A stretch of 64,000 nt of DNA, taken from positions 310,001-374,000 of the forward strand of contig NZ_JAFGYF010000004.1 of NCBI RefSeq assembly GCF_016921195.1, given 5' to 3'. The translations under genes were made by a program, and so were the position numbers. Below the pieces are notes generated by a model. The model saw nothing but the letters and a program-made list of their open reading frames with translations, did no database searches and was not told where the DNA came from. The DNA is from Cellulosimicrobium cellulans. Lineage in GTDB: Bacteria; Actinomycetota; Actinomycetes; Actinomycetales; Cellulomonadaceae. Shown piece after piece: positions 1-64,000 of the stretch (positions within the stretch are counted from its first letter, which is position 1; every line of letters starts with the position of its first letter).

Positions 1-2008
1 CCTCCTTCATGGCGACGAGCTCGCCCGCGGCGAAGCCGAGGAACACGATGCCGATGGCGACGGCCGCCGTCGTGACGACCGGGCCGGTCGCGGTGATGCC
101 GCGGAGCACGGCCCGGTCGTTCGCGGCGCGCGGGTCCTCGCCGGGCGTGCGCGCTCGCCACTCCTCGGCCGTGCGCGCGAGGAGGAACACCTCGTAGTCG
201 GTCGACAGGCCGAACACGAGCATGCCGATGAGCAGCGGCGTCGTGACGTCGAGCGCGCCCCAGGGTTCGAACCCGAGCAGCGAGGCGCCGACGCCGTGCT
301 GGAACACCGTGACGAGGACGCCGAGCGTCGCGGCGAGCGTGAGCAGGTTGAGCACGAGCGCCTTGAGCGGCACGACGAGCGAGCCGGTCAGCAGGAAGAG
401 GAGGACGAACGTCGCGAGCACGACGACGCCCGCCGCGAGCGGGAGGCGCTGCGCGAGGTGCTCCTGGGTGTCGACGACCTCGGCGGCCGGGCCGGCGACG
501 TGCACGTCGAGGTCGCCGGTGTCGATCGCGCGGATGGCACGCAGCAGGTCCTGGGCCTCGGCGGCGGTCGCGTCGCCACCCTCGCCGACGTCGGGCGTGA
601 CGTCGACGACGAGGACCTCGGGAGGGTAGTCGGTGTCCTGCATCGCGTCCTCGACGCCGGGCAGGGCCGCGACGCGGTCGAGGTAGGCGGAGGCTGCCTC
701 GTCCCCGCGCGGCGCCTCGACGAGCACGGTGATCGGGGTGACGCCGAGGTCGGCGAAGCGCGAGGTGGACGCGTCGGCGGCGAGCCGCGCCTCGGCGTCG
801 GCGGGCAGGGAGCGGACCTCCGAGCTGCCGAGCGTCATCGAGCCGAGCGGCGCCGCGAGCGCGAGGAGGAGTGCCGTCGCGCCGAGCGTGACGAGCACGG
901 CGTGCCGCTGGGCGGTGCGCGCGAGGCGGCCGAGCGTCCCCGCGCCGCCGCGCCCGGTCCACGGGTGCGACCACGTGCGGGCGCCCGGGGCCGGGACGGC
1001 GCGGTGCCACGTGGCGACGAGCGCGGGCACGAGCGTGAGCCCGGCGGCGGTCGCGACGAGCACGACGACGGCGCCCCCGACAGCCATGCCGGAGAGCAGC
1101 GAGTCGCCGAGCAGGAGCAGGCCGGCAAGGGCGATCGCGACGGCGAGCCCCGACGCGAGGACGGCGCGCCCGGCGGTCGCGAGCGTGCGCCCGACGAGCT
1201 CGTCGAGCGGGAGACCCGGGCTCTCGGCGCGTTCCTCGCGGAAGCGCGCGAGCACGAGCAGGGAGTAGTCGACCGTGAGGCCGAGGCCGAGCAGCGTCAC
1301 GACGTTCACGGCGAACTCGTTGACGGGCACGATCCCCAGCAGGCCGCTGAGCACGAGCAGCGCGACCGCGATGGCGGCGAGCGCGGACAGCAGCGGCACC
1401 AGGCCGGCGCGGAGCCCGCCGAGCACGACGACGAGCACGACGAGCAGGACGGCGATCGCCACGCCCTCGCCCACCGCGGCGTCGGTGATCGCCTGGTCGA
1501 CGAACGCCTCCTCGGCGAGCAGGGCGCCGCCGACGAGCACCTCGGGGGTGTCGATCGTGTGGAGCGCGTCGGCGACCTGGTGCGCGAGGGCCAGCGCCTC
1601 GTCGTCGGACAGCGCGGGGTCGAGCTCGACGACGACGAGGGAGCCCTGGCCGTCGTCGGCGATGAGGCCGCCGCCGGTGTAGGCGTCGAACAGCTCGACG
1701 ACGCCGGGCATCGCGCGGATGCCGTGCATCACCTCGCTCGCCTGGGCGATGAGGTCCGTGGAGAAGTAGTCGCGCCCGGACAGGACCGCGACGACGGTCT
1801 CGCCCTCGGGCTTCAGCTCGTCGAGACGCTCGGCGGCGAGCGCGGAGGCGCTGCCGGGCGGGGCGGGCTCGACGTCGGTGGTCTTGTCGAAGACCGCGCC
1901 GCCGAGCACCGCGCCGACGACGAGGAGGACGGCCCAGACGCCGAGGACGACGGCGCGGCGGCGCGCGGCGAACCGTCCGGTCCGGTGCAGGAGGCGTCCG
2001 AGCGCCAT
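1..2008 (-). CDS. MMPL-family (RND-type) membrane transporter, C-terminus cut by window edge
   Basis: Encodes the first 669 residues of an MMPL/RND-superfamily exporter. MMPL proteins move lipids or drugs out across the inner membrane. A membrane segment at about residues 15-38 is followed by an extracytoplasmic loop, then a block of five or six membrane segments (about 170-330) with the GLTVDYSLLVLARFREER stretch. A second loop and second membrane block follow, with the matching GLSTDYEVFLLARTAEEW stretch; the paired transmembrane Asp-Tyr motif is typical of MMPL. ATG at 2008 has GAGGAGGA just upstream. Substrate cannot be told. Confidence 0.9.
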   Translation of the reverse strand, partial: MALGRLLHRTGRFAARRRAVVLGVWAVLLVVGAVLGGAVFDKTTDVEPAPPGSASALAAERLDELKPEGETVVAVLSGRDYFSTDLIAQASEVMHGIRAMPGVVELFDAYTGGGLIADDGQGSLVVVELDPALSDDEALALAHQVADALHTIDTPEVLVGGALLAEEAFVDQAITDAAVGEGVAIAVLLVVLVVVLGGLRAGLVPLLSALAAIAVALLVLSGLLGIVPVNEFAVNVVTLLGLGLTVDYSLLVLARFREERAESPGLPLDELVGRTLATAGRAVLASGLAVAIALAGLLLLGDSLLSGMAVGGAVVVLVATAAGLTLVPALVATWHRAVPAPGARTWSHPWTGRGGAGTLGRLARTAQRHAVLVTLGATALLLALAAPLGSMTLGSSEVRSLPADAEARLAADASTSRFADLGVTPITVLVEAPRGDEAASAYLDRVAALPGVEDAMQDTDYPPEVLVVDVTPDVGEGGDATAAEAQDLLRAIRAIDTGDLDVHVAGPAAEVVDTQEHLAQRLPLAAGVVVLATFVLLFLLTGSLVVPLKALVLNLLTLAATLGVLVTVFQHGVGASLLGFEPWGALDVTTPLLIGMLVFGLSTDYEVFLLARTAEEWRARTPGEDPRAANDRAVLRGITATGPVVTTAAVAIGIVFLGFAAGELVAMKE

Positions 2009-2148
2009 GGGCTGTCCTCCTCGTCGAGGGACGTCGTCCGGGGGTGTCGTTGCGAGAGGCGTCCCCGCGGGGTGCGCGAGGACGTGAGGTGAGCACCCTA
2101 CGCGAGGGTGGGAGCGCCGTCGGACCACGCTCCGCCCGGGTGCGGGTG

Positions 2149-2226
2149 CTCCTCGGGGTCACCGAGGAGGGCAGGGGGTGAGACAGACCGGGCGGGGACG
2201 GCTCGTGCTGCCGCCCCCGCCCGGTC
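2149..2226 (-). terminator. Strong hairpin terminator after the PA14/DUF1080 gene
   Basis: A perfect 12-bp inverted repeat (2186-2197 with 2215-2226) continues after one mismatch with four more pairs and a 7-nt loop. It lies 48 bp beyond the stop of the minus-strand gene ending at 2274. A second 8-bp stem (2149-2156 with 2162-2169) follows. No T-run, as is usual for high-GC actinobacteria. Confidence 0.75.
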
Positions 2227-2273
2227 TCGGTCCCGAGGCGGACGACTCACGCCGCCCGCCCCGGGGTCTCAGC

Positions 2274-5200
2274 TCAGCCGCAGGACGCGGCCTCGTAGGC
2301 GACGTCCTCCTGGAACGTCAGGTCGCCGCCGGTCGCGGACACCTGGGCGGTGCCCGCCTCGACCGAGGTCGAGCGCGACGCGAACGACTGGTACGCGGAG
2401 GCACCCGGCTGGACGCCGGTCACCGTCTTCGTCCCGAAGGGCGTCGTCAGCGTGATGTCGGCCGGCACCGTGTCGTCGTTCGTGGCACGGACCGCGACGT
2501 AGACCTTGCCCGCCATGCAGCGCGTCTGGACGGTCGTCGAGATCGCGAGCTCCTCGGCCGGCTCGTCGGTCAGGTCGTTGAACCGGATGTTCCGGTAGCT
2601 GACCATCTCGCCGCTGCCGTGGTTCTGGATCCCGACGAAGCTGTTCACCAGGCGGGCCGGGTCGGTGCTCGTGAAGTCGTTGACGAGCACGTCGTTGAGG
2701 TAGACCCGGATGCGGTCGCCCTCGACGCGGATGTCGTACGCGTTCCACTGGCCGACCGGCTTGAGCGAGGCCTCGACGGCCGCCGCGTCGGCACCCTGGA
2801 ACGTGTAGATGGCACCCGTGGTGCGGTCGGCCGCGTCGGTCGCGTCGATCTGGATCTCGTAGCCCTTGTTGACGGCCACCCACGGGTCGTCGCCCGGGTT
2901 CGGGAACCCGACGAACACGCCGCCGTTGTCGTCCTTGGTGAGCTTCCAGTCGAGCTTGAGCGAGTACGACTCACCGAGCTCGGCGGCCGTGTACCAGAGC
3001 AGGCCCATGCCACCCGCACCGCGGATCGAGCAGTCGTCCTGTCGGCCGAACCCGCCCGGGCCCGCCATGCGCCAGCCGGCCTGGAGGCTCGCGAGGGTGC
3101 CGTCGAAGAGCGCCGTGTAGCCGTCCTCGACCTCGCCCGGCGTGCAGATGTCCGGGTTCTCGCCGACGGACAGGACGTCGAGGTTGATGTTGCCCTCGTC
3201 GCCGGTCTCGTACGCGAGCGTGATGGTGTTCGTGCCGGCCTGGAGCTCGAGGTCGCGCGTCTGCACGCCCCAGTCCTTCCAGCTGCCCGTCGTGGGGAAG
3301 TTCCACTGGCCGAGGTCCTGGCCGTTCACGTGGAGCGAGACGTTCTTGGAACGCAGCTCGGTGTACGGGTGGATCCCGTTGGCGTAGCGGACGTTGACCG
3401 GGTAGGTGCCCGCCTCGGGGACGGTCACGGAGAACGTGCGGCCGGAGCCGACGCTCGTCATCCCGGCCGCGAAGCCGGAGCCGGAGTAGTTGCTGTGGTC
3501 GGACGCGATGCTCGACCCGCCGAGCGGCTGCGCGAGCTCCGCCTCGTACCAGCCGCGGTCGGCCGGGGCGACGTAGCCGGGGAGCGAGTTGAGCGTGTAC
3601 CAGGCCTCGGTGCTGAGGAGCTCGGCGCCCTCAGCCGACGCGAACGGGCGCGGCGACCGGATGTAGACGACGTGACCGGGCTTGAGGCCGTCGATCTTCA
3701 GCGTGACGGTCGTGCGGTCCTCGGACACCGTGGCGTCCGTGACGAAGAGGGGCTCCTCGTCGACCTTCGGGCCGCCGTACTGCTGTGTCGGCACGTAGCG
3801 CCACTGCTTGACCTGGTACGCCTCGGCGAGCTTCTCAACGACCTCGTCGGACACCGGGTCGGTGTACTCGATCTCGAAGCCGCCCTCGACCACGCGCATC
3901 TCCTTCATGTCGAAGGAGTCCTCGTTGACGGGGACGAGCTTCTGGAGGCCGAACCGGAGCTTGCCGGACTCGCCCCAGTTGCCGCCCTCACCGGTGCCGC
4001 CGGCGTAGAGCGCGCCGTCGGGGCCGTAGATGACGCGGTTCACGCCGACCTCGAGGCCCGCCGTGTGGCGGAAGACGGCACCCTGGAACTCGCCGTCGAC
4101 CTTCTCGAGGAACGCGCGCTGGATACCGCCGTACGTGACGTCGCCCAGGAGCATCTGGCCCGCGAACTCGCCGTCCTCGACGAGGATCGGGTTGCCCGGG
4201 GAGTTGGCGATCTCGTTCTGCGGCAGCCACACGGCCGGCGGGGCGACGGGGTTCGAGTCGAACGGCCCGGCCGGGTTCGTGTAGTGGTTGTAGAACTTGT
4301 CCTGCTGGATGTGGATGAGCTTGTTCGACGGGAGCCAGGCGCCCTGGTTGTCCGTCGCGAAGATCTCGCGCTCGGGGCCGAAGCCGATGCCGTTCGGCGT
4401 GCGGAGGCCGCCGGCGACGTAGGTGACCTCGCCCGTCTCGCGGTCGATCTTGATCGACGTGCCGCGGTTGGCCGCGGGCTGCGGGTTGGTCGTCGCGCCG
4501 CCGTTGTTGATGGCCACGGAGAGGTTGACGTAGAAGTAGTCCTCGTCGTGGATCAGGCCGAACGCGAACTCGTGGAAGTTGCCGCCGTCGGGCCACTCCG
4601 CGATCTTCGTGTGCTGGTCGTAGAACCCGTCGCCGTCGGGGTCGGTGAGCTGCGTGAGCTGGTACCGCTCCGAGACGAAGATCGAGTCCTCGACGACCTC
4701 GATGCCCATCGGGTTGAGCAGCTCGTCCGCGACCAGGGTCGCCGTGACGTCCTCGGGGCCGTCGGCCGTGGTGACGCCATCGAGGAAGTAGACCTCACCG
4801 GACACCGGGTCGGGGCGCCAGCCACCGGAGCTGACCTCGCCCGTCGTGACCACGGCGAGCTTCTCGTCCGGCGTGAACGCCAGGCCGGAGACCTTGGGCT
4901 CGAAGCCCTCGGGGCGCAGGTCGACGAGGTCGTAGTTGGGGTTGACGGAGTCGAGCCGCAGACCGTCGCCGGCCGTGTCGGTCGCGCCCTCGCAGTACTT
5001 GTAGCCGGGCGCGGTCACGCGCACGACGCCGGCCTCGGTGCTGAGCGCCGAGGTCGGGATCACCTCGAACGCCGAGCTGCCCGGCGTCTTCCACGCGAGC
5101 GTGAGGCGCTGCTTGTCGCTGCCCTCGTAGTAGTCGACGCGGAGGTCGTGCACGCCCGCGGTGAGCGTGGCGCTGCCCTCGACGGAGGTCGAGTCGTTCG

Positions 5201-5600
5201 GGCCGTCGTTCTCGAGGACGAGCTGGCCGTCGATGTAGACGAGCGCGCCGTCGTCGTTCGTGACGCGGAACTGGTACTGGCCGTCGGCGGGGACGTGCAG
5301 GTTGGCGCTCACCTGCGAGATGAAGTTGTCCTCCGCGCCGAACTGCTCGGCGGTCGACCAGTCGATGGTCGGCATGAGCTTGTCGACGTTGGGGGTCTGG
5401 CCGGACTTCAGGGTGCAGACCCCACCGGGGTTCTGCGCGAGCTGGAAGGTCCGCAGCGTGACGCCGGGCTCCTGCTCGGGGAGATCTGCTGCGGCGGGGA
5501 CGGCCCAGCCCGCGACGACGACGGCGCCGAGGGTCAGGGCGGCCGCGCCGCGTCGGTACCTGATCCGGCGGGACACCGGCAGGGTGGTGCGTTCGAGCAT
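2274..5600 (-). CDS. Secreted multidomain sugar-active protein: PA14, beta-propeller, CBM, DUF1080, C-terminal Cys module
   Basis: 1108-residue exported protein. Order seen: signal peptide (about 1-38), PA14-like domain (about 77-184, with DGALVYIDGQLV), a glucose/sorbosone dehydrogenase-like beta-propeller (about 224-567), a CBM35/malectin-like galactose-binding fold (about 682-814), DUF1080/3-keto-disaccharide hydrolase-like domain (about 824-1009), and an 88-residue C-terminal module starting at RCMAGK and closing on a final Cys. DUF1080 proteins act in 3-keto-glycoside cleavage, so a role on oxidised extracellular sugars is inferred. The C-terminal module recurs in the proteins at 41480-46609 and 61889-63007. 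ATG at 5600 is preceded by AGGAG at a 5-nt spacing. Exact substrate is unknown. Confidence 0.85.
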   Translation of the reverse strand: MLERTTLPVSRRIRYRRGAAALTLGAVVVAGWAVPAAADLPEQEPGVTLRTFQLAQNPGGVCTLKSGQTPNVDKLMPTIDWSTAEQFGAEDNFISQVSANLHVPADGQYQFRVTNDDGALVYIDGQLVLENDGPNDSTSVEGSATLTAGVHDLRVDYYEGSDKQRLTLAWKTPGSSAFEVIPTSALSTEAGVVRVTAPGYKYCEGATDTAGDGLRLDSVNPNYDLVDLRPEGFEPKVSGLAFTPDEKLAVVTTGEVSSGGWRPDPVSGEVYFLDGVTTADGPEDVTATLVADELLNPMGIEVVEDSIFVSERYQLTQLTDPDGDGFYDQHTKIAEWPDGGNFHEFAFGLIHDEDYFYVNLSVAINNGGATTNPQPAANRGTSIKIDRETGEVTYVAGGLRTPNGIGFGPEREIFATDNQGAWLPSNKLIHIQQDKFYNHYTNPAGPFDSNPVAPPAVWLPQNEIANSPGNPILVEDGEFAGQMLLGDVTYGGIQRAFLEKVDGEFQGAVFRHTAGLEVGVNRVIYGPDGALYAGGTGEGGNWGESGKLRFGLQKLVPVNEDSFDMKEMRVVEGGFEIEYTDPVSDEVVEKLAEAYQVKQWRYVPTQQYGGPKVDEEPLFVTDATVSEDRTTVTLKIDGLKPGHVVYIRSPRPFASAEGAELLSTEAWYTLNSLPGYVAPADRGWYEAELAQPLGGSSIASDHSNYSGSGFAAGMTSVGSGRTFSVTVPEAGTYPVNVRYANGIHPYTELRSKNVSLHVNGQDLGQWNFPTTGSWKDWGVQTRDLELQAGTNTITLAYETGDEGNINLDVLSVGENPDICTPGEVEDGYTALFDGTLASLQAGWRMAGPGGFGRQDDCSIRGAGGMGLLWYTAAELGESYSLKLDWKLTKDDNGGVFVGFPNPGDDPWVAVNKGYEIQIDATDAADRTTGAIYTFQGADAAAVEASLKPVGQWNAYDIRVEGDRIRVYLNDVLVNDFTSTDPARLVNSFVGIQNHGSGEMVSYRNIRFNDLTDEPAEELAISTTVQTRCMAGKVYVAVRATNDDTVPADITLTTPFGTKTVTGVQPGASAYQSFASRSTSVEAGTAQVSATGGDLTFQEDVAYEAASCG

Positions 5601-5767
5601 CGTTGCTCCTTACTCGGTCGGACTTCGAGTCCACGGAGCGTAACCCCTGCCCGGCTCCGTCGATGACAACGCTGGACAGGCTAGTCCTCGTTCTATCGAT
5701 GTGTCTACAACTTCCGACTTACCACCGACAAAAGTGCCCTGGCCTGCCCCGACGTACGCTCGGAGCC

Positions 5768-6724
5768 ATGAGCGCACGCCACGGCGACATCGCCGACAGC
5801 ACCGCGTCCCGGCCGTTCGCGCAGGTAGACGTGTTCACCGAGGCCCCTACCCTCGGCAACCCCGTCGCCGTGGTCCTCGACGGCGACGGCCTCACCGACG
5901 AGGAGATGGCCGCGTTCGCCCGCTGGACGAACCTCTCGGAGACGACATTCCTCCTCCCGCCCAGCCCCGCGGGGGCGGCCCGTGGGGCCGACTACCGCCT
6001 GAGGATTTTCACCCCCGGCGGCGAGCTCCCCTTCGCCGGGCACCCGACGCTCGGCTCGTGCCACGCGTGGCTCGAGGCGGGCGGCGTACCCCGGGCGGAC
6101 GACGTCGTCGTGCAGGAGTGCGGCGTGGGCCTGGTGACGATCCGGCGCCGGGCGCGCGCCGCCGTCGGGCCGGACGGCGAGTCGGAGGGCACCGCGGCCG
6201 GGCCCGGTCGGCTCGCGTTCGGCGCGCCGGACCTGCTCGCCGACGAGCCGGTCCCGGCCGCCGACCTCGCGGCGATCGTCGCCGCGCTCGGCGTCCCCGA
6301 CGACGCCGTGCTCGACCACCGCGTCCTCGACAACGGGCCGGGGTGGCGCGTCGTGCTGCTCGACTCCGCCGAGCGGGTCGCCGGGCTCGCACCCGACTGG
6401 ACGCGGCTGCGCGTCGAGCACCCCGACCTCTCCGTGGGCGTGGCCGGCCTATACGGGGACGACGGCGGCCCCGACGGCGCCGCGGTCGAGGTCCGCGGGT
6501 TCGCGCTCGCCATGGGCATCCCGGAGGACCCGGTCACCGGGAGCCTCAACGCCGTCGTCGGGCAGTGGCTCGTGCGCGACGGCCGACTCCCGGAGCGCTA
6601 CGTCGCCGCCCAGGGCGCGTCCCTCGGCCGGGCCGGCCGCGTGCACGTCGAGCGCGACGCGTCGGGGACGGTCTGGGTCGGCGGCGCGAGTGTCACGTGC
6701 GTCGCGGGGACCGTCCGCCTCTGA
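5768..6724 (+). CDS. PhzF-family isomerase/epimerase
   Basis: 318 residues with the PhzF fold hallmarks: QVDVFTEAPTLGNPVAVV at the N-terminus, LRIFTPGGELPFAGHPTLG in the first half, and EDPVTGSLNAVVGQWL in the second. PhzF-like proteins isomerise small metabolites; only some make phenazines, and no phenazine genes are nearby. Start chosen at ATG 5768 rather than an upstream in-frame codon because the homologous region begins directly after it. A TACGCT hexamer at 5755-5760 lies 7 nt before the ATG, which would fit a leaderless transcript. Divergent from the gene at 2274-5600. Confidence 0.88.
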   Translation: MSARHGDIADSTASRPFAQVDVFTEAPTLGNPVAVVLDGDGLTDEEMAAFARWTNLSETTFLLPPSPAGAARGADYRLRIFTPGGELPFAGHPTLGSCHAWLEAGGVPRADDVVVQECGVGLVTIRRRARAAVGPDGESEGTAAGPGRLAFGAPDLLADEPVPAADLAAIVAALGVPDDAVLDHRVLDNGPGWRVVLLDSAERVAGLAPDWTRLRVEHPDLSVGVAGLYGDDGGPDGAAVEVRGFALAMGIPEDPVTGSLNAVVGQWLVRDGRLPERYVAAQGASLGRAGRVHVERDASGTVWVGGASVTCVAGTVRL

Positions 6725-6755
6725 CCCTGCGCCGGCGCAGACCCGACGCCCCACC

Positions 6756-6816
6756 GCCGAACCCGGGGACACGGCCGGGCTCGGCGCTCGAACCCGGCGA
6801 TATTCACGGGTTCGGC
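6756..6816 (+). repeat. Copy A of an approximately 60-bp palindromic intergenic repeat
   Basis: 61 bp opening with GCCGAACCCGGGGA and closing with GGGTTCGGC, with two nested inverted pairs inside. Related copies of exactly 60 bp lie at 37243-37302 and 38783-38842 in the same orientation. All three are intergenic and 28-45 bp upstream of a plus-strand start codon. Copy A is the most diverged. Confidence 0.7.
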
Positions 6817-6831
6817 GCGTCCCGGGCTCCG

Positions 6832-6845
6832 TAGACTGGGGCAAG
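6832..6845 (+). promoter_or_regulatory. -10 element TAGACT for a leaderless transcript
   Basis: TAGACT at 6832-6837 is followed by 7 nt and the GTG at 6845, so transcription would begin at or next to the start codon. There is no Shine-Dalgarno sequence before the GTG. Confidence 0.6.
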
Positions 6846-8140
6846 TGTCAACAACCCCATCAGTTTGCGCCGACCGCGCCGTGACGGACCGCGCGGTCGT
6901 CGCGCGCGCCCGCTGGGCGCTCATGGCGCAGTTCGGGCTGTTCGGGGTCGTCGGTGCGTCGTGGATGAGCCGCCTCCCCTCGGTCCGCGAGGCGCTCGGC
7001 ATCAGCTCGAGCCAACTCGGTCTGCTGCTCGTGGTCGGTGGCCTCGGCTCGCTCGTGTCCGTGGTGTCCGCGGGTGCGGTCGTGGCGCGGTTCGGCAGCC
7101 GCACGACCCTCGTCGTCGCGACCGTGGGGAACGTCGTGGGGTTCGGGCTGGTCGCGCTCGGCGCCGGGACGGGCGGCGTCGTCCTCTTCGCGGTCGGCGC
7201 GTTCCTCAACGGCGTGTGCGGCGCCCTGACCAACGTGCCGATCAACATCTGCGCGGCGTCCGTCGAGCAGCACGTCGGGCGGGCGATCCTCCCCCACTTC
7301 CACGCCGCGTTCTCCATCGGTGCGGCGGGCGGCGCGCTCGTCGCGGCCGCGTTCTCGTGGGCGCACGTCGGCATCACCGCGCAGATCCTCGTCGTGACGC
7401 TCGCCGTCACGGTGGCGCGCGCCGTGCTCATCGCCCCCGCGACCGCGCTCGCGCCGGACCGGGCGGGGCCCGCACGTGCGCCCGCGACCTCGCCGCGCCG
7501 CGGTGCCGGGGTCCGCGCCGCGCTCGCCGCTTGGCGCGAGCCGCGCACGCTGCTCATCGGGCTCGTGCTGCTCGCGTCGTCGCTGTCCGAGGGATCGGCG
7601 GGCAACTGGCTCTCCATCGCGGTCGTCGACGGGTTCGCGGTGCGCGAGGCGCTCGGCGCGGTCGCGTACGGCACGTTCGTCGGCGCGATGACGGTGTTCC
7701 GGTTCGCCGGGACGGGCCTCATCGACCGGTTCGGGCGGGTGTCGGTGCTGCGCGCGTCGGGCGTCTCCGCGCTCGTCGGTCTCCTCGTGTTCGGCCTCGC
7801 GCCGACCCTCCCGCTCGCATGGGTCGGCATCGTGCTGTGGGGCTGCGGGGCGGCGCTCGCCAACCCCGTGGCGATCGCCGCGGCCTCCGACGACCCCGCC
7901 CACGCCGCGCCGCGTGTCGCGGTCGCGACGTCGTTCTCGACCGTCGCGATGCTCACCGCGCCGCCGCTGCTCGGCCTGCTCGTCGACCAGGTCGGGGCCC
8001 GCCACATGCTCCTGGTCATCTGCGCCGCGACGGTCCTGTCGCTCGCCGTGGCGGGGCAGGTGCGCCCGCTCCCCGCCCGGTGCCCCAGCCCGCCCCCGCC
8101 CCGCACCCCGAGCCGGCGACGTAGGACCGCGACCGCGTGA
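6845..8140 (+). CDS. MFS transporter
   Basis: 431 residues with about 12 hydrophobic segments and a central Arg/Pro-rich loop (about 205-225), the usual major facilitator layout. The N-terminal half has SWMSRLPSVREALGISSSQLGLLL, typical of actinobacterial MFS exporters of the YfkF/MdfA-like groups; substrate cannot be assigned. GTG start at 6845 fits the leaderless promoter. Its TGA overlaps the GTG of the hydrolase at 8137 by four bases, so the two are probably co-translated. Confidence 0.85.
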   Translation: MSTTPSVCADRAVTDRAVVARARWALMAQFGLFGVVGASWMSRLPSVREALGISSSQLGLLLVVGGLGSLVSVVSAGAVVARFGSRTTLVVATVGNVVGFGLVALGAGTGGVVLFAVGAFLNGVCGALTNVPINICAASVEQHVGRAILPHFHAAFSIGAAGGALVAAAFSWAHVGITAQILVVTLAVTVARAVLIAPATALAPDRAGPARAPATSPRRGAGVRAALAAWREPRTLLIGLVLLASSLSEGSAGNWLSIAVVDGFAVREALGAVAYGTFVGAMTVFRFAGTGLIDRFGRVSVLRASGVSALVGLLVFGLAPTLPLAWVGIVLWGCGAALANPVAIAAASDDPAHAAPRVAVATSFSTVAMLTAPPLLGLLVDQVGARHMLLVICAATVLSLAVAGQVRPLPARCPSPPPPRTPSRRRRTATA

Positions 8141-8952
8141 CCGAGAATCGTCCCGTGGAGCTCACCGAGAGGGTCGCGACGCTGCGCCGTCAGGCGCGCG
8201 AGCGCGCCCTGGCCAGGCCGCGGCACCCGTTCGCGGGCACGGTCAGCGACGAGGTCCGGGACGGCGTCGCGATGCGCCGCTACGTCCCGGAGGCGCACGA
8301 GTCCGGCTCGGCGGTCGTCTTCCTGCACGGCGGGTACGGGCTGTTCGGGGACCTGGATCTCCAGGACGCCTCGTGCCGACGCATCGCGACCGTGCTCGCG
8401 ACCGCCGTCGTCTCGGTCGACTACCGGCTCGCGCCCGAGGGCACCCTCGCCGAGGCAGCCGGGGACGCGGTCGTCGCGCTCACGCTGCTCGCGGCGGAGG
8501 GCGTCGGACGCCGGGCCCTGTTCGGCGACTCCGCGGGCGGGACGGTCGCCGTCGCGGCCGCCCGCCAGGTCCACGGGACGCCGCTCGCCCCGGCCTGGCT
8601 GGCGCTGACGAACCCGAACCTCGACCTCACGCTCGATTCCTTCGACCCGGCTCGACCGGGCGGGCCCGACGCCGCGCTGTCGGCCGAGTCCTTCCGCGCC
8701 TGGGCAAGGGTCGAGCACCTCGCGGACGCGCCGCGGTTCGACGTCGACGCGTCGCTGCTCCCGCCGACCTTCCTCGCGGTCGGGGACCAGGACGCGCTGC
8801 TCCCCGAGGCCAGGACCCTCGCGGCGTCGTGCGCGCGCGACGGCGTCCGCTGCGAGCTCGTCGAGGTGCCCGGCGCGAGCCACGGGTTCCTCGGCGGCGA
8901 CGACGGGCCCCCGGTGCTCGCCGACCTCCGGGCGTTCGTGCGCGACGTCTGA
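8137..8952 (+). CDS. Alpha/beta hydrolase of the hormone-sensitive-lipase family
   Basis: 271 residues. HGGYG forms the oxyanion-hole motif (HSL family: HGGG), GDSAGG holds the nucleophile Ser, VGDQDALL carries the Asp and GASHGF the His. This catalytic set predicts a cytoplasmic carboxylesterase on small esters. GTG 8137 overlaps the MFS stop as GTGA, implying coupling; an in-frame GTG at 8155 is the alternative. Pairing with an exporter suggests modification and efflux of the same small molecule, which is inference. Confidence 0.85.
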   Translation: MTENRPVELTERVATLRRQARERALARPRHPFAGTVSDEVRDGVAMRRYVPEAHESGSAVVFLHGGYGLFGDLDLQDASCRRIATVLATAVVSVDYRLAPEGTLAEAAGDAVVALTLLAAEGVGRRALFGDSAGGTVAVAAARQVHGTPLAPAWLALTNPNLDLTLDSFDPARPGGPDAALSAESFRAWARVEHLADAPRFDVDASLLPPTFLAVGDQDALLPEARTLAASCARDGVRCELVEVPGASHGFLGGDDGPPVLADLRAFVRDV

Positions 8953-8964
8953 CCCCACACGCGC

Positions 8965-9000
8965 GAGAGCCCCGCCCGCGCGTGCGCGGACGGGGCTCTC
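8965..9000. terminator. Bidirectional terminator hairpin
   Basis: A perfect 10-bp stem, GAGAGCCCCG (8965-8974) with CGGGGCTCTC (8991-9000), lies between the convergent genes ending at 8952 and 9013. Confidence 0.75.
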
Positions 9001-9012
9001 GGGGCCGGTGCC

Positions 9013-9999
9013 TCAGCCGCGCAGGCCGAGGATCGACGTGTAGCTGCGCCGGGCGTTGCCGAACGAGTCGACCGGGTTCGGCGGGACGGCCGTCGTGGGG
9101 GCGTTGTCCTGCTCCCAGATGCCCCAGCGCGTGCCGCGTGCCTTCGTCGCACGGAGGAACTCGCGGTAGGGCAGGTCGCCCGCGTCGAACTCGATGATGT
9201 CGAACCCGTTGGGGTTCGCCTCGTTGCGCGCGCCGTCCTTGAGGTGCAGGAGCGGGTAGCGGTGCGGGTTGTTGCGCACGTAGTCGATGGGCTCGAAGCC
9301 GGGGAAGCGGTACTGGCCCACGAAGGCCCAGTAGACGTCCATCTCGAGGAACACCGTGTCCGGGTCGGTGTTGTCGAAGAAGACGTCGTACAGGCGCACC
9401 TCGGGCTGGTCGGTCGCGAACGCGAACTCCCCGGCGTGGTTGTGCTGGTAGAGCTTGAGCCCCGCCGCCCTGGCCTGAGCGCCCCACGCGTTGAACTCCT
9501 CCGCGGCCGCGCGGTACCCGTCGACCGTGTTGACGTTCGTCGGGGCGTTCGCCGTACCGACGTGCGGCATGCCGAGGATGTTGGCGATCTCGAGCTGGCG
9601 CGGGAGGTCGTTGCGCAGCGCGTTGAGGCTGACGTGGGAACCGACGGCGCGCAGCCCGTTGTCGTCGAGGAGCCGGCGGATCTCCTCCGGGGTGATCGCG
9701 CCGACCTGACCCTGGGTGTAGCCGGCGAACTCGATCTCGGAGTAGCCGATGTCGGCGAGCTGCTCGAACACCGTCCGGAACCCGAGGCTCGAGACCTTGT
9801 CGCGGATCGAGTAGAGCTGGATGCCGATCTTCCCCGGGGGGACCAGGCGACCGTTGCCCGCGGCCGCGAGCGGCCCGGCCGCGGTCGGAGCGGGGGCGGC
9901 GTTGGCCGCCGGGGCGACGGCGGCACCGAGGCCCACGGCCACGGTCGACGTCGCGAGCGCCTTGATCAGGCTGCGGCGCGTCATCTGAGACTTGCTCAT
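9013..9999 (-). CDS. Tat-exported sugar phosphate isomerase/epimerase-like TIM barrel
   Basis: 328 residues. A twin-arginine signal (MTRRSLIKALATS at residues 6-18, hydrophobic stretch, AANAAPA cleavage region) precedes a xylose-isomerase-like TIM barrel (GIQLYSIRDKV, IGYSEIEFAGY, LYQHNHAGEF, FLEMDVYWAF, LLHLKDGA). The His, Glu and Asp residues on these strands are the expected metal ligands. Exported members of this family accompany DUF1080 proteins in 3-keto-glycoside pathways, and two DUF1080 proteins lie in this window. ATG 9999 has GGAGAG upstream; the longer in-frame reading to 10215 lacks one. Confidence 0.85.
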   Translation of the reverse strand: MSKSQMTRRSLIKALATSTVAVGLGAAVAPAANAAPAPTAAGPLAAAGNGRLVPPGKIGIQLYSIRDKVSSLGFRTVFEQLADIGYSEIEFAGYTQGQVGAITPEEIRRLLDDNGLRAVGSHVSLNALRNDLPRQLEIANILGMPHVGTANAPTNVNTVDGYRAAAEEFNAWGAQARAAGLKLYQHNHAGEFAFATDQPEVRLYDVFFDNTDPDTVFLEMDVYWAFVGQYRFPGFEPIDYVRNNPHRYPLLHLKDGARNEANPNGFDIIEFDAGDLPYREFLRATKARGTRWGIWEQDNAPTTAVPPNPVDSFGNARRSYTSILGLRG

Positions 10000-10231
10000 C
10001 GTCTCTCCTTCGAGGGATGTGACGGTGCGGCTCGGGCGAGTCGCACCGCGGTGGTGCAGGTCGGCAGCGAGCCAGCCCCCCGCTTCGCCGTCCGTCCTGG
10101 TCAGGGCCGAACAGCGCCCTGCGTCTGGTCCTCCTCGTCTCGTCCTCGAGCGAGTCCTCCGCACGTCGTCGTGCCGGAGGAGCGCGTCCGACCGTTCCTG
10201 CGGGTGGGCTCTCACCTACCACCCGGTCGAC

Positions 10232-10259
10232 ATCCTATGAGCCTTCTGTCGAGTGTCAA
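10232..10259 (-). promoter_or_regulatory. Consensus promoter for the Tat isomerase gene, with a long leader
   Basis: On the minus strand TTGACA (10259-10254) and TAGGAT (10237-10232) are 16 bp apart, the best housekeeping promoter in the window. Start of transcription would be near 10225, leaving a 5' untranslated region of about 225 nt before ATG 9999. The first leader bases can fold as GGGTGG with CCACCC (10219-10224 with 10202-10207). Confidence 0.75.
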
Positions 10260-10301
10260 TCAAAAGTCGAGACGTCATCGATGCACCGGCGTCCGAGCCG
10301 G

Positions 10302-10997
10302 TCAGCGCGCGAGCCACTCCTTGCGCTCCGCGGGCGGCAGCTTCTCCACGGCGGCGCGCAGCACGTCGCGCGGCATCGTGGCGGCGTGGTGCTCGAGGAA
10401 CGCGCGCAGCCGCTCGGGCTCGACGTCGCCCGCGTGGCGCAGCATCCACCCGACGCCCTTCTGCACGTAGGGCTCGGGGTCGTCGACGAGGAGCTCCGAG
10501 AGCCGGAACGTGTCGTCGACCTGGCCGCGCCGCAGGAACGCGGCCGTCGCGACGATCGCGGTACGTCGGCGCGGCCAGTCCGGCGCGCGGGCGAGGTCGT
10601 CGAGGACGTCGCGCGGCCGGTCGAGGAGCCACGACCCGAGCACCTGGTACGCGGTGAGGTCGACGAGGTCCCACGTGTCGATCCGGTCGTGACGACGCAG
10701 GAAGAGCTCGACGAGCTCCGCGTGCCGTTCGACGGTGACGCGCCGGGCCGTCGCCGACTTGCCCATGATCGAGCAGCCGCCGGCACGGACCTCGTGGACG
10801 CGGTCCTCGAGCAGCAGCTCGATCTGGTCCACCGGCAGGGCCAGCGCGCTCTTCGCCAGGGTGAACACGTCGCCCATGCGTACCCCGGCGAGCGTGTCGT
10901 CGCCGGGAAAGTACCGGGTGTACGCGCGGCGCTGGGCCGCGGTCGCGCGCGCGAGCAGATCGGCGCGGAAGTCGGTCGCCGTCGTGTACGGCGGCAT
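10302..10997 (-). CDS. DNA alkylation repair protein (AlkD-like HEAT-repeat glycosylase)
   Basis: 231 residues matching the AlkC/AlkD alkylation-repair family along its length: RYFPGDDTLAGVRMGDVFTLAK near the N-terminus, helical HEAT-like pairs throughout, and the DTWDLVDLTAYQVLGSWL region that usually carries the active-site Asp and Trp. AlkD enzymes excise N3- and N7-alkylpurines. AGGAGAAGG lies upstream of ATG 10997. Confidence 0.85.
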   Translation of the reverse strand: MPPYTTATDFRADLLARATAAQRRAYTRYFPGDDTLAGVRMGDVFTLAKSALALPVDQIELLLEDRVHEVRAGGCSIMGKSATARRVTVERHAELVELFLRRHDRIDTWDLVDLTAYQVLGSWLLDRPRDVLDDLARAPDWPRRRTAIVATAAFLRRGQVDDTFRLSELLVDDPEPYVQKGVGWMLRHAGDVEPERLRAFLEHHAATMPRDVLRAAVEKLPPAERKEWLAR

Positions 10998-11072
10998 CGT
11001 CCTTCTCCTCTCGTGCGGGCGGTCGCCCGCGGTCCTGCGGTCCGCGCGTCGGCGCGCCCGGGGTCCGTGCGC

Positions 11073-11843
11073 TCAGCGGGGTGCCATCCGGATCCCGCCG
11101 TCGAGGCGGATCACCTCGCCGTTGAGCATCGGGTTCTCGACGATCGCGCGTACCAGCTGCGCGTACTCCTCCGGGCGGCCGAGCCGGCTCGGGTGGGGAA
11201 CCTGCGCACCGAGCGACTCCTGCGCCGCCTCGGGCAACGACGCCATCATGGGCGTGCTGAAGATGCCGGGCGCGATCGTCATGACGCGGACGCGGTGCTG
11301 CGCGAGGTCGCGCGCGAGCGGCAGCGTGAGTCCCGCGACGCCCGCCTTGGAGGCCGCGTAGGCGGCCTGGCCGACCTGCCCGTCGAACGCCGCGACCGAC
11401 GCGGTCTGCACGACGACGCCCCGCTCCTCCCCGTCGGGCCCCAGGGGGTCGAGGGCGAGCATGCGCTCGGCCGCCAGCCGGACGACGTTGAACGTCCCGA
11501 CGAGGTTGACGTCCACGACCCGCCGGAACGCGTCCAGGGCGTGCACGCCCGACCTCCCGAGCACGCGCTGCGCGAGCACGACGCCGGCGCAGCTCACGAC
11601 GACGCGCGCTCCGCCGAGGGCGTCGGCCGCGTCGAGCGCGCGCGCGACGTCGCCCTCGCTCGTCACGTCCGTGGGGACGAACCGCGCCGCGTCGCCCAGC
11701 GCCTCGGCGACCGCGACGCCGTCGGACGACGCGAGGTCCGCGAGGACCACCCGCGCCCCCGCCGCGACCAGGCCCTCCGCCGTCGCGCGCCCGAGGCCCG
11801 AGGCCCCTCCCGTCACCAGGGCGACCGTGCCCTCGATCCGCAT
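11073..11843 (-). CDS. SDR oxidoreductase, 3-hydroxyacyl-CoA dehydrogenase type II-like
   Basis: 256 residues. TGGASGLG is the NAD-binding motif, LADL supplies the Asp that selects NAD, VSCAGV and the catalytic Ser/Tyr/Lys region ([22 protein letters not shown]) are present, and [10 protein letters not shown] follows. The pattern with [18 protein letters not shown] and [15 protein letters not shown] is that of 3-hydroxyacyl-CoA or 2-methyl-3-hydroxybutyryl-CoA dehydrogenases, though other SDRs look alike. ATG 11843 has GGAGGA upstream. Confidence 0.85.
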
Positions 11844-11983
11844 GTCTCGTCCTCCGTCAGCCACGCGGGCCTCGTCGCCCGCCCCGCTGACCGTACCCAG
11901 GTCGACCCGCAGGTCGCGAGACCGACCCACCGGCGGTCGGTCCGGCGCGCTCGGGCCGATCTCGCAGCAGCATCCGGGGGACG

Positions 11984-12559
11984 TCAGTGCGCCGGCATCT
12001 CCAGGCACCCGCCGTCGGCGATCGGTCCGCCGGCGTCGAGCGTCACGGCGTCGGGGGCGATCGTCCCGTACACGCACCCACCCGGGACCGCGACGCCCAC
12101 GCCGACGACCGCCGCGACGTCTCCGCCCGCCGTCCGGTCGGAGACCTGCACGGTCTCGAAGCCGGCCGCCTCGAGCGCCGCGACCACCTCGTCGCCCTCG
12201 ACGGCGGACCCGTCCGCGACCGGGTCGAGGGCGGCCTCGACCGCGGGGACGGAGCGCGCCGCCTCGGCGTCGCTCTCGGGCGTGCCCGTCCGTTGGCGAT
12301 AGGCCTCGTTGGACGCGTCGAGCCCGTCCCCAGACCCGGCCGCGCCCGTCTCCTCGGTCTGCGCGGTCACCGTCGCGCCCGGGTCGGCGCTGCCGTAGGC
12401 GTCCGCCCACCCCTGCATGCCGACCGCCACGACGACGAAGTACCCGACGACGCCCACGAACGCGAAGATCGCGATCCCGACGACGACGCCGACGACCGCC
12501 CGGGTCACCGGCGAGGTCGCGTCCGCGCCCGGTCCGTCGTCGTGCGCAGGAGTCGTCAT
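11984..12559 (-). CDS. Single-pass membrane protein with DUF6993-like extracytoplasmic domain
   Basis: 191 residues: short acidic cytoplasmic tail, one strongly hydrophobic segment (about 22-46), then an acidic, Ala-rich exposed region. The last 70 residues ([40 protein letters not shown]) carry two Cys in the positions seen in the actinobacterial DUF6993 family. Function unknown. An in-frame GTG 36 bp upstream is an alternative start. Confidence 0.7.
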
Positions 12560-12614
12560 GCCCCGAGTCTGACCCGGGGCACCGCCCATGACCACCGAGA
12601 TTCCGCTGCGGGCG

Positions 12615-12773
12615 TCATTCCTCGCGCGCCGCCCGGACGCCGTCGAGCCACCGGTCGAACTCCTCGGCGAGCTCCTGCTGCGTCATCCTCAGCGCCTCGG
12701 CCGGGCTCGTCGCCTCCCGACCGGCGACGTACAGCCGACGCACCATGTCGGTCTGCGGGGTCCACGGCCGCAT
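12615..12773 (-). CDS. Small hypothetical protein, 52 residues
   Basis: Reads MRPWTPQTDMVRRLYVAGRE to WLDGVRAAREE with strong third-position GC bias and a predicted two-helix fold. AAGGGA is upstream of ATG 12773. Not recognised; charged and probably cytoplasmic. The longer in-frame extension to 12905 has no coding character. Confidence 0.6.
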   Translation of the reverse strand: MRPWTPQTDMVRRLYVAGREATSPAEALRMTQQELAEEFDRWLDGVRAAREE

Positions 12774-12928
12774 GCCGGCGTCCCTTCTCTCGTCTGCTGG
12801 TACCGCGCACATGATCCTGCACGCCGCCGCCGCTCGCTCGCCGTCCGCGCCGCCCCCGCAGCACGTCACACCGGCGGTGCGAGGATGGGCGCGGGCCGGA
12901 CGCACCGGACCCGCCGCGAGGAGGTCCC

Positions 12929-13411
12929 ATGACCCTGTACGACATCCCGTTCGCCGCCATGGACGGGACGACGCACACCCTGCGCGAGCACGAGGACGAC
13001 GTCGTCCTCGTCGTCAACGTCGCGTCGCGGTGCGGCCTCGCGCCGCAGTACGCGACGCTCGAGGCGATGCAGTCGACGTACCGCGACCGGGGGTTCACGG
13101 TGATCGGGTTCCCCAGCAACCAGTTCCTCCAGGAGCTCGGCACGAACGAGGCGATCCAGGAGTTCTGCTCGCTGACGTACGGCGTGACGTTCCCCGTGGT
13201 GGACCGCGTGCGCGTCAACGGCCGGCACGCCCACCCGCTCTACCAGGAGCTCAAGAAGACGCCCGACGCCGACGGCAAGGCCGGTCGGGTCACGTGGAAC
13301 TTCGAGAAGTTCCTCGTGCTGCCGGGTGGCGAGGTGCACCGGTTCCGACCGCGCACCCTGCCCGACGACCCCGCGATCGTCGGCCTCGTCGAGGCGCACC
13401 TCCCGCGCTGA
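12929..13411 (+). CDS. Glutathione peroxidase-family thiol peroxidase
   Basis: 160 residues with all three family signatures: NVASRCGL with the peroxidatic Cys (Cys in place of selenocysteine), GFPSNQF with the catalytic Gln, and TWNFEKFLV with the Trp and Asn. Bacterial members of this kind usually take electrons from thioredoxin and reduce hydroperoxides. GAGGAGG sits 6 nt before ATG 12929. Monocistronic between divergent or convergent neighbours. Confidence 0.92.
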   Translation: MTLYDIPFAAMDGTTHTLREHEDDVVLVVNVASRCGLAPQYATLEAMQSTYRDRGFTVIGFPSNQFLQELGTNEAIQEFCSLTYGVTFPVVDRVRVNGRHAHPLYQELKKTPDADGKAGRVTWNFEKFLVLPGGEVHRFRPRTLPDDPAIVGLVEAHLPR

Positions 13412-13420
13412 GCGCCGCCC

Positions 13421-14068
13421 TCACCGCACGACCATCGCGGGGTGCCGCGCGTCGTCGACCCGCGCGACGACGTCGGCCACCTCCTCCGGCCGGACCTCGC
13501 GCGCGTAGCGCGCGTACGCCGCGAGCGTCCACGCGTCCTCGGGCGCGGTGCGGCGCGCGAGCGTCGGCTCGCGCAGGGCGAGGTGGACGGAGAGGTCGAC
13601 GGCGAGCCCGCGGCCGACGGCCAGCGCGCCGTCGAGCACGACGACGAGCCCCGGCTCCGCGGTGACGTACGCCGCGCGCGTCGACCGGCTCGTCACGGGG
13701 TCACGCAGGCTCGGCAGGTAGCGGCCCGTCCCGCCCGGGCCGAGGGCGTCGAGCACCTCGCGGTTCAGGCCCGCGACGTCGATCCACGCGTCGAGCAGCG
13801 CGTCCGGGTCCTCGCGGCCGTGCTCGAGGCGCAGCGACGCGGGACGCCAGAAGTCCTGCACGCGGACCCGCGCGACCGGTCGGCCGGCGGCCCGCAGAGG
13901 TGCGACCATCAGGTCGGCGAGCGCTTCCGGGCGCGTGGACGGGTGGCCGTCGACGAGGACCCGCACCGCGCCGTCGGGCACGGCCGCACGGTCGCCGCGC
14001 GGGAACCCGAGGACCAGGTCCACGACCCGGTCCACGAGGACACCCTCCGTCACCGGTTCCACGCGCAC
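13421..14068 (-). CDS. Uridine kinase-like protein with a degenerate P-loop
   Basis: 215 residues arranged like actinobacterial uridine kinase-type P-loop proteins: VRVLVDGHPSTRPEALADLM where the Walker A loop should be, VQDFWRPASLRLEHGREDPDA as the usual DF-h-RP segment, and VLDGALAVGRGLAVDLSVHL near the lid. The Walker A Gly-Lys-Ser/Thr is absent (DGHPSTRPEA), so ATP binding is doubtful. Starts with GTG only 4 nt after the stop of the TetR gene, so translation is probably coupled to it. No clear own ribosome site. Confidence 0.65.
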   Translation of the reverse strand: MRVEPVTEGVLVDRVVDLVLGFPRGDRAAVPDGAVRVLVDGHPSTRPEALADLMVAPLRAAGRPVARVRVQDFWRPASLRLEHGREDPDALLDAWIDVAGLNREVLDALGPGGTGRYLPSLRDPVTSRSTRAAYVTAEPGLVVVLDGALAVGRGLAVDLSVHLALREPTLARRTAPEDAWTLAAYARYAREVRPEEVADVVARVDDARHPAMVVR

Positions 14069-14072
14069 GGCG

Positions 14073-14678
14073 TCAGGAGGCCTCGGCGCGCCGCAGCATC
14101 CCGCGCAGCGCGGTGTCGACGAGCGCCTCGACGTACTCGTCGGTCAGGGGGCCGCTGCGCTGGAGCCACCGGTTGAGCACGGGACCCCAGATGATGTCGG
14201 CCGCGACGTCGAGGTCGAGGTCGTCGGGCAGCTCCCCGGCCTCCTGCGCGCTGCGCAACCGGGCCCGCTTCGCCTCGCGGAGCGGGGCGTCGAGCCGCTC
14301 GTGGTATGCCGCGGCCAGCGCCTCGTCGTGCGCGACCTCGGTGGCCAGCGCGCGCATCGGCTCGGCAAGGCGAGGGTCGTTGAGCTCGGCGACGGTCGCC
14401 CGGAGCACGAGGGTCAGGTCGGCCCGGAGGTCTCCGGTGTCGGGGAGCTGCGGCGCCGCGCCCTCCCCCGCCTCGCTGAGGAGGAGGAATGCGTCGAAGA
14501 GGACGGCCGCCTTCGAGGGCCACCAGCGGTAGATCGTCTGCTTGCCGACGCCGGCGCGCGTCGCGATGCCCTCGATGCTGAGGCGCGCGTACGGCACCTC
14601 CTGGAGGAGGTCGAGCGTGGCGGTGAGGACTGCGCGGCGAGAGCTCTCGTTGCGGCGCGCGGGGTCGGGGGTCGACAT
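14073..14678 (-). CDS. TetR/AcrR-family repressor
   Basis: 201 residues; N-terminal helix-turn-helix IEGIATRAGVGKQTIYRWW (about 35-53) followed by an all-helical ligand domain. Divergent from an SDR gene at 14793, with two operator-like palindromes between them, the normal arrangement of a TetR protein that represses itself and its neighbour. Forms a likely two-gene unit with the kinase-like gene at 13421. Confidence 0.9.
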   Translation of the reverse strand: MSTPDPARRNESSRRAVLTATLDLLQEVPYARLSIEGIATRAGVGKQTIYRWWPSKAAVLFDAFLLLSEAGEGAAPQLPDTGDLRADLTLVLRATVAELNDPRLAEPMRALATEVAHDEALAAAYHERLDAPLREAKRARLRSAQEAGELPDDLDLDVAADIIWGPVLNRWLQRSGPLTDEYVEALVDTALRGMLRRAEAS

Positions 14679-14698
14679 GCGTTCAGCCTAGCGCCCCC

Positions 14699-14777
14699 GA
14701 GACGAGACGTTGCGTATTGCCAAACTCGAGCCCATGCCGTACGGTCGAGACCACAACGAGACGCAACGTCTCGTCTC
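14699..14777. promoter_or_regulatory. TetR operator pair between TetR and SDR genes
   Basis: GAGACGAGACGTTGCGT (14699-14715) is repeated in perfect inverted orientation at 14761-14777, 45 bp apart. The right half contains a perfect palindrome CGAGACG-CAA-CGTCTCG (14757-14773). The left half has one good arm and one diverged arm (14703-14719). These fit a strong and a weak TetR site. Confidence 0.75.
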
Positions 14778-14792
14778 ACCAGAGGAGCCCCC

Positions 14793-15650
14793 TTGCGCCA
14801 CACCTCCCCCTCTCCCCGCACCTGGTTCGTCACCGGCGCGAGCCGCGGCCTGGGGCACGCGCTCGCCGTCGCGGCGCTCGAGCGTGGCGACCAGGTGGTC
14901 GCCACGGCGCGGACCGCGAACGTGAACGCGTTCGACGCCCAGCACCGTGACCGCGTCCTCGCGCTGCCCCTGGACGTCACCGACAAGAGCGCGGTCGACG
15001 CCGCGGTGACGGCGGCCGTCGACCGCTTCGGCCGCCTCGACGTCGTCGTGAACAACGCCGGGACCCTGTCCATGGGCATGGTCGAGGAGTTCACCGAGAC
15101 CGAGGCCCGCGCCCAGCTCGAGGTCAACTTCTTCGGCGCCCTGTGGGTCAGCCAGGCGGCTCTGCCGCACCTGCGCGCGCAGGGCTCCGGCCACCTGCTG
15201 CAGGTCTCGAGCATCGCCGCGCTCGGCGGCTTCCCGAGCACCGGGCTGTACAGCGCGAGCAAGTTCGCGCTCGAGGGCATGAGCGAGGCCCTCGCGGCCG
15301 AGGCCGCGTCGTTCGGGGTGCGGGTCACCGTCGTGCAGCCCGGCGGCTACTGGACCGACCTCTACACGAGCATGGCCTCGACCACTCCGGCCGAGCCGTA
15401 CGCACCCCTGCGCGCCGAGCTCGAGCGCCAGTGGGCCGACGGGTCCGTAGACAGCGACCCGCGGCTCGCCGCCGAGGCGATGCTCACGCTCGTCGACAGC
15501 GACGACCCGCCGCTGCGGCTGCTCCTCGGCAGCATGGTCTACGACGTCGCGCAGCACGTCACGGCCCAGCGCCTCGAGACCTGGGCCGCGTGGGAGCACG
15601 TCAGCCGCGCGGCCGAGCAGGCCGTGGCCCAGCCCGAGGTCGCGCGCTGA
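14793..15650 (+). CDS. SDR-family oxidoreductase, TetR-controlled
   Basis: 285 residues, classical short-chain dehydrogenase: TGASRGLG nucleotide motif, NNAGT, catalytic Ser in QVSSIAALG, and YSASKFALEG with Tyr and Lys. The ATARTAN region suggests NADP. Start is TTG at 14793, chosen because AGAGGAG lies 5 nt upstream and the protein begins directly with the Rossmann strand. Controlled by the divergent TetR through the operator pair. Substrate unknown. Confidence 0.85.
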   Translation: MRHTSPSPRTWFVTGASRGLGHALAVAALERGDQVVATARTANVNAFDAQHRDRVLALPLDVTDKSAVDAAVTAAVDRFGRLDVVVNNAGTLSMGMVEEFTETEARAQLEVNFFGALWVSQAALPHLRAQGSGHLLQVSSIAALGGFPSTGLYSASKFALEGMSEALAAEAASFGVRVTVVQPGGYWTDLYTSMASTTPAEPYAPLRAELERQWADGSVDSDPRLAAEAMLTLVDSDDPPLRLLLGSMVYDVAQHVTAQRLETWAAWEHVSRAAEQAVAQPEVAR

Positions 15651-15747
15651 CGGCGCGGCCCTCGCGGCCACGTCCAGAGCGACCACGCGTCGATCCCCCG
15701 GGGCATGGCCTCCTAGGGTGGGGTGCGGCGATCCGGAGGAGGACGAC

Positions 15748-15810
15748 GTGCCCGACCTGAGCGACACCGACGCACGGCCCGACGAGCGACCGCACCGACC
15801 GAGCGCATGA
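15748..15810 (+). CDS. 20-codon leader peptide before an MFS gene
   Basis: GTG at 15748 has the strong site GGAGGAGG at 15735-15742 and opens a 20-codon frame rich in Asp, Arg and Pro. Its TGA overlaps the ATG of the MFS gene as ATGA at 15807-15810. The MFS ATG has no ribosome site of its own, so translation is likely coupled through this peptide. TAGGGT at 15714-15719 is a plausible -10 element. Confidence 0.5.
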   Translation: MPDLSDTDARPDERPHRPSA

Positions 15811-17030
15811 CGGCCCCCTTCCGTCCGGGCACGGTCCGCGAGGCCACGGGCGGCATCGTCGCCCTGGGCCTCGCGACGTTCGTCGCCATCACGACCGAGC
15901 TGGTGCCGGTCGGGCTGCTCCCCCTCATCAGCGCGGACCTGGACGTCACCGAGTCCGTGGCGGGGCTGCTCGTCACCGCGTACGCGGTCATGGTGGCGGC
16001 GCTCGCCGTGCCGCTGACGCTCGGGTCCGCCCGGCTCCCGCGCAAGGGCCTGCTGCTGACGACGCTCGTGCTCTACACCGTGAGCAACGTGCTCGTCGCC
16101 GTCGCGCCGACGTTCGCGGTCGTCGCGGCGGCACGGGCCCTGGGCGGCGCGTCGCACGCGGTGTTCTTCTCGGTGAGCATCGGGTACGCCTCGCGGCTCG
16201 TGCTGCCGCACCTCACGGGGCGCGCGCTCTCGCTCGTCACCGCCGGCGCGGCCGTCGGGTTCGTGCTCGGCGTCCCGCTGACGACGACGCTCGGCACCGC
16301 GATCGGCTGGCGCCCCGCGTTCGGCGTCCTCGCGGGCGCGTGCGCGCTGGCCACCGTGCTCGTCGCGTTCCTGCTGCCGCCCGTGCCCGGGGGCGGGGCT
16401 CCGCCGTCGGACGCATCGAGCGCGAGCCGACGCTCCGCGCTCGCGGTGGCCACGACCACGAACGCGCTCACGTACCTGGGCCAGTACACGGTCTACACGT
16501 TCGTGTCGCTCCTGCTCCTGGGTGCGGGCGTGCGGGAGTCGGCGCTCGGCCCGGCGCTCCTCGTGCTCGGGGCGCTCGGGCTCGTCGGGACCGCGTTCGC
16601 CGCCGCGCGCCTCGACCACCGGCCGCGGCGGACGACGGTCCTGACGCTGGTCGCCGTGGTCGCCGGCATGCTCACCGTGGGGCTGACGTTCCCCGGGACG
16701 CTCGGGGTGCTCGTCGCGGTCGGGGTGTGGAGCGCAGGGTTCGGCGCGGTCGCGCCGGTGTTCCAGGCGGCGGCGATCCGCGCGCACGGGGCGTCACCCG
16801 ACCTCACCGGGGCGCTCGTCAACGCGACGTCGAACGTCGGCATCGGCGGGGGCGCCGCGCTCGGCGCGCTCGTCCTCGCCCGCTCCGGGCTCGACGTCGT
16901 CCCGCTCGTCGGGGCGGGGGTCGTCGCCCTCGCGCTCGTGGTGGTGCTGGTCGCGCGACGCGCGTTCCCTGCGCGGCCGACCGCACCCCCGCCGGAAATG
17001 CCCTCCGACCGGGAGGACCCGCCCGCCTAG
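15807..17030 (+). CDS. MFS transporter, arabinose/drug-efflux type
   Basis: 407 residues with 12 hydrophobic segments. The opening ATFVAITTELVPVGLLPLISADL is characteristic of the AraJ/YdhP/Cml-type efflux family (DHA12 group). Probable proton-driven exporter of a drug or sugar-like compound. ATG 15807 overlaps the stop of the leader peptide. Its TAG stop forms the first three bases of the TAGGGT promoter of the next gene. Confidence 0.85.
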   Translation: MTAPFRPGTVREATGGIVALGLATFVAITTELVPVGLLPLISADLDVTESVAGLLVTAYAVMVAALAVPLTLGSARLPRKGLLLTTLVLYTVSNVLVAVAPTFAVVAAARALGGASHAVFFSVSIGYASRLVLPHLTGRALSLVTAGAAVGFVLGVPLTTTLGTAIGWRPAFGVLAGACALATVLVAFLLPPVPGGGAPPSDASSASRRSALAVATTTNALTYLGQYTVYTFVSLLLLGAGVRESALGPALLVLGALGLVGTAFAAARLDHRPRRTTVLTLVAVVAGMLTVGLTFPGTLGVLVAVGVWSAGFGAVAPVFQAAAIRAHGASPDLTGALVNATSNVGIGGGAALGALVLARSGLDVVPLVGAGVVALALVVVLVARRAFPARPTAPPPEMPSDREDPPA

Positions 17031-17040
17031 GGTGGCGGGA
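17028..17040 (+). promoter_or_regulatory. Leaderless promoter TAGGGT overlapping the MFS stop codon
   Basis: TAGGGT (17028-17033), then 6 nt, then ATG at 17040. The distance puts the first transcribed base at the start codon; there is no Shine-Dalgarno sequence. Confidence 0.6.
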
Positions 17041-17474
17041 TGACGACGGTCAGGCAGGTCCAGGTCACGTTCGACTGCGCGCATCCCGAGCGCGTCGCCC
17101 GGTTCTGGTGCGAGGTGCTGGGCTACGTCCCTCCGTCGCCCCCGGACGGCTTCGCGACGTGGGACGACGCGAACGCCGCGCTCCCGGCCGAGGAGCGGGA
17201 CAGCTGGTTCGCGTGCAGCGACCCCACCGGTGTCGGCCCGCGCCTGTACTTCCAGCGCGTCCCCGAGGGCAAGGTCGTGAAGAACCGGGTGCACCTCGAC
17301 GTGCGCGCCGGCGCCGGGCTCGTGGGCGCCGAGCGCCTCGCCGCGCTCGAGGCCGAGCGCGACCGGCTCGTCGCCCTCGGTGCGACGTGCGTGCGCGTGA
17401 TGGTCGCGGACGAGGAGAACGAGTCGTGCATCGTCATGCAGGACGTCGAGGGCAACGAGTTCTGCCTCGACTGA
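17040..17474 (+). CDS. VOC-superfamily (glyoxalase/bleomycin-resistance-like) protein
   Basis: 144 residues in two beta-alpha-beta-beta-beta halves: VTFDCAHPERVARFWCEVLGY begins the first and NRVHLDVRAG the second, ending with DVEGNEFCLD. This is the actinobacterial glyoxalase-like group in which the second half carries a His and a final Glu as metal ligands. Reaction unknown. Directly follows the MFS gene but appears to have its own leaderless promoter. Confidence 0.8.
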   Translation: MTTVRQVQVTFDCAHPERVARFWCEVLGYVPPSPPDGFATWDDANAALPAEERDSWFACSDPTGVGPRLYFQRVPEGKVVKNRVHLDVRAGAGLVGAERLAALEAERDRLVALGATCVRVMVADEENESCIVMQDVEGNEFCLD

Positions 17475-17481
17475 CCGCGGT

Positions 17482-18162
17482 TCAGCGCATGAACGGGTCG
17501 AAGATCGCGGTCACCGACGCCACGGCGCGGTCGGCGTCCGCGTCGGCGATCGCCTCGACGAGCTCGTGGTGGTGCCGGTGCGCCGCGCCCTCGTCGTCGT
17601 TCTCCTCGTCGCGCATGTGGACGGCGAAGACGTCGAGCATGCTCGAGTAGAGCGTGACGTAGAGCGGGTTGTGCGTCGCCGCGACGATCGCGCGGTGCAG
17701 GTCGAGGTCCGCGCTCGCGCGCGCATCGGGGTCGTCGGCCGACCACGCCGCCTCCCGGCGGTCGCGCAGCTCGCGCAGCAGCGCGACGTCGGCGTCCGTG
17801 CGGCTCGCGGCGGCGAGCGAGGCCGCGGTGCTGTCCAGGGCGAGGCGCAGCTCCAGGTAGTGACGGCGGGTGCCTCCGGCGAGCTGTCGCTCGAGGGTGC
17901 CGGTCAGCTCGGAGCTCGAGATGACGAACGTGCCGCGACCCTGCTCGCGGCGCAGCAGACCGGCGTGCACCAGGGACTGGAGCGCCTCGCGGACGGTGTT
18001 CCGCCCGATGCCGAACTCCGCCACGAGCGCGGCCTCGGTCGGGATGCGCTCACCGACCGGCCAGCGTCCCGAGACCACCTCCTCGCGGAAGCGTGCCGCC
18101 GCCTGGTCGATGAGCCCTACTCGACGCATCGGCTCGCGCGTGTCAGACTGCTCGCGATTCAT
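17482..18162 (-). CDS. GntR-family regulator, FadR/FCD type
   Basis: 226 residues. N-terminal winged helix with IPTEAALVAEFGIGRNTVREALQSL (about 40-64) and a C-terminal FCD domain with the metal-ligand pattern DLDLHRAIVAATHN and AHRHHHELVEAI. FCD domains bind small carboxylates. Divergent from the MFS gene at 18204, which it probably controls through the palindrome at 18166-18178. Confidence 0.88.
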   Translation of the reverse strand: MNREQSDTREPMRRVGLIDQAAARFREEVVSGRWPVGERIPTEAALVAEFGIGRNTVREALQSLVHAGLLRREQGRGTFVISSSELTGTLERQLAGGTRRHYLELRLALDSTAASLAAASRTDADVALLRELRDRREAAWSADDPDARASADLDLHRAIVAATHNPLYVTLYSSMLDVFAVHMRDEENDDEGAAHRHHHELVEAIADADADRAVASVTAIFDPFMR

Positions 18163-18165
18163 CCC

Positions 18166-18201
18166 ATGATCCCATCATCGGCCGATACACACCGGAGTTT
18201 A
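18166..18201. promoter_or_regulatory. Candidate GntR operator
   Basis: ATGAT-CCC-ATCAT (18166-18178) is a perfect 5-3-5 palindrome in the 41-bp gap between the divergent GntR and MFS genes. A second inverted pair, CGATA...TATCG, follows close by. Confidence 0.5.
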
Positions 18202-18203
18202 TC

Positions 18204-19460
18204 GTGACGACACTCTCCCCCTCGCGCATCCCGGCGAGCCGCGTCCGGCTGACTTTGTGGGCCGGGCTGGCCGTCGCGCTGACGGCGGTCAACCTCCGGA
18301 CGGCCGTCACGGGATTTACCCCGCTCCTCGAGACCATCGGCGCGGAGCTCGGCTACGGCGTCGCGGTCGCCGGCCTGCTCGGCACCGTGCCCGCCGTGTC
18401 GTTCGGCCTCTTCGGCTTCCTCGCCCCCGTGGTGACGCGCCGGTTCGGGCTCGAGCGCACGGCCACGGTCGCGCTCGGCCTGACGGCACTCTCGCTCGTC
18501 CTGCGCGCCGCTTCCCCGACGACCGCCTGGCTCGTGGCGTCGACCGTGCTGGCCCTGGCGGGGATCGGGGCGGCGAACGTCGTGATCGTCCCCCTGGTGA
18601 AGGCATGGTTCCCCGAGCGCATCGCCCTGTGGACGTCGCTCTACCTGATCCTCATGCAGACGGGGCAGTTCGTCGCGCCGCTCCTGGCCGTGCCGGTCGC
18701 CGAGGCGACGACCTGGCGGTTCTCCGTCGGGATCTGGGCGGGCCCCGCGGCGCTGGCCGCCGTCGTCTGGCTCGTCCTCGCGGCACGGCTCCCCGCGGAC
18801 CACCACGCCCCCGCCGCCACCGCCGCGTCCGGGGCGAGGCCGCGGATCGGCCGGTCGTCGACCGTCTGGGGCCTCGTGGTCCTGTTCGCGGCGATCTCGC
18901 TGTCCAACTACGGGATCATCACCTGGGTCCCGGCCGTGCTCACCGACGCGGGCGGCAGCGCCGCGCTCGGCGGCACCATGGTCGCCCTCTACTCGGCCTG
19001 GGGCATGGCCGCGGCGCTGGTCGTCCCGCACCTGGCCACGCGGATGGCGAACCCGTTCGTCGTGGTCGTCGTGTGCGCCGTCGTGCTCGTGACCGGGTAC
19101 GTCGGCCTGCTCCTGTCCCCGCTCGACGGGACGGCGCTCTGGATGTGCGCGCTGGGGATCGGGGTGAGCACCTTCCCGCTGTGCATGACCCTCATCAACC
19201 GGCGGACCCGGACGCCGCAGACCGCCTCCGCCGTGTCGGGCTTCGTCCAGGGGATCGGCTACGCCCTGGCGTGCTTCGGCCCGATCGGTCTCGGCCTCCT
19301 GCGCGAGGCGACCGGCTCCTGGTCGGTCCCGCTCCTGGTGCTCGCCGCCACCGCCGTACCCGGCGTGGTCGGCGGCTGGTTCGCCTGCCGGCCCCGCTTC
19401 GTGGAGGACACCCTGGTTTCCGTACCCGAGCCCGTCGTCGACGCGCCGTCGCCGCGCTGA
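18204..19460 (+). CDS. MFS transporter of the CynX/NimT family
   Basis: 418 residues, 12 hydrophobic segments. The TM1 stretch ALTAVNLRTAVTGFTPLLETI is the hallmark of the CynX/NimT (cyanate, 2-nitroimidazole) group. GTG start at 18204 with CGGAG about 7 nt upstream. Divergent from an FCD-type GntR gene, so the cargo may be a small organic acid; this is inference. Confidence 0.88.
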   Translation: MTTLSPSRIPASRVRLTLWAGLAVALTAVNLRTAVTGFTPLLETIGAELGYGVAVAGLLGTVPAVSFGLFGFLAPVVTRRFGLERTATVALGLTALSLVLRAASPTTAWLVASTVLALAGIGAANVVIVPLVKAWFPERIALWTSLYLILMQTGQFVAPLLAVPVAEATTWRFSVGIWAGPAALAAVVWLVLAARLPADHHAPAATAASGARPRIGRSSTVWGLVVLFAAISLSNYGIITWVPAVLTDAGGSAALGGTMVALYSAWGMAAALVVPHLATRMANPFVVVVVCAVVLVTGYVGLLLSPLDGTALWMCALGIGVSTFPLCMTLINRRTRTPQTASAVSGFVQGIGYALACFGPIGLGLLREATGSWSVPLLVLAATAVPGVVGGWFACRPRFVEDTLVSVPEPVVDAPSPR

Positions 19461-19625
19461 GCTCCCACCTCGCGGACCCTTCCGAGAAGCGCAGCGTGTA
19501 CTCGCCGGTGCGGAAGGGAAAGGTCTCCTCCAGGCCGAGGGGACCGCTGCGCGACGACGCGGCCGGAGCTGGAGCAGACCGTGACCGTCCCCGTGTCGCA
19601 GGACGGCTCCGCTCGACCCGAGAAC

Positions 19626-19666
19626 GAGGTCGGTGTCGTGATCCACCGGATGACGACACCGACCTC
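19626..19666. terminator. Long bidirectional terminator hairpin
   Basis: A perfect 14-bp stem (19626-19639 with 19653-19666, 13-nt loop) between the convergent MFS and GH87 genes. The 160 bp before it (19461-19620) contain no gene; a minus-strand stretch reading ETFPFRTGEYTLRFSEG could be a decayed coding fragment, but support is weak. Confidence 0.8.
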
Positions 19667-19683
19667 GTCCTCGGCGAACCCCC

Positions 19684-22600
19684 TTACTGGCCCGTGAAGA
19701 CGAACGGCGAGCCGGGCTCCTTGACGACGTCGCCGTCGCGCGAGCCGGTGACCGTCACGTCCGACAGGATCGCGTTGCCGCGCGCGCCGGCCATCGCGAG
19801 GATGCCGGAGCCGTTGTTCGACTTCTCGATCCGCACGTTCGTGATCCTCACGTCCGGCATGTTCCCCCCGCCGTTCTTGAACTGGATGCCGTCATAGGTG
19901 GAGTCGACGATGTCCGTGTCGCGGATGGTGACGCCGACGATGTCGTGCGTCTGCGGGAAGATCGTGATCGCGCCGAACTCCTGGTCCTCGTTCCAGAACG
20001 CCCCGCCGGTGCGGTAGAGCCCGTTGTTGGCGATGAGCGTCGTCCCCGAGAACGGCAGGGGGTCGTGGTCGGTCGCCAGCATGATGCCGGGGTAGTTCAT
20101 GGTGTCGTAGACGAGGTTGTTCTCGATCGAGTTGTCGTAGCCGCCGTAGATCGCGATGCCGTTGGCGCGCCACGGGAGCTGGACGGTGTTGTTCCGGAAC
20201 GTGTTGCTGTGCCCGATGTCGACGTTCCGGTCCTTGACGTACGGGTTGGCCCACACGGCGAGCGCGTCGTCGCCGGTGTTGCGGAACGTCGAGTTCACGA
20301 CCGTCGAGTTGCGCGTCCCGTTGCTGAAGTTGATGCCGTCCGCGTACGTGTTGCGGATGCGCATGCCGGAGAACACCAGCCCGTCGCCCGGGTTCCACAG
20401 CTCCGGGATGTTGGAGTAGTCGCGCCCGACCCACACGCCGACGTTCGCGTGCTCGATCCACACGTTGGTGATCTTCGTGTTCTTGCCGAACCGGCCGTTG
20501 AGGCCGACGCCGCCCTCCTCCTGTCCGTTGTTGCCGCGGATCGTGCCCGAGCCGAAGATCGCGAGGTCGGAGATCTGGGTGTTGTCGTCGATGTCGAACC
20601 CGAAGTTGCCCTCGTGCGGGTGGTTGATGACGCCCGGGGCGAGGTGCGGCGGGATGAGGCTGTAGAGCTGCGAGTGCCACATGCCCGCGCCGCGGATCGT
20701 CACGTCGCGGATGCCCACCTGGTTGTGCATCCCGCGGTTGAGCGGGTCGTCGGTGAGGATCTTCTTCTCCTGGCGCCACTGCCCCGCGGGGATCCAGACG
20801 CAGTCGATCTCGCCGTTCTGGTTCGCGGTCACGGCGGCCTGGATGGCAGCCGTGTCCTCGATGCCGTCGTCCGGAACCGCGCCGTACTCGGTGATCGACG
20901 TGCACTGCGCGGGCTTGCTCAGCGGCGGCGCGACCTGCTCGAGCTCGACGAGGTCGATGACGTAGAACGCCGCGTCGTCGCCGGCGTCGCGCTGGAGCCG
21001 GAACACCGTCCCGGCCGGGAACGACCGCCCGAGCAGCGCGTGCGACTCGTCGAAGAGCCGGCGCGCGTCCCCGCCCGGGGTGTTGACCAGGCCCTCGGGC
21101 TGGTCGGTCGTGCCGTAGAGCCAGGAGTGCTTGGAGGAGAGCGTCAGCTTCTGCACGAACTGGCCGTCCGCGTAGAGGCTGATCGTCTTCTCCTGGCCCC
21201 CGCCACCGGGGGCGTCGGGGATCGAGTTCCGCACGACGATCGAGTTCGTCGGGTTGGTGGACGTGAACTGGACGTACTGGCCCGTGCTCGTCAGGCGCAC
21301 GGACTCGCGGCCCGACGACTCGGTCGCGAAGTTCGTGTGCCCGAACGTGCGCAGCGCGTCGGTCTGGAGCAGCGTGCCGGTGTACTGGCCGTCCTCGGCC
21401 TCGTACGTCGTGTACGGGACGGCGGCGCCGCGCCCGACCGTCACGGCGAGCGTGCCGGTGTTGTTGTCCTCGTTCGTCTCGGCGACGACGCCCGTCGCGT
21501 CGGCCGTCGCGGTCACGGTCACCCCGCCGCTGGTGGCGGTCCACGAGCCGCTCGGCGTCACGGTGACGGTCGCGCCCGCGGGGACGGCCGGCGTCGTGCC
21601 GTCGAGCGTCGTGGAGCCGGCGACGACGCGTGTCACCGAACCGGCCGCGACGGGCTGGTTGCCGCGGTTGCGGACCTGGACCGAGAACGTCACGGCCGAG
21701 CCGACGGCCGGGTTGGCCGGGTTCGACGACACCGAGACGACCTCGAGGTCCGGCCCGGGCGCCTCGCCCACGACGAGCTTCGCCGGGGCCGTGAACGCGT
21801 TGTCCGTCTCGTCCTGCTCGGCCACGGTGTCCGCCGGGTCGACGACGGCGCCGACCGTGTACTCGCCCGCGGGCCGGGTGCCCGCGGCGACCTGGACCTG
21901 CGCGCTCGCGCCGGGCTGGAGCGCGGCGACGGCGGCCGACCCCGCAGTCGAGCCGCCGAGCTTCCCGTCGAGCGTCGTGGCCGACGACGCGCGGTCGCCC
22001 GTGTTCGTCACCGTCGCCGTGAGCGTCACGGGGGTCGTCGCCGTGGGCGACGCCGGGGACGCGGTCACCGCGGTGACGGTGAGGTTGGGGTTCGGTGCAG
22101 GGGCGCCGTAGACCTCGAGCTCGGCGACCTGGCCGTTGCCCGCGCCGGTGTTGCCCGTGAAGCGCAGGCGCACGTCGGTGGCGGTGCCCGTCACGGGGAC
22201 GTCGACGAGGTTGCCGCTGCCCGGCGCGAACGCGTAGCCGGCGGACGCCTTGAGCTCCTGCCAGGCGCCCGTGCCGGTGCGCCCCCACACGGAGAACGTC
22301 TGCGTGCGTGGACCCCACGCGGCGTCGGGGTTGAGCCGGACACGCACGCTGCTGAGCTGCGTGGGCGCGGCGAGCCCGACGTCGAGCGTCGACGGGTACT
22401 GCCCGCCCGCGCCCTCCCAGTAGGTGGTCGCGCTGCCGTCGACCGCGTTGGCGGCGACGAACTGCCACTCCGTCGACGAGGCCGTCGCGGGACGGCTCTT
22501 CGCGTAGTTGGTGCCGGTCGGGTCGGTCGGGTCGGTGGGGTCCGTCGGGTCGGTGCCGCCGGTGGGCGTGCCCCACACCTGGAGCTCGGACACCTGACCG

Positions 22601-23076
22601 TTGCCCGCGCCGGTGTTGGCCGTGAAGGCGAGGCGAACCTCGTCGACCTCGGCGTCGAGAGGGATCTCGACCCGGTTGCCGCTCGCGGGGTCGAACGCGT
22701 ACGCCGCCGACGCCTTGAGCGTCCGGAACGACGGCTCGCCGTCGGAGCGGCCGAGCACGCTGAACGTCTGCGTCCGCGGCGACCACACGGACGGCGGCGG
22801 CAGCGTGACGACGACGCGGTCGACGTCGGCCTCCGCCCCGAGGTCGACGGTGAGGTGCGACGGGTACTGCCCGCCCGCGCCCTCCCAGTAGGAGCCGGTG
22901 TTCCCGTCGTTCGCGTTGCCCGCGACGTACGTCTGCGTCACCGACGACGCGACGATCGGCTTGCCGAGCGCGAGGTTGGTGGCGTCCGCGGCGTGCGCCA
23001 CGGCGACGACGCCGAGCGGCGCGACGAGCGCCAGCGCGGCGCCCGCCACGACGGTGTGCTTCCAGGGGGTACTCAT
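19684..23076 (-). CDS. Secreted GH87-type alpha-1,3-glucanase (mutanase/mycodextranase)
   Basis: 1130 residues. Signal peptide (about 1-30, ending VAVAHAAD), two F5/8C discoidin-type (CBM32-like) domains (about 33-169 and 189-323) joined by a DPTDPTDPTDPT linker, two CARDB domains (about 329-433 and 443-549), a CBM6/35-like domain (about 553-716), then a right-handed beta-helix catalytic domain to the end. Asp913 in ADGINF and Asp936-Asp937 in NTGDDALAVW have the 23- and 24-residue spacing of the GH87 catalytic triad. Predicted to hydrolyse alpha-1,3-glucan of fungal walls or dental-type mutan outside the cell. GAGGA precedes ATG 23076. Confidence 0.88.
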   Translation of the reverse strand: MSTPWKHTVVAGAALALVAPLGVVAVAHAADATNLALGKPIVASSVTQTYVAGNANDGNTGSYWEGAGGQYPSHLTVDLGAEADVDRVVVTLPPPSVWSPRTQTFSVLGRSDGEPSFRTLKASAAYAFDPASGNRVEIPLDAEVDEVRLAFTANTGAGNGQVSELQVWGTPTGGTDPTDPTDPTDPTGTNYAKSRPATASSTEWQFVAANAVDGSATTYWEGAGGQYPSTLDVGLAAPTQLSSVRVRLNPDAAWGPRTQTFSVWGRTGTGAWQELKASAGYAFAPGSGNLVDVPVTGTATDVRLRFTGNTGAGNGQVAELEVYGAPAPNPNLTVTAVTASPASPTATTPVTLTATVTNTGDRASSATTLDGKLGGSTAGSAAVAALQPGASAQVQVAAGTRPAGEYTVGAVVDPADTVAEQDETDNAFTAPAKLVVGEAPGPDLEVVSVSSNPANPAVGSAVTFSVQVRNRGNQPVAAGSVTRVVAGSTTLDGTTPAVPAGATVTVTPSGSWTATSGGVTVTATADATGVVAETNEDNNTGTLAVTVGRGAAVPYTTYEAEDGQYTGTLLQTDALRTFGHTNFATESSGRESVRLTSTGQYVQFTSTNPTNSIVVRNSIPDAPGGGGQEKTISLYADGQFVQKLTLSSKHSWLYGTTDQPEGLVNTPGGDARRLFDESHALLGRSFPAGTVFRLQRDAGDDAAFYVIDLVELEQVAPPLSKPAQCTSITEYGAVPDDGIEDTAAIQAAVTANQNGEIDCVWIPAGQWRQEKKILTDDPLNRGMHNQVGIRDVTIRGAGMWHSQLYSLIPPHLAPGVINHPHEGNFGFDIDDNTQISDLAIFGSGTIRGNNGQEEGGVGLNGRFGKNTKITNVWIEHANVGVWVGRDYSNIPELWNPGDGLVFSGMRIRNTYADGINFSNGTRNSTVVNSTFRNTGDDALAVWANPYVKDRNVDIGHSNTFRNNTVQLPWRANGIAIYGGYDNSIENNLVYDTMNYPGIMLATDHDPLPFSGTTLIANNGLYRTGGAFWNEDQEFGAITIFPQTHDIVGVTIRDTDIVDSTYDGIQFKNGGGNMPDVRITNVRIEKSNNGSGILAMAGARGNAILSDVTVTGSRDGDVVKEPGSPFVFTGQ

Positions 23077-23479
23077 GAACGTCCTCGTTCTCCCGCCGGG
23101 GCGGGCTCGTCCACCCGCGGCAGCGGTGCCCGACGGCGGGCGCGACCGTGCTGGTGCCGCGCCCACCGTCACGGGTGGGTCGGGTCAGGGCTGGTTTCAA
23201 GGCCGGGACCGGGATCGACCCCAGGTCCAGACCGGTCGGCCGGAAGTGCCACGAACGACCCGTCAGGGATGGTCACCGGTCGGACCCGTGGCGAATTCGA
23301 GAGTTGCAGCGTGTGCACTGCTTTGTGCTGGACTTCTGTCAACTTCTTGCGTCACGCAGTACGGACGTTACGAGACGGGCATCATGGGCGTCAAGCGTGG
23401 GTGAAGGGCGTGCCGGAATGTCGCGCTCGGGCCGGGGCGTCGGGGCCCGAACGAGCTACGCGTCCATCGCTGACGTGAG
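23077..23479. other. 403-bp intergenic region upstream of GH87
   Basis: No open frame here has convincing codon bias. It should hold the GH87 promoter: TTGACA on the minus strand at 23342-23337 is a possible -35, but no good -10 lies 16-18 bp further on. A 9-base motif ACCGGTCGG occurs twice in direct orientation (near 23230 and 23275). Nothing else stands out. Confidence 0.4.
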
Positions 23480-24094
23480 TCACGGCTGGCCGCGAGCGGG
23501 GCGCAGGGCATCCAGCACGAGACCCAACAGTCGTTCGGTCTGCGCCTCGTCGGTCTGGACCGGCATCAGAGAGCCGGCGACCAGGAGCACGACGTCGGCG
23601 GGTTGCGCGTCCGCGCGCAGGGAGCCGTCGCGAGCCCCTGCATCCAGCATCGGGGCGATCGCGCCTGCCATTCGGTCGCGCATGGCGGCCACGTCGTGCT
23701 GCTGCGCGGACTCGATCATCCCGAGGCGCAACGCATCAAGCATGCCGCGCTTGGTCGACACGAACCGCGCGAACTGCCCGAGCCACTCCCGCAGCGCTTC
23801 GCGGGGGGGCATGGCGTCCAGCAGCGGCCCGACCTGGGAGAGCAGGTCCTCGACCTGTGCCTCGTAGGCGGCGGTCACGAGCGCCTCTCGAGTCGGGAAG
23901 TGCCGGTACAGGGTGCCGATGCCCACACCGGCCGCCCTCGAGACAGCCTCGAGGGAGAACGGGCCGCTGCCTTCAGCCAGCGCCTCGCGGGCCGCATCCA
24001 GCAGCGCCTGCCGATTGCGCTCGGCGTCGGCACGGCGCCGTCGCGATGTCGGCGCGGCGGCAGACGACCCGAGCGGCTGGGGCACACTACTCAT
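23480..24094 (-). CDS. TetR/AcrR-family repressor
   Basis: 204 residues; helix-turn-helix LEAVSRAAGVGIGTLYRHFPTREAL (about 48-72), then the C-terminal domain typical of TetR proteins next to oxidoreductases. Divergent from an aldo/keto reductase gene; two palindromes in the 85-bp gap are the expected operators. Confidence 0.9.
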   Translation of the reverse strand: MSSVPQPLGSSAAAPTSRRRRADAERNRQALLDAAREALAEGSGPFSLEAVSRAAGVGIGTLYRHFPTREALVTAAYEAQVEDLLSQVGPLLDAMPPREALREWLGQFARFVSTKRGMLDALRLGMIESAQQHDVAAMRDRMAGAIAPMLDAGARDGSLRADAQPADVVLLVAGSLMPVQTDEAQTERLLGLVLDALRPARGQP

Positions 24095-24096
24095 AG

Positions 24097-24147
24097 CGGA
24101 GGCACCTCCGTTTGTGACATCCTGGGCTTACCGGAGGTCCCTCCGGT
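24097..24147. promoter_or_regulatory. Two operator palindromes between TetR and aldo/keto reductase
   Basis: CGGAGG-CA-CCTCCG (24097-24110) and ACCGGAGG-TC-CCTCCGGT (24130-24147) share the CGGAGG..CCTCCG core. Their centres are 35 bp apart, so two dimers could sit near the same face of the helix. Confidence 0.7.
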
Positions 24148-24179
24148 TCCTCCATGGTCTCACGAAGGCAGGCCCCGAG

Positions 24180-25121
24180 ATGTCCGACACCACCCATGAC
24201 GCCACGCGCTCGACCCGCCCCGGCGGCACCTTCGTCCTCGGCGGACGAGAGGTCGGGCGCGTCGGGTACGGCACGATGCAACTACCCCGCCTGGCGGACC
24301 CGAACGCCGCACGAGCTGTGCTGCGACGGGCGTACGAGCTGGGCGTGAACCACTTCGACACCGCCCACTTCTACGGTGACGGCGTGGCCAACCGCTACCT
24401 CGCGAGCACCCTCGGCGCCGAGCAGGACGTCGTGGTGGTGACCAAGGTCGGCGCCCGACCTGCGCGCCGCGGGCCGATGCCGCTGGTGCCCGCGCAGCGT
24501 CCCGAACAGCTCCGGCAAGAGGTGCACGACAACCTGCGCAGCCTGCGTGTCGAGCGCCTGGACGTGGTCAACATGCGCCGCATCACCCCTCGGTCCTTCC
24601 CCCTGGCCCCGAGCCAGATCGTGAAGCTCGACGACCAGGTGGCCGAGATGGTCACCCTGCGCGACCAAGGCCTCATCGGTCACATCGGGCTCAGCACGGT
24701 CAGCGCCGCCGAGCTCCGGTCGGCGCTGCCGGCCGGGATCGTGTGCGTGCAGAACCGGTACGCCCTCACGTCCCGCCGGCAGGAACCGGTCCTGGACATC
24801 GCCCGAGCCGAGGCGGTGGCGTGGGTGCCCTACTTCCCGCTGGGCGGCGCGTTCCCCGGCTCCGCCAAGGTCACCCACGAACCCGTCGTCCAGCAGATCG
24901 CACGGAAGGTCGGCGCGAGCCCCGCACAGGTAGGCCTGGCCTGGCTGTTGCAGCACGCCCCCAACATGCTCGTCATCCCCGGTACGACCTCGATCTCCCA
25001 CGTCGAGCAGAACGTCGCCGCTGGATCGATCGAGCTGAGCGCCGAGCAGGTCGCCCGGCTGGACGCCATCAAGCCCGCCGCCGGAGTCCGCGGCGCGCTC
25101 AGCCGCCTGCGCCGGCCCTGA
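24180..25121 (+). CDS. Aldo/keto reductase
   Basis: 313 residues, TIM-barrel NADPH reductase: GYGTMQLPR, FDTAHFYGDG with catalytic Asp and Tyr, VVVTKVG with the Lys, and GLSTVS and VIPGTTSISHVEQN in the cofactor-binding half. The fourth family residue, normally His in a DLYQLH-like strand, is Arg here (LDVVNMRR), as in one actinobacterial subgroup. TetR-controlled, followed 43 bp later by a DUF2316 gene. Confidence 0.88.
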   Translation: MSDTTHDATRSTRPGGTFVLGGREVGRVGYGTMQLPRLADPNAARAVLRRAYELGVNHFDTAHFYGDGVANRYLASTLGAEQDVVVVTKVGARPARRGPMPLVPAQRPEQLRQEVHDNLRSLRVERLDVVNMRRITPRSFPLAPSQIVKLDDQVAEMVTLRDQGLIGHIGLSTVSAAELRSALPAGIVCVQNRYALTSRRQEPVLDIARAEAVAWVPYFPLGGAFPGSAKVTHEPVVQQIARKVGASPAQVGLAWLLQHAPNMLVIPGTTSISHVEQNVAAGSIELSAEQVARLDAIKPAAGVRGALSRLRRP

Positions 25122-25164
25122 ACCAGTCCGCCCCCACCCCCACCGCGAAAGCCGAGGAAGTTCC

Positions 25165-25488
25165 ATGTCGCTCACCATCATGCAGATCCGCCGCACGAGA
25201 GCGGAGCTCAAGGCGAACCTCCATCGGTCCGGCCTCACCCTCGACGCGATCCGAGCCGACCTCGGGTTCAGCGCCGAACGGCTCGACCGCGCGCTGCGCC
25301 TCGGACGCGGGACCACCGGGACCGACATCTGGCTGCTGCGCGACTACCTGGAGCAGGCCGTCACCGACGCCGACGCCGAACCGGTCCGGTACACGGTGCT
25401 CACCGAGGAGTCGCGCAGCAGAGCACGGCAGTGGTTCGACCTCCTGCCCGCACCACACCACGACTTCTCTGCCTCCGTGCCCCGGTAG
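25165..25488 (+). CDS. DUF2316 family protein
   Basis: 107 residues matching DUF2316: MSLTIMQIRRTRAELKANL, then a helix-turn-helix-like stretch LDAIRADLGFSAERLDRALRL, and TDIWLLRDYLEQAV. Function unknown; DUF2316 genes commonly accompany oxidoreductases. GAGGAAG precedes ATG 25165. Probable operon with the reductase. Confidence 0.8.
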   Translation: MSLTIMQIRRTRAELKANLHRSGLTLDAIRADLGFSAERLDRALRLGRGTTGTDIWLLRDYLEQAVTDADAEPVRYTVLTEESRSRARQWFDLLPAPHHDFSASVPR

Positions 25489-25633
25489 CGGACCGCATCG
25501 AGACCGGTTGTCCCTGACGTGGCAGCGGGCGCGCTCCGGAGCCCGAGAACTCGCACCTCCCGAGCACGCACGTCGACCAGTTCGTTCGTTCGTGCTGGAA
25601 GGCCCGGCTCTCGCGCTCGGTCCTGTGGTCGGC

Positions 25634-26617
25634 TCAACCGCGGTGGGGTACGCGATCAGCCTGGTCAGCGAGAGGATCGGCGCTCTCCGGCAACCAAGCC
25701 TTGGCGGGGTGCGTCGAGCGCCAGTGGCGCGCGATGTCGACGCGGCGGGCGACCCAGACGTCCGGGTGGTTCGCGACGACGTCGAGGAACCGCTTGAGAT
25801 CCGCCGCACGGCCTGGGCGACCGGAGATACGCAGGTGCAGGCCGATGCTCATCATCCGGGGACGCTCCGCGCCCTCCTCGAGCAGCTGCTCGAGCGCTCG
25901 CGTCAGGTAGGCGGAGAACGACTCGGACTGGAAGCCGTACGTGTTGACGTACCGCCCGTCGTTGTTGTCCAGCGTGTAGGGCACGACGAGCTGGGCGATA
26001 CCGTCGACGTCGACCCAGTAGGGCAGGTCGTCGCTGAACGAGTCGGAGTCGTAGAGGAAGCCGCCGTGCTCCACGACGAGGCGACGGGTGTTCTCGCTGT
26101 TGCGTCCGGTGTACCAGCCGACGGGCCGCTCGCCCGCGACCTCGCGGTGGATGCGGACCGCCTCGGCGATGTGGTCGCGCTCGACGTCGGAATCCATCTC
26201 GGCGTAGTTGACCCAGCGCAGCGAGTGCGAGGCGATCTCCCAGCCGGACTCACGTGCAGCGGCGACGAGCCCGGGGTTCCGCCGCATGGACTCGGCGATG
26301 CCGAAGACCGTGACGGGCAGCGAGCGCTCGTCGAAGAGCCTGCGGAGGCGCCAGAAGCCCGCCCGGGTCCCGTACTCGTACTGCGACTCGACGTTGAGGT
26401 TGCGTCGCCCGGCGAGCGCGGTGGTGGGCTCCTCGGTGAGGAACGCCTCGGACGCGGGGTCCCCGTGCAGGACGTTGTTCTCGCCGCCCTCCTCGAGATT
26501 GAGCACGAACTGGACCGCCACCTTCGCCCCGCCCGGCCACGCCGCGTGCGGAGGGTCCCCCGCATAGCCCGCGAGGTCTCGAGGGTAGGGCCGCTCGGTA
26601 GGGTGCGTCGTCGTCAT
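25634..26617 (-). CDS. PuuE-like polysaccharide-deacetylase-superfamily hydrolase
   Basis: 327 residues. The NodB-type barrel carries the allantoinase-PuuE pattern: VQFVLNLEEGGENNVLHGD, FGIAESMRRNPGLVAAARESGWEIASHSLRW, and YTGRNSENTRRLV. No signal peptide, so it acts in the cytoplasm. PuuE hydrolyses allantoin, but no other purine-catabolic gene is near. Its promoter carries the operator also found before the ECF operon, so it may instead act on the imported sugar derivative (for example as a deacetylase or amidase). ATG 26617 has GGAGAG upstream. Confidence 0.75.
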   Translation of the reverse strand: MTTTHPTERPYPRDLAGYAGDPPHAAWPGGAKVAVQFVLNLEEGGENNVLHGDPASEAFLTEEPTTALAGRRNLNVESQYEYGTRAGFWRLRRLFDERSLPVTVFGIAESMRRNPGLVAAARESGWEIASHSLRWVNYAEMDSDVERDHIAEAVRIHREVAGERPVGWYTGRNSENTRRLVVEHGGFLYDSDSFSDDLPYWVDVDGIAQLVVPYTLDNNDGRYVNTYGFQSESFSAYLTRALEQLLEEGAERPRMMSIGLHLRISGRPGRAADLKRFLDVVANHPDVWVARRVDIARHWRSTHPAKAWLPESADPLADQADRVPHRG

Positions 26618-26679
26618 CGCGTGTCTCTCCGTGGGTGTGCAGTCGGGCTTCGGCGCCACCGACTAGAATGCGTGGTGCG

Positions 26680-26699
26680 CGTTAGTCAGATTTGACCAA
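26680..26699. promoter_or_regulatory. Operator copy 1, CGTTAGTCAGATTTGACC
   Basis: Contains the inverted pair GTCA-GATT-TGAC (26685-26696). A near-identical 19-bp copy lies at 27550-27568. This copy sits between the divergent PuuE-like and regulator genes, close to a TAGAAT hexamer (26664-26669). Confidence 0.7.
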
Positions 26700-26762
26700 T
26701 GCTGCCCAACGATGGCTCGCAGCAGCGGTCCGCGTCAAGCGGACCCGGAGGAGAGGACGCAC

Positions 26763-27539
26763 ATGAACGATCGCGAGGGCGCGATGCTGGCACTGGCACA
26801 CGCCATCTCGACGTCGGACGCCCCGGTGGGCACGCGCAACGCCCAGCGCGAGCTCGCGGCGCGCGGGATGGTGCTCAGCGAGTCCTCGGTGTCCCGCCTC
26901 CTGCGCGAGATGGACCGCCGCGGGTGGACCACCCCGGCCGGCACCAAGGGCCGCACCCTCTCCGCCGAGGGGCGCCGGCGCGCCGCCGAGGCCGTCCTGG
27001 CCGAGCGCACGTCCGACTCGCTCCAGCACGCGGTGCGCGACGTCCAGGACCTGCTCGACCTGCTGCGGGCGCGCCAGGCGGTGGAGAGCGCCGTAGCGGC
27101 CGACGCTGCACGCGAGCCGGCCGAGGAGGGTCTCGCAGAGCTGCGACGGCTGTGCTCCGACCACGCCGCCGCCGTCGGCAGCGCGCCGATGATCGAGCAG
27201 CCCGGGCTGCAGTTCCACCGCGGGGTCGTACATCTGGCGAGCAACCGGATGCTCAAGCTGGCCGCCGACATGATGCTCGCGCCCCACCTCGACCGGGTCG
27301 AGGCCGTGCTCGACGCGATCCTGTCCACCCGGCGCGACGAGGAGCGCGTGGTCGCCGAGCACCGGGACGTGCTCGAGCGCATCGAGGCGCGGGACCCCGA
27401 CGGCGCCCGCGCGGCGATGGACGCCCACTTCGAGGACATGATCGCCGCCGCGGAGAACGCGCTGGTGGGCAGCGGCGGCGCGCTCGTCGAGCGCTTCCTC
27501 GGTTGGGTCGATCCCGCACCCGGCGGCCGGGCCCGTTGA
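26763..27539 (+). CDS. Transcription regulator: HTH_12-like winged helix joined to an FCD domain
   Basis: 258 residues. The N-terminus (GTRNAQRELAARGMVLSESS, then VSRLLREMDRRGW) resembles the NrpR/RNase R-type winged helix (HTH_12), not the usual GntR helix. The C-terminal 150 residues look like an FCD sensor (LLDLLRARQAVESAVAADAA, QFHRGVVHLASN, EHRDVLERIEARDPDGARAAM). Such FCD domains bind sugar acids such as galactonate (DgoR) or uronates. Flanked on both sides by the same operator motif. GGAGGAGAGGA precedes ATG 26763. Confidence 0.8.
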   Translation: MNDREGAMLALAHAISTSDAPVGTRNAQRELAARGMVLSESSVSRLLREMDRRGWTTPAGTKGRTLSAEGRRRAAEAVLAERTSDSLQHAVRDVQDLLDLLRARQAVESAVAADAAREPAEEGLAELRRLCSDHAAAVGSAPMIEQPGLQFHRGVVHLASNRMLKLAADMMLAPHLDRVEAVLDAILSTRRDEERVVAEHRDVLERIEARDPDGARAAMDAHFEDMIAAAENALVGSGGALVERFLGWVDPAPGGRAR

Positions 27540-27549
27540 CCAGGGTCAA

Positions 27550-27568
27550 CGTTAGTCAGAATTGACAG
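27550..27568. promoter_or_regulatory. Operator copy 2, CGTTAGTCAGAATTGACA
   Basis: Perfect inverted pair GTCA-GAAT-TGAC (27555-27566) in the 110-bp gap before the BNR-ECF operon. It matches copy 1 at 26680 in almost every base, which links this operon to the upstream regulator. Confidence 0.72.
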
Positions 27569-27649
27569 ACGGACGAACGCCTGTGCAGACTGCCGCCGTC
27601 GACGGAAAGGACCGTCGGTTCGACGACGCAACGACGGCAGGAGCAGAAG

Positions 27650-28792
27650 GTGGCCTCAGGCACGATGGCCCCGGCACGGGTGCTGACCAACCCGACCGAG
27701 GACCGGTTCCAGGACGAGCACCGCATGTGGCAGGGCATCCCCTCGATCGAGAGGACGGCCGGAGGTCGCCTCTACGTCGACTGGTACTCCGGGATGGAGA
27801 CCGAGACGGGCGGCAACTTCGTGGTCGTCACGACGAGCGACGACGACGGACGTACGTGGAGCGGCCCACGGTTCGTCGTCGAGCACCCGGACCCCGAGGT
27901 GCGCGTCTACGACCCCGCGCTCTGGCGCGACCCGTCCGACCGGCTCTGGATGTTCTGGAACCAGAGCCGCGACTTCTTCGACGGCCGGGTCGGCGTGTGG
28001 GTGTCCGTGAGCGACGACCCCGACGCCGACACGCCCTCGTGGTCGGCCCCGCGCCGCATCGCCAACGGCCTGCAGATGAACAAGCCCACGGTGCTCTCGG
28101 ACGGCACCTGGCTCTTCCCGACGGCGATCTGGGCATGCCACGAGCCCACCGAGCAGCACGCGCTCGAGGCGGAGCGGTTCTCCAACGTCTACGCGTCGAC
28201 CGACCAGGGCCGGACGATCGAGTATCGCGGCAGCGCCGACGTCCCGAACCGCAGCTTCGACGAGCACATGGTCGTCGAGAAGCAGGACGGCACGCTCTGG
28301 ATGCTCGTGCGCTGCTTCGACGGCGTCGGTGAGTCGTTCTCCTCCGACGGAGGCAGGACCTGGACGCCCGGGCGACGCAGCCATGTGGACGGCCCCTGCT
28401 CGCGGTTCCACGTCCGTCGCCTGCCGTCCGGCCGGCTGCTCATGGTCAACCATGTCGACTTCGGCGAACGACGCACCGTCGAGGAGCTCGAGCTCCAGGG
28501 AAACGTCAAGGAGTGGAAGGGCCGCACCAACCTCACCGCGCTGCTCAGCGACGACGACGGCGCGACCTGGCCCCACCGTCTCCTCCTCGACGACCGCGAG
28601 GACGTGTCGTACCCCGACGCCGCGATCGGTCCCGACGGCCAGATCTTCGTGACCTACGACCACGACCGGTTCGGCGACCGCGGGATCTACCTCGCCCGCA
28701 TCACGGAGGACGACATCCTTGCCGGCTCGGTCTCCAGCCCCGGCTCCGCGCTCCGCGTGCTCGTCAACCGCGCGCTCGCCCGAGCGGTCTGA
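27650..28792 (+). CDS. Cytoplasmic BNR/Asp-box beta-propeller protein (sialidase-like)
   Basis: 380 residues with four Asp boxes of the SxDxGxTW type (residues 63-70, 183-190, 231-238, 300-307), the layout of a six-bladed sialidase-like propeller. There is no signal peptide, so it works inside the cell on something the ECF transporter imports. Propellers of this kind include exo-sialidases and also polysaccharide lyases; activity cannot be fixed from sequence. GTG 27650 follows AGGAG by 6 nt. First gene of the eight-gene unit running to 34793. Confidence 0.75.
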   Translation: MASGTMAPARVLTNPTEDRFQDEHRMWQGIPSIERTAGGRLYVDWYSGMETETGGNFVVVTTSDDDGRTWSGPRFVVEHPDPEVRVYDPALWRDPSDRLWMFWNQSRDFFDGRVGVWVSVSDDPDADTPSWSAPRRIANGLQMNKPTVLSDGTWLFPTAIWACHEPTEQHALEAERFSNVYASTDQGRTIEYRGSADVPNRSFDEHMVVEKQDGTLWMLVRCFDGVGESFSSDGGRTWTPGRRSHVDGPCSRFHVRRLPSGRLLMVNHVDFGERRTVEELELQGNVKEWKGRTNLTALLSDDDGATWPHRLLLDDREDVSYPDAAIGPDGQIFVTYDHDRFGDRGIYLARITEDDILAGSVSSPGSALRVLVNRALARAV

Positions 28793-28941
28793 CCCAGTCC
28801 CCCGGGCGCGGCTTCCCGCCGATGCCCGACCGGGCCGCGACGCCGGCCCACGGTCGTCCGTCCGCGTCGACGCCGACGGACCACGCCCCGACCGGTGCTG
28901 TCACCGACGACCGCACCACGACACGTCCCCGGAGGGACACC

Positions 28942-29571
28942 ATGACCCGAGCTCAGCAGACCACGACCCGCTGGACCGTCCTGCCCAACTGGAAGTTCCA
29001 GATCCTCCCTCGCGACACGCGCACGATCATCACGTGCGTGTTCCTCGGCCTGACGATGGCCGTCATCCTCCAGATCACCGAGCGCATCGACCTCGCCCTG
29101 ACCGGTGGGAGCATCCCCATCGTCTCCGCGATCGTCGTGTGCGCCATCTGGGTGCCGTCAGCGGCCTTCTACGGGCTGACCGGCGCCCTGATCACGGCCT
29201 GGATCAACCCGATCATCTCCAACCTCACGGCGTCCCAGCCGATGGCGCCGTTCCTGTTCCTCACGAACGCGGCGCACACCGTCCCGGTCGCGCTCCTCGT
29301 CTGGGCGCTCAAGCCGCGCGACCGGGGCCTCAAGCTCTGGCAGGTCCTCGTCATCGGGCAGATCGCCGGACTGTGCGACGCCGTGATGTTCGGGATCGGC
29401 AACCGTGTGATCCTCCACCTGCCGTGGGACTTCATCACCGTGCAGATCCTCGTCGTGCAGCCGTGCTACCTCGTGGGGTCCTTCATCACGTACGGCATCA
29501 TGCGCCGCCTGGTGAACACCGGCCTCGTTCCCAAGGAGCGCGCGACCGCCGGGAGCCTCGATGCGGTGTGA
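28942..29571 (+). CDS. ECF transporter substrate-binding (S) component
   Basis: 209 residues with about six hydrophobic segments (from ITCVFLGLTMAVILQITERI to VQPCYLVGSFITYGIM), the size and layout of an ECF S subunit. It is followed directly by T and two ATPase genes, so it is a dedicated group I system. It does not match a vitamin-specific S family that I can recognise. GGAGGG precedes ATG 28942. The 149-bp gap after the BNR gene holds no gene. Confidence 0.82.
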   Translation: MTRAQQTTTRWTVLPNWKFQILPRDTRTIITCVFLGLTMAVILQITERIDLALTGGSIPIVSAIVVCAIWVPSAAFYGLTGALITAWINPIISNLTASQPMAPFLFLTNAAHTVPVALLVWALKPRDRGLKLWQVLVIGQIAGLCDAVMFGIGNRVILHLPWDFITVQILVVQPCYLVGSFITYGIMRRLVNTGLVPKERATAGSLDAV

Positions 29572-29601
29572 GCCGACGCCCGGGTCGACGGGAGGTGCGC
29601 G

Positions 29602-30399
29602 ATGAGCGGCACGATGTTGTTTCGTCCCGGCCGGTCGTTCCTGCACCGTGCCGACGCACGAGCGAAGCTCGGGGTGATCCTCCTCGTCCTGGCCGTCGCC
29701 CTCAGCACGACACGGCTCGACGTCCTCGTCGCCCTCACGGCGGTGGTCGTCGTCGGGCTCGCCGTCCTCGCGCGCATCACCCCGGCGTCGTACTGGAAGG
29801 CGCTCGTCCTCATCGTCCCGCTCATCGCGCTGCTCACCCTCCTCCAGGCGCTCGTGCAGGGCGGGCCCGCGCTGCTCGAGGTGGGCGGGGTGTCGCTCTC
29901 CCGGGCGGGCGTCCTCCTGGGGCTCGGCATCGGGATGCGCCTGTTCGCGATGGGCATCTGCTTCTACGGGTTCTCGGTCACCACGAGCCCGTCGGACATC
30001 GCGCTCGCGCTCGACCGGCTGGGCGTCCCGTACCGGTTCGCCTACCTGACCAGCTTCGCGTTCCGGTTCCTGCCGCTGCTGCAGGACGAGGCGCGGACCC
30101 TCCTGACGGCCATGGCCGTCAGGGGGTCCAGCGAGAGCGGCTCGACGAACCCGTTCCGGCGCGGGCGAGCGATCGTGCGGATGCTGTTCCCCATGCTGGC
30201 GGGATCGATGAAGCGCAGCGGCGACATCGCCCTGTCGATGGAGCTACGGGGGTACGGCCTGCGAGGGCAGCGCACGTACTACCGCGCCCCGGTCTTCCGG
30301 GCCGCCGACGCCGCCCTGCTGCTGTGCACCCTGCTGCTCGCCGTCGCCCTCGTCGGTGCGCAGTGGTGGGCCCCGACACCGTTCCTGGGAGGGACGTGA
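29602..30399 (+). CDS. ecfT: ECF transporter transmembrane (T) component
   Basis: 265 residues. Hydrophobic N-terminal half, then the cytoplasmic coupling helices with two Arg-Gly motifs (MAVRGSSES and MELRGYGLRG) where EcfT contacts the two ATPases. GGAGGTGCGCG precedes ATG 29602. Lies between S and A genes in the standard S-T-A-A order. Confidence 0.88.
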   Translation: MSGTMLFRPGRSFLHRADARAKLGVILLVLAVALSTTRLDVLVALTAVVVVGLAVLARITPASYWKALVLIVPLIALLTLLQALVQGGPALLEVGGVSLSRAGVLLGLGIGMRLFAMGICFYGFSVTTSPSDIALALDRLGVPYRFAYLTSFAFRFLPLLQDEARTLLTAMAVRGSSESGSTNPFRRGRAIVRMLFPMLAGSMKRSGDIALSMELRGYGLRGQRTYYRAPVFRAADAALLLCTLLLAVALVGAQWWAPTPFLGGT

Positions 30400-30400
30400 C

Positions 30401-31273
30401 ATGACCACACCAGCCATCGAGGTCTCCGGCCTCAGCGTCCGGTACGACGGCGCCGCGCGCCGCGCGCTCGACGAGGTCGACTTGACCGTCGCCCAGGGCG
30501 AGATCGTCGGCGTCCTCGGCCCGACCGGGGCCGGCAAGTCGACGCTCCTGCAGTGCCTGTCCGGCGTCATCCCGCTCCACGAGCACCACGCGAACCTCCG
30601 CGGGACGGTGCGCGTGCTCGGCCGCGAGCTGTCCGAGTACGACGGGCTCGCGCAGATCACCGAGGACGTCGGTCTCGTCATGCAGGATCCCGAGGTCCAG
30701 CTCGTCAACACGGTCGTGCGCGAGGAGCTCGTCTGGGGCATGGAGAACCGTGGGGTGCCCGTGCCGGAGATCGAGCGTCGGCTCGAGCGCGCGGCCCGTC
30801 TGTTCGACATCGAGCGGCTGCTCGACCGGTTCACCCACGCACTCTCGGGCGGGGAGAAGCAGCGCGTCGTGGTCGCGTCGATCTTCTGCCTCAGCCCACG
30901 GATCATGCTCCTCGACGAGCCGACCTCCGAGCTGGACCCGGCGGGCACCGAGAACGTCATGGACGCGATCCGGGTGCTGGCCGACGAGGGCGTGACGATC
31001 GTCGTCGTCGAGCACAAGGTCGAGGAGCTCGCCGTGTACGCCGATCGCCTGGTGGTCCTCGCCGAGGGTCAGGTCCGGGCGGTCGGCACCCCCCGGGAGG
31101 TGCTCGAGGGGCCCTCCGCCCCCGAGCGCCCGCAGGTCCTCGACGTCGCGCTCCACCTGCGCGACCAGGGCTTGTGGCCGGGTGCGCTGCCGCTGTCCGT
31201 CGAGGACGCGGTCGAGACGTGGCGCGGCGCGGGCACCCCCGCGCCCGTGCCCCACGAGGGGAGACTGGCATGA
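30401..31273 (+). CDS. ECF transporter ATPase 1
   Basis: 290 residues, ABC ATPase: Walker A GPTGAGKST, Q-loop MQDPEVQL, signature LSGGEKQR, Walker B IMLLDEPTSELD and switch His in VVVVEHK. GGGAGGG precedes ATG 30401, one base after the T-gene stop. Its stop overlaps the next start as ATGA. Confidence 0.92.
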   Translation: MTTPAIEVSGLSVRYDGAARRALDEVDLTVAQGEIVGVLGPTGAGKSTLLQCLSGVIPLHEHHANLRGTVRVLGRELSEYDGLAQITEDVGLVMQDPEVQLVNTVVREELVWGMENRGVPVPEIERRLERAARLFDIERLLDRFTHALSGGEKQRVVVASIFCLSPRIMLLDEPTSELDPAGTENVMDAIRVLADEGVTIVVVEHKVEELAVYADRLVVLAEGQVRAVGTPREVLEGPSAPERPQVLDVALHLRDQGLWPGALPLSVEDAVETWRGAGTPAPVPHEGRLA

Positions 31274-32136
31274 CGGGCACCGACACGGTCATCGAGATCG
31301 ACGACGTCGAGCACACCTACGGCGGCACCAAGCGCGCGCTCGCCGGGGTGTCGCTGTCCATCGGCCGCGGCGAGTTCGTCGCGGTGATCGGGAAGAACGG
31401 CTCGGGCAAGACCACCCTGGCCAAGCACTTCAACGGGCTGCTGCGGCCGACCAACGCCACCGGCTCCGTCCGGCTGCGCACGCGGGACGGCGTCGTGGAC
31501 ACCCGGCGCACCAAGCTGCACCAGCTCGCGTCGACCGTCGGGTACGTGTTCCAGAACCCGGACCGTCAGATCTTCCACGACACGTGCCGCGAAGAGCTGG
31601 AGTACGGGCCGCGCAACCTCGGCGTGGACGAGTCCGCGCTGGAGGAGCAGGTCGCCCGGACCCTCGCGCTCGTCGGCCTCGCCGGTCGCGAGGACGCCAA
31701 CCCCGTCCACCTGTCGCGCGGCGAGCGACAGCGGCTGGCCATCGCGTCGACGCTCGTCATGGGGTGCGAGGTGGCGGTCATCGACGAGCCGACCACAGGG
31801 CAGGACCGCGCCGAGTCCCGCAAGATCCTCGACGCGCTGGCCCACCATCACGCCCTGGGCCGCACGGTCGTGATCATCTCGCACGACATGGCCCTCGTCG
31901 CCGAGTACGCGACGCGCGTCATCGCCATGCGCGAGGGGGCCGTTCTTGCCGACGGTACGCCCGCCGAGGTGTTCTCCCGGCGTGCGGTCCTCGAGGAGAC
32001 CAACATCCGCCCACCCCAGGCCGCGGTGCTCGCCGCCGAGCTCGGCCTGCACGGTGTGCTGACGGTCGACGACGCGGTGCGCGAGATGGCGCGCCAGCGC
32101 GCCGCCGTCCCGACCGCCGTGCGACCCCTGACCTGA
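31270..32136 (+). CDS. ECF transporter ATPase 2
   Basis: 288 residues: Walker A GKNGSGKTT, Q-loop FQNPDRQIF, Walker B VAVIDEPTTGQD, switch His in IISHDMAL. The signature reads LSRGERQR rather than LSGGE, a small departure in one of the two sites of the ATPase pair. Overlaps ATPase 1 by four bases. Confidence 0.92.
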   Translation: MTGTDTVIEIDDVEHTYGGTKRALAGVSLSIGRGEFVAVIGKNGSGKTTLAKHFNGLLRPTNATGSVRLRTRDGVVDTRRTKLHQLASTVGYVFQNPDRQIFHDTCREELEYGPRNLGVDESALEEQVARTLALVGLAGREDANPVHLSRGERQRLAIASTLVMGCEVAVIDEPTTGQDRAESRKILDALAHHHALGRTVVIISHDMALVAEYATRVIAMREGAVLADGTPAEVFSRRAVLEETNIRPPQAAVLAAELGLHGVLTVDDAVREMARQRAAVPTAVRPLT

Positions 32137-32146
32137 GGAGAGACCC

Positions 32147-33157
32147 GTGCACCACCTGATCACCGGCGCGAACGGCTTCGTGATGAGCGTCCTCGCCGCG
32201 AGGATCCTCGCCACCGATCCCGAGGCACGGATCACCGCGATCGACCTGCGCCTCCCCGACGAGTCGGTGCTTCGGCACCTGGGCGGCGCGGCCGCCGAGC
32301 GCACGCGCTTCCTGGCCGTCGACGTCACGGACGCCGAGGCGGTCTCGCACGCTGTCGCCGAGGCACGTCCGGACACGGTCGTGCACGGCGCGACCGTCAC
32401 CCACGACGCCCGGAGCGAGGTTGAGGCTCCGGCCCGCTTCACCGGGGTGAACGTCGAGGGTACGGTCCACGTGCTGGACGCCGCACGCCGCCTGACGAGC
32501 CCGCCGACGGTCGTCCTCGTGAGCAGCGGCGCGGTCTACGGGTCGTCGCCGCAGACGCTGCTCACCGAGGCGAGCGCGCCGTGCCCGGACGAGCTCTACG
32601 GCATCAGCAAGTGGGCGGCAGAGCTCGTCGCCCGCCGCTTCGCCGAGCTGCACGGTCTGCCGACGACGGTCGTGCGGCTGACCAAGATGTTCGGTCCGAT
32701 GGAACGACCGACGGGCGGACGCGCCGTCATGTCGCTCCCGTACCACCTTGCGGCCGCCGCCGTGCAAGGGCGGCCTGCTCGGCTCACCGCACGGACGCTC
32801 GACGCGGGGGGCGACTGGCTCAGCGCGCAGAGCGCGGCTGCCGCGCTGCACGCCGCGGCTCGGCGTCCTCCGGCGCCCGGCACCGTGGCGACGTTCAACG
32901 TCTCGTCGGGCCGCTGGACCAGCGTGCGCGAGCTCGTCGCGGCGTTCGGCGTGGACGTGGTCGAGACGCCGGTGGACGCGGCGGACGCGGACATGGACCC
33001 GGCGGACGGCTACGGCAAGAACGGCGTCTACGCGTGCGACCGCGCCCGGTCCGAGCTCGGTTGGACGCCAGGAGACCTCGGCGCGCAGGTCGCCGAGCAC
33101 CTCGCGTGGGCCCGGGCCCACCCGGACCTGTTCGAGCACACCGGCGGGCCTGCGTGA
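32147..33157 (+). CDS. NAD-dependent epimerase/dehydratase-family (extended SDR) enzyme
   Basis: 336 residues. Rossmann motif reads TGANGFVM, with Met in place of the third Gly of GxxGxxG. VSSGAVYG supplies the catalytic Ser and YGISKWAAE the Tyr and Lys; DxxLP near residue 30 favours NAD. Resembles sugar or sugar-acid dehydrogenases of the DenD/uronate dehydrogenase kind. In this operon it may oxidise or epimerise the imported sugar upstream of the kinase. GTG 32147 has TGAGGAGAG upstream; its stop overlaps the kinase ATG by one base (TGATG). Confidence 0.8.
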   Translation: MHHLITGANGFVMSVLAARILATDPEARITAIDLRLPDESVLRHLGGAAAERTRFLAVDVTDAEAVSHAVAEARPDTVVHGATVTHDARSEVEAPARFTGVNVEGTVHVLDAARRLTSPPTVVLVSSGAVYGSSPQTLLTEASAPCPDELYGISKWAAELVARRFAELHGLPTTVVRLTKMFGPMERPTGGRAVMSLPYHLAAAAVQGRPARLTARTLDAGGDWLSAQSAAAALHAAARRPPAPGTVATFNVSSGRWTSVRELVAAFGVDVVETPVDAADADMDPADGYGKNGVYACDRARSELGWTPGDLGAQVAEHLAWARAHPDLFEHTGGPA

Positions 33158-34161
33158 TGCCTGGCCTCGTCGCCCTCGACTGGGGCACGACGACGTGCCG
33201 CGCCTACCTTCTCGATGAGGACGGGGTGGTGGTCGAGCAGCGGACGAGCGAGGACGGCGTCGCGGTGCTCGACCGCCGCGCGACGTCGGGCGGCAGCCGG
33301 GCGCGTGTCTACGAGGACGCGTTCGCCGGGCTGTGCGGGGACTGGATCTCCGGCTCACCCGGGCTCCCCGTCGTCGCGAGCGGCATGGTGGGCAGCGACC
33401 GGGGATGGCTGCGGACACCGTACGTGTCCCTGCCGTTCGACATCGTGCGGGATGACCTCCCACTCACGACCGTGCGCACCTCGCTGGGGGACCTCCACCT
33501 GGTTCCCGGCGTCGCCTGGACCCGCGGGGCGTCGGCGGACGTCGTGCGTGGCGAGGAGGCTCAAGCCCTCGGCGCGCTGCTGCACGTCGACCCGGCCGAG
33601 CACGAGGAGACCGTCCTCGTCCTGCCCGGGACCCACTCCAAGTGGCTCCGCGCACGAGGCACGACCCTCACCGAGATCGTGACGGCGCTGACCGGCGAGC
33701 TGTACGCCACGCTGCTGGAGCACACCGTCCTCGGCCGGGGTGTCCGCCGGCCCGGGTCGCCCCAGTGGTCAGCGTTCGACCGCGGCCTCGACACCGCAGG
33801 GGAACGCGCGGCCGAGGGTGTCGTCCTGACGCTCTTCTCGGTGCGCTCCCTCGCGGTGACCGGCGCGCTGCCCGCCCACGAGGCACCGGACTATCTCTCG
33901 GGCCTGCTCGTGGGCGCGGAGCTCGCAGGCGTGGCCGACGACTGGCTCGGCTCCTCGTCCGTCGAGCCCGTCGTCGTGGGCGCGCGCCACCTCCAGCAGC
34001 GGTACGCCCGTGCCCTGGCCCGGCGCGGAACGCGTGCGCGCCTCGTCGACGGCGACGTCACACCGGCCGCGCTCCACCACATCGCGCTCCGCGCCGGCAT
34101 GGTGCCGGCCCCGCGCACCGCACGTCGTACCGTGCCCGGATCCACCGGAGCACGCGCATGA
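33157..34161 (+). CDS. dgoK: 2-dehydro-3-deoxygalactonokinase
   Basis: 334 residues matching DgoK throughout: LDWGTTTCRAYLLD phosphate loop, ASGMVGSDRGW, DVVRGEEAQALGAL and LPGTHSKW. It phosphorylates 2-keto-3-deoxy-galactonate to the 6-phosphate in the De Ley-Doudoroff pathway. Joined by overlapping codons to the epimerase before it and the aldolase after it. Confidence 0.9.
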   Translation: MPGLVALDWGTTTCRAYLLDEDGVVVEQRTSEDGVAVLDRRATSGGSRARVYEDAFAGLCGDWISGSPGLPVVASGMVGSDRGWLRTPYVSLPFDIVRDDLPLTTVRTSLGDLHLVPGVAWTRGASADVVRGEEAQALGALLHVDPAEHEETVLVLPGTHSKWLRARGTTLTEIVTALTGELYATLLEHTVLGRGVRRPGSPQWSAFDRGLDTAGERAAEGVVLTLFSVRSLAVTGALPAHEAPDYLSGLLVGAELAGVADDWLGSSSVEPVVVGARHLQQRYARALARRGTRARLVDGDVTPAALHHIALRAGMVPAPRTARRTVPGSTGARA

Positions 34162-34793
34162 GCGCCCCGGTCGACCCGCGACGGCTGGTCGCGATCCTCC
34201 GCGGCCTGCCGCCCGAGGACGCGCCGGCGGTCGGCGCCGCTCTCTACCGCGCGGGCGTCCGCGTCCTCGAGGTGCCCCTCACGGGGCCCGATCCTCTCCG
34301 CAGCATCACCGCGCTGCGGTCCACGCTCCCCCACGACGCCGAGGTCGGAGCCGGGACCGTCCGCTCCGTCGAGGACGTCCGGAGAGCGCAGGGCGCGGGC
34401 GCGTCGCTCGTCGTGTCCCCGCACCTCGACACCGCGGTCGTCGCGGCCGCGCTCGCGCGGTCCATGCGGTGTCTTCCGGGGGTCGCGACCGTGACCGAGG
34501 CGTTCGCGGCGCTGGCCGCAGGGGCGCGGGAGCTGAAGGTCTTCCCCGCGGACCAGGTCGGCACGAGCGGGCTCCGGGCCTGGCGGACGGTCCTCCCGCC
34601 GGAGGTCGCGCTCTATCCCGTGGGCGGCGTCGACGCCACGAACCTCGCCCGGTGGGCCGCGGCCGGCGCTGACGGGTTCGGCGTCGGGGGGTCGCTGTAC
34701 CGGCAGGGGCAGCGAGCCTCCGACGTCGCCGCGTCCGCTCGAGATCTCGTGCGGGCGTACGGGCTCACGCGGCTGCGCGACTCGTCGCCATGA
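34158..34793 (+). CDS. dgoA: KDPGal/KDPG-type aldolase
   Basis: 211 residues, class I aldolase barrel: VAILRG, VLEVPLTGPDP with the general-base Glu, GAGTVRS, and LKVFPAD with the Schiff-base Lys. Paired with DgoK it should cleave 2-keto-3-deoxy-6-phosphogalactonate to pyruvate and glyceraldehyde 3-phosphate. ATG 34158 overlaps the kinase stop. Last gene of the unit; a 5-bp hairpin (34839-34853) and a 12-bp palindrome (34797-34808) follow before the convergent permease gene. Confidence 0.88.
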   Translation: MSAPVDPRRLVAILRGLPPEDAPAVGAALYRAGVRVLEVPLTGPDPLRSITALRSTLPHDAEVGAGTVRSVEDVRRAQGAGASLVVSPHLDTAVVAAALARSMRCLPGVATVTEAFAALAAGARELKVFPADQVGTSGLRAWRTVLPPEVALYPVGGVDATNLARWAAAGADGFGVGGSLYRQGQRASDVAASARDLVRAYGLTRLRDSSP

Positions 34794-34861
34794 CGTGCCT
34801 CATGAGGCCTGACTCCCTCTCGCGTGCGTTCCCCGCCCCTCAGGTCGGCTGAGCTCGACGG

Positions 34862-36064
34862 TCATCGCAGCGCGCGCACCGTCTCGAGCGCGACGACCCC
34901 GACCCCCGCCGCGACGGCCAGAGGCGCGAGCACGAGGCCCTGCCGGACCACGTGCCACGCGGGCGGCGGCCCGTGCTCGAACGCGTGGCGGCGGTACTGC
35001 TGCCACCACAGCACGGTCGCGAGCGACGCCCACGACGTGACCAGCGGCCCGGCGTTCACCGCGACGAGGAGCGTGGCGAGCCGGTCGACGCCCTCCCCCG
35101 CCGCAGGCAGCAGCGCGAGGAACGCGGGCAGGTTGTTCACGAGGTTCGCCGCGACGACGCCGGTCGCGGCGAGCCGTGCGAGGTCGCCCGGCCCGTCGCC
35201 CGTGCCCGCGACGGCGGCGAGGAGGTCGCCGAGCCCGTGCGCGTGCCACGTCTCCACGACCACGAACAACGCGGCGACGACGAGCGCCGACCGCCACGGC
35301 AGCATCTCCCGCACGGGCACGAGGGGCTTGACGCGCCGCCACCACGTCGCGAGCCCCAGGACCGCCGCGCCCGCCACCGCCGTCGGCGCGACGGGGAGCT
35401 CGGCCGCGAACGCGACCGCGAGGAGCGCGACCACGGCGGCGGTGACCCGCAGGAGCATAAGGTCGGGGGGCGTCGGACCGGTCCCCTCGAGCGCGAAGCG
35501 CCCCCGCAGGTCGCGACCGTGCAGCGCGAGCAGCACGACGACCGTCACGGCCAGGACCGCGAGCGCAGGCGCCCACATCACCCCGACGTACCCCGTGCCG
35601 AACCGGTGCGCCGCGAGGAGGTTGGTGAGGTTCGAGACCGGGAGGAGCAGCGACGCCGTGTTGGCGAGCGCGAGGACCGTGAGCGCGAGCGGCAGGGGCC
35701 GCGTGCCCGTGCGTCGCGCGAGGGCGAGCACGACGGGCGTGACGAGCACCGCCGTCGTGTCGAGCGAGAGCACGACCGTGCTCGCCGTCGCGAGGAGGAC
35801 GACGAGCCCCCACAGGGCGAGGCGCCGCCCCCGGGCGAGCCGCGCCGCCCGGGCCGCGACGGCGTCGAACAGGCCCGCGCCCGCGCACAGCTCCGCGACG
35901 ACGGTGATGGCGAGGAGGAAGACCAGGACCGGGCCCGTCCGCGAGAGCAGGTCGCGCGCGTCGTCGGCCGGGAGCAGCCCGGTCGCGGGGACCACGACGA
36001 CGACCACCGCCGCGACGAGCCACAGCGGCACACGGCGGCGCGCCGGTGCTCCCGAGGCGTTCAC
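34862..36064 (-). CDS. ArsB/NhaD-type (SLC13-like) permease
   Basis: 400 residues, about 11 membrane segments. SLDTTAVLVTPVVLALARR and NTASLLLPVSNLTNLL in the first half and ANLVNNLPAFLALLPA in the second are the paired re-entrant motifs of the ion transporter superfamily containing ArsB and NhaD. Cargo could be arsenite or an organic anion; its position after a CmtR-like regulator and CDF gene suggests metal or metalloid stress. GTG 36064 chosen because TACGAT lies 6 nt upstream, fitting a leaderless start. Confidence 0.8.
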   Translation of the reverse strand: MNASGAPARRRVPLWLVAAVVVVVVPATGLLPADDARDLLSRTGPVLVFLLAITVVAELCAGAGLFDAVAARAARLARGRRLALWGLVVLLATASTVVLSLDTTAVLVTPVVLALARRTGTRPLPLALTVLALANTASLLLPVSNLTNLLAAHRFGTGYVGVMWAPALAVLAVTVVVLLALHGRDLRGRFALEGTGPTPPDLMLLRVTAAVVALLAVAFAAELPVAPTAVAGAAVLGLATWWRRVKPLVPVREMLPWRSALVVAALFVVVETWHAHGLGDLLAAVAGTGDGPGDLARLAATGVVAANLVNNLPAFLALLPAAGEGVDRLATLLVAVNAGPLVTSWASLATVLWWQQYRRHAFEHGPPPAWHVVRQGLVLAPLAVAAGVGVVALETVRALR

Positions 36065-36100
36065 GTCGTGATCGTAGGCCCGCGACACGGGCACGGACGC

Positions 36101-36838
36101 TCAGGGACGCGACGGCGGCCCGTCGCCGCGGGGTGCGCAGCACCCGTCCGCGCAGGTGCCCGCCTCGCCCTCGCCCACGAGGGCGGACGCGGGTACGCAG
36201 CACGCGTCACCGCGCCAGGACTCGACGCCCTCCTTGACGGCGACGGCCGCGATGACGAGTGCGGCGAGCGGGTCGGCCCACGACCAGCCCAGGGCTGCGT
36301 TGAGGACGAGCCCGACGAGCAGCACCGCGGACAGGTAGGTGCACAGGAGCGTCTGCTTCGAGTCCGCGACGGCGGACGCCGACCCGAGCTCGCGGCCCGT
36401 ACGGCGCTCGAACCAGGACAGGAACGGCATGACCGCGAGGCTCACCGCCGCGAGCCCGATGCCCACGGCGGAGTGCTCGGGCTCGGCCGCGCCGAGCAGC
36501 GACCGGGCGGCGTCGACGGACACGAAGGCGGCGAGGCCGAAGAACGAGACGGCGATGACGCGCAGCGCGGCCCGCTCGCGCCGGTGCGGGTCGGGCGCGG
36601 CGAACTGCCACGCGACCGCGGCGGCGGACAGCACCTCGACGAGCGAGTCCAGCCCGAACCCGACGAGCGCGGCCGACGACGCGACCCGGCCCGCGGTGAT
36701 CGCGACGACCGCCTCGACGACGTTCCACGTGATCGTCGCCGCGACGACCCAGCGGACCCGCCGCTCCAGCACGGCGCGGCGTGCGGCGGTCGGGGCGGCG
36801 GGACGGGCTGGTGTGCGGCCGACCGAGACCGACGTCAT
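36101..36838 (-). CDS. Cation diffusion facilitator-like metal exporter with Cys-rich tail
   Basis: 245 residues with about six membrane segments. GFGLDSLVEVLS and AVADSKQTLLCTYLSA hold the paired Asp residues of the CDF transport site. The tail carries Cys clusters (DACCVPAS, GTCADGCCAP) that could bind Cd, Pb or Zn. ATG 36838 overlaps the stop of the CmtR-like gene as ATGA, so the pair is co-translated. Confidence 0.85.
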   Translation of the reverse strand: MTSVSVGRTPARPAAPTAARRAVLERRVRWVVAATITWNVVEAVVAITAGRVASSAALVGFGLDSLVEVLSAAAVAWQFAAPDPHRRERAALRVIAVSFFGLAAFVSVDAARSLLGAAEPEHSAVGIGLAAVSLAVMPFLSWFERRTGRELGSASAVADSKQTLLCTYLSAVLLVGLVLNAALGWSWADPLAALVIAAVAVKEGVESWRGDACCVPASALVGEGEAGTCADGCCAPRGDGPPSRP

Positions 36839-37170
36839 GGGCACGTGCACCCGTCGGGGCCGCAGCACGTGGGGTCGACCTGGACGACGAGGCGCAGCAG
36901 GTCGTCGAGCGCCGGGGCGAGGTGGGGGTCGGCGAGGCGGTACCAGGTGCGACGGCCGTCGGGGATCGCCTCGACGAGCCCGCACCCGCGCAGGCACGCG
37001 AGCTGGTTCGACATGACCTGGCGCGAGACGCCGAGCGCATCCGCGAGGTCGGACGGGTAGGCCGGCGCCTCGCGCAGCGCGAGCAGCACCCGCGCGCGCG
37101 TCTCGTCCGACAGGGCGTGCCCCAGCCGCGCGAGCGCCGCGGTGTGGGTGAGCGTGACCGTCTCGACCAT
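36835..37170 (-). CDS. ArsR/SmtB regulator, CmtR-like Cd/Pb sensor
   Basis: 111 residues. ADALGVSRQVMSNQLACLRGCGLV has the two Cys (LxCLRxCGL) that CmtR uses with a C-terminal Cys to sense Cd(II) and Pb(II); here the tail offers three Cys (CCGPDGC). ATG 37170 chosen over the longer reading because TATTGT lies 7 nt upstream (leaderless) and the CmtR homology begins here. Confidence 0.88.
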   Translation of the reverse strand: MVETVTLTHTAALARLGHALSDETRARVLLALREAPAYPSDLADALGVSRQVMSNQLACLRGCGLVEAIPDGRRTWYRLADPHLAPALDDLLRLVVQVDPTCCGPDGCTCP

Positions 37171-37177
37171 GGACTCG

Positions 37178-37199
37178 ACAATACAGGAATCCATGTATT
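37178..37199 (-). promoter_or_regulatory. Promoter and operator of the CmtR-like gene
   Basis: TATTGT (minus strand, 37183-37178) is the -10 element 7 nt before the ATG. It overlaps an inverted pair AATACA (37180-37185) with TGTATT (37194-37199), 8 nt apart, the size of an ArsR-family site. CCATGTAT repeats directly at 37191 and 37206. Confidence 0.6.
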
Positions 37200-37242
37200 C
37201 ACGGAACCATGTATCACCGCGCGCCACGCTGCCGACGAGCCC

Positions 37243-37302
37243 GCCGAACCTGGGGATGCCGCCGGGTTCGCGGCGCTACGGAGCGACAACCCCGGGTTCG
37301 GC
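37243..37302 (+). repeat. Copy B of the approximately 60-bp palindromic intergenic repeat
   Basis: 60 bp from GCCGAACCTGGGGATG to GACAACCCCGGGTTCGGC. About 85% identical to copy C at 38783. It lies between two divergent ArsR genes, 36 bp before the ATG at 37338. Confidence 0.75.
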
Positions 37303-37325
37303 GCCGACGGCGGGGCGCTTTCCCG

Positions 37326-37338
37326 TAGTATCTGCGTA
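37326..37338 (+). promoter_or_regulatory. Leaderless promoter TAGTAT for the KmtR-like gene
   Basis: TAGTAT (37326-37331), 6 nt, then ATG 37338. No Shine-Dalgarno sequence is present. Confidence 0.6.
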
Positions 37339-37741
37339 TGCGTGAAGATGCGAAGGCGTGCACCTTTGGGGTGGAGAGCCAGTACGTGGAGCTCGCGGCG
37401 GAGGTGTTCTCGCTGCTCGCGGACGCGACGCGCGTCCGGATCGTCCTCGCCCTGCGGGACGCCGAGCTGCCGGTCAACGCGCTCGCGGAGATCGTCGGCA
37501 AGTCGCCGACGGCGGTGTCGCAGCACCTCGCCAAGCTCCGCTGGGGTCGCATCGTCCGTGCCCGCCAGGAGGGCAACCGCGTGTTCTACTCCCTCGTCGA
37601 CGAGCACGCCCGCACGCTCGTGACTCAGGCCGTCTTCCAGGCGCAGCACGCCGTCGACGACCATCCCGCGCACCACGCCGACGACGCGCACGCCGCGCTC
37701 GACGGGTCCTCCCCCGCCGCCGGGGACGCCGAGGCACGGCG

Positions 37742-37745
<4 letters not shown>
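37338..37745 (+). CDS. ArsR/SmtB regulator, KmtR-like Ni/Co sensor
   Basis: 135 residues. Winged helix LAEIVGKSPTAVSQHLAKLRWGRIV, then the KmtR/NmtR-type tail DEHARTLVTQAVFQAQHAVD, followed by HPAHHADDAHA with the His residues expected to bind Ni or Co. In mycobacteria KmtR controls a CDF exporter; here too a CDF gene overlaps its stop (GTGA). A Cys at residue 8 could add a ligand. Confidence 0.86.
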
Positions 37746-38761
<1,016 letters not shown>

Positions 38762-38782
38762 CCCGCCCCAGGGCAACGCGTC

Positions 38783-38842
38783 GCCGAGCCCGGGGATATC
38801 GCCGGGCTCGCGGCCTGGACGAGCGACAACCCCGGGTTCGGC
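38783..38842 (+). repeat. Copy C of the approximately 60-bp palindromic intergenic repeat
   Basis: 60 bp from GCCGAGCCCGGGGATATC to GACAACCCCGGGTTCGGC, between the CDF stop and the ligase start, 44 bp before ATG 38887. Confidence 0.75.
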
Positions 38843-38886
38843 ACCGGTGGGAGCGCGGACGTGGGTGGTCGGCGTGAGGATGGAGC

Positions 38887-40551
38887 ATGCTGCTCGCCGA
38901 GGTCGCCGCCACGTCCGACGCCGTCGCCGCCACGCGCTCGCGCCTCGCCAAGCGCGCGGCTATCGCGGACCTGCTGCGCCGCGTCGCCGACGACGCCGCT
39001 CCTGCCGGCACCCCGGACGACGCCCCAGACGACGCCTCCGGCGACGGGGGCGGGCGCGACGAGGTCGAGATCGCCGTCGCGTACCTCGCGGGCGAGCTGC
39101 GCCAGCGGCGCACGGGCCTCGGGTGGCGATCCCTGCGTGACCTGCCCACCCCGGCCGAGGAGCCGGGCCTCACGCTGACCGCCGTCGACGCCGCGTTCGC
39201 CCGCATGGCCGACCTCTCCGGCCCCGGCTCGGCGACGGCCCGCCAGGCCGAGGCCGCCGCGCTCTTCGGCGCCGCGACGGTGCGCGAGCAGTCGCTCCTC
39301 GCAGGGCTCGTCTCGGGCGAGCTGCGGCAGGGCGCGCTGGACTCCGTGGTGGTCGACGCCGTCGCGGAGGCCGCCGGCGTGCCCGCCGACGCGGTGCGTC
39401 GCGCGGTCATGCTCGCGGGGGCGACGGGACCGGTCGCGCGCGCCGCGCTCACGGCCGGGAGCCCCGAGGCCGCGGCGGAGGCGCTGACGGCGTTCCGGCT
39501 CACGGTCGGTCGACCCGTCCGGCCGATGCTCGCGCAGTCGGCGCCCGACGTCGGCGCCGCGCTCGAGAAGCTCGGCGCCGGACCCGGCACGGACGACGAC
39601 GCCGACGACGACCACCCGTCGTCGGGCACCGCCGTCGCCGTGGACGTGAAGCTCGACGGGATCCGCATCCAGGTGCACCGCGACGGCGACGACGTGCGCG
39701 TGTTCACCCGCTCGCTCGACGACATCACCGAGCGCGTCCCGGAGATCGTGGCGGCGGTGCGGACCCTGGCCGCCCGGACGCTCGTGCTCGACGGCGAGGC
39801 GCTGGTCGTCGGGCCCGACGGCGTCCCGCGCCCGTTCCAGGAGACCGCCGCCCGCTCCGCGACCCAGGGCGAGCGCAGCGCCGCCGAGGAGGCCGAGCTC
39901 GCGGCGTCGCTCGAGCTGTCGCCGTTCTTCTTCGACGTGCTGCACGTCGACGGTCGCGACCTGCTCGACGAGCCGCTGCGCGACCGGCTCGCCGTGCTCG
40001 ACGACGTGGCCCGATCACACGCCGTGCGGCGCCTCGTCACCGACGACCCCGACGCCGCGGCCGCGTTCTTCCAGGGCGCCGTGGCAGAGGGGCAGGAAGG
40101 CGTCGTCGTGAAGTCGCTCGACGCCCCCTACGCCGCCGGACGGCGCGGCGCGGGCTGGGTCAAGGTCAAGCCGCGGCACACGCTCGACCTCGTCGTGCTC
40201 GCGGTCGAGCAGGGCTCGGGCCGCCGCCGCGGGTGGCTGTCGAACATCTGGCTCGGCGCGCGCGACCCCGACGGCGGGTTCGTCATGCTCGGCAAGACGT
40301 TCAAGGGGATGACGGACGAGATGCTGGAGTGGCAGACCCGTCGCTTCCGTGAGCTCGAGACCTCCGACGACGGGTACGTCGTGCACGTGCGTCCCGAGCA
40401 GGTCGTGGAGATCGCGTTCGACGGGCTCCAGCGCTCGACCCGCTACCCCGGCGGCCTCGCGCTCCGGTTCGCGCGCGTGCTCCGGTACCGCGACGACAAG
40501 ACCGCCGCCGAGGCCGACACGATCGACGCGGTGCGGGCGCTCGCACGGTAG
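38887..40551 (+). CDS. ATP-dependent DNA ligase (LigB-type)
   Basis: 554 residues. N-terminal DNA-binding domain (about 1-210), adenylation domain with the nucleotidyl Lys in [11 protein letters not shown] (motif I), LDGEALV (III), [10 protein letters not shown] (IIIa), EGVVVKS (IV) and WVKVKPRH (V), then an OB-fold. This is the accessory actinobacterial ATP ligase akin to mycobacterial LigB, acting in nick repair beside the essential NAD ligase. GAGGAT lies 5 nt before the ATG, a weak leaderless match. Confidence 0.92.
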
Positions 40552-40566
40552 CCGCGGTAGCCGCGC

Positions 40567-41280
40567 TCAGGACGGACGCGTCGAGGGGTCGGGCTCGACG
40601 AGCCGGACGGCGCCGTCCCGGTCGACGAGCGCCCGCCGGCCGGTCGCGTGTTCACGGACGTCCACCACGTCGCCCTCTGGCCGCACCGTGACGGTGAACA
40701 AGAGGCGGCCGCCCATGGGCGGCGGGTACGGGTGGAGCGCACCCACAGCGGCCTCGGCGCGCGACCGCTGCTCCGGTGTCAGCCGTGCCCAGGAGAGCCG
40801 CTCGCGCAGCCAGGACGGCTGTGTCTCGACCGCCCGCGGGAACCGCTCGAGGTCCCGGGCAAAGTCCTCCGGTCCCGCCGGAGGCAGGAACCCCGGCTCG
40901 CTCTCGAAGTCGTACGACGCACCGACCTCGCCGCCGGCGCGCACGGTCAACGAGACGGAGAACCAGGCGCCGAGCCGGGGCGTGGCGGTGACGCGACGCA
41001 GCTCGGCGAGGGCCTCCGCGAATGTCGGAGAGCTCGGCTTCTGCGCGCGGGGCGGGGGCCATCCGCCGAGGGTCGACACGTGCTCCTGCGTCCGGTCGGC
41101 CACCACGAACGCGCGGTACGACAGCTCGTCCCACGGCTCGGTCTGGGCCGCCGCCAGCTCCCGCGCCAGCACGCTCAGCAGCCGCGTCTGCGCCTCGGCC
41201 GCGGCGGCCTGCTCGGCGGAGGGCCGCTCCTCACCGTGCCTGCGCCCACCGAACGGCCACCAGCCGCCGCGCGGGCTCAC
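40567..41280 (-). CDS. Hypothetical protein, possibly YezG/DUF600-like
   Basis: 237 residues with normal coding bias. Features seen: GGWWPFGGRR near the start, an Ala-rich helix (about 20-45), DELSYRAFVVADRTQEHVS, SLTVRAGGEVGASYDFESEP, and GRLLFTVTVRPEGDVVDVRE at the end. The middle faintly resembles the DUF600/YezG immunity family, but not enough to name it. GTG 41280 is the probable start; an upstream extension lacks coding character. Convergent with the ligase, 15 bp apart. Confidence 0.55.
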   Translation of the reverse strand: MSPRGGWWPFGGRRHGEERPSAEQAAAAEAQTRLLSVLARELAAAQTEPWDELSYRAFVVADRTQEHVSTLGGWPPPRAQKPSSPTFAEALAELRRVTATPRLGAWFSVSLTVRAGGEVGASYDFESEPGFLPPAGPEDFARDLERFPRAVETQPSWLRERLSWARLTPEQRSRAEAAVGALHPYPPPMGGRLLFTVTVRPEGDVVDVREHATGRRALVDRDGAVRLVEPDPSTRPS

Positions 41281-41430
41281 GGGCGTACCGCCCCGACCCG
41301 CACCGGGCCGCGACCCGACGCTCCGCACCCGACGACGACCATCGCACGCCTCCCCGTCCCGGCCCCTCGACCGAGGCCGACCTCCGCGCATTCTTCCGCA
41401 CGCCCGAACTCTCCCGCCCCGGGAGACGAC

Positions 41431-41469
41431 CGTGCCCGCGTCACGGCGCGAGGCCGTGACGCGGGCACG
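41431..41469 (-). terminator. Terminator after the GH92 gene
   Basis: Perfect 16-bp stem (41431-41446 with 41454-41469) and 7-nt loop, 11 bp beyond the GH92 stop. The 150 bp between this and 41280 hold no gene. Confidence 0.85.
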
Positions 41470-41479
41470 TCGGCTGCGG

Positions 41480-44400
41480 TCAGCAGGTCGGGACGGTGAC
41501 CGTCTGCTCGACCGTCTGCTCGCCGTCCGGGCCGGTGGCCGTCACGGTGACCGCGAGGTCACCCGTGACGCCGCGCGCCGCGAACGACTGGTAGGCGTTC
41601 GCCCCGGGCGCGACGTCCGCGAACGTCTTGGCCCCGAGCGCCGAGGCCAGCTCGACGTCCACCGCGGCGTCGGAGACGTTCACCGCGCGGACCGCGACGT
41701 ACGGCTTGCCGGCGAGGCAGCGCGGGCTGAGCGTGACCTCGACGAGCTCGACGTCGGCCGGCTCCTCCAGGGCGTCGATCGCGCCCTGGAGCGCGAGGCG
41801 CGCGTCGCGCAGCGCCTCGTCCGACGCCGCGGCGTCGTCCCGGGTCTCGGTCGCCGCGGCGAGCGCCGTGCGGAACGCCTGCCACGACTCGGGGCTGTAC
41901 CCCTCGTCGGTCAGGGCCTCCGCGCTCGTCACGAGGTTCTCGAGCCGACGACGCTCGGCGGGCACGAGCTGGTCGGTCGCCAGCCCGAGGCGCCGTGCCC
42001 GCTCGTCGACCTGCGCCTGGGTGGCACCGGCGTCGGCGAGGAGCGACCGTGCGGCCGCGAGCTCGCGCGTGAAGACGCCCGCGTCGATCCGGCCGTACCG
42101 CTCGATCTCCGCCTCGGGGGTCTCGGCCTCCCCGACCACCGCCGCGAGCGCCGCCGTGTCGGTCGGCGGGACCTCGACCTCGTACGCGTCGGTGAAGAAC
42201 CGCATGCTGTCGAGGTTCGCGACGTACGGGTGGTCGGCGTACGCCTCGGTCGACAGGCGCACCCATACCTGGTGCTTGCCGCGCACCGCGCTCGGCAGGT
42301 CGACGACGGCCGTGCCGTCCGTCGTCCAGCTCGAGCCGGTGTTCACCAGCGGGACGGTGACGAACGGCTCGCCCGGGTTCGCCGGGTCGAACGCGTCGAG
42401 GTAGACCGACAGCGCGGAGTTCCGCCCGGACCGGTTGGAGTTGTGGACGTAGTGCACGGCGAGCTGGTCGAGCGCGGCGGAGCCGAGGTCGATCTCGCCG
42501 TAGGCGAGCCAGTCGCCGTCCGCGGTGCCGCCGACGTTCGTCACCGGCCCGCTCGTCCACGTCGAGCTCTCGTTCTTCAGCCCGCGGCCGGAGTTCGACG
42601 TCCATGCCTCCGACTCGACGACGACCGACGTCGGGCCGCCCGGCGCGAACGTCAGGCTGTCGAGGTTCGCGACGTACGGGTGGTCGGCGTACGCCTCGGT
42701 CGTCAGGCGCACGAACACCTCGTGCGTGCCCTGCACCGTCTCGGGCAGGACGACGGTCGCCGTCCCGTCCGCGGTCCAGCTCGACCCGGTCGTCGGCAGC
42801 GGCACGGTGACGAACGGCTCGCCCGGGTTCGCCGGGTCGAACGCGTCGAGGTACACCGACAGCGCCGAGTTGTTCCCGGACCGGTTCGAGTTGTGGACGT
42901 AGTGGACCGACAGCTCGCCGAGCGGGAGCTCGCCGAGGTCGACCTCGCCGTACGCGATCCAGTCGCCGTCCGCGGTACCGCCGACGTTCGTCACCGGCCC
43001 GCTCGTCCACGTCGAGGACTCCTTCTTGAGCCCGCGCCCGGAGTTCGCGGTCCAGTCCTCGGCCTCGATCGTGACGGTCGGGGACTCGCCCGGCTGGCCC
43101 GGGGCCGCCGGGTCCTCGGCGCTGAACCGGAACCAGTCGAAGTTCCCGACCCAGCTCCGGCCCGAGGGCGCGAGGAGCTCGAACGTCACGACCTTCGCGT
43201 CGAGGAGCGCCTGCACCTCCCCGAGCTCCGTCGTCACCTCGGTGTACTTGCCCCAGCCGCTCGTGCCCTCGAGGTCGACGGTCGCGACCACGGGGCCGCT
43301 CACGTCCCCGGCGTGCACGCGCACGGTGCTCGGCGTCTCCGTGGGGCCGAAGCTCGTGTCGTACCGGACCGTGAGGAAGCGCGGCGGGGTGTCGCCGGCG
43401 GCGGTCTCGAAGGTCATGTCGCGGTACTGCACCCACGACCCGGAGCGCACGCCGCCGAGGTTCCCGTTCGAGCTGTTCGCCTCGTTCTTCAGCTCGCCGC
43501 CGGACCACGCCTCAGACTGCTCGGCCTCGAGCGTGCGGTAGCCGCCGCCCGTGAGGTCGAGCGCGTCGATCGCCGCGCCCAGCCGGTCGGCGGCGAACCG
43601 CAGCGCGACGCTCGTCGCGGCCTCGTCACCGAGGGCCTCCTGCGCCTGCGTCAGCGCGGTGGAGAACCGGTCGAACGTCGCCGAGGAGTAGTTGCCGTGC
43701 CGCACGAGCACGGCGTCGTCGACGAGCCCGGCGAGCGCGTCGCGCTCGGCCGACGCCACGGACAGGCGCAGCGGGGAGAGCACCGACACGCCCTGGCCGC
43801 GGAGCGAGGACGCGGCGACGCCGTCGGCGAGCGCGCCGTCGCGCAGGTGCACGAAGAAGCGCGCGTCCGCGGACGCCGCCCCCGTCAGGGTGACGGTGAG
43901 CGCGGTCGGTGACGCGACCGTCACGGCCGCGGTGACGCCGTCGGGCAGACCGACGACGCTCGCGTCCCCGCGGGCGACGAGGTCCGTGCCCGCAGCACCG
44001 GCGAACCGCGCGCCGTCGAGCGTGAGCGTGACGGTCGCGTCGAGCGCGCCGCCGTCGCCGGTCCGGACCGTCGTCGGGTCGGCGCTGACGCGCGGTCCCT
44101 CGGCGGGCTCGTCGGTCGCCGTGCTCATCGAGAACGCGGGCTCGGTGTCCGTTCCCCAGTCGCTCGGCTGCTCGCCCATGCGGAACGCGAGGTCCGCGCC
44201 CCCGATCACGGTTCCGTAGTCGACCCAGGTGTTGCCGAACGGTGCGCCGTCGAGCGTCGCCGACTGGACGTAGAACGCGTCCTCGGAGACGCCGTCGGCC
44301 GTGACCGTGAAGGCGCTGCCGTCGTCGTAGGTGATGGTCGTGGAGTCGAAGAACGGCGACCCGATCTGGAACTCGGACGACCCGGCGGTGACCGGGAACA

Positions 44401-46609
44401 GCCCGACGGCGGCGGCGACGAACATCGTCGACATGGTGCCCGCGTCGTTGTCCATCGTGGGGAGCATGCCGCGGGGGTCGAGCTGGTAGACCTTCGTCTT
44501 CACGGGCGGCGTGAACTCGCCGCCGCCGCTCGGGACGGCGCTCGAGGAGCCGGTCGCGATGTACCGGTTCCAGGTCTCCTTCGTGTAGATGGCGCGCGTC
44601 CACTTCTGCGTGAGGCTCGGCTCGCCCGTGTAGTTGAAGAGGTACGGCGCCTGGAGGTCGATCTCGTTGGCGTTCGAGTGGAGCATGGCCCTGCCGTCGT
44701 CCGGTGCGTGCTCGCCGAACATGTGGCGCATCGCGAGGCGTGCCGCCTCGGTGCCGCCCATCGCCTCGATGAGCGCGTCCATGTCGTACGCGTCGTACCA
44801 GTGGTACTGCCAGAGCGTGCCCTGGTAGAGGCTCGCGGCCTCGAAGCGCTCGTAGTCGGCGCTCTGCCACGAGCCGTCGGCGGCCCGCGGGGTGAGGAGC
44901 CCGACCTGCGTGCCGTCGGCCGCGGTCCACGCGCCCGGCTTGGTGAGCTTGTCGATCGGCCACGACGCCTGCTCGCGCATCGTCTGCGCCTCGTCGGCCA
45001 GGCCGAGCTCGTCCGCGATCACGGACAGGCCGTACTGGTCGTAGCCGCGCTGGACGGACGCGCCGGGGTTGCCCGCCACGTAGCCGCGCTGGAGCTCGTC
45101 CGCGCTGTACTGCCCCACGAGCCGCTTCAGCGCGGGGTACGCCTCGTCGAGGCGGTCGAACCCGTCGAAGCCCTTGGCGATCGCGTCCGCGACCACGACG
45201 GACGACCGCTCCCAGCGGACCGTCGGGACCGAGTGCACGTACCCGCCCAGGCCGCTGCCCGTGCCGGTCGCCTCGGCGTCGGCGAACAGGTAGACGAGCG
45301 ACTGCACCATGTCGCGGTACAGCGCCGGGTCGATGTAGGCGATGACGGAGAACTTGCGGAAGTCGTCCCACGTGGCCCACGAGTCGTAGTACGTGAAGCC
45401 CTGCGCGGCGTGCACCGCGCCGTCGACGCCGCGGTACGTGCCGGACGTGCTCGTTGCGTTCATCGGCATCGCGAACATGCGGTACAGGTGCGTGTAGAAG
45501 AGCTTCTGGAGCTCACCCGTCGGGTCGGTCGCCGTCGAGGCGTCGATGGCGACCCGCCCGAGCGTCGCGTTCCACTCGGCGCGCGTGCGGTCGCGGATCG
45601 CGTCGAACGACAGGTCCCCGAGCTCGACCTCCTGGTCGGTCCGCGCCTGCTCGACGCTCACCGGCGACAGCGTGACTTGCAGCCCGATCTCCCCGGCGTC
45701 GGCCGGGTCGAAGGTGAGGATCGCGCCGGTGTCGACGCCGTCCTGGGCCGTGGCGTCGACGAGCTCGTCGTCGTCGCCCCACGTCTGCACCGTCGCGGGC
45801 TGGAGCGTGCGCGCGGTGTAGTACAGCGTGTAGGCGGCGTTGTAGAAGTAGCCCGTGACCTGACCGGACAGCTCCACGGTGCCGTCCGCGCGCGTCTCGG
45901 CCTGCACCGAGGACGACCGGCGGCTCGTGTTGTTGGTCTCGAGGTCCACGACGAGGCTCGGCGTCGAGCCCTCGGGGAACGCGTAGCGGTGCACGCCCGA
46001 GCGCGTGGTCGCGGCGACCTCGGCCTCGATCGTGCCCGGCGCGGCCGCGATGGCGCCGTCCGTGCCCGCGATGTTGCCGAGCCCGACGGAGTAGAAGCCC
46101 GGGCCGGCCTGCTCGTCGTCGTGCGAGAAGGTGTGCGCGTACGTGCCCGTGCCCGGCCGCGCGGTGTACGACCCCGACGTCGGCACCACGAGGATGTCAC
46201 CGCCGCCGCCGGAGCCCCCCACCCCGTCGAGGTTGGTGTGCGTGAAGCCCGAGATCCTCGACTGCGCGTAGTCGTACCCGGTGTTGTTGCGGCCCGGCGT
46301 CGTGCGCGGGTTCACCTTGGCGAGGCCGTTGGGCGCCTGCGCGGCGGGCATGTCGTTGCCGTAGTCGCCCTCGGTGCCGACGAACACGTCGACGAGCGAC
46401 GCGAGGTCGCCCTCGGCCGTGTCGACCGCGGGAGCCGCGACCGCTGCGGCGGCCGGCAGGACGCCGACGGCGAGCGTCGCGGCGAGCGCGCCCGCAAGGG
46501 CGCCGCCGAGCCGGCTACGGCGGCCACGTCGAGGGTGGGGGACGGACATCGGGCTGGCCCCGCGTCGTCCGACAGCGCTGTCACGACGCGCGGCAGATGG
46601 TCTGGCCAC
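41480..46609 (-). CDS. Secreted GH92 glycosidase with Gln in place of the acid Glu; probable mannose-uncapping enzyme
   Basis: 1709 residues. Signal peptide (about 1-60), GH92 catalytic region (about 65-790: DVFVGTEGDYGN, YDSWATWDDFRKF, HSNANEIDLQAPYLF, MDNDAGTMS with base Asp720 and Asp722), FIVAR (about 964-1017), three CBM6/35-like domains (about 1024-1167, 1181-1320, 1332-1474; the last two near-identical), FIVAR (about 1557-1614), and the C-terminal Cys module (about 1622-1709). The acid Glu of GH92 alpha-mannosidases is Gln596 here (YQGTLWQYHW). From memory, this change marks the Cellulosimicrobium cellulans enzyme that removes mannose from mannose-1-phospho-6-mannose. GTG 46609 follows AAGGAGAG. 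Confidence 0.88.
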   Translation of the reverse strand: MARPSAARRDSAVGRRGASPMSVPHPRRGRRSRLGGALAGALAATLAVGVLPAAAAVAAPAVDTAEGDLASLVDVFVGTEGDYGNDMPAAQAPNGLAKVNPRTTPGRNNTGYDYAQSRISGFTHTNLDGVGGSGGGGDILVVPTSGSYTARPGTGTYAHTFSHDDEQAGPGFYSVGLGNIAGTDGAIAAAPGTIEAEVAATTRSGVHRYAFPEGSTPSLVVDLETNNTSRRSSSVQAETRADGTVELSGQVTGYFYNAAYTLYYTARTLQPATVQTWGDDDELVDATAQDGVDTGAILTFDPADAGEIGLQVTLSPVSVEQARTDQEVELGDLSFDAIRDRTRAEWNATLGRVAIDASTATDPTGELQKLFYTHLYRMFAMPMNATSTSGTYRGVDGAVHAAQGFTYYDSWATWDDFRKFSVIAYIDPALYRDMVQSLVYLFADAEATGTGSGLGGYVHSVPTVRWERSSVVVADAIAKGFDGFDRLDEAYPALKRLVGQYSADELQRGYVAGNPGASVQRGYDQYGLSVIADELGLADEAQTMREQASWPIDKLTKPGAWTAADGTQVGLLTPRAADGSWQSADYERFEAASLYQGTLWQYHWYDAYDMDALIEAMGGTEAARLAMRHMFGEHAPDDGRAMLHSNANEIDLQAPYLFNYTGEPSLTQKWTRAIYTKETWNRYIATGSSSAVPSGGGEFTPPVKTKVYQLDPRGMLPTMDNDAGTMSTMFVAAAVGLFPVTAGSSEFQIGSPFFDSTTITYDDGSAFTVTADGVSEDAFYVQSATLDGAPFGNTWVDYGTVIGGADLAFRMGEQPSDWGTDTEPAFSMSTATDEPAEGPRVSADPTTVRTGDGGALDATVTLTLDGARFAGAAGTDLVARGDASVVGLPDGVTAAVTVASPTALTVTLTGAASADARFFVHLRDGALADGVAASSLRGQGVSVLSPLRLSVASAERDALAGLVDDAVLVRHGNYSSATFDRFSTALTQAQEALGDEAATSVALRFAADRLGAAIDALDLTGGGYRTLEAEQSEAWSGGELKNEANSSNGNLGGVRSGSWVQYRDMTFETAAGDTPPRFLTVRYDTSFGPTETPSTVRVHAGDVSGPVVATVDLEGTSGWGKYTEVTTELGEVQALLDAKVVTFELLAPSGRSWVGNFDWFRFSAEDPAAPGQPGESPTVTIEAEDWTANSGRGLKKESSTWTSGPVTNVGGTADGDWIAYGEVDLGELPLGELSVHYVHNSNRSGNNSALSVYLDAFDPANPGEPFVTVPLPTTGSSWTADGTATVVLPETVQGTHEVFVRLTTEAYADHPYVANLDSLTFAPGGPTSVVVESEAWTSNSGRGLKNESSTWTSGPVTNVGGTADGDWLAYGEIDLGSAALDQLAVHYVHNSNRSGRNSALSVYLDAFDPANPGEPFVTVPLVNTGSSWTTDGTAVVDLPSAVRGKHQVWVRLSTEAYADHPYVANLDSMRFFTDAYEVEVPPTDTAALAAVVGEAETPEAEIERYGRIDAGVFTRELAAARSLLADAGATQAQVDERARRLGLATDQLVPAERRRLENLVTSAEALTDEGYSPESWQAFRTALAAATETRDDAAASDEALRDARLALQGAIDALEEPADVELVEVTLSPRCLAGKPYVAVRAVNVSDAAVDVELASALGAKTFADVAPGANAYQSFAARGVTGDLAVTVTATGPDGEQTVEQTVTVPTC
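42206..43105 (-). repeat. Tandem duplication of a 450-bp CBM-coding unit
   Basis: Two adjacent units of exactly 450 bp (150 codons) inside the GH92 gene. Stretches starting at 42211 and 42661, and at 42355 and 42805, are nearly identical in DNA, so the duplication is recent or kept uniform by recombination. Confidence 0.85.
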
Positions 46610-46660
46610 GAAAGCTCTCCTTGGGGGGTCGTGCCGAGGCTGCTCCGCCTCGCCGCCCTC

Positions 46661-46689
46661 AAGGTACGTGCCGTACCGCGCGACCTCAA
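46661..46689 (-). promoter_or_regulatory. GH92 promoter with a palindrome in its spacer
   Basis: Minus-strand TTGAGG (46689-46684) and TACCTT (46666-46661) are 17 bp apart. GGTAC-GTGCC-GTACC (46663-46677), a perfect 5-5-5 palindrome, overlaps the -10 and spacer, where a repressor would block polymerase. Confidence 0.6.
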
Positions 46690-46840
46690 GACCCCGCCCC
46701 CGAAGTTCACCTGCCCGACCAGCGGGGTTCCCGGCCCCGACACCGGCCGCGCCGCGCGGCCCGCGCCCGCCCCGGGACGCGCACGCTCACCGCGCGGCGG
46801 CCTGCCCGACCGGCGCCTGCCCGGTGCGGGGCCGGAGCTC

Positions 46841-47419
46841 TCACGCCCGCGCGTACTCCGCGAACGTCACCCCGGAGCGGAAGGTCTGCGTGCTCGTCGA
46901 CCGCCAGGCGAGGGGCGCGTAGCCGCGCTCGCCGAACAGCGGGATCCCGGCCCCGAGCATCACCGGATTGATCTTCAGCGCGAGCCGGTCGATCTCGTCG
47001 ACGAGCACCGCGGCCAGCGCGCCCCCGCCGCACAGCCAGATGCCCTTGCCGTCCTCCCGCTTCAGCGCGCGCACCGTCTCGACGGGGTCGGAGCCCGTGA
47101 ACTCGACCCCCTCGCTCCCCCTCGGCGCCTCGTGCGACCGGGTGAAGACGACCTGCCGCAGGTGGCGGTAGGGGTTCGGCAGGTGGTGGTCGGGCAGCCC
47201 GACGGCATAGGTGTTCCACCCCATGAGGACGGTGTCGAAGGGGCTGTCGACGATCGGGAGCCCCGCCGCGGCGGCCAGGTCCGTCGGTGCGGTGCCGCCG
47301 TACCGGGCCCAGATCGGCTGCATGTGGTCACCCTCGGCGAGGAACGCGTCGAACTCCCCGCCGGGGCCCGCGATGTACCCGTCGAGGCTGACGGCGACGT
47401 AGTAGGTGAGGTCTCGCAC
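46841..47419 (-). CDS. Dihydrofolate reductase-family (RibD C-terminal-like) protein
   Basis: 192 residues: YYVAVSLDGYIAGPGG, TVLMGWNTYAVG, IWLCGGGALAAVLVDEIDRL and GIPLFGERGY are the RibD_C/DHFR-like landmarks for NADPH binding. Such stand-alone proteins are reductases of unknown substrate. GTG 47419 has GGAGAGA upstream. Divergent from a TetR gene with shared direct repeats between. Confidence 0.85.
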   Translation of the reverse strand: MRDLTYYVAVSLDGYIAGPGGEFDAFLAEGDHMQPIWARYGGTAPTDLAAAAGLPIVDSPFDTVLMGWNTYAVGLPDHHLPNPYRHLRQVVFTRSHEAPRGSEGVEFTGSDPVETVRALKREDGKGIWLCGGGALAAVLVDEIDRLALKINPVMLGAGIPLFGERGYAPLAWRSTSTQTFRSGVTFAEYARA

Positions 47420-47430
47420 GTCTCTCCAAT

Positions 47431-47477
47431 CACTACAGGTGAAGTGGTCGATGGCAGACTACAACAGGTGCAGTGGT
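47431..47477. promoter_or_regulatory. Repeated operator motif between DHFR-like and TetR genes
   Basis: ACAGGTGAAGTGGT (47435-47448) recurs as ACAGGTGCAGTGGT (47464-47477), 29 bp apart. The first is part of CACT-N8-AGTG (47431-47446). Likely sites for the adjacent TetR protein. Confidence 0.55.
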
Positions 47478-47494
47478 TGCGATACCCTCGGCGC

Positions 47495-48067
47495 ATGGCG
47501 AGGAACACCACGCGCCGGAGCGCCCTGGCGGACGCGGGCATCGCGGTGCTCGCCCGTGAGGGGTCGCGCGGTCTGACGCATCGCGCGGTCGACGAGGAGG
47601 CGGGCGTCCCGACCGGCACGACGTCGAACTACTTCAGAAGCCGCGACGCCCTCGTCGCAGGACTCTTCGAGCGCATCGGGGAGCGGCTCGCGCCCACGCC
47701 CGAGGACCTGGCCCGACGCGCGGCGCAGCAGCCCGACCGCGCCCTGTTCGCGGACTACCTCCGCGACATCGTGCGCCGACTGACGGTCGACGCCGACGTC
47801 ACCCGAGCCCTGTTCGAGCTGCGGCTCGAGTCCGGCCGTCGCCGCGAGCTCGCGGCCGTGCTCGGGCCGTGGCTCCGCGCGGGGTTCGAGGCCGACGTCG
47901 AGTTCAACCGGTCGGCCGGCCTGCCCGGAGGGCCGCGGGAGATCGCCCTGTTCCACTACGCGATCGACGGGCTGCTCCTCGACCGCCTGACCACGCCGAT
48001 CGACGCCGGGCTCCCGACCGACGACGTCATCGACGCGCTCGTGGCGGGGTTGCTCCCGGAGCGCTGA
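47495..48067 (+). CDS. TetR/AcrR-family regulator
   Basis: 190 residues; helix-turn-helix HRAVDEEAGVPTGTTSNYFRSRDAL (about 30-54), the form found in TetR proteins with a TGTTSNYF recognition helix. TACCCT (47483-47488) lies 6 nt before ATG 47495, so the message is probably leaderless. Divergent from the DHFR-like gene. Confidence 0.88.
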   Translation: MARNTTRRSALADAGIAVLAREGSRGLTHRAVDEEAGVPTGTTSNYFRSRDALVAGLFERIGERLAPTPEDLARRAAQQPDRALFADYLRDIVRRLTVDADVTRALFELRLESGRRRELAAVLGPWLRAGFEADVEFNRSAGLPGGPREIALFHYAIDGLLLDRLTTPIDAGLPTDDVIDALVAGLLPER

Positions 48068-48107
48068 GCCGCCTCGCTCCCGCCGCGCCCCGGACCGTGC
48101 GCCCGTC

Positions 48108-50057
48108 CTACGGCGCGCGGCGGTGGCCGTCGAGGCGGTCGAGCCAGTCGCGGACGGGGCCGAGGGAGACGAGGCCCGACCCGGCACCCGCGACCTCGTC
48201 GGGGGTGCGGGCGAGCGCGCGCCGCGCCCGCCCGGCGAGGGTGGGGTCGCCGAGCCGGAGCGCGGTCTCCGCGCGCAGCGCCCACAGCAGCTCGCGCAGG
48301 TGGTCGGCGGGCGGCTCGGGGCTCGCGAGCGCGAGCCGCGCGGCGGCGCCGGGGTCACCCGCGTCGAGCACGAGCAGCGGCTCCGCCCACGGGGCGTAGG
48401 GGCCGAGGTCGGCGGCCTCGATCCCGGCGAGGGGGCGCCCGTGACGCACGCGGACGGTGAGCAGCGCGAGCGGGAGCAGCCCGTCGCGCACTCCCGGCAT
48501 GCGCACCCCCGCCAGCAGGTCGTCCGCCGCCCGGTACGCGCGCGCCGCCACGTCGGCAGGCGCGGTCTCGGCGTCGCGCATCGCGCGGTACCAGGCCGTG
48601 AGCATCGGCACCACGGGCGACTCGTACTCCGCGGCCACGCCCTCGGCCGCGGCGGCGTGGGCGTCCGCGTCGCCGAACCGCCCGGCCCCCGCGGCGGCCT
48701 GCATCCGGACGAGGTGCCCGAGGATCGCGAACGTCGGCAGGTCGTGGGCCTGGGCGAGCGCGACGAGCTCGGCACCGGTCCGCTCCCGCTCGGCGCCGGC
48801 ACCCGGCCGCTGGAACGACTGGAGGAACCGGGCGTTGAGCGCGAGCGCGAGGGTGCCCGGGTCGCCGACGTCGCGCGCGATCCCCACCGCGTCCTCCGCC
48901 GCGGCCCACGCCCACGCGTCCCGCGTCCCCCGGTGCTCGACCCCGACGACGGCGAGCAGCCGCGCCCGCAGGACGGGCGCCGCGTCGGGGCCCAGGCGGC
49001 GCAGCGTGCGGCGCGCGACGCCGACGAGCGCGTCGGCCGCGCCGGGATCGTCGCTCCGGGTCCAGACGGCGGGGACGTCGTAGGCGGTGACGGTGCGGGC
49101 GGTGAGCACCGGGTCGCCCGTCGCCTCGGCGGCGAGCGCCGCGGCGACCCGCTGCTGCTGCGCGGTCGCGAGGTGGTCTCCCCCGGCGATCGCGAGCGTG
49201 CGCGCGACGTCGACCGTGGACCGCAGGTGGGTGCGCGAGGTCGGGGCCGTGACCGCGAGGCGCGGGCCCGACGTCGGCCCGTCGAGCGAGGGCGCCTGGT
49301 CGAGCACGTCCCGCTCGAGGCGGGCGAGCTCGGGGCCCGGGTCGAGGCCGAGCTCGTCGGCGAGCCGGCGGCGCGCGCGGCGCAGGACGTCGAGCGCGTC
49401 GGTCTGGCGGCCCTCGCGGTACAGGGCGAGCGCGAGCAGCGCCCACGCGTGCTCGCGCCACGGGTGCGCGGCGGCGTGCGGGTCGAGCGCGGCGACCGCG
49501 TCCCCGGGCCGGCCGTCCGCGAGCAGCGCCTCGGCGAGCAGCTCGACCGCCCGCGCGTGCACGTCGGCGAGGTGTCGCCGCTCGGTCCGCACCCACTCCC
49601 GGTCCGGCAGGTCGGCGTAGGGCTCGCCGCGCCACGCCGCGACGGCGTCCGCGAGGGCGCGCGCCGTGCCCGACGGCGCGTCCCCGGCGGTCGCGGTCGC
49701 CCGGACGACGGCCGCCTCCAGGCGCGCCGCGTCGAGCGCGTCGTCCGGGAGCCGGAGCGCGTAGCCGCCGTGCCCGGTGACGAGCACGCGCGCGGGCGTG
49801 CGCGGGGCCCGCTCGGGTTCCAGGCGACGGCGCAGGTCGCCGGCGAAGGTCGCGAGCGCGCCGCGCCGGTCGCGCGGGTCGCGCTCCGCGTCGTCGTCCC
49901 AGAGGTCTGCCGCGAGCCGCTCGAACGACACCGGACGCCCGCGGGCGGCGGCCAGGCGCGCCAGCAGCTCGCGCTGTCGCGGGCCGCCCGGGTCGACCCC
50001 CGCGCCGTCGCGCAGCACCCGGACCGGCCCGAGCACCTCGACGCGCAGCTCCACCAC
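48108..50057 (-). CDS. SARP/BTAD-type transcription regulator
   Basis: 649 residues. N-terminal OmpR-like winged helix (ELRVEVLGPVRVLRDG to GHGGYALRLPDDALD, about 1-95), then BTAD helices (DAARLEAAVVRATATAGDAP through LGLDPGPELARLERDVL, about 100-250), and a long Ala-rich TPR-like region without an NB-ARC ATPase. SARPs activate secondary-metabolite or catabolic genes. GTG 50057 (or 50054) suits a leaderless start from GACAAT, a weak -10. Much longer in-frame reading upstream is not supported. Confidence 0.8.
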   Translation of the reverse strand: MVELRVEVLGPVRVLRDGAGVDPGGPRQRELLARLAAARGRPVSFERLAADLWDDDAERDPRDRRGALATFAGDLRRRLEPERAPRTPARVLVTGHGGYALRLPDDALDAARLEAAVVRATATAGDAPSGTARALADAVAAWRGEPYADLPDREWVRTERRHLADVHARAVELLAEALLADGRPGDAVAALDPHAAAHPWREHAWALLALALYREGRQTDALDVLRRARRRLADELGLDPGPELARLERDVLDQAPSLDGPTSGPRLAVTAPTSRTHLRSTVDVARTLAIAGGDHLATAQQQRVAAALAAEATGDPVLTARTVTAYDVPAVWTRSDDPGAADALVGVARRTLRRLGPDAAPVLRARLLAVVGVEHRGTRDAWAWAAAEDAVGIARDVGDPGTLALALNARFLQSFQRPGAGAERERTGAELVALAQAHDLPTFAILGHLVRMQAAAGAGRFGDADAHAAAAEGVAAEYESPVVPMLTAWYRAMRDAETAPADVAARAYRAADDLLAGVRMPGVRDGLLPLALLTVRVRHGRPLAGIEAADLGPYAPWAEPLLVLDAGDPGAAARLALASPEPPADHLRELLWALRAETALRLGDPTLAGRARRALARTPDEVAGAGSGLVSLGPVRDWLDRLDGHRRAP

Positions 50058-50204
50058 CCCGCCATTGTCGCCGCACCGGGACCACGCGGCGCGGGCGCGG
50101 GGGCGGACGGTGGCACTGATCGGACGCTGATCCGCCGCTCGGAGGATGGCCACGAGCCGGTCGGGCACGACCCGGCCCGGAACCCGCCCGAGAGAGGACA
50201 CCCC

Positions 50205-51110
50205 ATGCACATCCCCGGCTTCGAGACCCGCACCGTCGAGGTCGCCCCGGGAGTCACCCTGCGCGCCGAGACCGCGGGCGAGGGCACGCCCGTCGTCCTG
50301 CTGCACGGCTTCCCCCAGACTCGCCACATGTGGCGCCACGTCGCCGCCGACCTCGCGCGCGACCACCGCGTCGTCGTGCCCGACCTGCGCGGCTACGGCG
50401 ACAGCGCCAAGCCCGTCGCGACCACGCCCGACGTCTACGCCAAGCGCACGATGGGCGCCGACGTCGTCGCGCTCGCCGACGCGCTGGACGTCGACCGGTT
50501 CGTCCTCGTCGGCCACGACCGGGGCGCGCTCGTCGCGTTCCGCGCCGCGCTCGACCACCCGGACCGCGTGAGCCACCTGGGCATCCTCGACGTCGTGCCC
50601 ACGCTCGACACGTGGGGCGTGCTGCACGGGGTGGACGCCGCGGTCGCGTTCCACCTCTACCTCATGGCGCAGCCCCCGGGCCTGCCGGAGACGATGATCC
50701 GCCACAGCGCCGACGCGTTCTTCGGATCATTCCTCGACTCGTGGACCCAGGACCCCGCCGCCATCCCCGACGACGTCCGCGCGCATTACCTCGCGGCGAG
50801 CCGCGACGCGGTCGACTCGATCGTCGCGGACTACCGCGCGACGGCGACCGTCGACGTCGAGCACGACCAGGCGTCGCTCGACGCCGGCGACCGGCTGGCC
50901 ATGCCGGTCACCGTGGTGCAGCAGGACTGGGGCGCGCAGCTCGGGTACGACGCCGCGGGCGTCTGGCGCCGCTGGGCGCCCGACCTCGAGCACCTCACGA
51001 CGACCGCCGGGCACTTCATGGCCGAGGAGGCCCCGGCTGACGTCGCGGCGGTCGTGCGGGCGCTCGGCGCGAGGCGTACGAGCGTGGATCGTCCCGTCGA
51101 CGCGCCGTAG
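50205..51110 (+). CDS. Alpha/beta hydrolase with Asp nucleophile (haloacetate dehalogenase/epoxide hydrolase-like)
   Basis: 301 residues: LLHGFPQTRHMWRH oxyanion region, DLRGYGDS, nucleophile elbow VGHDRGA with Asp, and AGHFMAEEAP with the catalytic His. An Asp nucleophile points to dehalogenase or epoxide hydrolase rather than esterase. AGAGAGGA precedes ATG 50205. Divergent from the SARP gene, which may regulate it. Confidence 0.85.
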   Translation: MHIPGFETRTVEVAPGVTLRAETAGEGTPVVLLHGFPQTRHMWRHVAADLARDHRVVVPDLRGYGDSAKPVATTPDVYAKRTMGADVVALADALDVDRFVLVGHDRGALVAFRAALDHPDRVSHLGILDVVPTLDTWGVLHGVDAAVAFHLYLMAQPPGLPETMIRHSADAFFGSFLDSWTQDPAAIPDDVRAHYLAASRDAVDSIVADYRATATVDVEHDQASLDAGDRLAMPVTVVQQDWGAQLGYDAAGVWRRWAPDLEHLTTTAGHFMAEEAPADVAAVVRALGARRTSVDRPVDAP

Positions 51111-51191
51111 GCCGGGACCGGCCGGGAGCCAGCGTCTCGAGCGCGACGGGGCACTGCGCGGCGCGTGGCGGCGCGACGGCGCCGGCGGCGA

Positions 51192-51821
51192 CTACGACAG
51201 CAGCGTGGTGACCCGCTCCACGCGGTCGCCGTCGGGCCGAGTGCCCTCCTCGACCACCTGCCGGGCGAGCTCGCGCAGGCGGACGTTGCGGTCGTTCGAC
51301 ACCCGCTTGAGGACCGCGAACGCCTGCTCGGGCCCGACGCCGAACGCGGCGGCCACGACGCCCTTCGCCTGCTCGATCGGGCCCCGGCTGTCGGCCGCGG
51401 CGGCGATGTCGCGCTGCGCCTGCCGCCCGGCCTGCGTCCGGACGGGACGCGTCACGTCGACGAAGTAGCCGAGCAGCTCGACGACCCGCCCCGTGTCGTG
51501 GTCGCGGCGGCCCTGGCCCACGACGACGAGGACGCGTTCCCGTCCACGCGCGTCCATGATCCGGTGCAGGCTCGAGAAGGGCGCGCCGTCGCGACGCGCG
51601 CGCTCCAGCATGTCCCGGACGCGGTCCCGGTCGTCGGGGTGCTTGTGCGCGAGCACGAGCGACGTGGTGGGCACGACGTCGCCGGGCTCGAAGCCGTGCA
51701 TCCGGTACGTCTCGGCCGACCACCACCACGTGTCGGTCGCGAGGTCGACGCGGTACTGGCCCAGCGTCGTGTCGTCACCGAGGAACATCGGGTGCAACGT
51801 CGTGCGGTTCTCCACGGACAT
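51192..51821 (-). CDS. PAS-ANTAR regulator
   Basis: 209 residues. PAS domain (about 15-135: YRVDLATDTWWWSAETYRMHG, HKHPDDRDRVRDML, VVELLGYFVDVT) followed by an ANTAR RNA-binding domain (about 140-200: PIEQAKGVVAAAFGVGPEQAF, AVLKRVSNDRNVRLRELARQ). ANTAR proteins bind paired hairpins in nascent RNA to prevent termination. Divergent from a GAF-ANTAR gene. Confidence 0.9.
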   Translation of the reverse strand: MSVENRTTLHPMFLGDDTTLGQYRVDLATDTWWWSAETYRMHGFEPGDVVPTTSLVLAHKHPDDRDRVRDMLERARRDGAPFSSLHRIMDARGRERVLVVVGQGRRDHDTGRVVELLGYFVDVTRPVRTQAGRQAQRDIAAAADSRGPIEQAKGVVAAAFGVGPEQAFAVLKRVSNDRNVRLRELARQVVEEGTRPDGDRVERVTTLLS

Positions 51822-51875
51822 GTCTCGTCTCCGTCGTCGTCCAGCGGGTCGTGAGCCAGGTCCAGACTCGAACTC

Positions 51876-51889
51876 CGGACTCTAGTCCG
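51876..51889. promoter_or_regulatory. Palindrome between divergent ANTAR genes
   Basis: CGGACT-CT-AGTCCG, a perfect 6-2-6 palindrome in the 160-bp divergent promoter region; a possible DNA operator or a transcribed hairpin. Confidence 0.45.
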
Positions 51890-51981
51890 CCGGCGGCTTC
51901 CCGCAACCGGACGCCTGCGCGGCTACGGCGACCAGGCCGGGTCGCCGAGCGAACGCACGAGGTGATGAAAAACTGGACGCG

Positions 51982-52716
51982 GTGCACGAGGACCGGACGG
52001 AGGCGGACGTGGGCGCGTCGGAGCTGCTGGGACTCCTGGCCCGCGCGCTCGCCGACGCCGACGACACCCTGTCGATGCCCGCGCGCATGTGTCAGGCGTG
52101 CGCCACGGTGCTCGGTGCCGAGAGCGCCGCGCTGACCGTCGCCGCGACGCCGGACGACCGCCTCACGGTCGCCACCTCCGACGGCGTCGCCGCACGCATC
52201 GAGGGCCTCGAGGAGATGCTGGGCGAGGGGCCCGCCCAGCTCGCGCTCGCCGAGGACCGCGTCGTGGTGAGCCGGGCCGACGGAAGCCGCGACGGCAGCG
52301 CCTTCCCCGTGTTCTCCCGGGTCGTCGGGACGATCAGCGGGCCCGCGACCTACCACGCCGTCCCCATGCACGCGGGGGGCCAGGTGGTGGGGGTGCTCGG
52401 TCTCCTCACCGCCTCCGCCGGGCTCGCGCGCGAACCGGACGACGTGCAGTTCCTCGCCGACGTCGTCGGGCTGTCGCTCCTGGCCGATCTCGACTCGCTC
52501 GACTGGTCGACGCCCGCCGAGGTGCACCAGGCGACGGGGATGGTCACGGCCCAGCTGCGCGTCGCGCCCCGCGACGCGCTCGCCGTGCTCCGGGCGCACG
52601 CCTTCGCCCGGTCGACGACGCTCGAGGAGGTCGCCGCGGAGGTCGTCGGGCGACGGCTGAGCTTCACCTACGACGCGAGCAACGCCGTCCAGACACGGCG
52701 GACCGAGGGGAGCTGA
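51982..52716 (+). CDS. GAF-ANTAR regulator
   Basis: 244 residues. GAF domain (about 30-170: MCQACATVLGAESAALTVAA, MLGEGPAQLALAEDRVV, FPVFSRVVG, YHAVPMHAGGQVVGVL) and a C-terminal ANTAR domain (about 180-232: VHQATGMVTAQLRVAPRDAL). Start is GTG 51982 or a GTG at 52009; neither has a strong ribosome site. Probably works with, or on the same targets as, the divergent PAS-ANTAR protein. Confidence 0.85.
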   Translation: MHEDRTEADVGASELLGLLARALADADDTLSMPARMCQACATVLGAESAALTVAATPDDRLTVATSDGVAARIEGLEEMLGEGPAQLALAEDRVVVSRADGSRDGSAFPVFSRVVGTISGPATYHAVPMHAGGQVVGVLGLLTASAGLAREPDDVQFLADVVGLSLLADLDSLDWSTPAEVHQATGMVTAQLRVAPRDALAVLRAHAFARSTTLEEVAAEVVGRRLSFTYDASNAVQTRRTEGS

Positions 52717-52795
52717 CGCCCGCCCCCGGACGGGCCCGGGCAGACGCGCGGCCGTAGGCTCGACGGCGTCCCGTCCGCCTGTCGAGGGAGCCACC

Positions 52796-53812
52796 GTGCG
52801 CGCGACCGTCATCCATGCCCCGTACGACGTGCACGTCGAGCAGCGCGACGACCCACGCCTGCTCGCGCCCACCGACGCGATCGTGCGCGTCGAGGCGGCG
52901 TGCGTGTGCGGGTCGGACCTGTGGACGTACCGCGGCGTCAACCGGGTCGAGCACCCCGTCGCGATGGGGCACGAGTACGTGGGCACGGTCGAGGAGGTCG
53001 GCGCGGACGTCCGGACCGTGCGCCCCGGGCAGCTCGTCGTCGGGTCGTTCTTCGCGTCCGACAACACGTGCCCCATCTGCCGCGCCGGCTACCAGACGTC
53101 GTGCGTCCACCGCGAGCCCGTGCGCGGCGCCCAGGCCGAGCTGCTGCGCGTCCCGCTCGCCGACGGGACGCTCGTCGCGACGCCCGAGCGCCCCGACGAC
53201 GACCTCCTGCCCGGGCTGCTCACCGCGTCCGACGTGCTGGGCACCGGCTGGTTCGGCGCCCGCGCGGCCGAGGCGGGGCCGGGCCGCACGGTCGTGGTGG
53301 TGGGCGACGGCGCCGTCGGGCTGCTCGCGGTCCTCGCCGCCGTACAGCTCGGGGCCGAGCAGGTCATCGCCATGAGCCGGCACGCACCCCGCCAGGAGCT
53401 CGCGCGGGCGTTCGGCGCGACCGAGGTCGTCGCGGAGCGCGGTGACGAGGGCGTCGCGCGCGTCCTGGACCTCACCGACGGGCTCGGCGCGCACGGCGTC
53501 GTCGAGGCCGTGGGGACGCCGGACTCGGTCGCCCAGGCGCTCGGGTCGGTGCGTCCCGGCGGGCACGTCGGCGTCGTCGGGCTCCCGCACGGCGTCGAGC
53601 TCCCGGTCGTCGACATGTTCTACCGCCACGTGCACTGGTCGGGCGGCCCGGCGCCGGTCCGCCAGTACCTGCCCGAGCTGATGGACCTCGTCCTCGACCG
53701 ACGCATCGACCCCGCACGCGTCTTCGACCTCGAGCTCTCCCTCGACGACGCCGCCGAGGGGTACGCCGCGATGGACGAGCGCCGCGCGATCAAGTCCCTG
53801 CTGCGCCCCTGA
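52796..53812 (+). CDS. Zinc-dependent alcohol dehydrogenase-family (MDR) enzyme
   Basis: 338 residues. Catalytic zinc ligands Cys in CVCGSDLW and GHEY; structural-zinc lobe NTCPICRAGYQTSC with three of the usual four Cys; nucleotide fold VVVGDGAVGLLAVL. Substrate unknown; the pattern is that of threonine- or glutathione-dependent-type MDRs in actinobacteria. GAGGGAGCC precedes GTG 52796, and TAGGCT (52755-52760) is a likely -10. Confidence 0.88.
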   Translation: MRATVIHAPYDVHVEQRDDPRLLAPTDAIVRVEAACVCGSDLWTYRGVNRVEHPVAMGHEYVGTVEEVGADVRTVRPGQLVVGSFFASDNTCPICRAGYQTSCVHREPVRGAQAELLRVPLADGTLVATPERPDDDLLPGLLTASDVLGTGWFGARAAEAGPGRTVVVVGDGAVGLLAVLAAVQLGAEQVIAMSRHAPRQELARAFGATEVVAERGDEGVARVLDLTDGLGAHGVVEAVGTPDSVAQALGSVRPGGHVGVVGLPHGVELPVVDMFYRHVHWSGGPAPVRQYLPELMDLVLDRRIDPARVFDLELSLDDAAEGYAAMDERRAIKSLLRP

Positions 53813-53840
53813 GGCCCGGCCGCGCGGGCGGGGTCCGGCG

Positions 53841-53950
53841 TCAGCCGAGCCAGGACGTCGCGGACCGGTGCTCGTCGACGCGTGGAGGAAGTGCTCGAAG
53901 TGCTCGCGGCGCGTCCAGGTCTCGAGGTCGAGCGGCACAGGGCTGTCCAT
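53841..53950 (-). pseudogene. Remnant of a type A chloramphenicol acetyltransferase gene
   Basis: ATG 53950 opens MDSPVPLDLETWTRREHF then EHFLHA, the standard N-terminus of CatA-type acetyltransferases. After about 25 codons homology stops. In another frame the next codons read VDEHRSATSWLG and a stop (53841-53843), like a CAT C-terminus. The gene seems to have lost about 170 internal codons and its frame. Confidence 0.65.
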
Positions 53951-53967
53951 GCCGCCAGCATCACAGT

Positions 53968-53993
53968 CGCCCGTGCGGCGAGCACGGGCGTTT
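53968..53993 (+). terminator. Hairpin terminator with T tail
   Basis: Perfect 9-bp stem CGCCCGTGC (53968-53976) with GCACGGGCG (53982-53990), GGCGA loop, then TTT. It would end plus-strand transcripts from the dehydrogenase gene ahead of the lipoprotein-NRAMP operon. Confidence 0.7.
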
Positions 53994-54082
53994 CGGCCGC
54001 ACCGTCGCGGTCGCGGCCCCGTCACGCCCGGTACGGCGTCGTCCGCGTGCGGACGTCCGTCGGGAGCGGCACCATCGCTGAC

Positions 54083-54583
54083 GTGGGACGTCGCGAGCGC
54101 ATCACCCGGTCCGTGGTCGTGCTGGGTCTCGCGCTCGTCCTCGGCACGACAGCGGGCTGCACCGTGAGCCGACAGGAACCCGGGCAGGCGACGGCCGCCG
54201 TCGCCGACGCGCTCGCGCAGGCCGGGTCGGCGGTCGAGACGACGCGGCTCACCGTGCGGCTGCTCGACGCCGACCGCGTCACCACGCCCGTCGCCGACGC
54301 CGCCGTGCTCGACCAGGTGCGTGTGCTCGAGGAGTCCAGCGCGGCGCTCACGACGCTCGTCCCGCCCGACGACGTCTCGTCCGCGCAGCGGGACGCCGGG
54401 CTCGTGGCCGTCGCGGACGCGACGCGCGAGGTCGTCGCGGCGCGTGCCTGGGTCGCGCGCGAGGCGGGCGGCGACCTGTCGGAGGCGGGCGCGGTCCCGC
54501 TCACCGCGTCCGAGCTCGAGGCCGACCTCGCCCGCGCCGCCGACGACGTGGACTCCGCGCTGGCCCTGGCGGGTGGCGCGTGA
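54083..54583 (+). CDS. Putative lipoprotein, first gene of the NRAMP operon
   Basis: 166 residues. Arg-rich start, hydrophobic stretch SVVVLGLALVLGTTAGC whose Cys fits a lipobox (TAGC in place of LAGC), then an Ala/Asp/Val-rich helical domain with no recognised family. GTG 54083 is the probable start. Its stop overlaps the NRAMP ATG by four bases, so it is likely made with the transporter, possibly as an extracytoplasmic partner. Confidence 0.65.
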   Translation: MGRRERITRSVVVLGLALVLGTTAGCTVSRQEPGQATAAVADALAQAGSAVETTRLTVRLLDADRVTTPVADAAVLDQVRVLEESSAALTTLVPPDDVSSAQRDAGLVAVADATREVVAARAWVAREAGGDLSEAGAVPLTASELEADLARAADDVDSALALAGGA

Positions 54584-55809
54584 AGCGGCTCCTCGGCGTC
54601 GCGCTCGGCATCCTCACCGCGATCGGCGGGTTCGTCGACATCGGCGACCTGGTGACGAACGCCGTCGTCGGCTCGCGGTTCGGGCTGTCGCTCGTGTGGG
54701 TCGTGGTCGTCGGTGTGGTCGGCATCTGCCTGTTCGCGTCGATGTCCGGGCGCGTCGCGGCGGTCAGCGGGCGCGCGACGTTCGAGATCATCCGCGAGCG
54801 CCTCGGCCCGCGCGCCGCGGGCGCGAACCTCGCGGCGTCGTTCGCGATCAACCTGCTCACGCTCACCGCGGAGGTCGGGGGCATCGCGCTCGCGCTGCAC
54901 CTCGCGAGCAGCGTCGAGCCGCGCCTGTGGATCCCGGTCGCGGCCTTCGCCGTCTGGCTCGTGCTGTGGCGCGTGAAGTTCCAGGTCATGGAGAACGTCG
55001 CGGGCCTGCTCGGGCTGCTGCTCGTGGGGTTCGGGGTCGCGCTGTTCCTGCTCGGCCCGGACTGGGGCGAGCTGCTGCGCCAGGCGGTGCCGCCGTCTCC
55101 CCCGGCGACGGAGCACGTCGCGACGTACTGGTACTACGCGGTCGCGCTGTTCGGCGCGGCGATGACGCCGTACGAGGTGTTCTTCTTCTCCTCCGGCGCC
55201 GTCGAGGAGGGGTGGACCGCGAAGGACCTCGCGCAGAACCGCGTCAACGTGCTCGTCGGGTTCCCGCTCGGCGGGCTGCTGTCCGTCGCGATCGCCGCGT
55301 GCGCGGCGGTGGTGCTCCTGCCGGCGGGGATCGAGGTGTCGTCGCTGTCGCAGATCGTGCTGCCGGTGGCGGAGGCCGGCGGCACGCTCCTGCTCGCGCT
55401 CGTGATCGTCGGGATCGTCGCGGCGACGTTCGGCGCCGCGCTCGAGACCGCGCTGTCGAGCGGGTACACGCTCGCGCAGTACCTCGGCTGGTCGTGGGGG
55501 AAGTTCCGCCGCCCGGCGCGCGCCGCACGCTTCCACGTGACGATGGTCGTCGCGCTGCTGCTCGCCGTGGCGATCCTCATGACGAGCGTCGACCCGGTCG
55601 CCGTCACGGAGATGTCGGTCGTGTTCTCGGCCGTCGCGCTGCCGCTCACGTACGTGCCGATCCTCCTCGTCGCGAACGACCCGGAGTACATGGGCGAGCA
55701 CGTCAACGGGCGCGCGACCAACGCGCTGGGCATGGTGTACCTGGTGATCGTGGTCGCCGCTGCCGTCGCGGCGATCCCCCTGATGATCGCGACGGGAGCG
55801 GGCTCATGA
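54580..55809 (+). CDS. Divergent NRAMP-family divalent metal transporter
   Basis: 409 residues, 11 membrane segments of the NRAMP fold. The TM1 metal motif, normally DPGN, reads DIGD (VDIGDLVTNAV). The TM6 motif, normally A/C-x-x-MPH, reads GAAMTPYEVFFF. Loss of the TM1 Asn and the TM6 Met-Pro-His order suggests altered ion choice, as in NRAMP-related Mg or Al transporters. Overlaps both neighbours by four bases. Confidence 0.8.
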   Translation: MKRLLGVALGILTAIGGFVDIGDLVTNAVVGSRFGLSLVWVVVVGVVGICLFASMSGRVAAVSGRATFEIIRERLGPRAAGANLAASFAINLLTLTAEVGGIALALHLASSVEPRLWIPVAAFAVWLVLWRVKFQVMENVAGLLGLLLVGFGVALFLLGPDWGELLRQAVPPSPPATEHVATYWYYAVALFGAAMTPYEVFFFSSGAVEEGWTAKDLAQNRVNVLVGFPLGGLLSVAIAACAAVVLLPAGIEVSSLSQIVLPVAEAGGTLLLALVIVGIVAATFGAALETALSSGYTLAQYLGWSWGKFRRPARAARFHVTMVVALLLAVAILMTSVDPVAVTEMSVVFSAVALPLTYVPILLVANDPEYMGEHVNGRATNALGMVYLVIVVAAAVAAIPLMIATGAGS

Positions 55810-56219
55810 GCCGGGACGACTCCACGCCGACCGGGGCACGCGTCGTGGACGCACGCCTGCACCTGCTGAGCCGCCAGGTGCTCGACGTCGACGGCGAGCC
55901 GGTGACGACGGTCGACGACCTCGAGCTCGTCGCCGCCGACGGGCCGGAGGACGGGCGCCGTGACGCGGTGCCCGGGGAGCCCGCCGAGGTCGGCGCGATC
56001 CTCACCGGACCGGTGCTCGTGACGCGCCTCCTCGGCGGCCGACCGCCCGCGTCGCGCTGGGAGCGGGTCTCGTGGTCCGACGTCGGGCACGTAGGGACGG
56101 CGATCGAGCTGACCGTCCAGGCCGACTCTCTCGACCTGCACTGGACCGAGGACTGGCTGCGCGAGCACGTGGTCGGGCGCATCCCCGGTGGGCGGCACGA
56201 CCCCGAGGAGGACTCGTGA
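55806..56219 (+). CDS. PRC-barrel-like protein 1 downstream of NRAMP
   Basis: 137 residues, acidic, no membrane segment. ARVVDARLHLLSRQVLDVDG and PVTTVDDLELV have the alternating strand pattern of PRC-barrel proteins, followed by a conserved SWSDVGHVGTAIEL stretch. Probably a cytoplasmic accessory or regulator of the transporter; this is inferred from the ATGA overlap and from a second such gene next to it. Confidence 0.65.
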   Translation: MSRDDSTPTGARVVDARLHLLSRQVLDVDGEPVTTVDDLELVAADGPEDGRRDAVPGEPAEVGAILTGPVLVTRLLGGRPPASRWERVSWSDVGHVGTAIELTVQADSLDLHWTEDWLREHVVGRIPGGRHDPEEDS

Positions 56220-56641
56220 TCCTGGGCGACCTGCTCGACGCGCGCGTCCTCGGACCCGACGGCGAGGACCTCGGGTTCCTCGTGGACGTCCGGCTCGCGC
56301 TCGACACGCTGCCCGACGGCGGACCCTCCGGCCGCGACACGGCGGACGACGCCGACCCCGACGACGCCCACCCCGACGACCGCGCGCTGAGCGAGAGCGT
56401 CCGGCGTCGCGCACGGGCGGGTCGGGCCCGCGTCGTCGGCGTCCTGGTGAGCCCGCGCACGGGCACCTCGTTCCTCGGGTACGAGCGCACGGACGTCACG
56501 GCCCCGTGGCCGGTCCCGCAGCTCGTCCGTCGCCGCCACCGCGGGACGTTCCTCGTGCCGTGGGACGACGTCGCCGCCGTCGCGCCGGGCGAGGTGCGCC
56601 TCGCCGCGGGGTACCGGCAGGAGGACGCGGCCCTCCCCTGA
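56216..56641 (+). CDS. PRC-barrel-like protein 2 downstream of NRAMP
   Basis: 141 residues. ILGDLLDARVLGPDGEDLGF then LVDVRLALD is a PRC-barrel-type opening, and the C-terminus (GTFLVPWDDVAAVAPGEVRL) completes the barrel; an Asp/Pro-rich linker lies between. GTG 56216 overlaps the preceding stop. Last gene of the four-gene unit. Confidence 0.7.
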   Translation: MILGDLLDARVLGPDGEDLGFLVDVRLALDTLPDGGPSGRDTADDADPDDAHPDDRALSESVRRRARAGRARVVGVLVSPRTGTSFLGYERTDVTAPWPVPQLVRRRHRGTFLVPWDDVAAVAPGEVRLAAGYRQEDAALP

Positions 56642-56778
56642 CCGGCCGCCGCCACCGGCGCGTTGCGAGCGGGACGCGGCCCCGTGACGCTGGACGGGAC
56701 GGTGAAGCCACCCGCCGTCGGCCGCCCGGGCGCAGGGACGGGAAGTACGTCACCCAGCCCGGCGACACGGGAGGACCC

Positions 56779-57384
56779 ATGAAGGCGCTGTTCGTGAGCT
56801 GCACGCTCAAGAAGTCCCCGGAACCGTCCAACACCGAGGCGCTCGGGCGCGTGGTCGCCGAGGCGCTCCAGGACCGCGGTGTCGAGGTCGAGCACGTCCG
56901 GCTCGTCGACCTCGACGTCCCGCCGGGCGTCGTCACCGACGTCGGCGAGGGGGACGGGTGGCCGCAGGTGCACGAGAAGCTGCTGGGATCGCAGATCCTC
57001 GTGGTGCTCACGCCGACGTGGCTCGGGCGCCCGTCGTCGATCGCGCAGCGCATGCTCGAGCGCATGGACGCGATGATCTCCGAGGAGGGTCCCGACGGCA
57101 TCCCCGTCGCGTACAACCGGGTGGCGGGCGTGGTGGTCACGGGCAACGAGGACGGCGCGCACCACGTGATCTCGGAGGTGAGCGGCGCCCTGGCCGACAT
57201 CGGGTACACGATCCCCGGCCAGGCCTGGACCTACTGGAACCAGGGTCCCGGCCCCGGCCCCGACTACGTCCAGACGGGCCACGGCCACGAGTGGGCCCGG
57301 GAGACGGGACGCCTCATGGCGCACAACCTGCACGCCGTCGCGACGGCGCTCGAGGCGCATCCCGTCCCCGCTCCCGGCTCCTGA
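56779..57384 (+). CDS. NADPH-dependent FMN reductase/flavodoxin-like protein
   Basis: 201 residues; flavodoxin-like fold with ALFVSCTLKKSPEPSNTEAL as the phosphate-binding region, ILVVLTPTWLGRPSSIAQRML (the flavin-contact loop) and VVVTGNEDGAHHV. Predicted cytoplasmic FMN-dependent NAD(P)H oxidoreductase. GGGAGGA precedes ATG 56779. The 137-bp gap upstream carries no gene. Confidence 0.85.
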   Translation: MKALFVSCTLKKSPEPSNTEALGRVVAEALQDRGVEVEHVRLVDLDVPPGVVTDVGEGDGWPQVHEKLLGSQILVVLTPTWLGRPSSIAQRMLERMDAMISEEGPDGIPVAYNRVAGVVVTGNEDGAHHVISEVSGALADIGYTIPGQAWTYWNQGPGPGPDYVQTGHGHEWARETGRLMAHNLHAVATALEAHPVPAPGS

Positions 57385-57420
57385 CCGACGACCGCCGAGC
57401 GCCCCGCTGAGCGCCCCGCG

Positions 57421-57540
57421 AGGAGCCGACCCGGTCTCGACGACGACCTGCCCCACCGGGGTCCCCCACCGGAAGGCGAACGCCGTCGTGGGGTCGTACT
57501 CCTCGATGCGCACCCCGCAGGCGCGACCCCGCGGTTGCAT
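57421..57540 (-). pseudogene. Possible remnant of an SRPBCC (AHSA1-like) gene
   Basis: Minus-strand stretch VRIEEYDPTTAFAFRWGTPV resembles the middle strands of AHSA1-type SRPBCC proteins, with GC-rich codon bias. It has no start context and no matching N- or C-terminal parts. It fills the gap between crcB and the FMN reductase. Confidence 0.35.
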
Positions 57541-57555
57541 CCGGCGGACGGGCGG

Positions 57556-57933
57556 TCAGGCGCTCGCGAGCGCGATCCCCGCGACCGCGGCCGCGAGGCA
57601 CACGACGAGCATCCCGAGCGCGTGCAGCAGCGCGACCGCGCCCCGGCCCGCGAGCAGGAGGCGCGCGCCCTCGACCGACGCGGTGGAGAACGTGGAGTAG
57701 CCGCCGAGGAACCCGACGCCGAGCACCGCGGCGACGTCGCCGTGCCCCGGGTGCGTGGCGCCCCACCCCGTGAGCAGCCCCAGCAGGAAGCACGCGGTGA
57801 CGTTCACGACGACCGTGCCGAGCGGCGTCGACCACCGGTTGTGGCGGGCCACGAACGTGTCGAGCAGGAAGCGCGACGCCGCGCCGAGCCCGCCGCCGAG
57901 GGCCACGAGCGCGAGCTCCGCGACCGCCGTCAC
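57556..57933 (-). CDS. crcB: CrcB/Fluc fluoride channel subunit 2
   Basis: 125 residues, four membrane segments. GGGLGAASRFLLD (first segment with the GxxxR signature), TVVVNVTACFLLGLL, and GVGFLGGYSTFSTASVE (the TFST phenylalanine-box region) are diagnostic. Works as a dual-topology or heterodimeric fluoride exporter with the upstream CrcB. GTG 57933 overlaps the preceding stop as GTGA. Confidence 0.92.
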   Translation of the reverse strand: MTAVAELALVALGGGLGAASRFLLDTFVARHNRWSTPLGTVVVNVTACFLLGLLTGWGATHPGHGDVAAVLGVGFLGGYSTFSTASVEGARLLLAGRGAVALLHALGMLVVCLAAAVAGIALASA

Positions 57934-58367
57934 CGGGCACCGCCACCCCGGGCGACCACGCGCCGCCGGACCGTCCCGGCGAGCGCGATCCCGCCCACCG
58001 CGGCCGCGACGCCGAGCCCGACGCTTCCCAGCGCGTACGCCGCGCCGAGGGCGGCGTGCCCCCCGCTCGCCAGCCGCTCGACCTCGACGGCGAACGTCGA
58101 GTACGTCGTGAACCCGCCGAGCACCCCCGTCCCGCCGCCGAGCCGCACGCCCCGCCGCCACCCGGCGTCGGGACCCGCGCGGAGCAGCGTCTCGAGCAGC
58201 GCGCCGAGCACGAACGACCCGGCGAGGTTGATCCAGAACGTCGTCCACGGCCACGACCCGGGCGCAGGGGTGAACGCCTGCTCGAGCAGCGCGCGCGCCG
58301 TCGTGCCGACCGCTCCGCCGAGCGCGACGAGGCCCGCGAGGGCGAGGAGCGGCGTCGGTCGTCTCAC
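57930..58367 (-). CDS. crcB: CrcB/Fluc fluoride channel subunit 1
   Basis: 145 residues. GGAVGTTARALLEQAF, TFWINLAGSFVLGAL and GVLGGFTTYSTFAVE mark the Fluc family. GTG 58367 overlaps the universal stress protein stop as GTGA, so the long upstream reading is not used. Two adjacent crcB genes usually form a heterodimer in Gram-positive bacteria. Confidence 0.92.
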   Translation of the reverse strand: MRRPTPLLALAGLVALGGAVGTTARALLEQAFTPAPGSWPWTTFWINLAGSFVLGALLETLLRAGPDAGWRRGVRLGGGTGVLGGFTTYSTFAVEVERLASGGHAALGAAYALGSVGLGVAAAVGGIALAGTVRRRVVARGGGAR

Positions 58368-58912
58368 CTCTCCCACGGCGTGCAGAGCTCCTTCCAGTCC
58401 ACGACCGCGAGCGGGACCGTGAGCACGGGCCGGTGCTGGTGGTGCGCGAGGTGCGCGGCCACGGACCCCTCGACGAGCTCGCGCAGGTGCGCCGCGGACC
58501 CGGGCGCGCGCGTCCCCACGACGATCACCGCGGCGTCGACGGCGCGTGCGAGGTGCGTCAGCGCGCGGTCCGGTCGCCCCGCGAGGTAGCGCAGCTCCCA
58601 CGCGACGCCCGTGCCCCGCAGACCCTCGTCGACCTCGGCCCGCAGCCGGGACTCGACCTTCTGCCAGGAGTCGTCGGCGGAGTCGGGGTCGAACGGCGCG
58701 TGCGTCACGGAGCCGTCGGGGTGTTCTTCCACGACGTGGCGGGACGTGTCGGCGTACGCGGCGACCACGCGGGATCCGACGGCGTCCGCCCAGGCCGCGG
58801 CCGTCCGGACGACCAGCAGGTCACCGCCCGGCACGACGCCCACGACCACGGGGTGCCCGGCGAACGGGACCATGCGGTCGAGCGACGGCTGGGGCACGGC
58901 TCTGGCTCTCAT
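58364..58912 (-). CDS. Universal stress protein, fluoride-riboswitch-controlled
   Basis: 182 residues, one UspA domain: VVVGVVPGGDLLVVRTAAAW at the start and VGTRAPGSAAHLRELVEGSV, the G-x2-G-x9-G(S/T) ATP-binding motif, near the end. First gene of the usp-crcB-crcB operon. AAGAGG lies before ATG 58912, beyond the riboswitch hairpin. A link of Usp to fluoride stress is inferred from the operon. Confidence 0.88.
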   Translation of the reverse strand: MRARAVPQPSLDRMVPFAGHPVVVGVVPGGDLLVVRTAAAWADAVGSRVVAAYADTSRHVVEEHPDGSVTHAPFDPDSADDSWQKVESRLRAEVDEGLRGTGVAWELRYLAGRPDRALTHLARAVDAAVIVVGTRAPGSAAHLRELVEGSVAAHLAHHQHRPVLTVPLAVVDWKELCTPWER

Positions 58913-58926
58913 GCGGACCTCTTCCC

Positions 58927-59032
58927 GCGGGCAGCACCCTGCCCGCCGACGTGCGACGAGACAGGAACCATCAGCCCTGGCGGCGGTTCGGGCGGCTATG
59001 CCCCGGCGGGATCCATCACCGCCACCAGGGTA
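58927..59032 (-). ncRNA. Fluoride riboswitch (crcB motif) with expression-platform hairpin
   Basis: On the minus strand GGTGATGGATCCCGCC (59020-59005) matches the 5' aptamer consensus and GGGCTGATGGTTCCTG (58977-58962) the 3' consensus, with AACCGCC before it. CCCTGGTGGCGG pairs with CCGCCGCCAGGG, and GGATCC can pair with GGTTCC as the pseudoknot with one mismatch. GCGGGCAG-GGTG-CTGCCCGC (58946-58927) follows as a perfect hairpin just before the ribosome site of the stress protein gene. Fluoride binding should raise usp-crcB-crcB expression. Confidence 0.88.
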
Positions 59033-59053
59033 ACGAGCCCGCCCGCAGGCCGC

Positions 59054-60361
59054 TCAGCCGGCCTTCGTGTCCAGCCACTTCTTCTCGCCGAACGACTTGG
59101 CCAGCTCGTAGTCCGTGACGACGAACCCGACGGCCTGCGCGACCGGCAGCACCTGCTCGCGCTCCACGCCGTCGTCGATCCCGAGCCGGTACATGACGAC
59201 GACGGTGCCCGTGCTGAGCATCACCGCGGGCGCGTCCCCGTCGTCGAGGAGGGCGTAGGAGCCCTGGAACCCCGGCTGCGGGACCGCGGCGGCGAGCGTC
59301 GGGTGCGCGGCGCCGCTCGTGTCGGCGACGGGGTCGCCCTCCGGCGCGTCGTTGAACGCGGCGGCGGCGCGCTCGGCCTCCTCCTTGGAGCCCACGTCCA
59401 CCACGACGACGTCGAGCGCGACGGTCGGGCCGTCGTCGGACACGACGCGCGCCTCGAACCCGGCCTGGCACGACCCCGCGAGCGCCTCGATCGCGGGGAT
59501 CGCGGGCAGGTCGTCGCACGCGAAGTCCCGCCGCGCCACGAGCGCGACGCGGTCCTCGTTGACGAGGTAGTCGTTGTCGGAGAAGTACTCCCACGACATG
59601 GGTGCGAGAGCCGGCCCCGACTCCGGGTCCATCTCCGCCCCCGCGCGGTACTGCTGCTCGAGCCACGGCTCGTCGTCCGTGACGTCGGTGTCCACGGGCT
59701 CCTCGGTCGGCTCCGGCTCGTCGGTCGGCTCCGGCTCCGCCGGTGCGTCCGTCGCCTGCTCGGCGGCCGTCGGCCCGGGGACGGTCGGGGCGTCGTCGCG
59801 CACCGCGAGCCACACGCCGAGGCCGCCCGCGACGACGACGAACGCGCCCACGCCCGCGAGGACGGGCACGAGCCACTTCCGCGAGCCGCGCCCGGGCGGC
59901 GTCGCGTACGGGGAGAAGCCGTAGGGGTCCGACGGCGGAGCGGGCGGCCCCGGCACGACCGTCGCGTCGTCCGGCGCGCCGTAGGCGGGGCCGGACGGGG
60001 TCGCGTACGGAGCCGTCGGGGTGCCGTACGGGGCGCCGGGCGGCGGGGGTGGCGGCGCGTACCCGGGCGCCGTCCTGGCGGGCGGCCAGGTCGCCCCCGT
60101 GTCCGCGGGCGGGAGCGTCGCGTGCGGGTCCCCGCTGGGGGGCGGGTAGCCCGGGCCCGCGTGGCCGGGGCCGGACGGTGCGGCGGGCCCCCTCCCGTAG
60201 GGGTCGGTGTCGTACGGCGCCTGCGCGTGCGGCCTCGCGTAGCCCGGCGACGGGGCGCCCGACCCTCCCGGGGCCGCCCCGTCGTCCTCCCCGTACCGTC
60301 GCGGCGGCCGCATGACGGTGTGGTCGTCGACCGGCTCGTTCGGGTCGGTGGGGTGGGACAT
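59054..60361 (-). CDS. Pro-rich single-pass membrane protein
   Basis: 435 residues. Long Pro/Gly/Tyr/Ala-rich cytoplasmic region (about 1-155), one membrane segment (WLVPVLAGVGAFVVVAGGLGVWLAV), an acidic Pro-Glu-Thr linker, then an exposed domain of about 200 residues with two Cys (RRDFACDDLP, GSCQAGFEARV). Layout is common in actinobacterial sensor or secretion-accessory proteins; function unknown. GAGGA is 8 nt before ATG 60361. Confidence 0.75.
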   Translation of the reverse strand: MSHPTDPNEPVDDHTVMRPPRRYGEDDGAAPGGSGAPSPGYARPHAQAPYDTDPYGRGPAAPSGPGHAGPGYPPPSGDPHATLPPADTGATWPPARTAPGYAPPPPPPGAPYGTPTAPYATPSGPAYGAPDDATVVPGPPAPPSDPYGFSPYATPPGRGSRKWLVPVLAGVGAFVVVAGGLGVWLAVRDDAPTVPGPTAAEQATDAPAEPEPTDEPEPTEEPVDTDVTDDEPWLEQQYRAGAEMDPESGPALAPMSWEYFSDNDYLVNEDRVALVARRDFACDDLPAIPAIEALAGSCQAGFEARVVSDDGPTVALDVVVVDVGSKEEAERAAAAFNDAPEGDPVADTSGAAHPTLAAAVPQPGFQGSYALLDDGDAPAVMLSTGTVVVMYRLGIDDGVEREQVLPVAQAVGFVVTDYELAKSFGEKKWLDTKAG

Positions 60362-60614
60362 CGGGCGGGTCCTCTCGTCGCGGGCGGCTCGTGCAGGGTA
60401 ACGGAGAGGCGCCCCCGGGTGCCGCGCGCGGCCCCCCGACGTCCCCCGCGCGGCGGACGTCGTGTGACCTGCTCGACGGGTGATCTCCTCCTCAGGGTGG
60501 ACACGTCCGCGGCACCGGCCGCGTACGCTGCGGGTGGGTCACCGGACGACGGCAGGGGGGACAACCGCTCGACCGCCGAGTGACCGGACCGCCGTCCGAC
60601 CCGCACCAGCGCTC

Positions 60615-61052
60615 ATGAACACACTCACCTGGAATGCCGAAGACGACGCGACCTGGCGCGCCCGCAGCGCGTCGCGCGAGTACGTGATCCGGCGCGACGA
60701 CGCCGACGGCTGGACGCTCGACGGGCCGGAGCGCACCTGGGTCGCGCTCCCCGACCTCGAGGTCGCCAAGGAGGTCGCCGCGCTCGCCGACGAGGTCCAC
60801 CACGACGACGACAGCATGACCAGCTACCGCGTGGTCACGGCCACCGGCGCGCGCCGCGGCGAACCGTTCGGCGCGGACAGCGACGAGGACGCGATCGACG
60901 TGCTCCGTGCGCGCCGCCGCGCCGGCAACCTCCCGCTCGCGCCGTTCCGGCTCGAGACGAGCGACGGGCGGCTGGTCGGGTCGTGGCAGAAGGCGACCGA
61001 GATCCCCGCCCGGCCGGCCACGTCGCACGACGGGACCGCCGGGCCCGTCTGA
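60615..61052 (+). CDS. Hypothetical protein
   Basis: 145 residues, acidic, no membrane segment; begins MNTLTWNAEDDATWRARSAS and has GWTLDGPERTWVALPDLEVA. Not recognised. ATG 60615 lacks a ribosome site; an in-frame GTG at 60534 lies 4 nt after TACGCT (60524-60529) and could be a leaderless start adding 27 residues. The 253 bp between 60361 and 60615 otherwise hold only promoter-like sequence. Confidence 0.6.
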   Translation: MNTLTWNAEDDATWRARSASREYVIRRDDADGWTLDGPERTWVALPDLEVAKEVAALADEVHHDDDSMTSYRVVTATGARRGEPFGADSDEDAIDVLRARRRAGNLPLAPFRLETSDGRLVGSWQKATEIPARPATSHDGTAGPV

Positions 61053-61093
61053 GCCCGTCCCGAGCGAGCGCACGGCCCTGGCGGCGGGCCGGG

Positions 61094-61750
61094 TCAGGCT
61101 CCCGAGCGCCGGGCCGCGGCGTGCGCGGCACGCTGGCGCCGGCTGCTGTCGACGTGCGCCTCCGCCAGCGCGGCGGCACGTTCGCCGTCCCGCGACCGGA
61201 CCGCCTCGAAGAGCTCCGCGTGCTCCTCGGTCACGTGCGCGAGGTCGTCGTGCTGCGAGAGCGCCCAGCGCACGCGGCTGCGGATGCCCTGCATCATGTC
61301 CCGCAGGAGCCGGTTGTCCGCGAGCTCGGTCACGATCTCGTGGAAGTCGGCCGCGGACCGGCGCGAGCCGACGCTGTCCGCCGTGCGAGCACCCTCCTGC
61401 TCGCTCGCGAGCGCGCTCCGCAACCGGTCCAGGCCCTCCGGGCCGTGCCGCTCCGCCGCGAGGCGGAACGCGAGCGGCTCCAGCACCTCACGGACCTCGT
61501 CGAGGTCGGCGAGGTCGGCCTCGGAGAACTCCCGCACCACGGCCCACGTGTGCGGGCGCAGGACGACGAGCCCCTCTCCCTCGAGCGCCTTCAACGCGTC
61601 GCGCACGGGGATGCGGCTCACGCCGAAGTCGGCCGCGAGGTCCCGCTCGACCAGCCGGGACCCCGGGACGCGCACGCCGTCGAGGATCTCGTCGCGCAAC
61701 GTCGTCGCGACCCGGGCGGACTCCAGCACTCGCTCCTCGGCTCCGGACAC
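61094..61750 (-). CDS. GntR-family regulator, FCD type
   Basis: 218 residues. Winged helix LVERDLAADFGVSRIPVRDALKALEGEGLV (about 38-67) and an FCD domain (VREVLEPLAFRLAAE, DFHEIVTELADNRLL, EEHAELFEAVRSRDG). Divergent from the secreted DUF1080 gene, so it may sense a product of that pathway. GTG 61750 has GAGAAT 6 nt upstream, a weak leaderless match. Confidence 0.88.
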   Translation of the reverse strand: MSGAEERVLESARVATTLRDEILDGVRVPGSRLVERDLAADFGVSRIPVRDALKALEGEGLVVLRPHTWAVVREFSEADLADLDEVREVLEPLAFRLAAERHGPEGLDRLRSALASEQEGARTADSVGSRRSAADFHEIVTELADNRLLRDMMQGIRSRVRWALSQHDDLAHVTEEHAELFEAVRSRDGERAAALAEAHVDSSRRQRAAHAAARRSGA

Positions 61751-61888
61751 CGGTCGATTCTCGCACCGCGACCGACGCGCGCACGTGGGTCCGGGCGACC
61801 CCTCGGTGCACGCTCGTGCCCCGTGCCGTGGAGAGCGTCCGGCATCCGTGCGAGGGTGGAGGGACACGCGTCGAACGAGGGAGTTCCG

Positions 61889-63007
61889 ATGTCGAGCACC
61901 ACCCGCCCGCCCGCCCGTCGCCGGGCCCACCGCGCCCGCCTCGCCGGGGCGACCGCGCTCGCCGTCGGGATCGCGCTCGCCGCCCCGGCCGCGGCCGTCG
62001 TGCCCGCGGCTCCCGGGCCCGCTGCTCCCGAGGTCGCCGCCTCCGAGGTCGCGCCGCCCGACGACGGGTACGACGTGATCTTCGACGGCACCGCGGAGTC
62101 GTTCGACGCGTGGGAGTACGCGGGCGAAGGCGGGTTCGACCTGCTCGACGACGGCACCCTCCGCTCCCGGGCGGGCGCGGGCGGCGGGTTCGGCACCCTC
62201 TGGTACCCGGTGCGGCAGTACGGCGACTTCTCGCTCGTCGTGCAGTTCCGCGACGACGCGCCCGGTGACGCGCGCGCCAACAGCGGCGTGCAGGTCCGGT
62301 TCCCCGACCTGTCCGCCCCCGTCGAGGGATGCCCGACGACGTTCAACGGCAACGAGACAGGCAACCTCTCGTGGATCGCGGTCAACTGCGGGCACGAGAT
62401 CCAGGTGAACGACTCGCCCGAGGGCCGGTCGAACGACCCCCGCAAGACCGGGTCGGTCTACGGGTTCGCCGACATCGGCCTCGACCGCGCGCGGCCCACC
62501 GCCAAGGGCACGTGGAACGAGCTGGAGGTGCGCGTCGTCGGGCAGCACTACACGGTGATCCGCGACGGCGTCGTGATCAACGAGTACGAGAACCTGCCCG
62601 GCGTCCCGTTCCCCGACCGCCCGCTGGACCCGGACTCGAGCAGCCGCGGCCTCGTCGGGTACGTCGGGCTCCAGGCGCACGGCTCCGCACCCGACGTCGT
62701 GTCCTACCGCGACGTGCGGATCCGCGAGCTCCCGCCCGTCCACGTCGAGGTCGACGCACGGTGCCTGGCCGGGACGGCGCACCTCGCCGTGCGCGCGCTG
62801 AACGTCGGGGAGGACGCCGTGGACCTCAGCCTCGGCACCCCCGCGGGCGAGCGTTCGTTCGCCGACGTCCAGCCGGGCCGCAACGCCTACCAGTCGTTCA
62901 GCACGCGGTCGACGGCGGTCGAGCCGGGCACGGCCACGCTGACGGTGGCGACGGACGACGGCCCCGCCGTCGTCCAGACCCCGTACGCGGGGGTCGACTG
63001 CGGCTGA
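61889..63007 (+). CDS. Secreted DUF1080 (3-keto-disaccharide hydrolase-like) protein
   Basis: 372 residues. Signal peptide (about 1-36, LAGATALAVGIALAAPAAA), DUF1080 lectin-like fold (about 58-280: DDGYDVIFDGTAESFDAWEY, ARANSGVQVRFPDL, GTWNELEVRVVGQHYTVIRD), and the C-terminal Cys module from RCLAG (about 290) to the last Cys. DUF1080 proteins hydrolyse 3-keto-glycosides. GAGGGA precedes ATG 61889. Divergent from a GntR gene. Confidence 0.87.
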   Translation: MSSTTRPPARRRAHRARLAGATALAVGIALAAPAAAVVPAAPGPAAPEVAASEVAPPDDGYDVIFDGTAESFDAWEYAGEGGFDLLDDGTLRSRAGAGGGFGTLWYPVRQYGDFSLVVQFRDDAPGDARANSGVQVRFPDLSAPVEGCPTTFNGNETGNLSWIAVNCGHEIQVNDSPEGRSNDPRKTGSVYGFADIGLDRARPTAKGTWNELEVRVVGQHYTVIRDGVVINEYENLPGVPFPDRPLDPDSSSRGLVGYVGLQAHGSAPDVVSYRDVRIRELPPVHVEVDARCLAGTAHLAVRALNVGEDAVDLSLGTPAGERSFADVQPGRNAYQSFSTRSTAVEPGTATLTVATDDGPAVVQTPYAGVDCG

Positions 63008-63010
63008 CCT

Positions 63011-63036
63011 GCCGGGACGGGTGATCCCGTCCCGGC
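63011..63036. terminator. Bidirectional terminator hairpin
   Basis: Perfect 11-bp stem GCCGGGACGGG-TGAT-CCCGTCCCGGC between the convergent genes ending at 63007 and 63044. Confidence 0.85.
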
Positions 63037-63043
63037 TCTCCCG

Positions 63044-63613
63044 TCAGCCCGCGAGCTCCTGGAAGTTCTGGACGCCGCTGATCGCGCCGAGGATGAAGCC
63101 GACCGCCGTGCACGCGATCGCGACCCCGAGCGCGATCTTCGCCGTCTTCTCGTTGCGGCGGACGGCGATCGAGGAGAAGACGATCGCGAGCACGCCGAAC
63201 ACGATCGGCAGGAAGAGCACCGCGATCGGGCCGAACACGTACGCGAGGATCGTGCGCCACGTCATGGGCTGCGGTCCGGCGGGGGCGTAGGCGCCGTAGC
63301 CGGGCTGGCCGTAGGGCGCGCCGTACGGCTGCTGGCCCTGGGGCGGGTACGGCGTCCCGTAGGGCTGCTGGCCCTGCGGCGGGTACGGCGCCGCGGGAGG
63401 AGCCTGCGGCGCCATCTGCCCGTAGGCCGGCTGGTGCTGCTCGGGCTGCGCGGGCTGCCCGTAGGCGGGCTGGCCCTGGCCGTACGGCGCCGGCGCACCG
63501 TAGGGCCCGGGGGCCGGCTGCCCGTAGGCGGGCTGGCCCTGCCCGTAGGACCCAGGGGCCTGCGGGGGCTGCTGGGCGTCGCCCGGGTACTGCTGGTACG
63601 GAGGCTGGCTCAC
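63044..63613 (-). CDS. Gln/Pro/Tyr-rich DUF4190-like membrane protein
   Basis: 189 residues. N-terminal 110 residues are degenerate repeats of Gly-Gln-x-Pro-Tyr-Gly type (PPQGQQPYG twice, GQGQPAYGQP twice). Two membrane segments follow (WRTILAYVFGPIAVLFLPI then VFGVLAIVF; IALGVAIACTAVGFILGAI) around a RRNEKTAK loop, the DUF4190 layout. Function unknown. TAGCCT (63670-63665) is a possible -10. Confidence 0.8.
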   Translation of the reverse strand: MSQPPYQQYPGDAQQPPQAPGSYGQGQPAYGQPAPGPYGAPAPYGQGQPAYGQPAQPEQHQPAYGQMAPQAPPAAPYPPQGQQPYGTPYPPQGQQPYGAPYGQPGYGAYAPAGPQPMTWRTILAYVFGPIAVLFLPIVFGVLAIVFSSIAVRRNEKTAKIALGVAIACTAVGFILGAISGVQNFQELAG

Positions 63614-63724
63614 GGCGTGTTCCTTCGTCGCGGGTGGCGCCGTCCCGACGGCGGCGTGGTCCGAAGGCTAGCGCCTCCGGACCGCGCGCGGGGCCACGCC
63701 CGGGGACGGTGAGATCTCGGGGTG

Positions 63725-64000
63725 CTACGACCCCGCGGGCACCGTGACCTCGACGAGCGCGGCGTCGCCGAGGTCGCGCGTCGCGACGACGACACCGCGC
63801 TCGCGGTAGTCGCCGGGCCGTGCGGTCGCGGAGACGTCGGCGAGCGCGTCGGGGCCGGCCCCGGCGCGCACCCGGACGCCCTGGCCGGGCTCGGCGACGC
63901 GGTAGACGACGCGGCGCGTCCGCCCGGCGAGCTCGAGGTCGACGGCGAGCCCGTCGGCCGCCGCGGGCAGCACGGGGTCGACGACGAGGGTCCCGGGCTG
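63725..64000 (-). CDS. C-terminal end of a gene cut by the window edge, possibly a GH94-like phosphorylase
   Basis: About 91 residues in frame to the stop at 63725, beginning GTLVVDPVLPAAADGLAVDL and then a beta-rich tail (VVYRVAEPGQGVRVRAG). The opening resembles the C-terminal beta-sandwich of GH94/GH65-type glycoside phosphorylases, but too little is present to be sure. Confidence 0.4.
   Translation of the reverse strand, partial: QPGTLVVDPVLPAAADGLAVDLELAGRTRRVVYRVAEPGQGVRVRAGAGPDALADVSATARPGDYRERGVVVATRDLGDAALVEVTVPAGS

Follow-up and report, generated by a model that had tools for sequence, protein, structure and literature searches.

ECF transporters have been described as importers that scavenge micronutrients, i.e., vitamins and metals, and group I members, in which the substrate-binding (S) component is encoded together with its own T and A components, are exemplified by thiamine YkoE, biotin BioMNY and cobalt CbiMQO. 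The locus considered here resides on a 64,000-nucleotide stretch of DNA (the window) from the soil bacterium Cellulosimicrobium cellulans and encodes an importer of this type, for which dedication to a catabolic gene cluster had been predicted; this was borne out, and the cluster was found to be a regulated one.

Layout and regulation of the locus

The genes originally predicted to form one strand run were all found on the plus strand with matching families, these being the BNR protein of sialidase fold (27650..28792; BNR_2, 112.6 bits), the ECF S component (28942..29571), the T component of the CbiQ family (29602..30399; PF02361, 112.9 bits), the ATPases A1 (30401..31273; PF00005 with Walker A, LSGGEKQR and Walker B) and A2 (31270..32136; PF00005 with Walker A and LSRGERQR), an extended SDR of the NAD-dependent epimerase/dehydratase family (32147..33157; PF01370 (Epimerase), 116.5 bits, with TGxxGF and YxxxK), the 2-keto-3-deoxygalactonate kinase DgoK (33157..34161) and the 2-keto-3-deoxy-6-phosphogalactonate aldolase DgoA (34158..34793). 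The intergenic gaps amount to 149 bp (BNR-S), 30 bp (S-T), 1 bp (T-A1), -4 bp (A1-A2), 10 bp (A2-SDR), -1 bp (SDR-DgoK) and -4 bp (DgoK-DgoA), and the sizes measured from T-A1 through DgoK-DgoA confirm that the last genes are overlapping or adjacent, save for the 10-bp gap preceding the SDR gene. The gene list given earlier for 25634..34793 was thus real in what it named but left out two divergent genes, namely one on the minus strand encoding a PuuE-type allantoinase or cyclic-amide hydrolase of the polysaccharide-deacetylase superfamily (25634..26659; TIGR03212, 3cl6) and one on the plus strand encoding a transcriptional regulator with HTH_12 and FCD domains (26763..27539; PF07729, 66.9 bits; PF08461, 28.7 bits). 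An ATG at 26617 may represent the true start of PuuE.

Between the divergent PuuE and FCD genes lies the operator-like palindrome GTTAGTCAGATTTGAC (26681..26696, plus strand), and a second one, GTTAGTCAGAATTGAC (27551..27566, plus strand), is located 5' of the BNR gene. Two such matches were found in the window as compared to a mean of 0.01 expected, and across the 4.58 Mb genome the 16-base form has just two exact occurrences, both of them at this locus. Its GTCA-N4-TGAC core recurs at both positions in 8/8 of the closest loci (the window and L002-L008), is partial or weak in L011-L013 and went undetected in L009 and L010. The palindrome presumably serves as the operator of the FCD regulator.

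The importer itself comprises a T component above the PF02361 cut-off and two ABC ATPases, each with a Walker A and a signature motif. Among the NCBIfam models, these two ATPases match ECF ATPase models best, though with scores under the equivalog cut-offs. The S protein yielded neither a Pfam or NCBIfam match above cut-off nor, upon profile search, a sequence relative in the PDB, and its predicted structure (pLDDT 72, pTM 0.66) adopts the S-component fold, so that its assignment by fold as the ECF substrate-binding component is made with moderate confidence. S is encoded together with its own T, A1 and A2 in 13/13 actinobacterial loci (in L012, A1 and A2 read as a single frame) as well as on a Klebsiella and a Halomarina plasmid.

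Partners of the importer across relatives

These 15 S loci, i.e., 13 actinobacterial ones, the Klebsiella plasmid and the haloarchaeal Halomarina plasmid, hold cyclic-amide ring-opening enzymes in 14 cases and a remnant in the fifteenth. PuuE is found within the S cluster in 12/13 actinobacterial loci, and in the thirteenth (Ruania, L009) a 41-residue C-terminal PuuE remnant directly precedes S. Among 59 relatives, PuuE scores above the cut-off in exactly three genomes, which are those carrying the S gene, and 25 others gave weaker matches only. Given this linkage, the operator shared with the BNR gene and the co-occurrence with S, PuuE is part of the same system as the importer. The protein passes the allantoinase model (TIGR03212, 446.7 bits; curated cut-off 424.6), and its nearest solved structure is the PuuE 3cl6; as a member of the polysaccharide-deacetylase superfamily it could also be a deacetylase. 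In 3/3 non-ECF plasmids opened, the closest PuuE relatives have as partner an M20 amidase that shares 69-71% identity with its Klebsiella counterpart. No purine-pathway gene, urate genes included, was recognised beside PuuE among the cluster genes and neighbours scanned, and in the PuuE tree five purine-pathway proteins form a branch of their own that excludes the window PuuE (support 87/86), the ECF-linked PuuE proteins not forming one clade.

Hydantoin-type genes accompany the distant S homologues. On the Klebsiella plasmid (S 68%) the order is M20 amidase, S, T, A, A, SDR, RidA, PuuE and FCD, then dihydropyrimidinase, a second M20, an NCS1-type permease and a FabG-type SDR, with the first M20 amidase scoring above the hydantoinase/carbamoylase cut-off. 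The Halomarina plasmid (S 37%) reads hydantoin racemase family, HyuB, HyuA, A1, A2, S, T and M20 amidase, where the tie to hydantoin is by family name, as the HyuA and HyuB families include oxoprolinases; the window BNR, SDR, DgoK and DgoA found no match in this stretch. In Rhodococcus (L013), an N-carbamoylsarcosine-amidase-like gene, FabG, NCS1, PuuE, S, T, A, A, SDR and BNR form one run, with a PfkB kinase of the KDG/KDGal type, Eda and a D-hydantoinase-like gene nearby. The only PDB sequence relatives of its NCS1 protein at E 1e-5 are entries for the Mhp1 hydantoin permease, and among NCS1 permease relatives there are matches to allantoin-permease models that stay below cut-off. Hydantoin-type genes also surround the Pseudonocardia S homologue. 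Of a hydantoin pathway consisting of ring opener and decarbamoylase, PuuE is present in C. cellulans, and a search of the M20 family, to which the search for the second enzyme was confined, returned no decarbamoylase above cut-off in this genome, and the Klebsiella M20 amidases likewise found no relative in L001-L013, so that a complete hydantoin pathway cannot be traced at this point.

The SDR is present in 13/13 actinobacterial loci, its residues Y151, K155 and D33 being invariant in 14/14 sequences. SDR relatives (32-38%) lie at most two genes from hydA in 4/4 annotated plasmids opened, and in three of these directly before puuE; for the PF01370 protein of a related Shinella gene set, no close relationship to the SDR of the window could be recognised.

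For the BNR protein the sialidase propeller fold was confirmed. The protein is intracellular and lacks a hydrophobic N-terminus. Two arginines of the triad that binds the carboxylate in GH33 (R221 and R292) align with sialidases, but the first, the FRIP arginine, is replaced by G29, a glycine in 12/12 BNR sequences as judged by sequence alignment rather than coordinates; the tyrosine nucleophile Y321 and its partner E205 align with the sialidase residues and are invariant in the 12 sequences. In six of seven distant relatives opened, a gene of a 2-oxo-acid aldolase family adjoins BNR or lies one gene away, and in the seventh a sugar-acid-kinase-type gene is found about 5 kb off. On account of the fold and these gene groups, the BNR protein is likely a sugar-acid enzyme, and to this extent the suggestion of a propeller lyase is partly supported; an acidic disaccharide as the imported substrate is not supported. 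BNR is retained in 12/13 actinobacterial loci, yet its absence from the stretches examined of L012, Klebsiella and Halomarina places it outside the core.

DgoK (PF05035 (DGOK), 267.1 bits; cut-off 25) and DgoA (NF006600, 247.8 bits; cut-off 207) agree with the predicted end route via a 2-keto-3-deoxy acid, all the more as DgoK occurs in only 3/17 genomes of the genus, all carrying the S gene. Among the S loci, DgoK and DgoA are found in the window and L002 and PfkB and Eda in L004, L007, L010 and L013 (6/13 actinobacterial loci); kinase and aldolase were recognised at 6/15 S loci overall and not in the remaining 7/13 actinobacterial stretches, of which L009 is a short contig. The stated lack of a galactonate dehydratase holds for the cluster only: among the enolase-superfamily proteins encoded elsewhere in the genome, three, two of them scanned as partial frames, have a galactonate or mannonate dehydratase model as their best match, in each case under the curated cut-off (best galactonate dehydratase candidate 178 bits; cut-off 311).

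Proposed route and rival explanations

As the importer sits with ring openers in nearly every relative and often with sugar-acid enzymes, we give an even chance to a group I ECF importer dedicated to a cyclic ureide or amide, hydantoin- or allantoin-like, which here probably carries a sugar-acid part. Judged from sequence, the module appears to be a self-contained catabolic unit around this importer, for which substrate class, order of steps and enzyme reactions may be proposed as follows. S-T-A1-A2 would bring in the compound, whose cyclic ureide or amide ring would be opened by PuuE; the extended SDR would oxidise (or epimerise) a hydroxyl on the polyol part, and the cytoplasmic BNR protein would release or convert the sugar-acid part. 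The 2-keto-3-deoxy acid so formed would, in this genus, be phosphorylated by DgoK and then cleaved by DgoA into pyruvate and a triose phosphate, with the FCD regulator controlling both divergent transcripts via the GTCA-N4-TGAC palindrome. A specific variant, a long shot in our view, has as substrate a hydantoin nucleoside or spiro-hydantoin sugar (a hydantocidin-like ulosonic-acid ureide), imported intact and broken down by the module: PuuE would open the hydantoin to give an ulosonic acid bearing a ureido group on its anomeric carbon, BNR would hydrolyse the anomeric C-N bond using the two remaining carboxylate-binding arginines, and the SDR would modify the freed 2-keto acid for catabolism via DgoK and DgoA.

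The substrate originally predicted was a sugar acid or acidic disaccharide, with BNR acting on it as lyase and SDR, DgoK and DgoA degrading it; on this view PuuE, which had been overlooked, would be a mere bystander or would deacetylate a decorated sugar. DgoK and DgoA in the same run, in the genus only in S-positive genomes, the PfkB and Eda genes at four other loci, the aldolase-family genes beside BNR relatives (6/7) and the sugar-type ABC transporter of the Shinella gene set speak for it; however, the steady partners of S are ring openers (14/15 plus the remnant) and not kinase and aldolase (6/15), and hydantoin-type genes surround the Klebsiella, Halomarina, Rhodococcus and Pseudonocardia homologues. 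As substrate, a plain sugar acid is less likely, and this explanation is considered unlikely. More doubtful is plain nitrogen scavenging, with allantoin or a simple hydantoin being imported and BNR, SDR, DgoK and DgoA being neighbours with another job. It would suit the allantoinase score of PuuE, the allantoin-permease likeness of the NCS1 relatives and the Halomarina locus, but this genome holds no M20 allantoate amidohydrolase above cut-off, no purine-pathway gene was recognised among the scanned neighbours, the five purine-pathway PuuE proteins branch separately, and BNR (12/13) and SDR (13/13) are kept in the actinobacterial loci.

Even more improbable than the hydantocidin-like variant is an N-acetylated amino-sugar acid, e.g., the GlcNAc aldonic acid of oxidised chitin, which PuuE would N-deacetylate before deamination to KDG and the kinase and aldolase steps. 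The host genera degrade chitin, PuuE belongs to a deacetylase superfamily (PF01522), and the later steps of the GlcNAc1A route of marine bacteria run through a deaminase and KDG. In published accounts this route begins with a deacetylase (PMC9537276, PMC12017989). No deaminase or ammonia-lyase was recognised in the window cluster, though, the same PuuE group pairs elsewhere with carbamoylase-family amidases, and the route has no place for SDR and BNR. Least probable of all is the import, as usual for ECF transporters, of a pyrimidine-containing cofactor or breakdown product (thiamine-like) for degradation or salvage, as S-fold similarity does not show the ligand, no cofactor gene was recognised among the neighbours scanned or annotated, and BNR, KDG kinase and aldolase would be left unexplained.

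If the import of a ureide carrying a sugar acid holds true, ECF transport would extend to catabolic nutrients beyond vitamins and metals, and there would be signs of an unrecognised nutrient in which a ureide ring and a 2-keto-3-deoxy sugar acid are combined. In Actinobacteria, on a Klebsiella plasmid and in a haloarchaeon, ring openers accompany an S family that no model covers, its distant loci also holding amidases that would remove the carbamoyl group, which makes cyclic ureides and amides its candidate substrate class. Likewise, a sialidase-fold family annotated as exo-alpha-sialidase, yet found in sugar-acid gene groups, gains a testable role. The hydantocidin-like variant would, to our knowledge, make this the first ECF importer to take up a nucleoside-like source of carbon and nitrogen. 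It would also give the sialidase fold a new reaction.

Comparison with known systems

The locus shares DgoK and DgoA with the DeLey-Doudoroff or galactonate (dgo) pathway, in which galactonate dehydratase accompanies dgoK and dgoA, but the window cluster is devoid of that dehydratase, has another transporter and possesses PuuE, BNR and SDR in addition. Like GH33 sialidases, BNR has the propeller fold and keeps Y321 and E205; unlike these, it has no hydrophobic N-terminus, carries glycine at the first triad position and has no recognised sialic-acid gene nearby. PuuE resembles the solved allantoinase 3cl6 (367.6 bits, model cut-off passed) but differs from the allantoinase of purine clusters in its neighbours and in its position outside their branch. 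Hydantoin utilisation clusters comprise hydantoinase, carbamoylase, racemase and a Mhp1-type permease, and distant S homologues lie within clusters holding such families, whereas the window has PuuE alone of these and the genome no M20 carbamoylase above cut-off. As compared to described group I ECF transporters, finally, S has no Pfam or NCBIfam model above cut-off and no relative among PDB sequences, and its neighbours appear to serve the breakdown of a ureide and a sugar acid rather than being vitamin or metal genes.

PuuE and the palindrome at the 5' side of the cluster

For the cluster at 25634-34793, the genes observed in the original prediction were confirmed, but a PuuE-type allantoinase gene (25634-26659, minus strand), with which that very interval starts, had been omitted. 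Its product scored 446.7 bits against the PuuE allantoinase model (cut-off 424.6) and found its best PDB match in the solved PuuE (367.6 bits). Between this gene and the plus strand genes lies, on the plus strand, the gene of an FCD-domain and HTH_12 regulator (26763-27539), whose N-terminus is the RNase R winged-helix type HTH_12, no GntR domain being reported in the domain scan. The cluster is adjoined by a DUF2316 protein gene (25165-25488; 82.8 bits, cut-off 26), for which the related loci L001-L013 gave no match at E 1e-5. On the minus strand, very long open frames were noted at 19684-23172 and 41480-46609, which by eye may encode repeat-bearing, secreted carbohydrate-active proteins.

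A palindrome, GTTAGTCA-N4-TGAC, was identified twice, one copy (26681-26696) separating PuuE from the regulator gene and the other (27551-27566) preceding the sialidase-fold BNR gene (27650-28792, plus strand). Shuffling the window yielded a mean of 0.01 matches at up to one mismatch and two matches in none of 100 shuffles. In the 4.58 Mb genome only the two window sites match exactly, another five sites contain one mismatch, and the reversed control matched nowhere. The 12-base core by itself is present three times in the window. In all eight closest loci (window, L002-L008) the core GTCA-N4-TGAC is found at both places, the second site of L003 and L004 being placed right where the FCD frame ends; the palindrome was not found in L009 and L010, and L011-L013 show one or weaker matches only. 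Its recurrence at both places argues that PuuE and the ECF operon very likely form one regulon in the close loci, and the FCD protein may be the regulator acting at the palindrome.

Occurrence and gene content of the S loci

When 84,980 species genomes were searched for the substrate-binding component S, by a method that picks up close relatives only, 12 loci emerged (one Cellulosimicrobium, seven Streptomyces, and one each of Ruania, Georgenia, Pseudonocardia and Rhodococcus). With the window counted, S, the T component, both ATPases (A1, A2) and the extended SDR (32147-33157 in the window) are present in 13 of 13 actinobacterial loci, PuuE, FCD and BNR each in 12, no BNR being found in the Pseudonocardia stretch (L012); genes of the relatives were called by a simple codon-position script and may have been missed. 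In the Ruania locus (L009, 1-800) about 41 C-terminal PuuE residues are recognisable just before S, reflecting either disruption of the gene or an error in the assembly. L012 carries both ECF ATPases in one open frame of 573 residues (11420-13138), a fused A1-A2. A 2-keto-3-deoxy kinase and aldolase were recognised in six of the 13 loci, as DgoK (2-keto-3-deoxygalactonate kinase) and DgoA (2-keto-3-deoxy-6-phosphogalactonate aldolase) in the window and L002, and as PfkB and Eda in L004, L007 (kinase assigned by clustering with L004 only), L010 and L013 (aldolase 6 kb upstream of PuuE).

S was found in three of 59 relatives and in one genome each of the class (394) and phylum (396) samples, both times the window's own; the distribution of the S system is sporadic. 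PuuE exceeded the cut-off in each of the three S-positive genomes and in no other of the 59, a further 25 giving weaker matches only. DgoK was detected in six of the 59, of which three carry S and three are additional members of the family; of the 17 genomes of the genus (two less than 90% complete), the S-positive three alone have DgoK. Between the window and L002, the related Cellulosimicrobium locus, identity amounts to 98% for S, 90-94% for BNR, T, A1, A2 and FCD and 87% for PuuE, as compared to 74% for SDR, 66% for DgoK and 74% for DgoA, the lower values suggesting that the 3' end of the operon either evolves faster or was exchanged.

Matches to S were obtained in five of 72,556 plasmid records, and one of the four S-bearing Klebsiella records was opened; no relative came from viral contigs, the Klebsiella S-T-A-A DNA was not matched in E. 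coli genomes, and the S profile met nothing in the PDB up to E 1. The Klebsiella pneumoniae plasmid carries a run of M20 amidase, S (68%), T, two A genes, SDR (42%), RidA, PuuE (68%) and FCD. The opposite strand encodes a dihydropyrimidinase, another M20 amidase, a permease that bears the annotation "cytosine permease", and a FabG-type SDR. The first M20 amidase of the plasmid has allantoate amidohydrolase as closest solved relative (318 bits) and lies over the cut-off of a hydantoinase/carbamoylase model. On a plasmid of the haloarchaeon Halomarina, a hydantoin-racemase-family gene, hydantoinases B and A (families which also include oxoprolinases), A1, A2, S (37%), T and an M20 amidase were found, this stretch giving no match to the window PuuE, SDR, BNR, DgoK or DgoA. 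The Rhodococcus locus (L013) presents a close-packed run of an N-carbamoylsarcosine amidohydrolase-like protein (best solved relative that enzyme, 160 bits), a FabG-type SDR, an NCS1 permease (at E 1e-5, solved relatives limited to the Mhp1 hydantoin permease), PuuE, S, T, A1, A2, SDR and BNR, flanked by a gene resembling D-hydantoinase (358 bits, below the cut-off of 393), the Eda aldolase and a PfkB kinase of KDG/KDGal type (below cut-off); related permease, FabG-type, isochorismatase-family and hydantoinase-like genes occur in L012.

Relatives of SDR, PuuE and BNR away from the importer

Relatives of the SDR (32-38% identity) were opened in five ECF-less plasmids, one of them (L021, Rhizobium WYJ-E13) without annotation. 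In all four annotated ones (K. oxytoca, Rhizobium, Paracoccus aminophilus, Neorhizobium) hydA is no further than two genes away from the SDR relative, and in three puuE follows it directly. The plasmids of Rhizobium, Paracoccus aminophilus and Neorhizobium share, behind an ABC transporter, a run of hydA, SDR, a PF01370-type oxidoreductase, PuuE, a ThDP enzyme, a dihydroorotase-family protein and two SDRs (L017, L019, L020), which perhaps represents an uncharacterised cyclic-amide pathway. The closest PuuE relatives (65-69%), from Shinella, Sinorhizobium medicae and Paracoccus yeei, are each paired with an M20 amidase that shares 69-71% identity with the Klebsiella one, the unannotated S. medicae locus (L025) being read by tblastn with its M20 match split between two frames. 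Shinella additionally has genes for an ABC transporter of sugar type, for RidA and for a PF01370 protein, the last without recognisable closeness to the window SDR. Five PuuE proteins of 54-58% identity, hand-picked as purine-pathway controls among the annotated matches listed, adjoin uraH and form their own branch (support 87/86); the ECF-linked PuuE proteins were not recovered as one clade in this tree. Proteins annotated as exo-alpha-sialidase or matching BNR stand at most one gene from DHDPS or HpcH/HpaI genes, both of 2-oxo-acid aldolase families (L018, L049, L050, L054-L056), suggesting a sugar-acid role of the sialidase-fold BNR family.

Readings of the imported compound

The original prediction had assumed an importer for a sugar acid tied to the kinase and aldolase. 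This reading is supported in part. When Klebsiella and Halomarina are added to the 13 actinobacterial loci, a cyclic-amide ring opener is present in 14 of the 15 and a remnant of it in the 15th; kinase and aldolase were recognised in only six. That PuuE adjoins the importer by chance is countered by its conservation, the repeated palindrome and the co-occurrence. Import of galactonate was set aside, as the cluster is without galactonate dehydratase. For sialic-acid use the fold of BNR would speak, but the first arginine of the triad is lost, the hydrophobic N-terminus is absent and the scanned genes included no recognisable sialic-acid gene; salvage of purines was likewise rejected, no urate gene being recognised near the cluster.

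Judged from gene content, the steady core of importer, ring opener and mostly SDR would point to a cyclic ureide or amide, and the actinobacterial additions (BNR, 2-keto-3-deoxy kinase, aldolase) to a sugar acid, for which one compound holding both parts would be the simplest reading. It is somewhat probable that the S ligand contains a cyclic ureide or amide, and the chances are about even that the imported compound combines it with a sugar-acid part; a hydantoin-nucleoside version is improbable. In the accessible portions of the open literature nothing relevant was found tying ECF transporters to 2-dehydro-3-deoxygalactonokinase, hydantoin or allantoin, and a 2009 survey of S families could list such a family; the accessible part of PMC11109136 has no mention of 'hydantoin'.

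A specific route is held to be of low probability because a decarbamoylase, sought as M20 type only, was not found over cut-off in this genome, and this absence is its main gap. In the established chemistry of these enzyme families, opening of a hydantoin ring and subsequent loss of the ureido group yield an alpha-amino or alpha-keto acid. A 2-keto-3-deoxy acid would thus be the expected end product of a hypothetical hydantoin bearing a 3-deoxy polyol side chain or of a spiro-hydantoin sugar.
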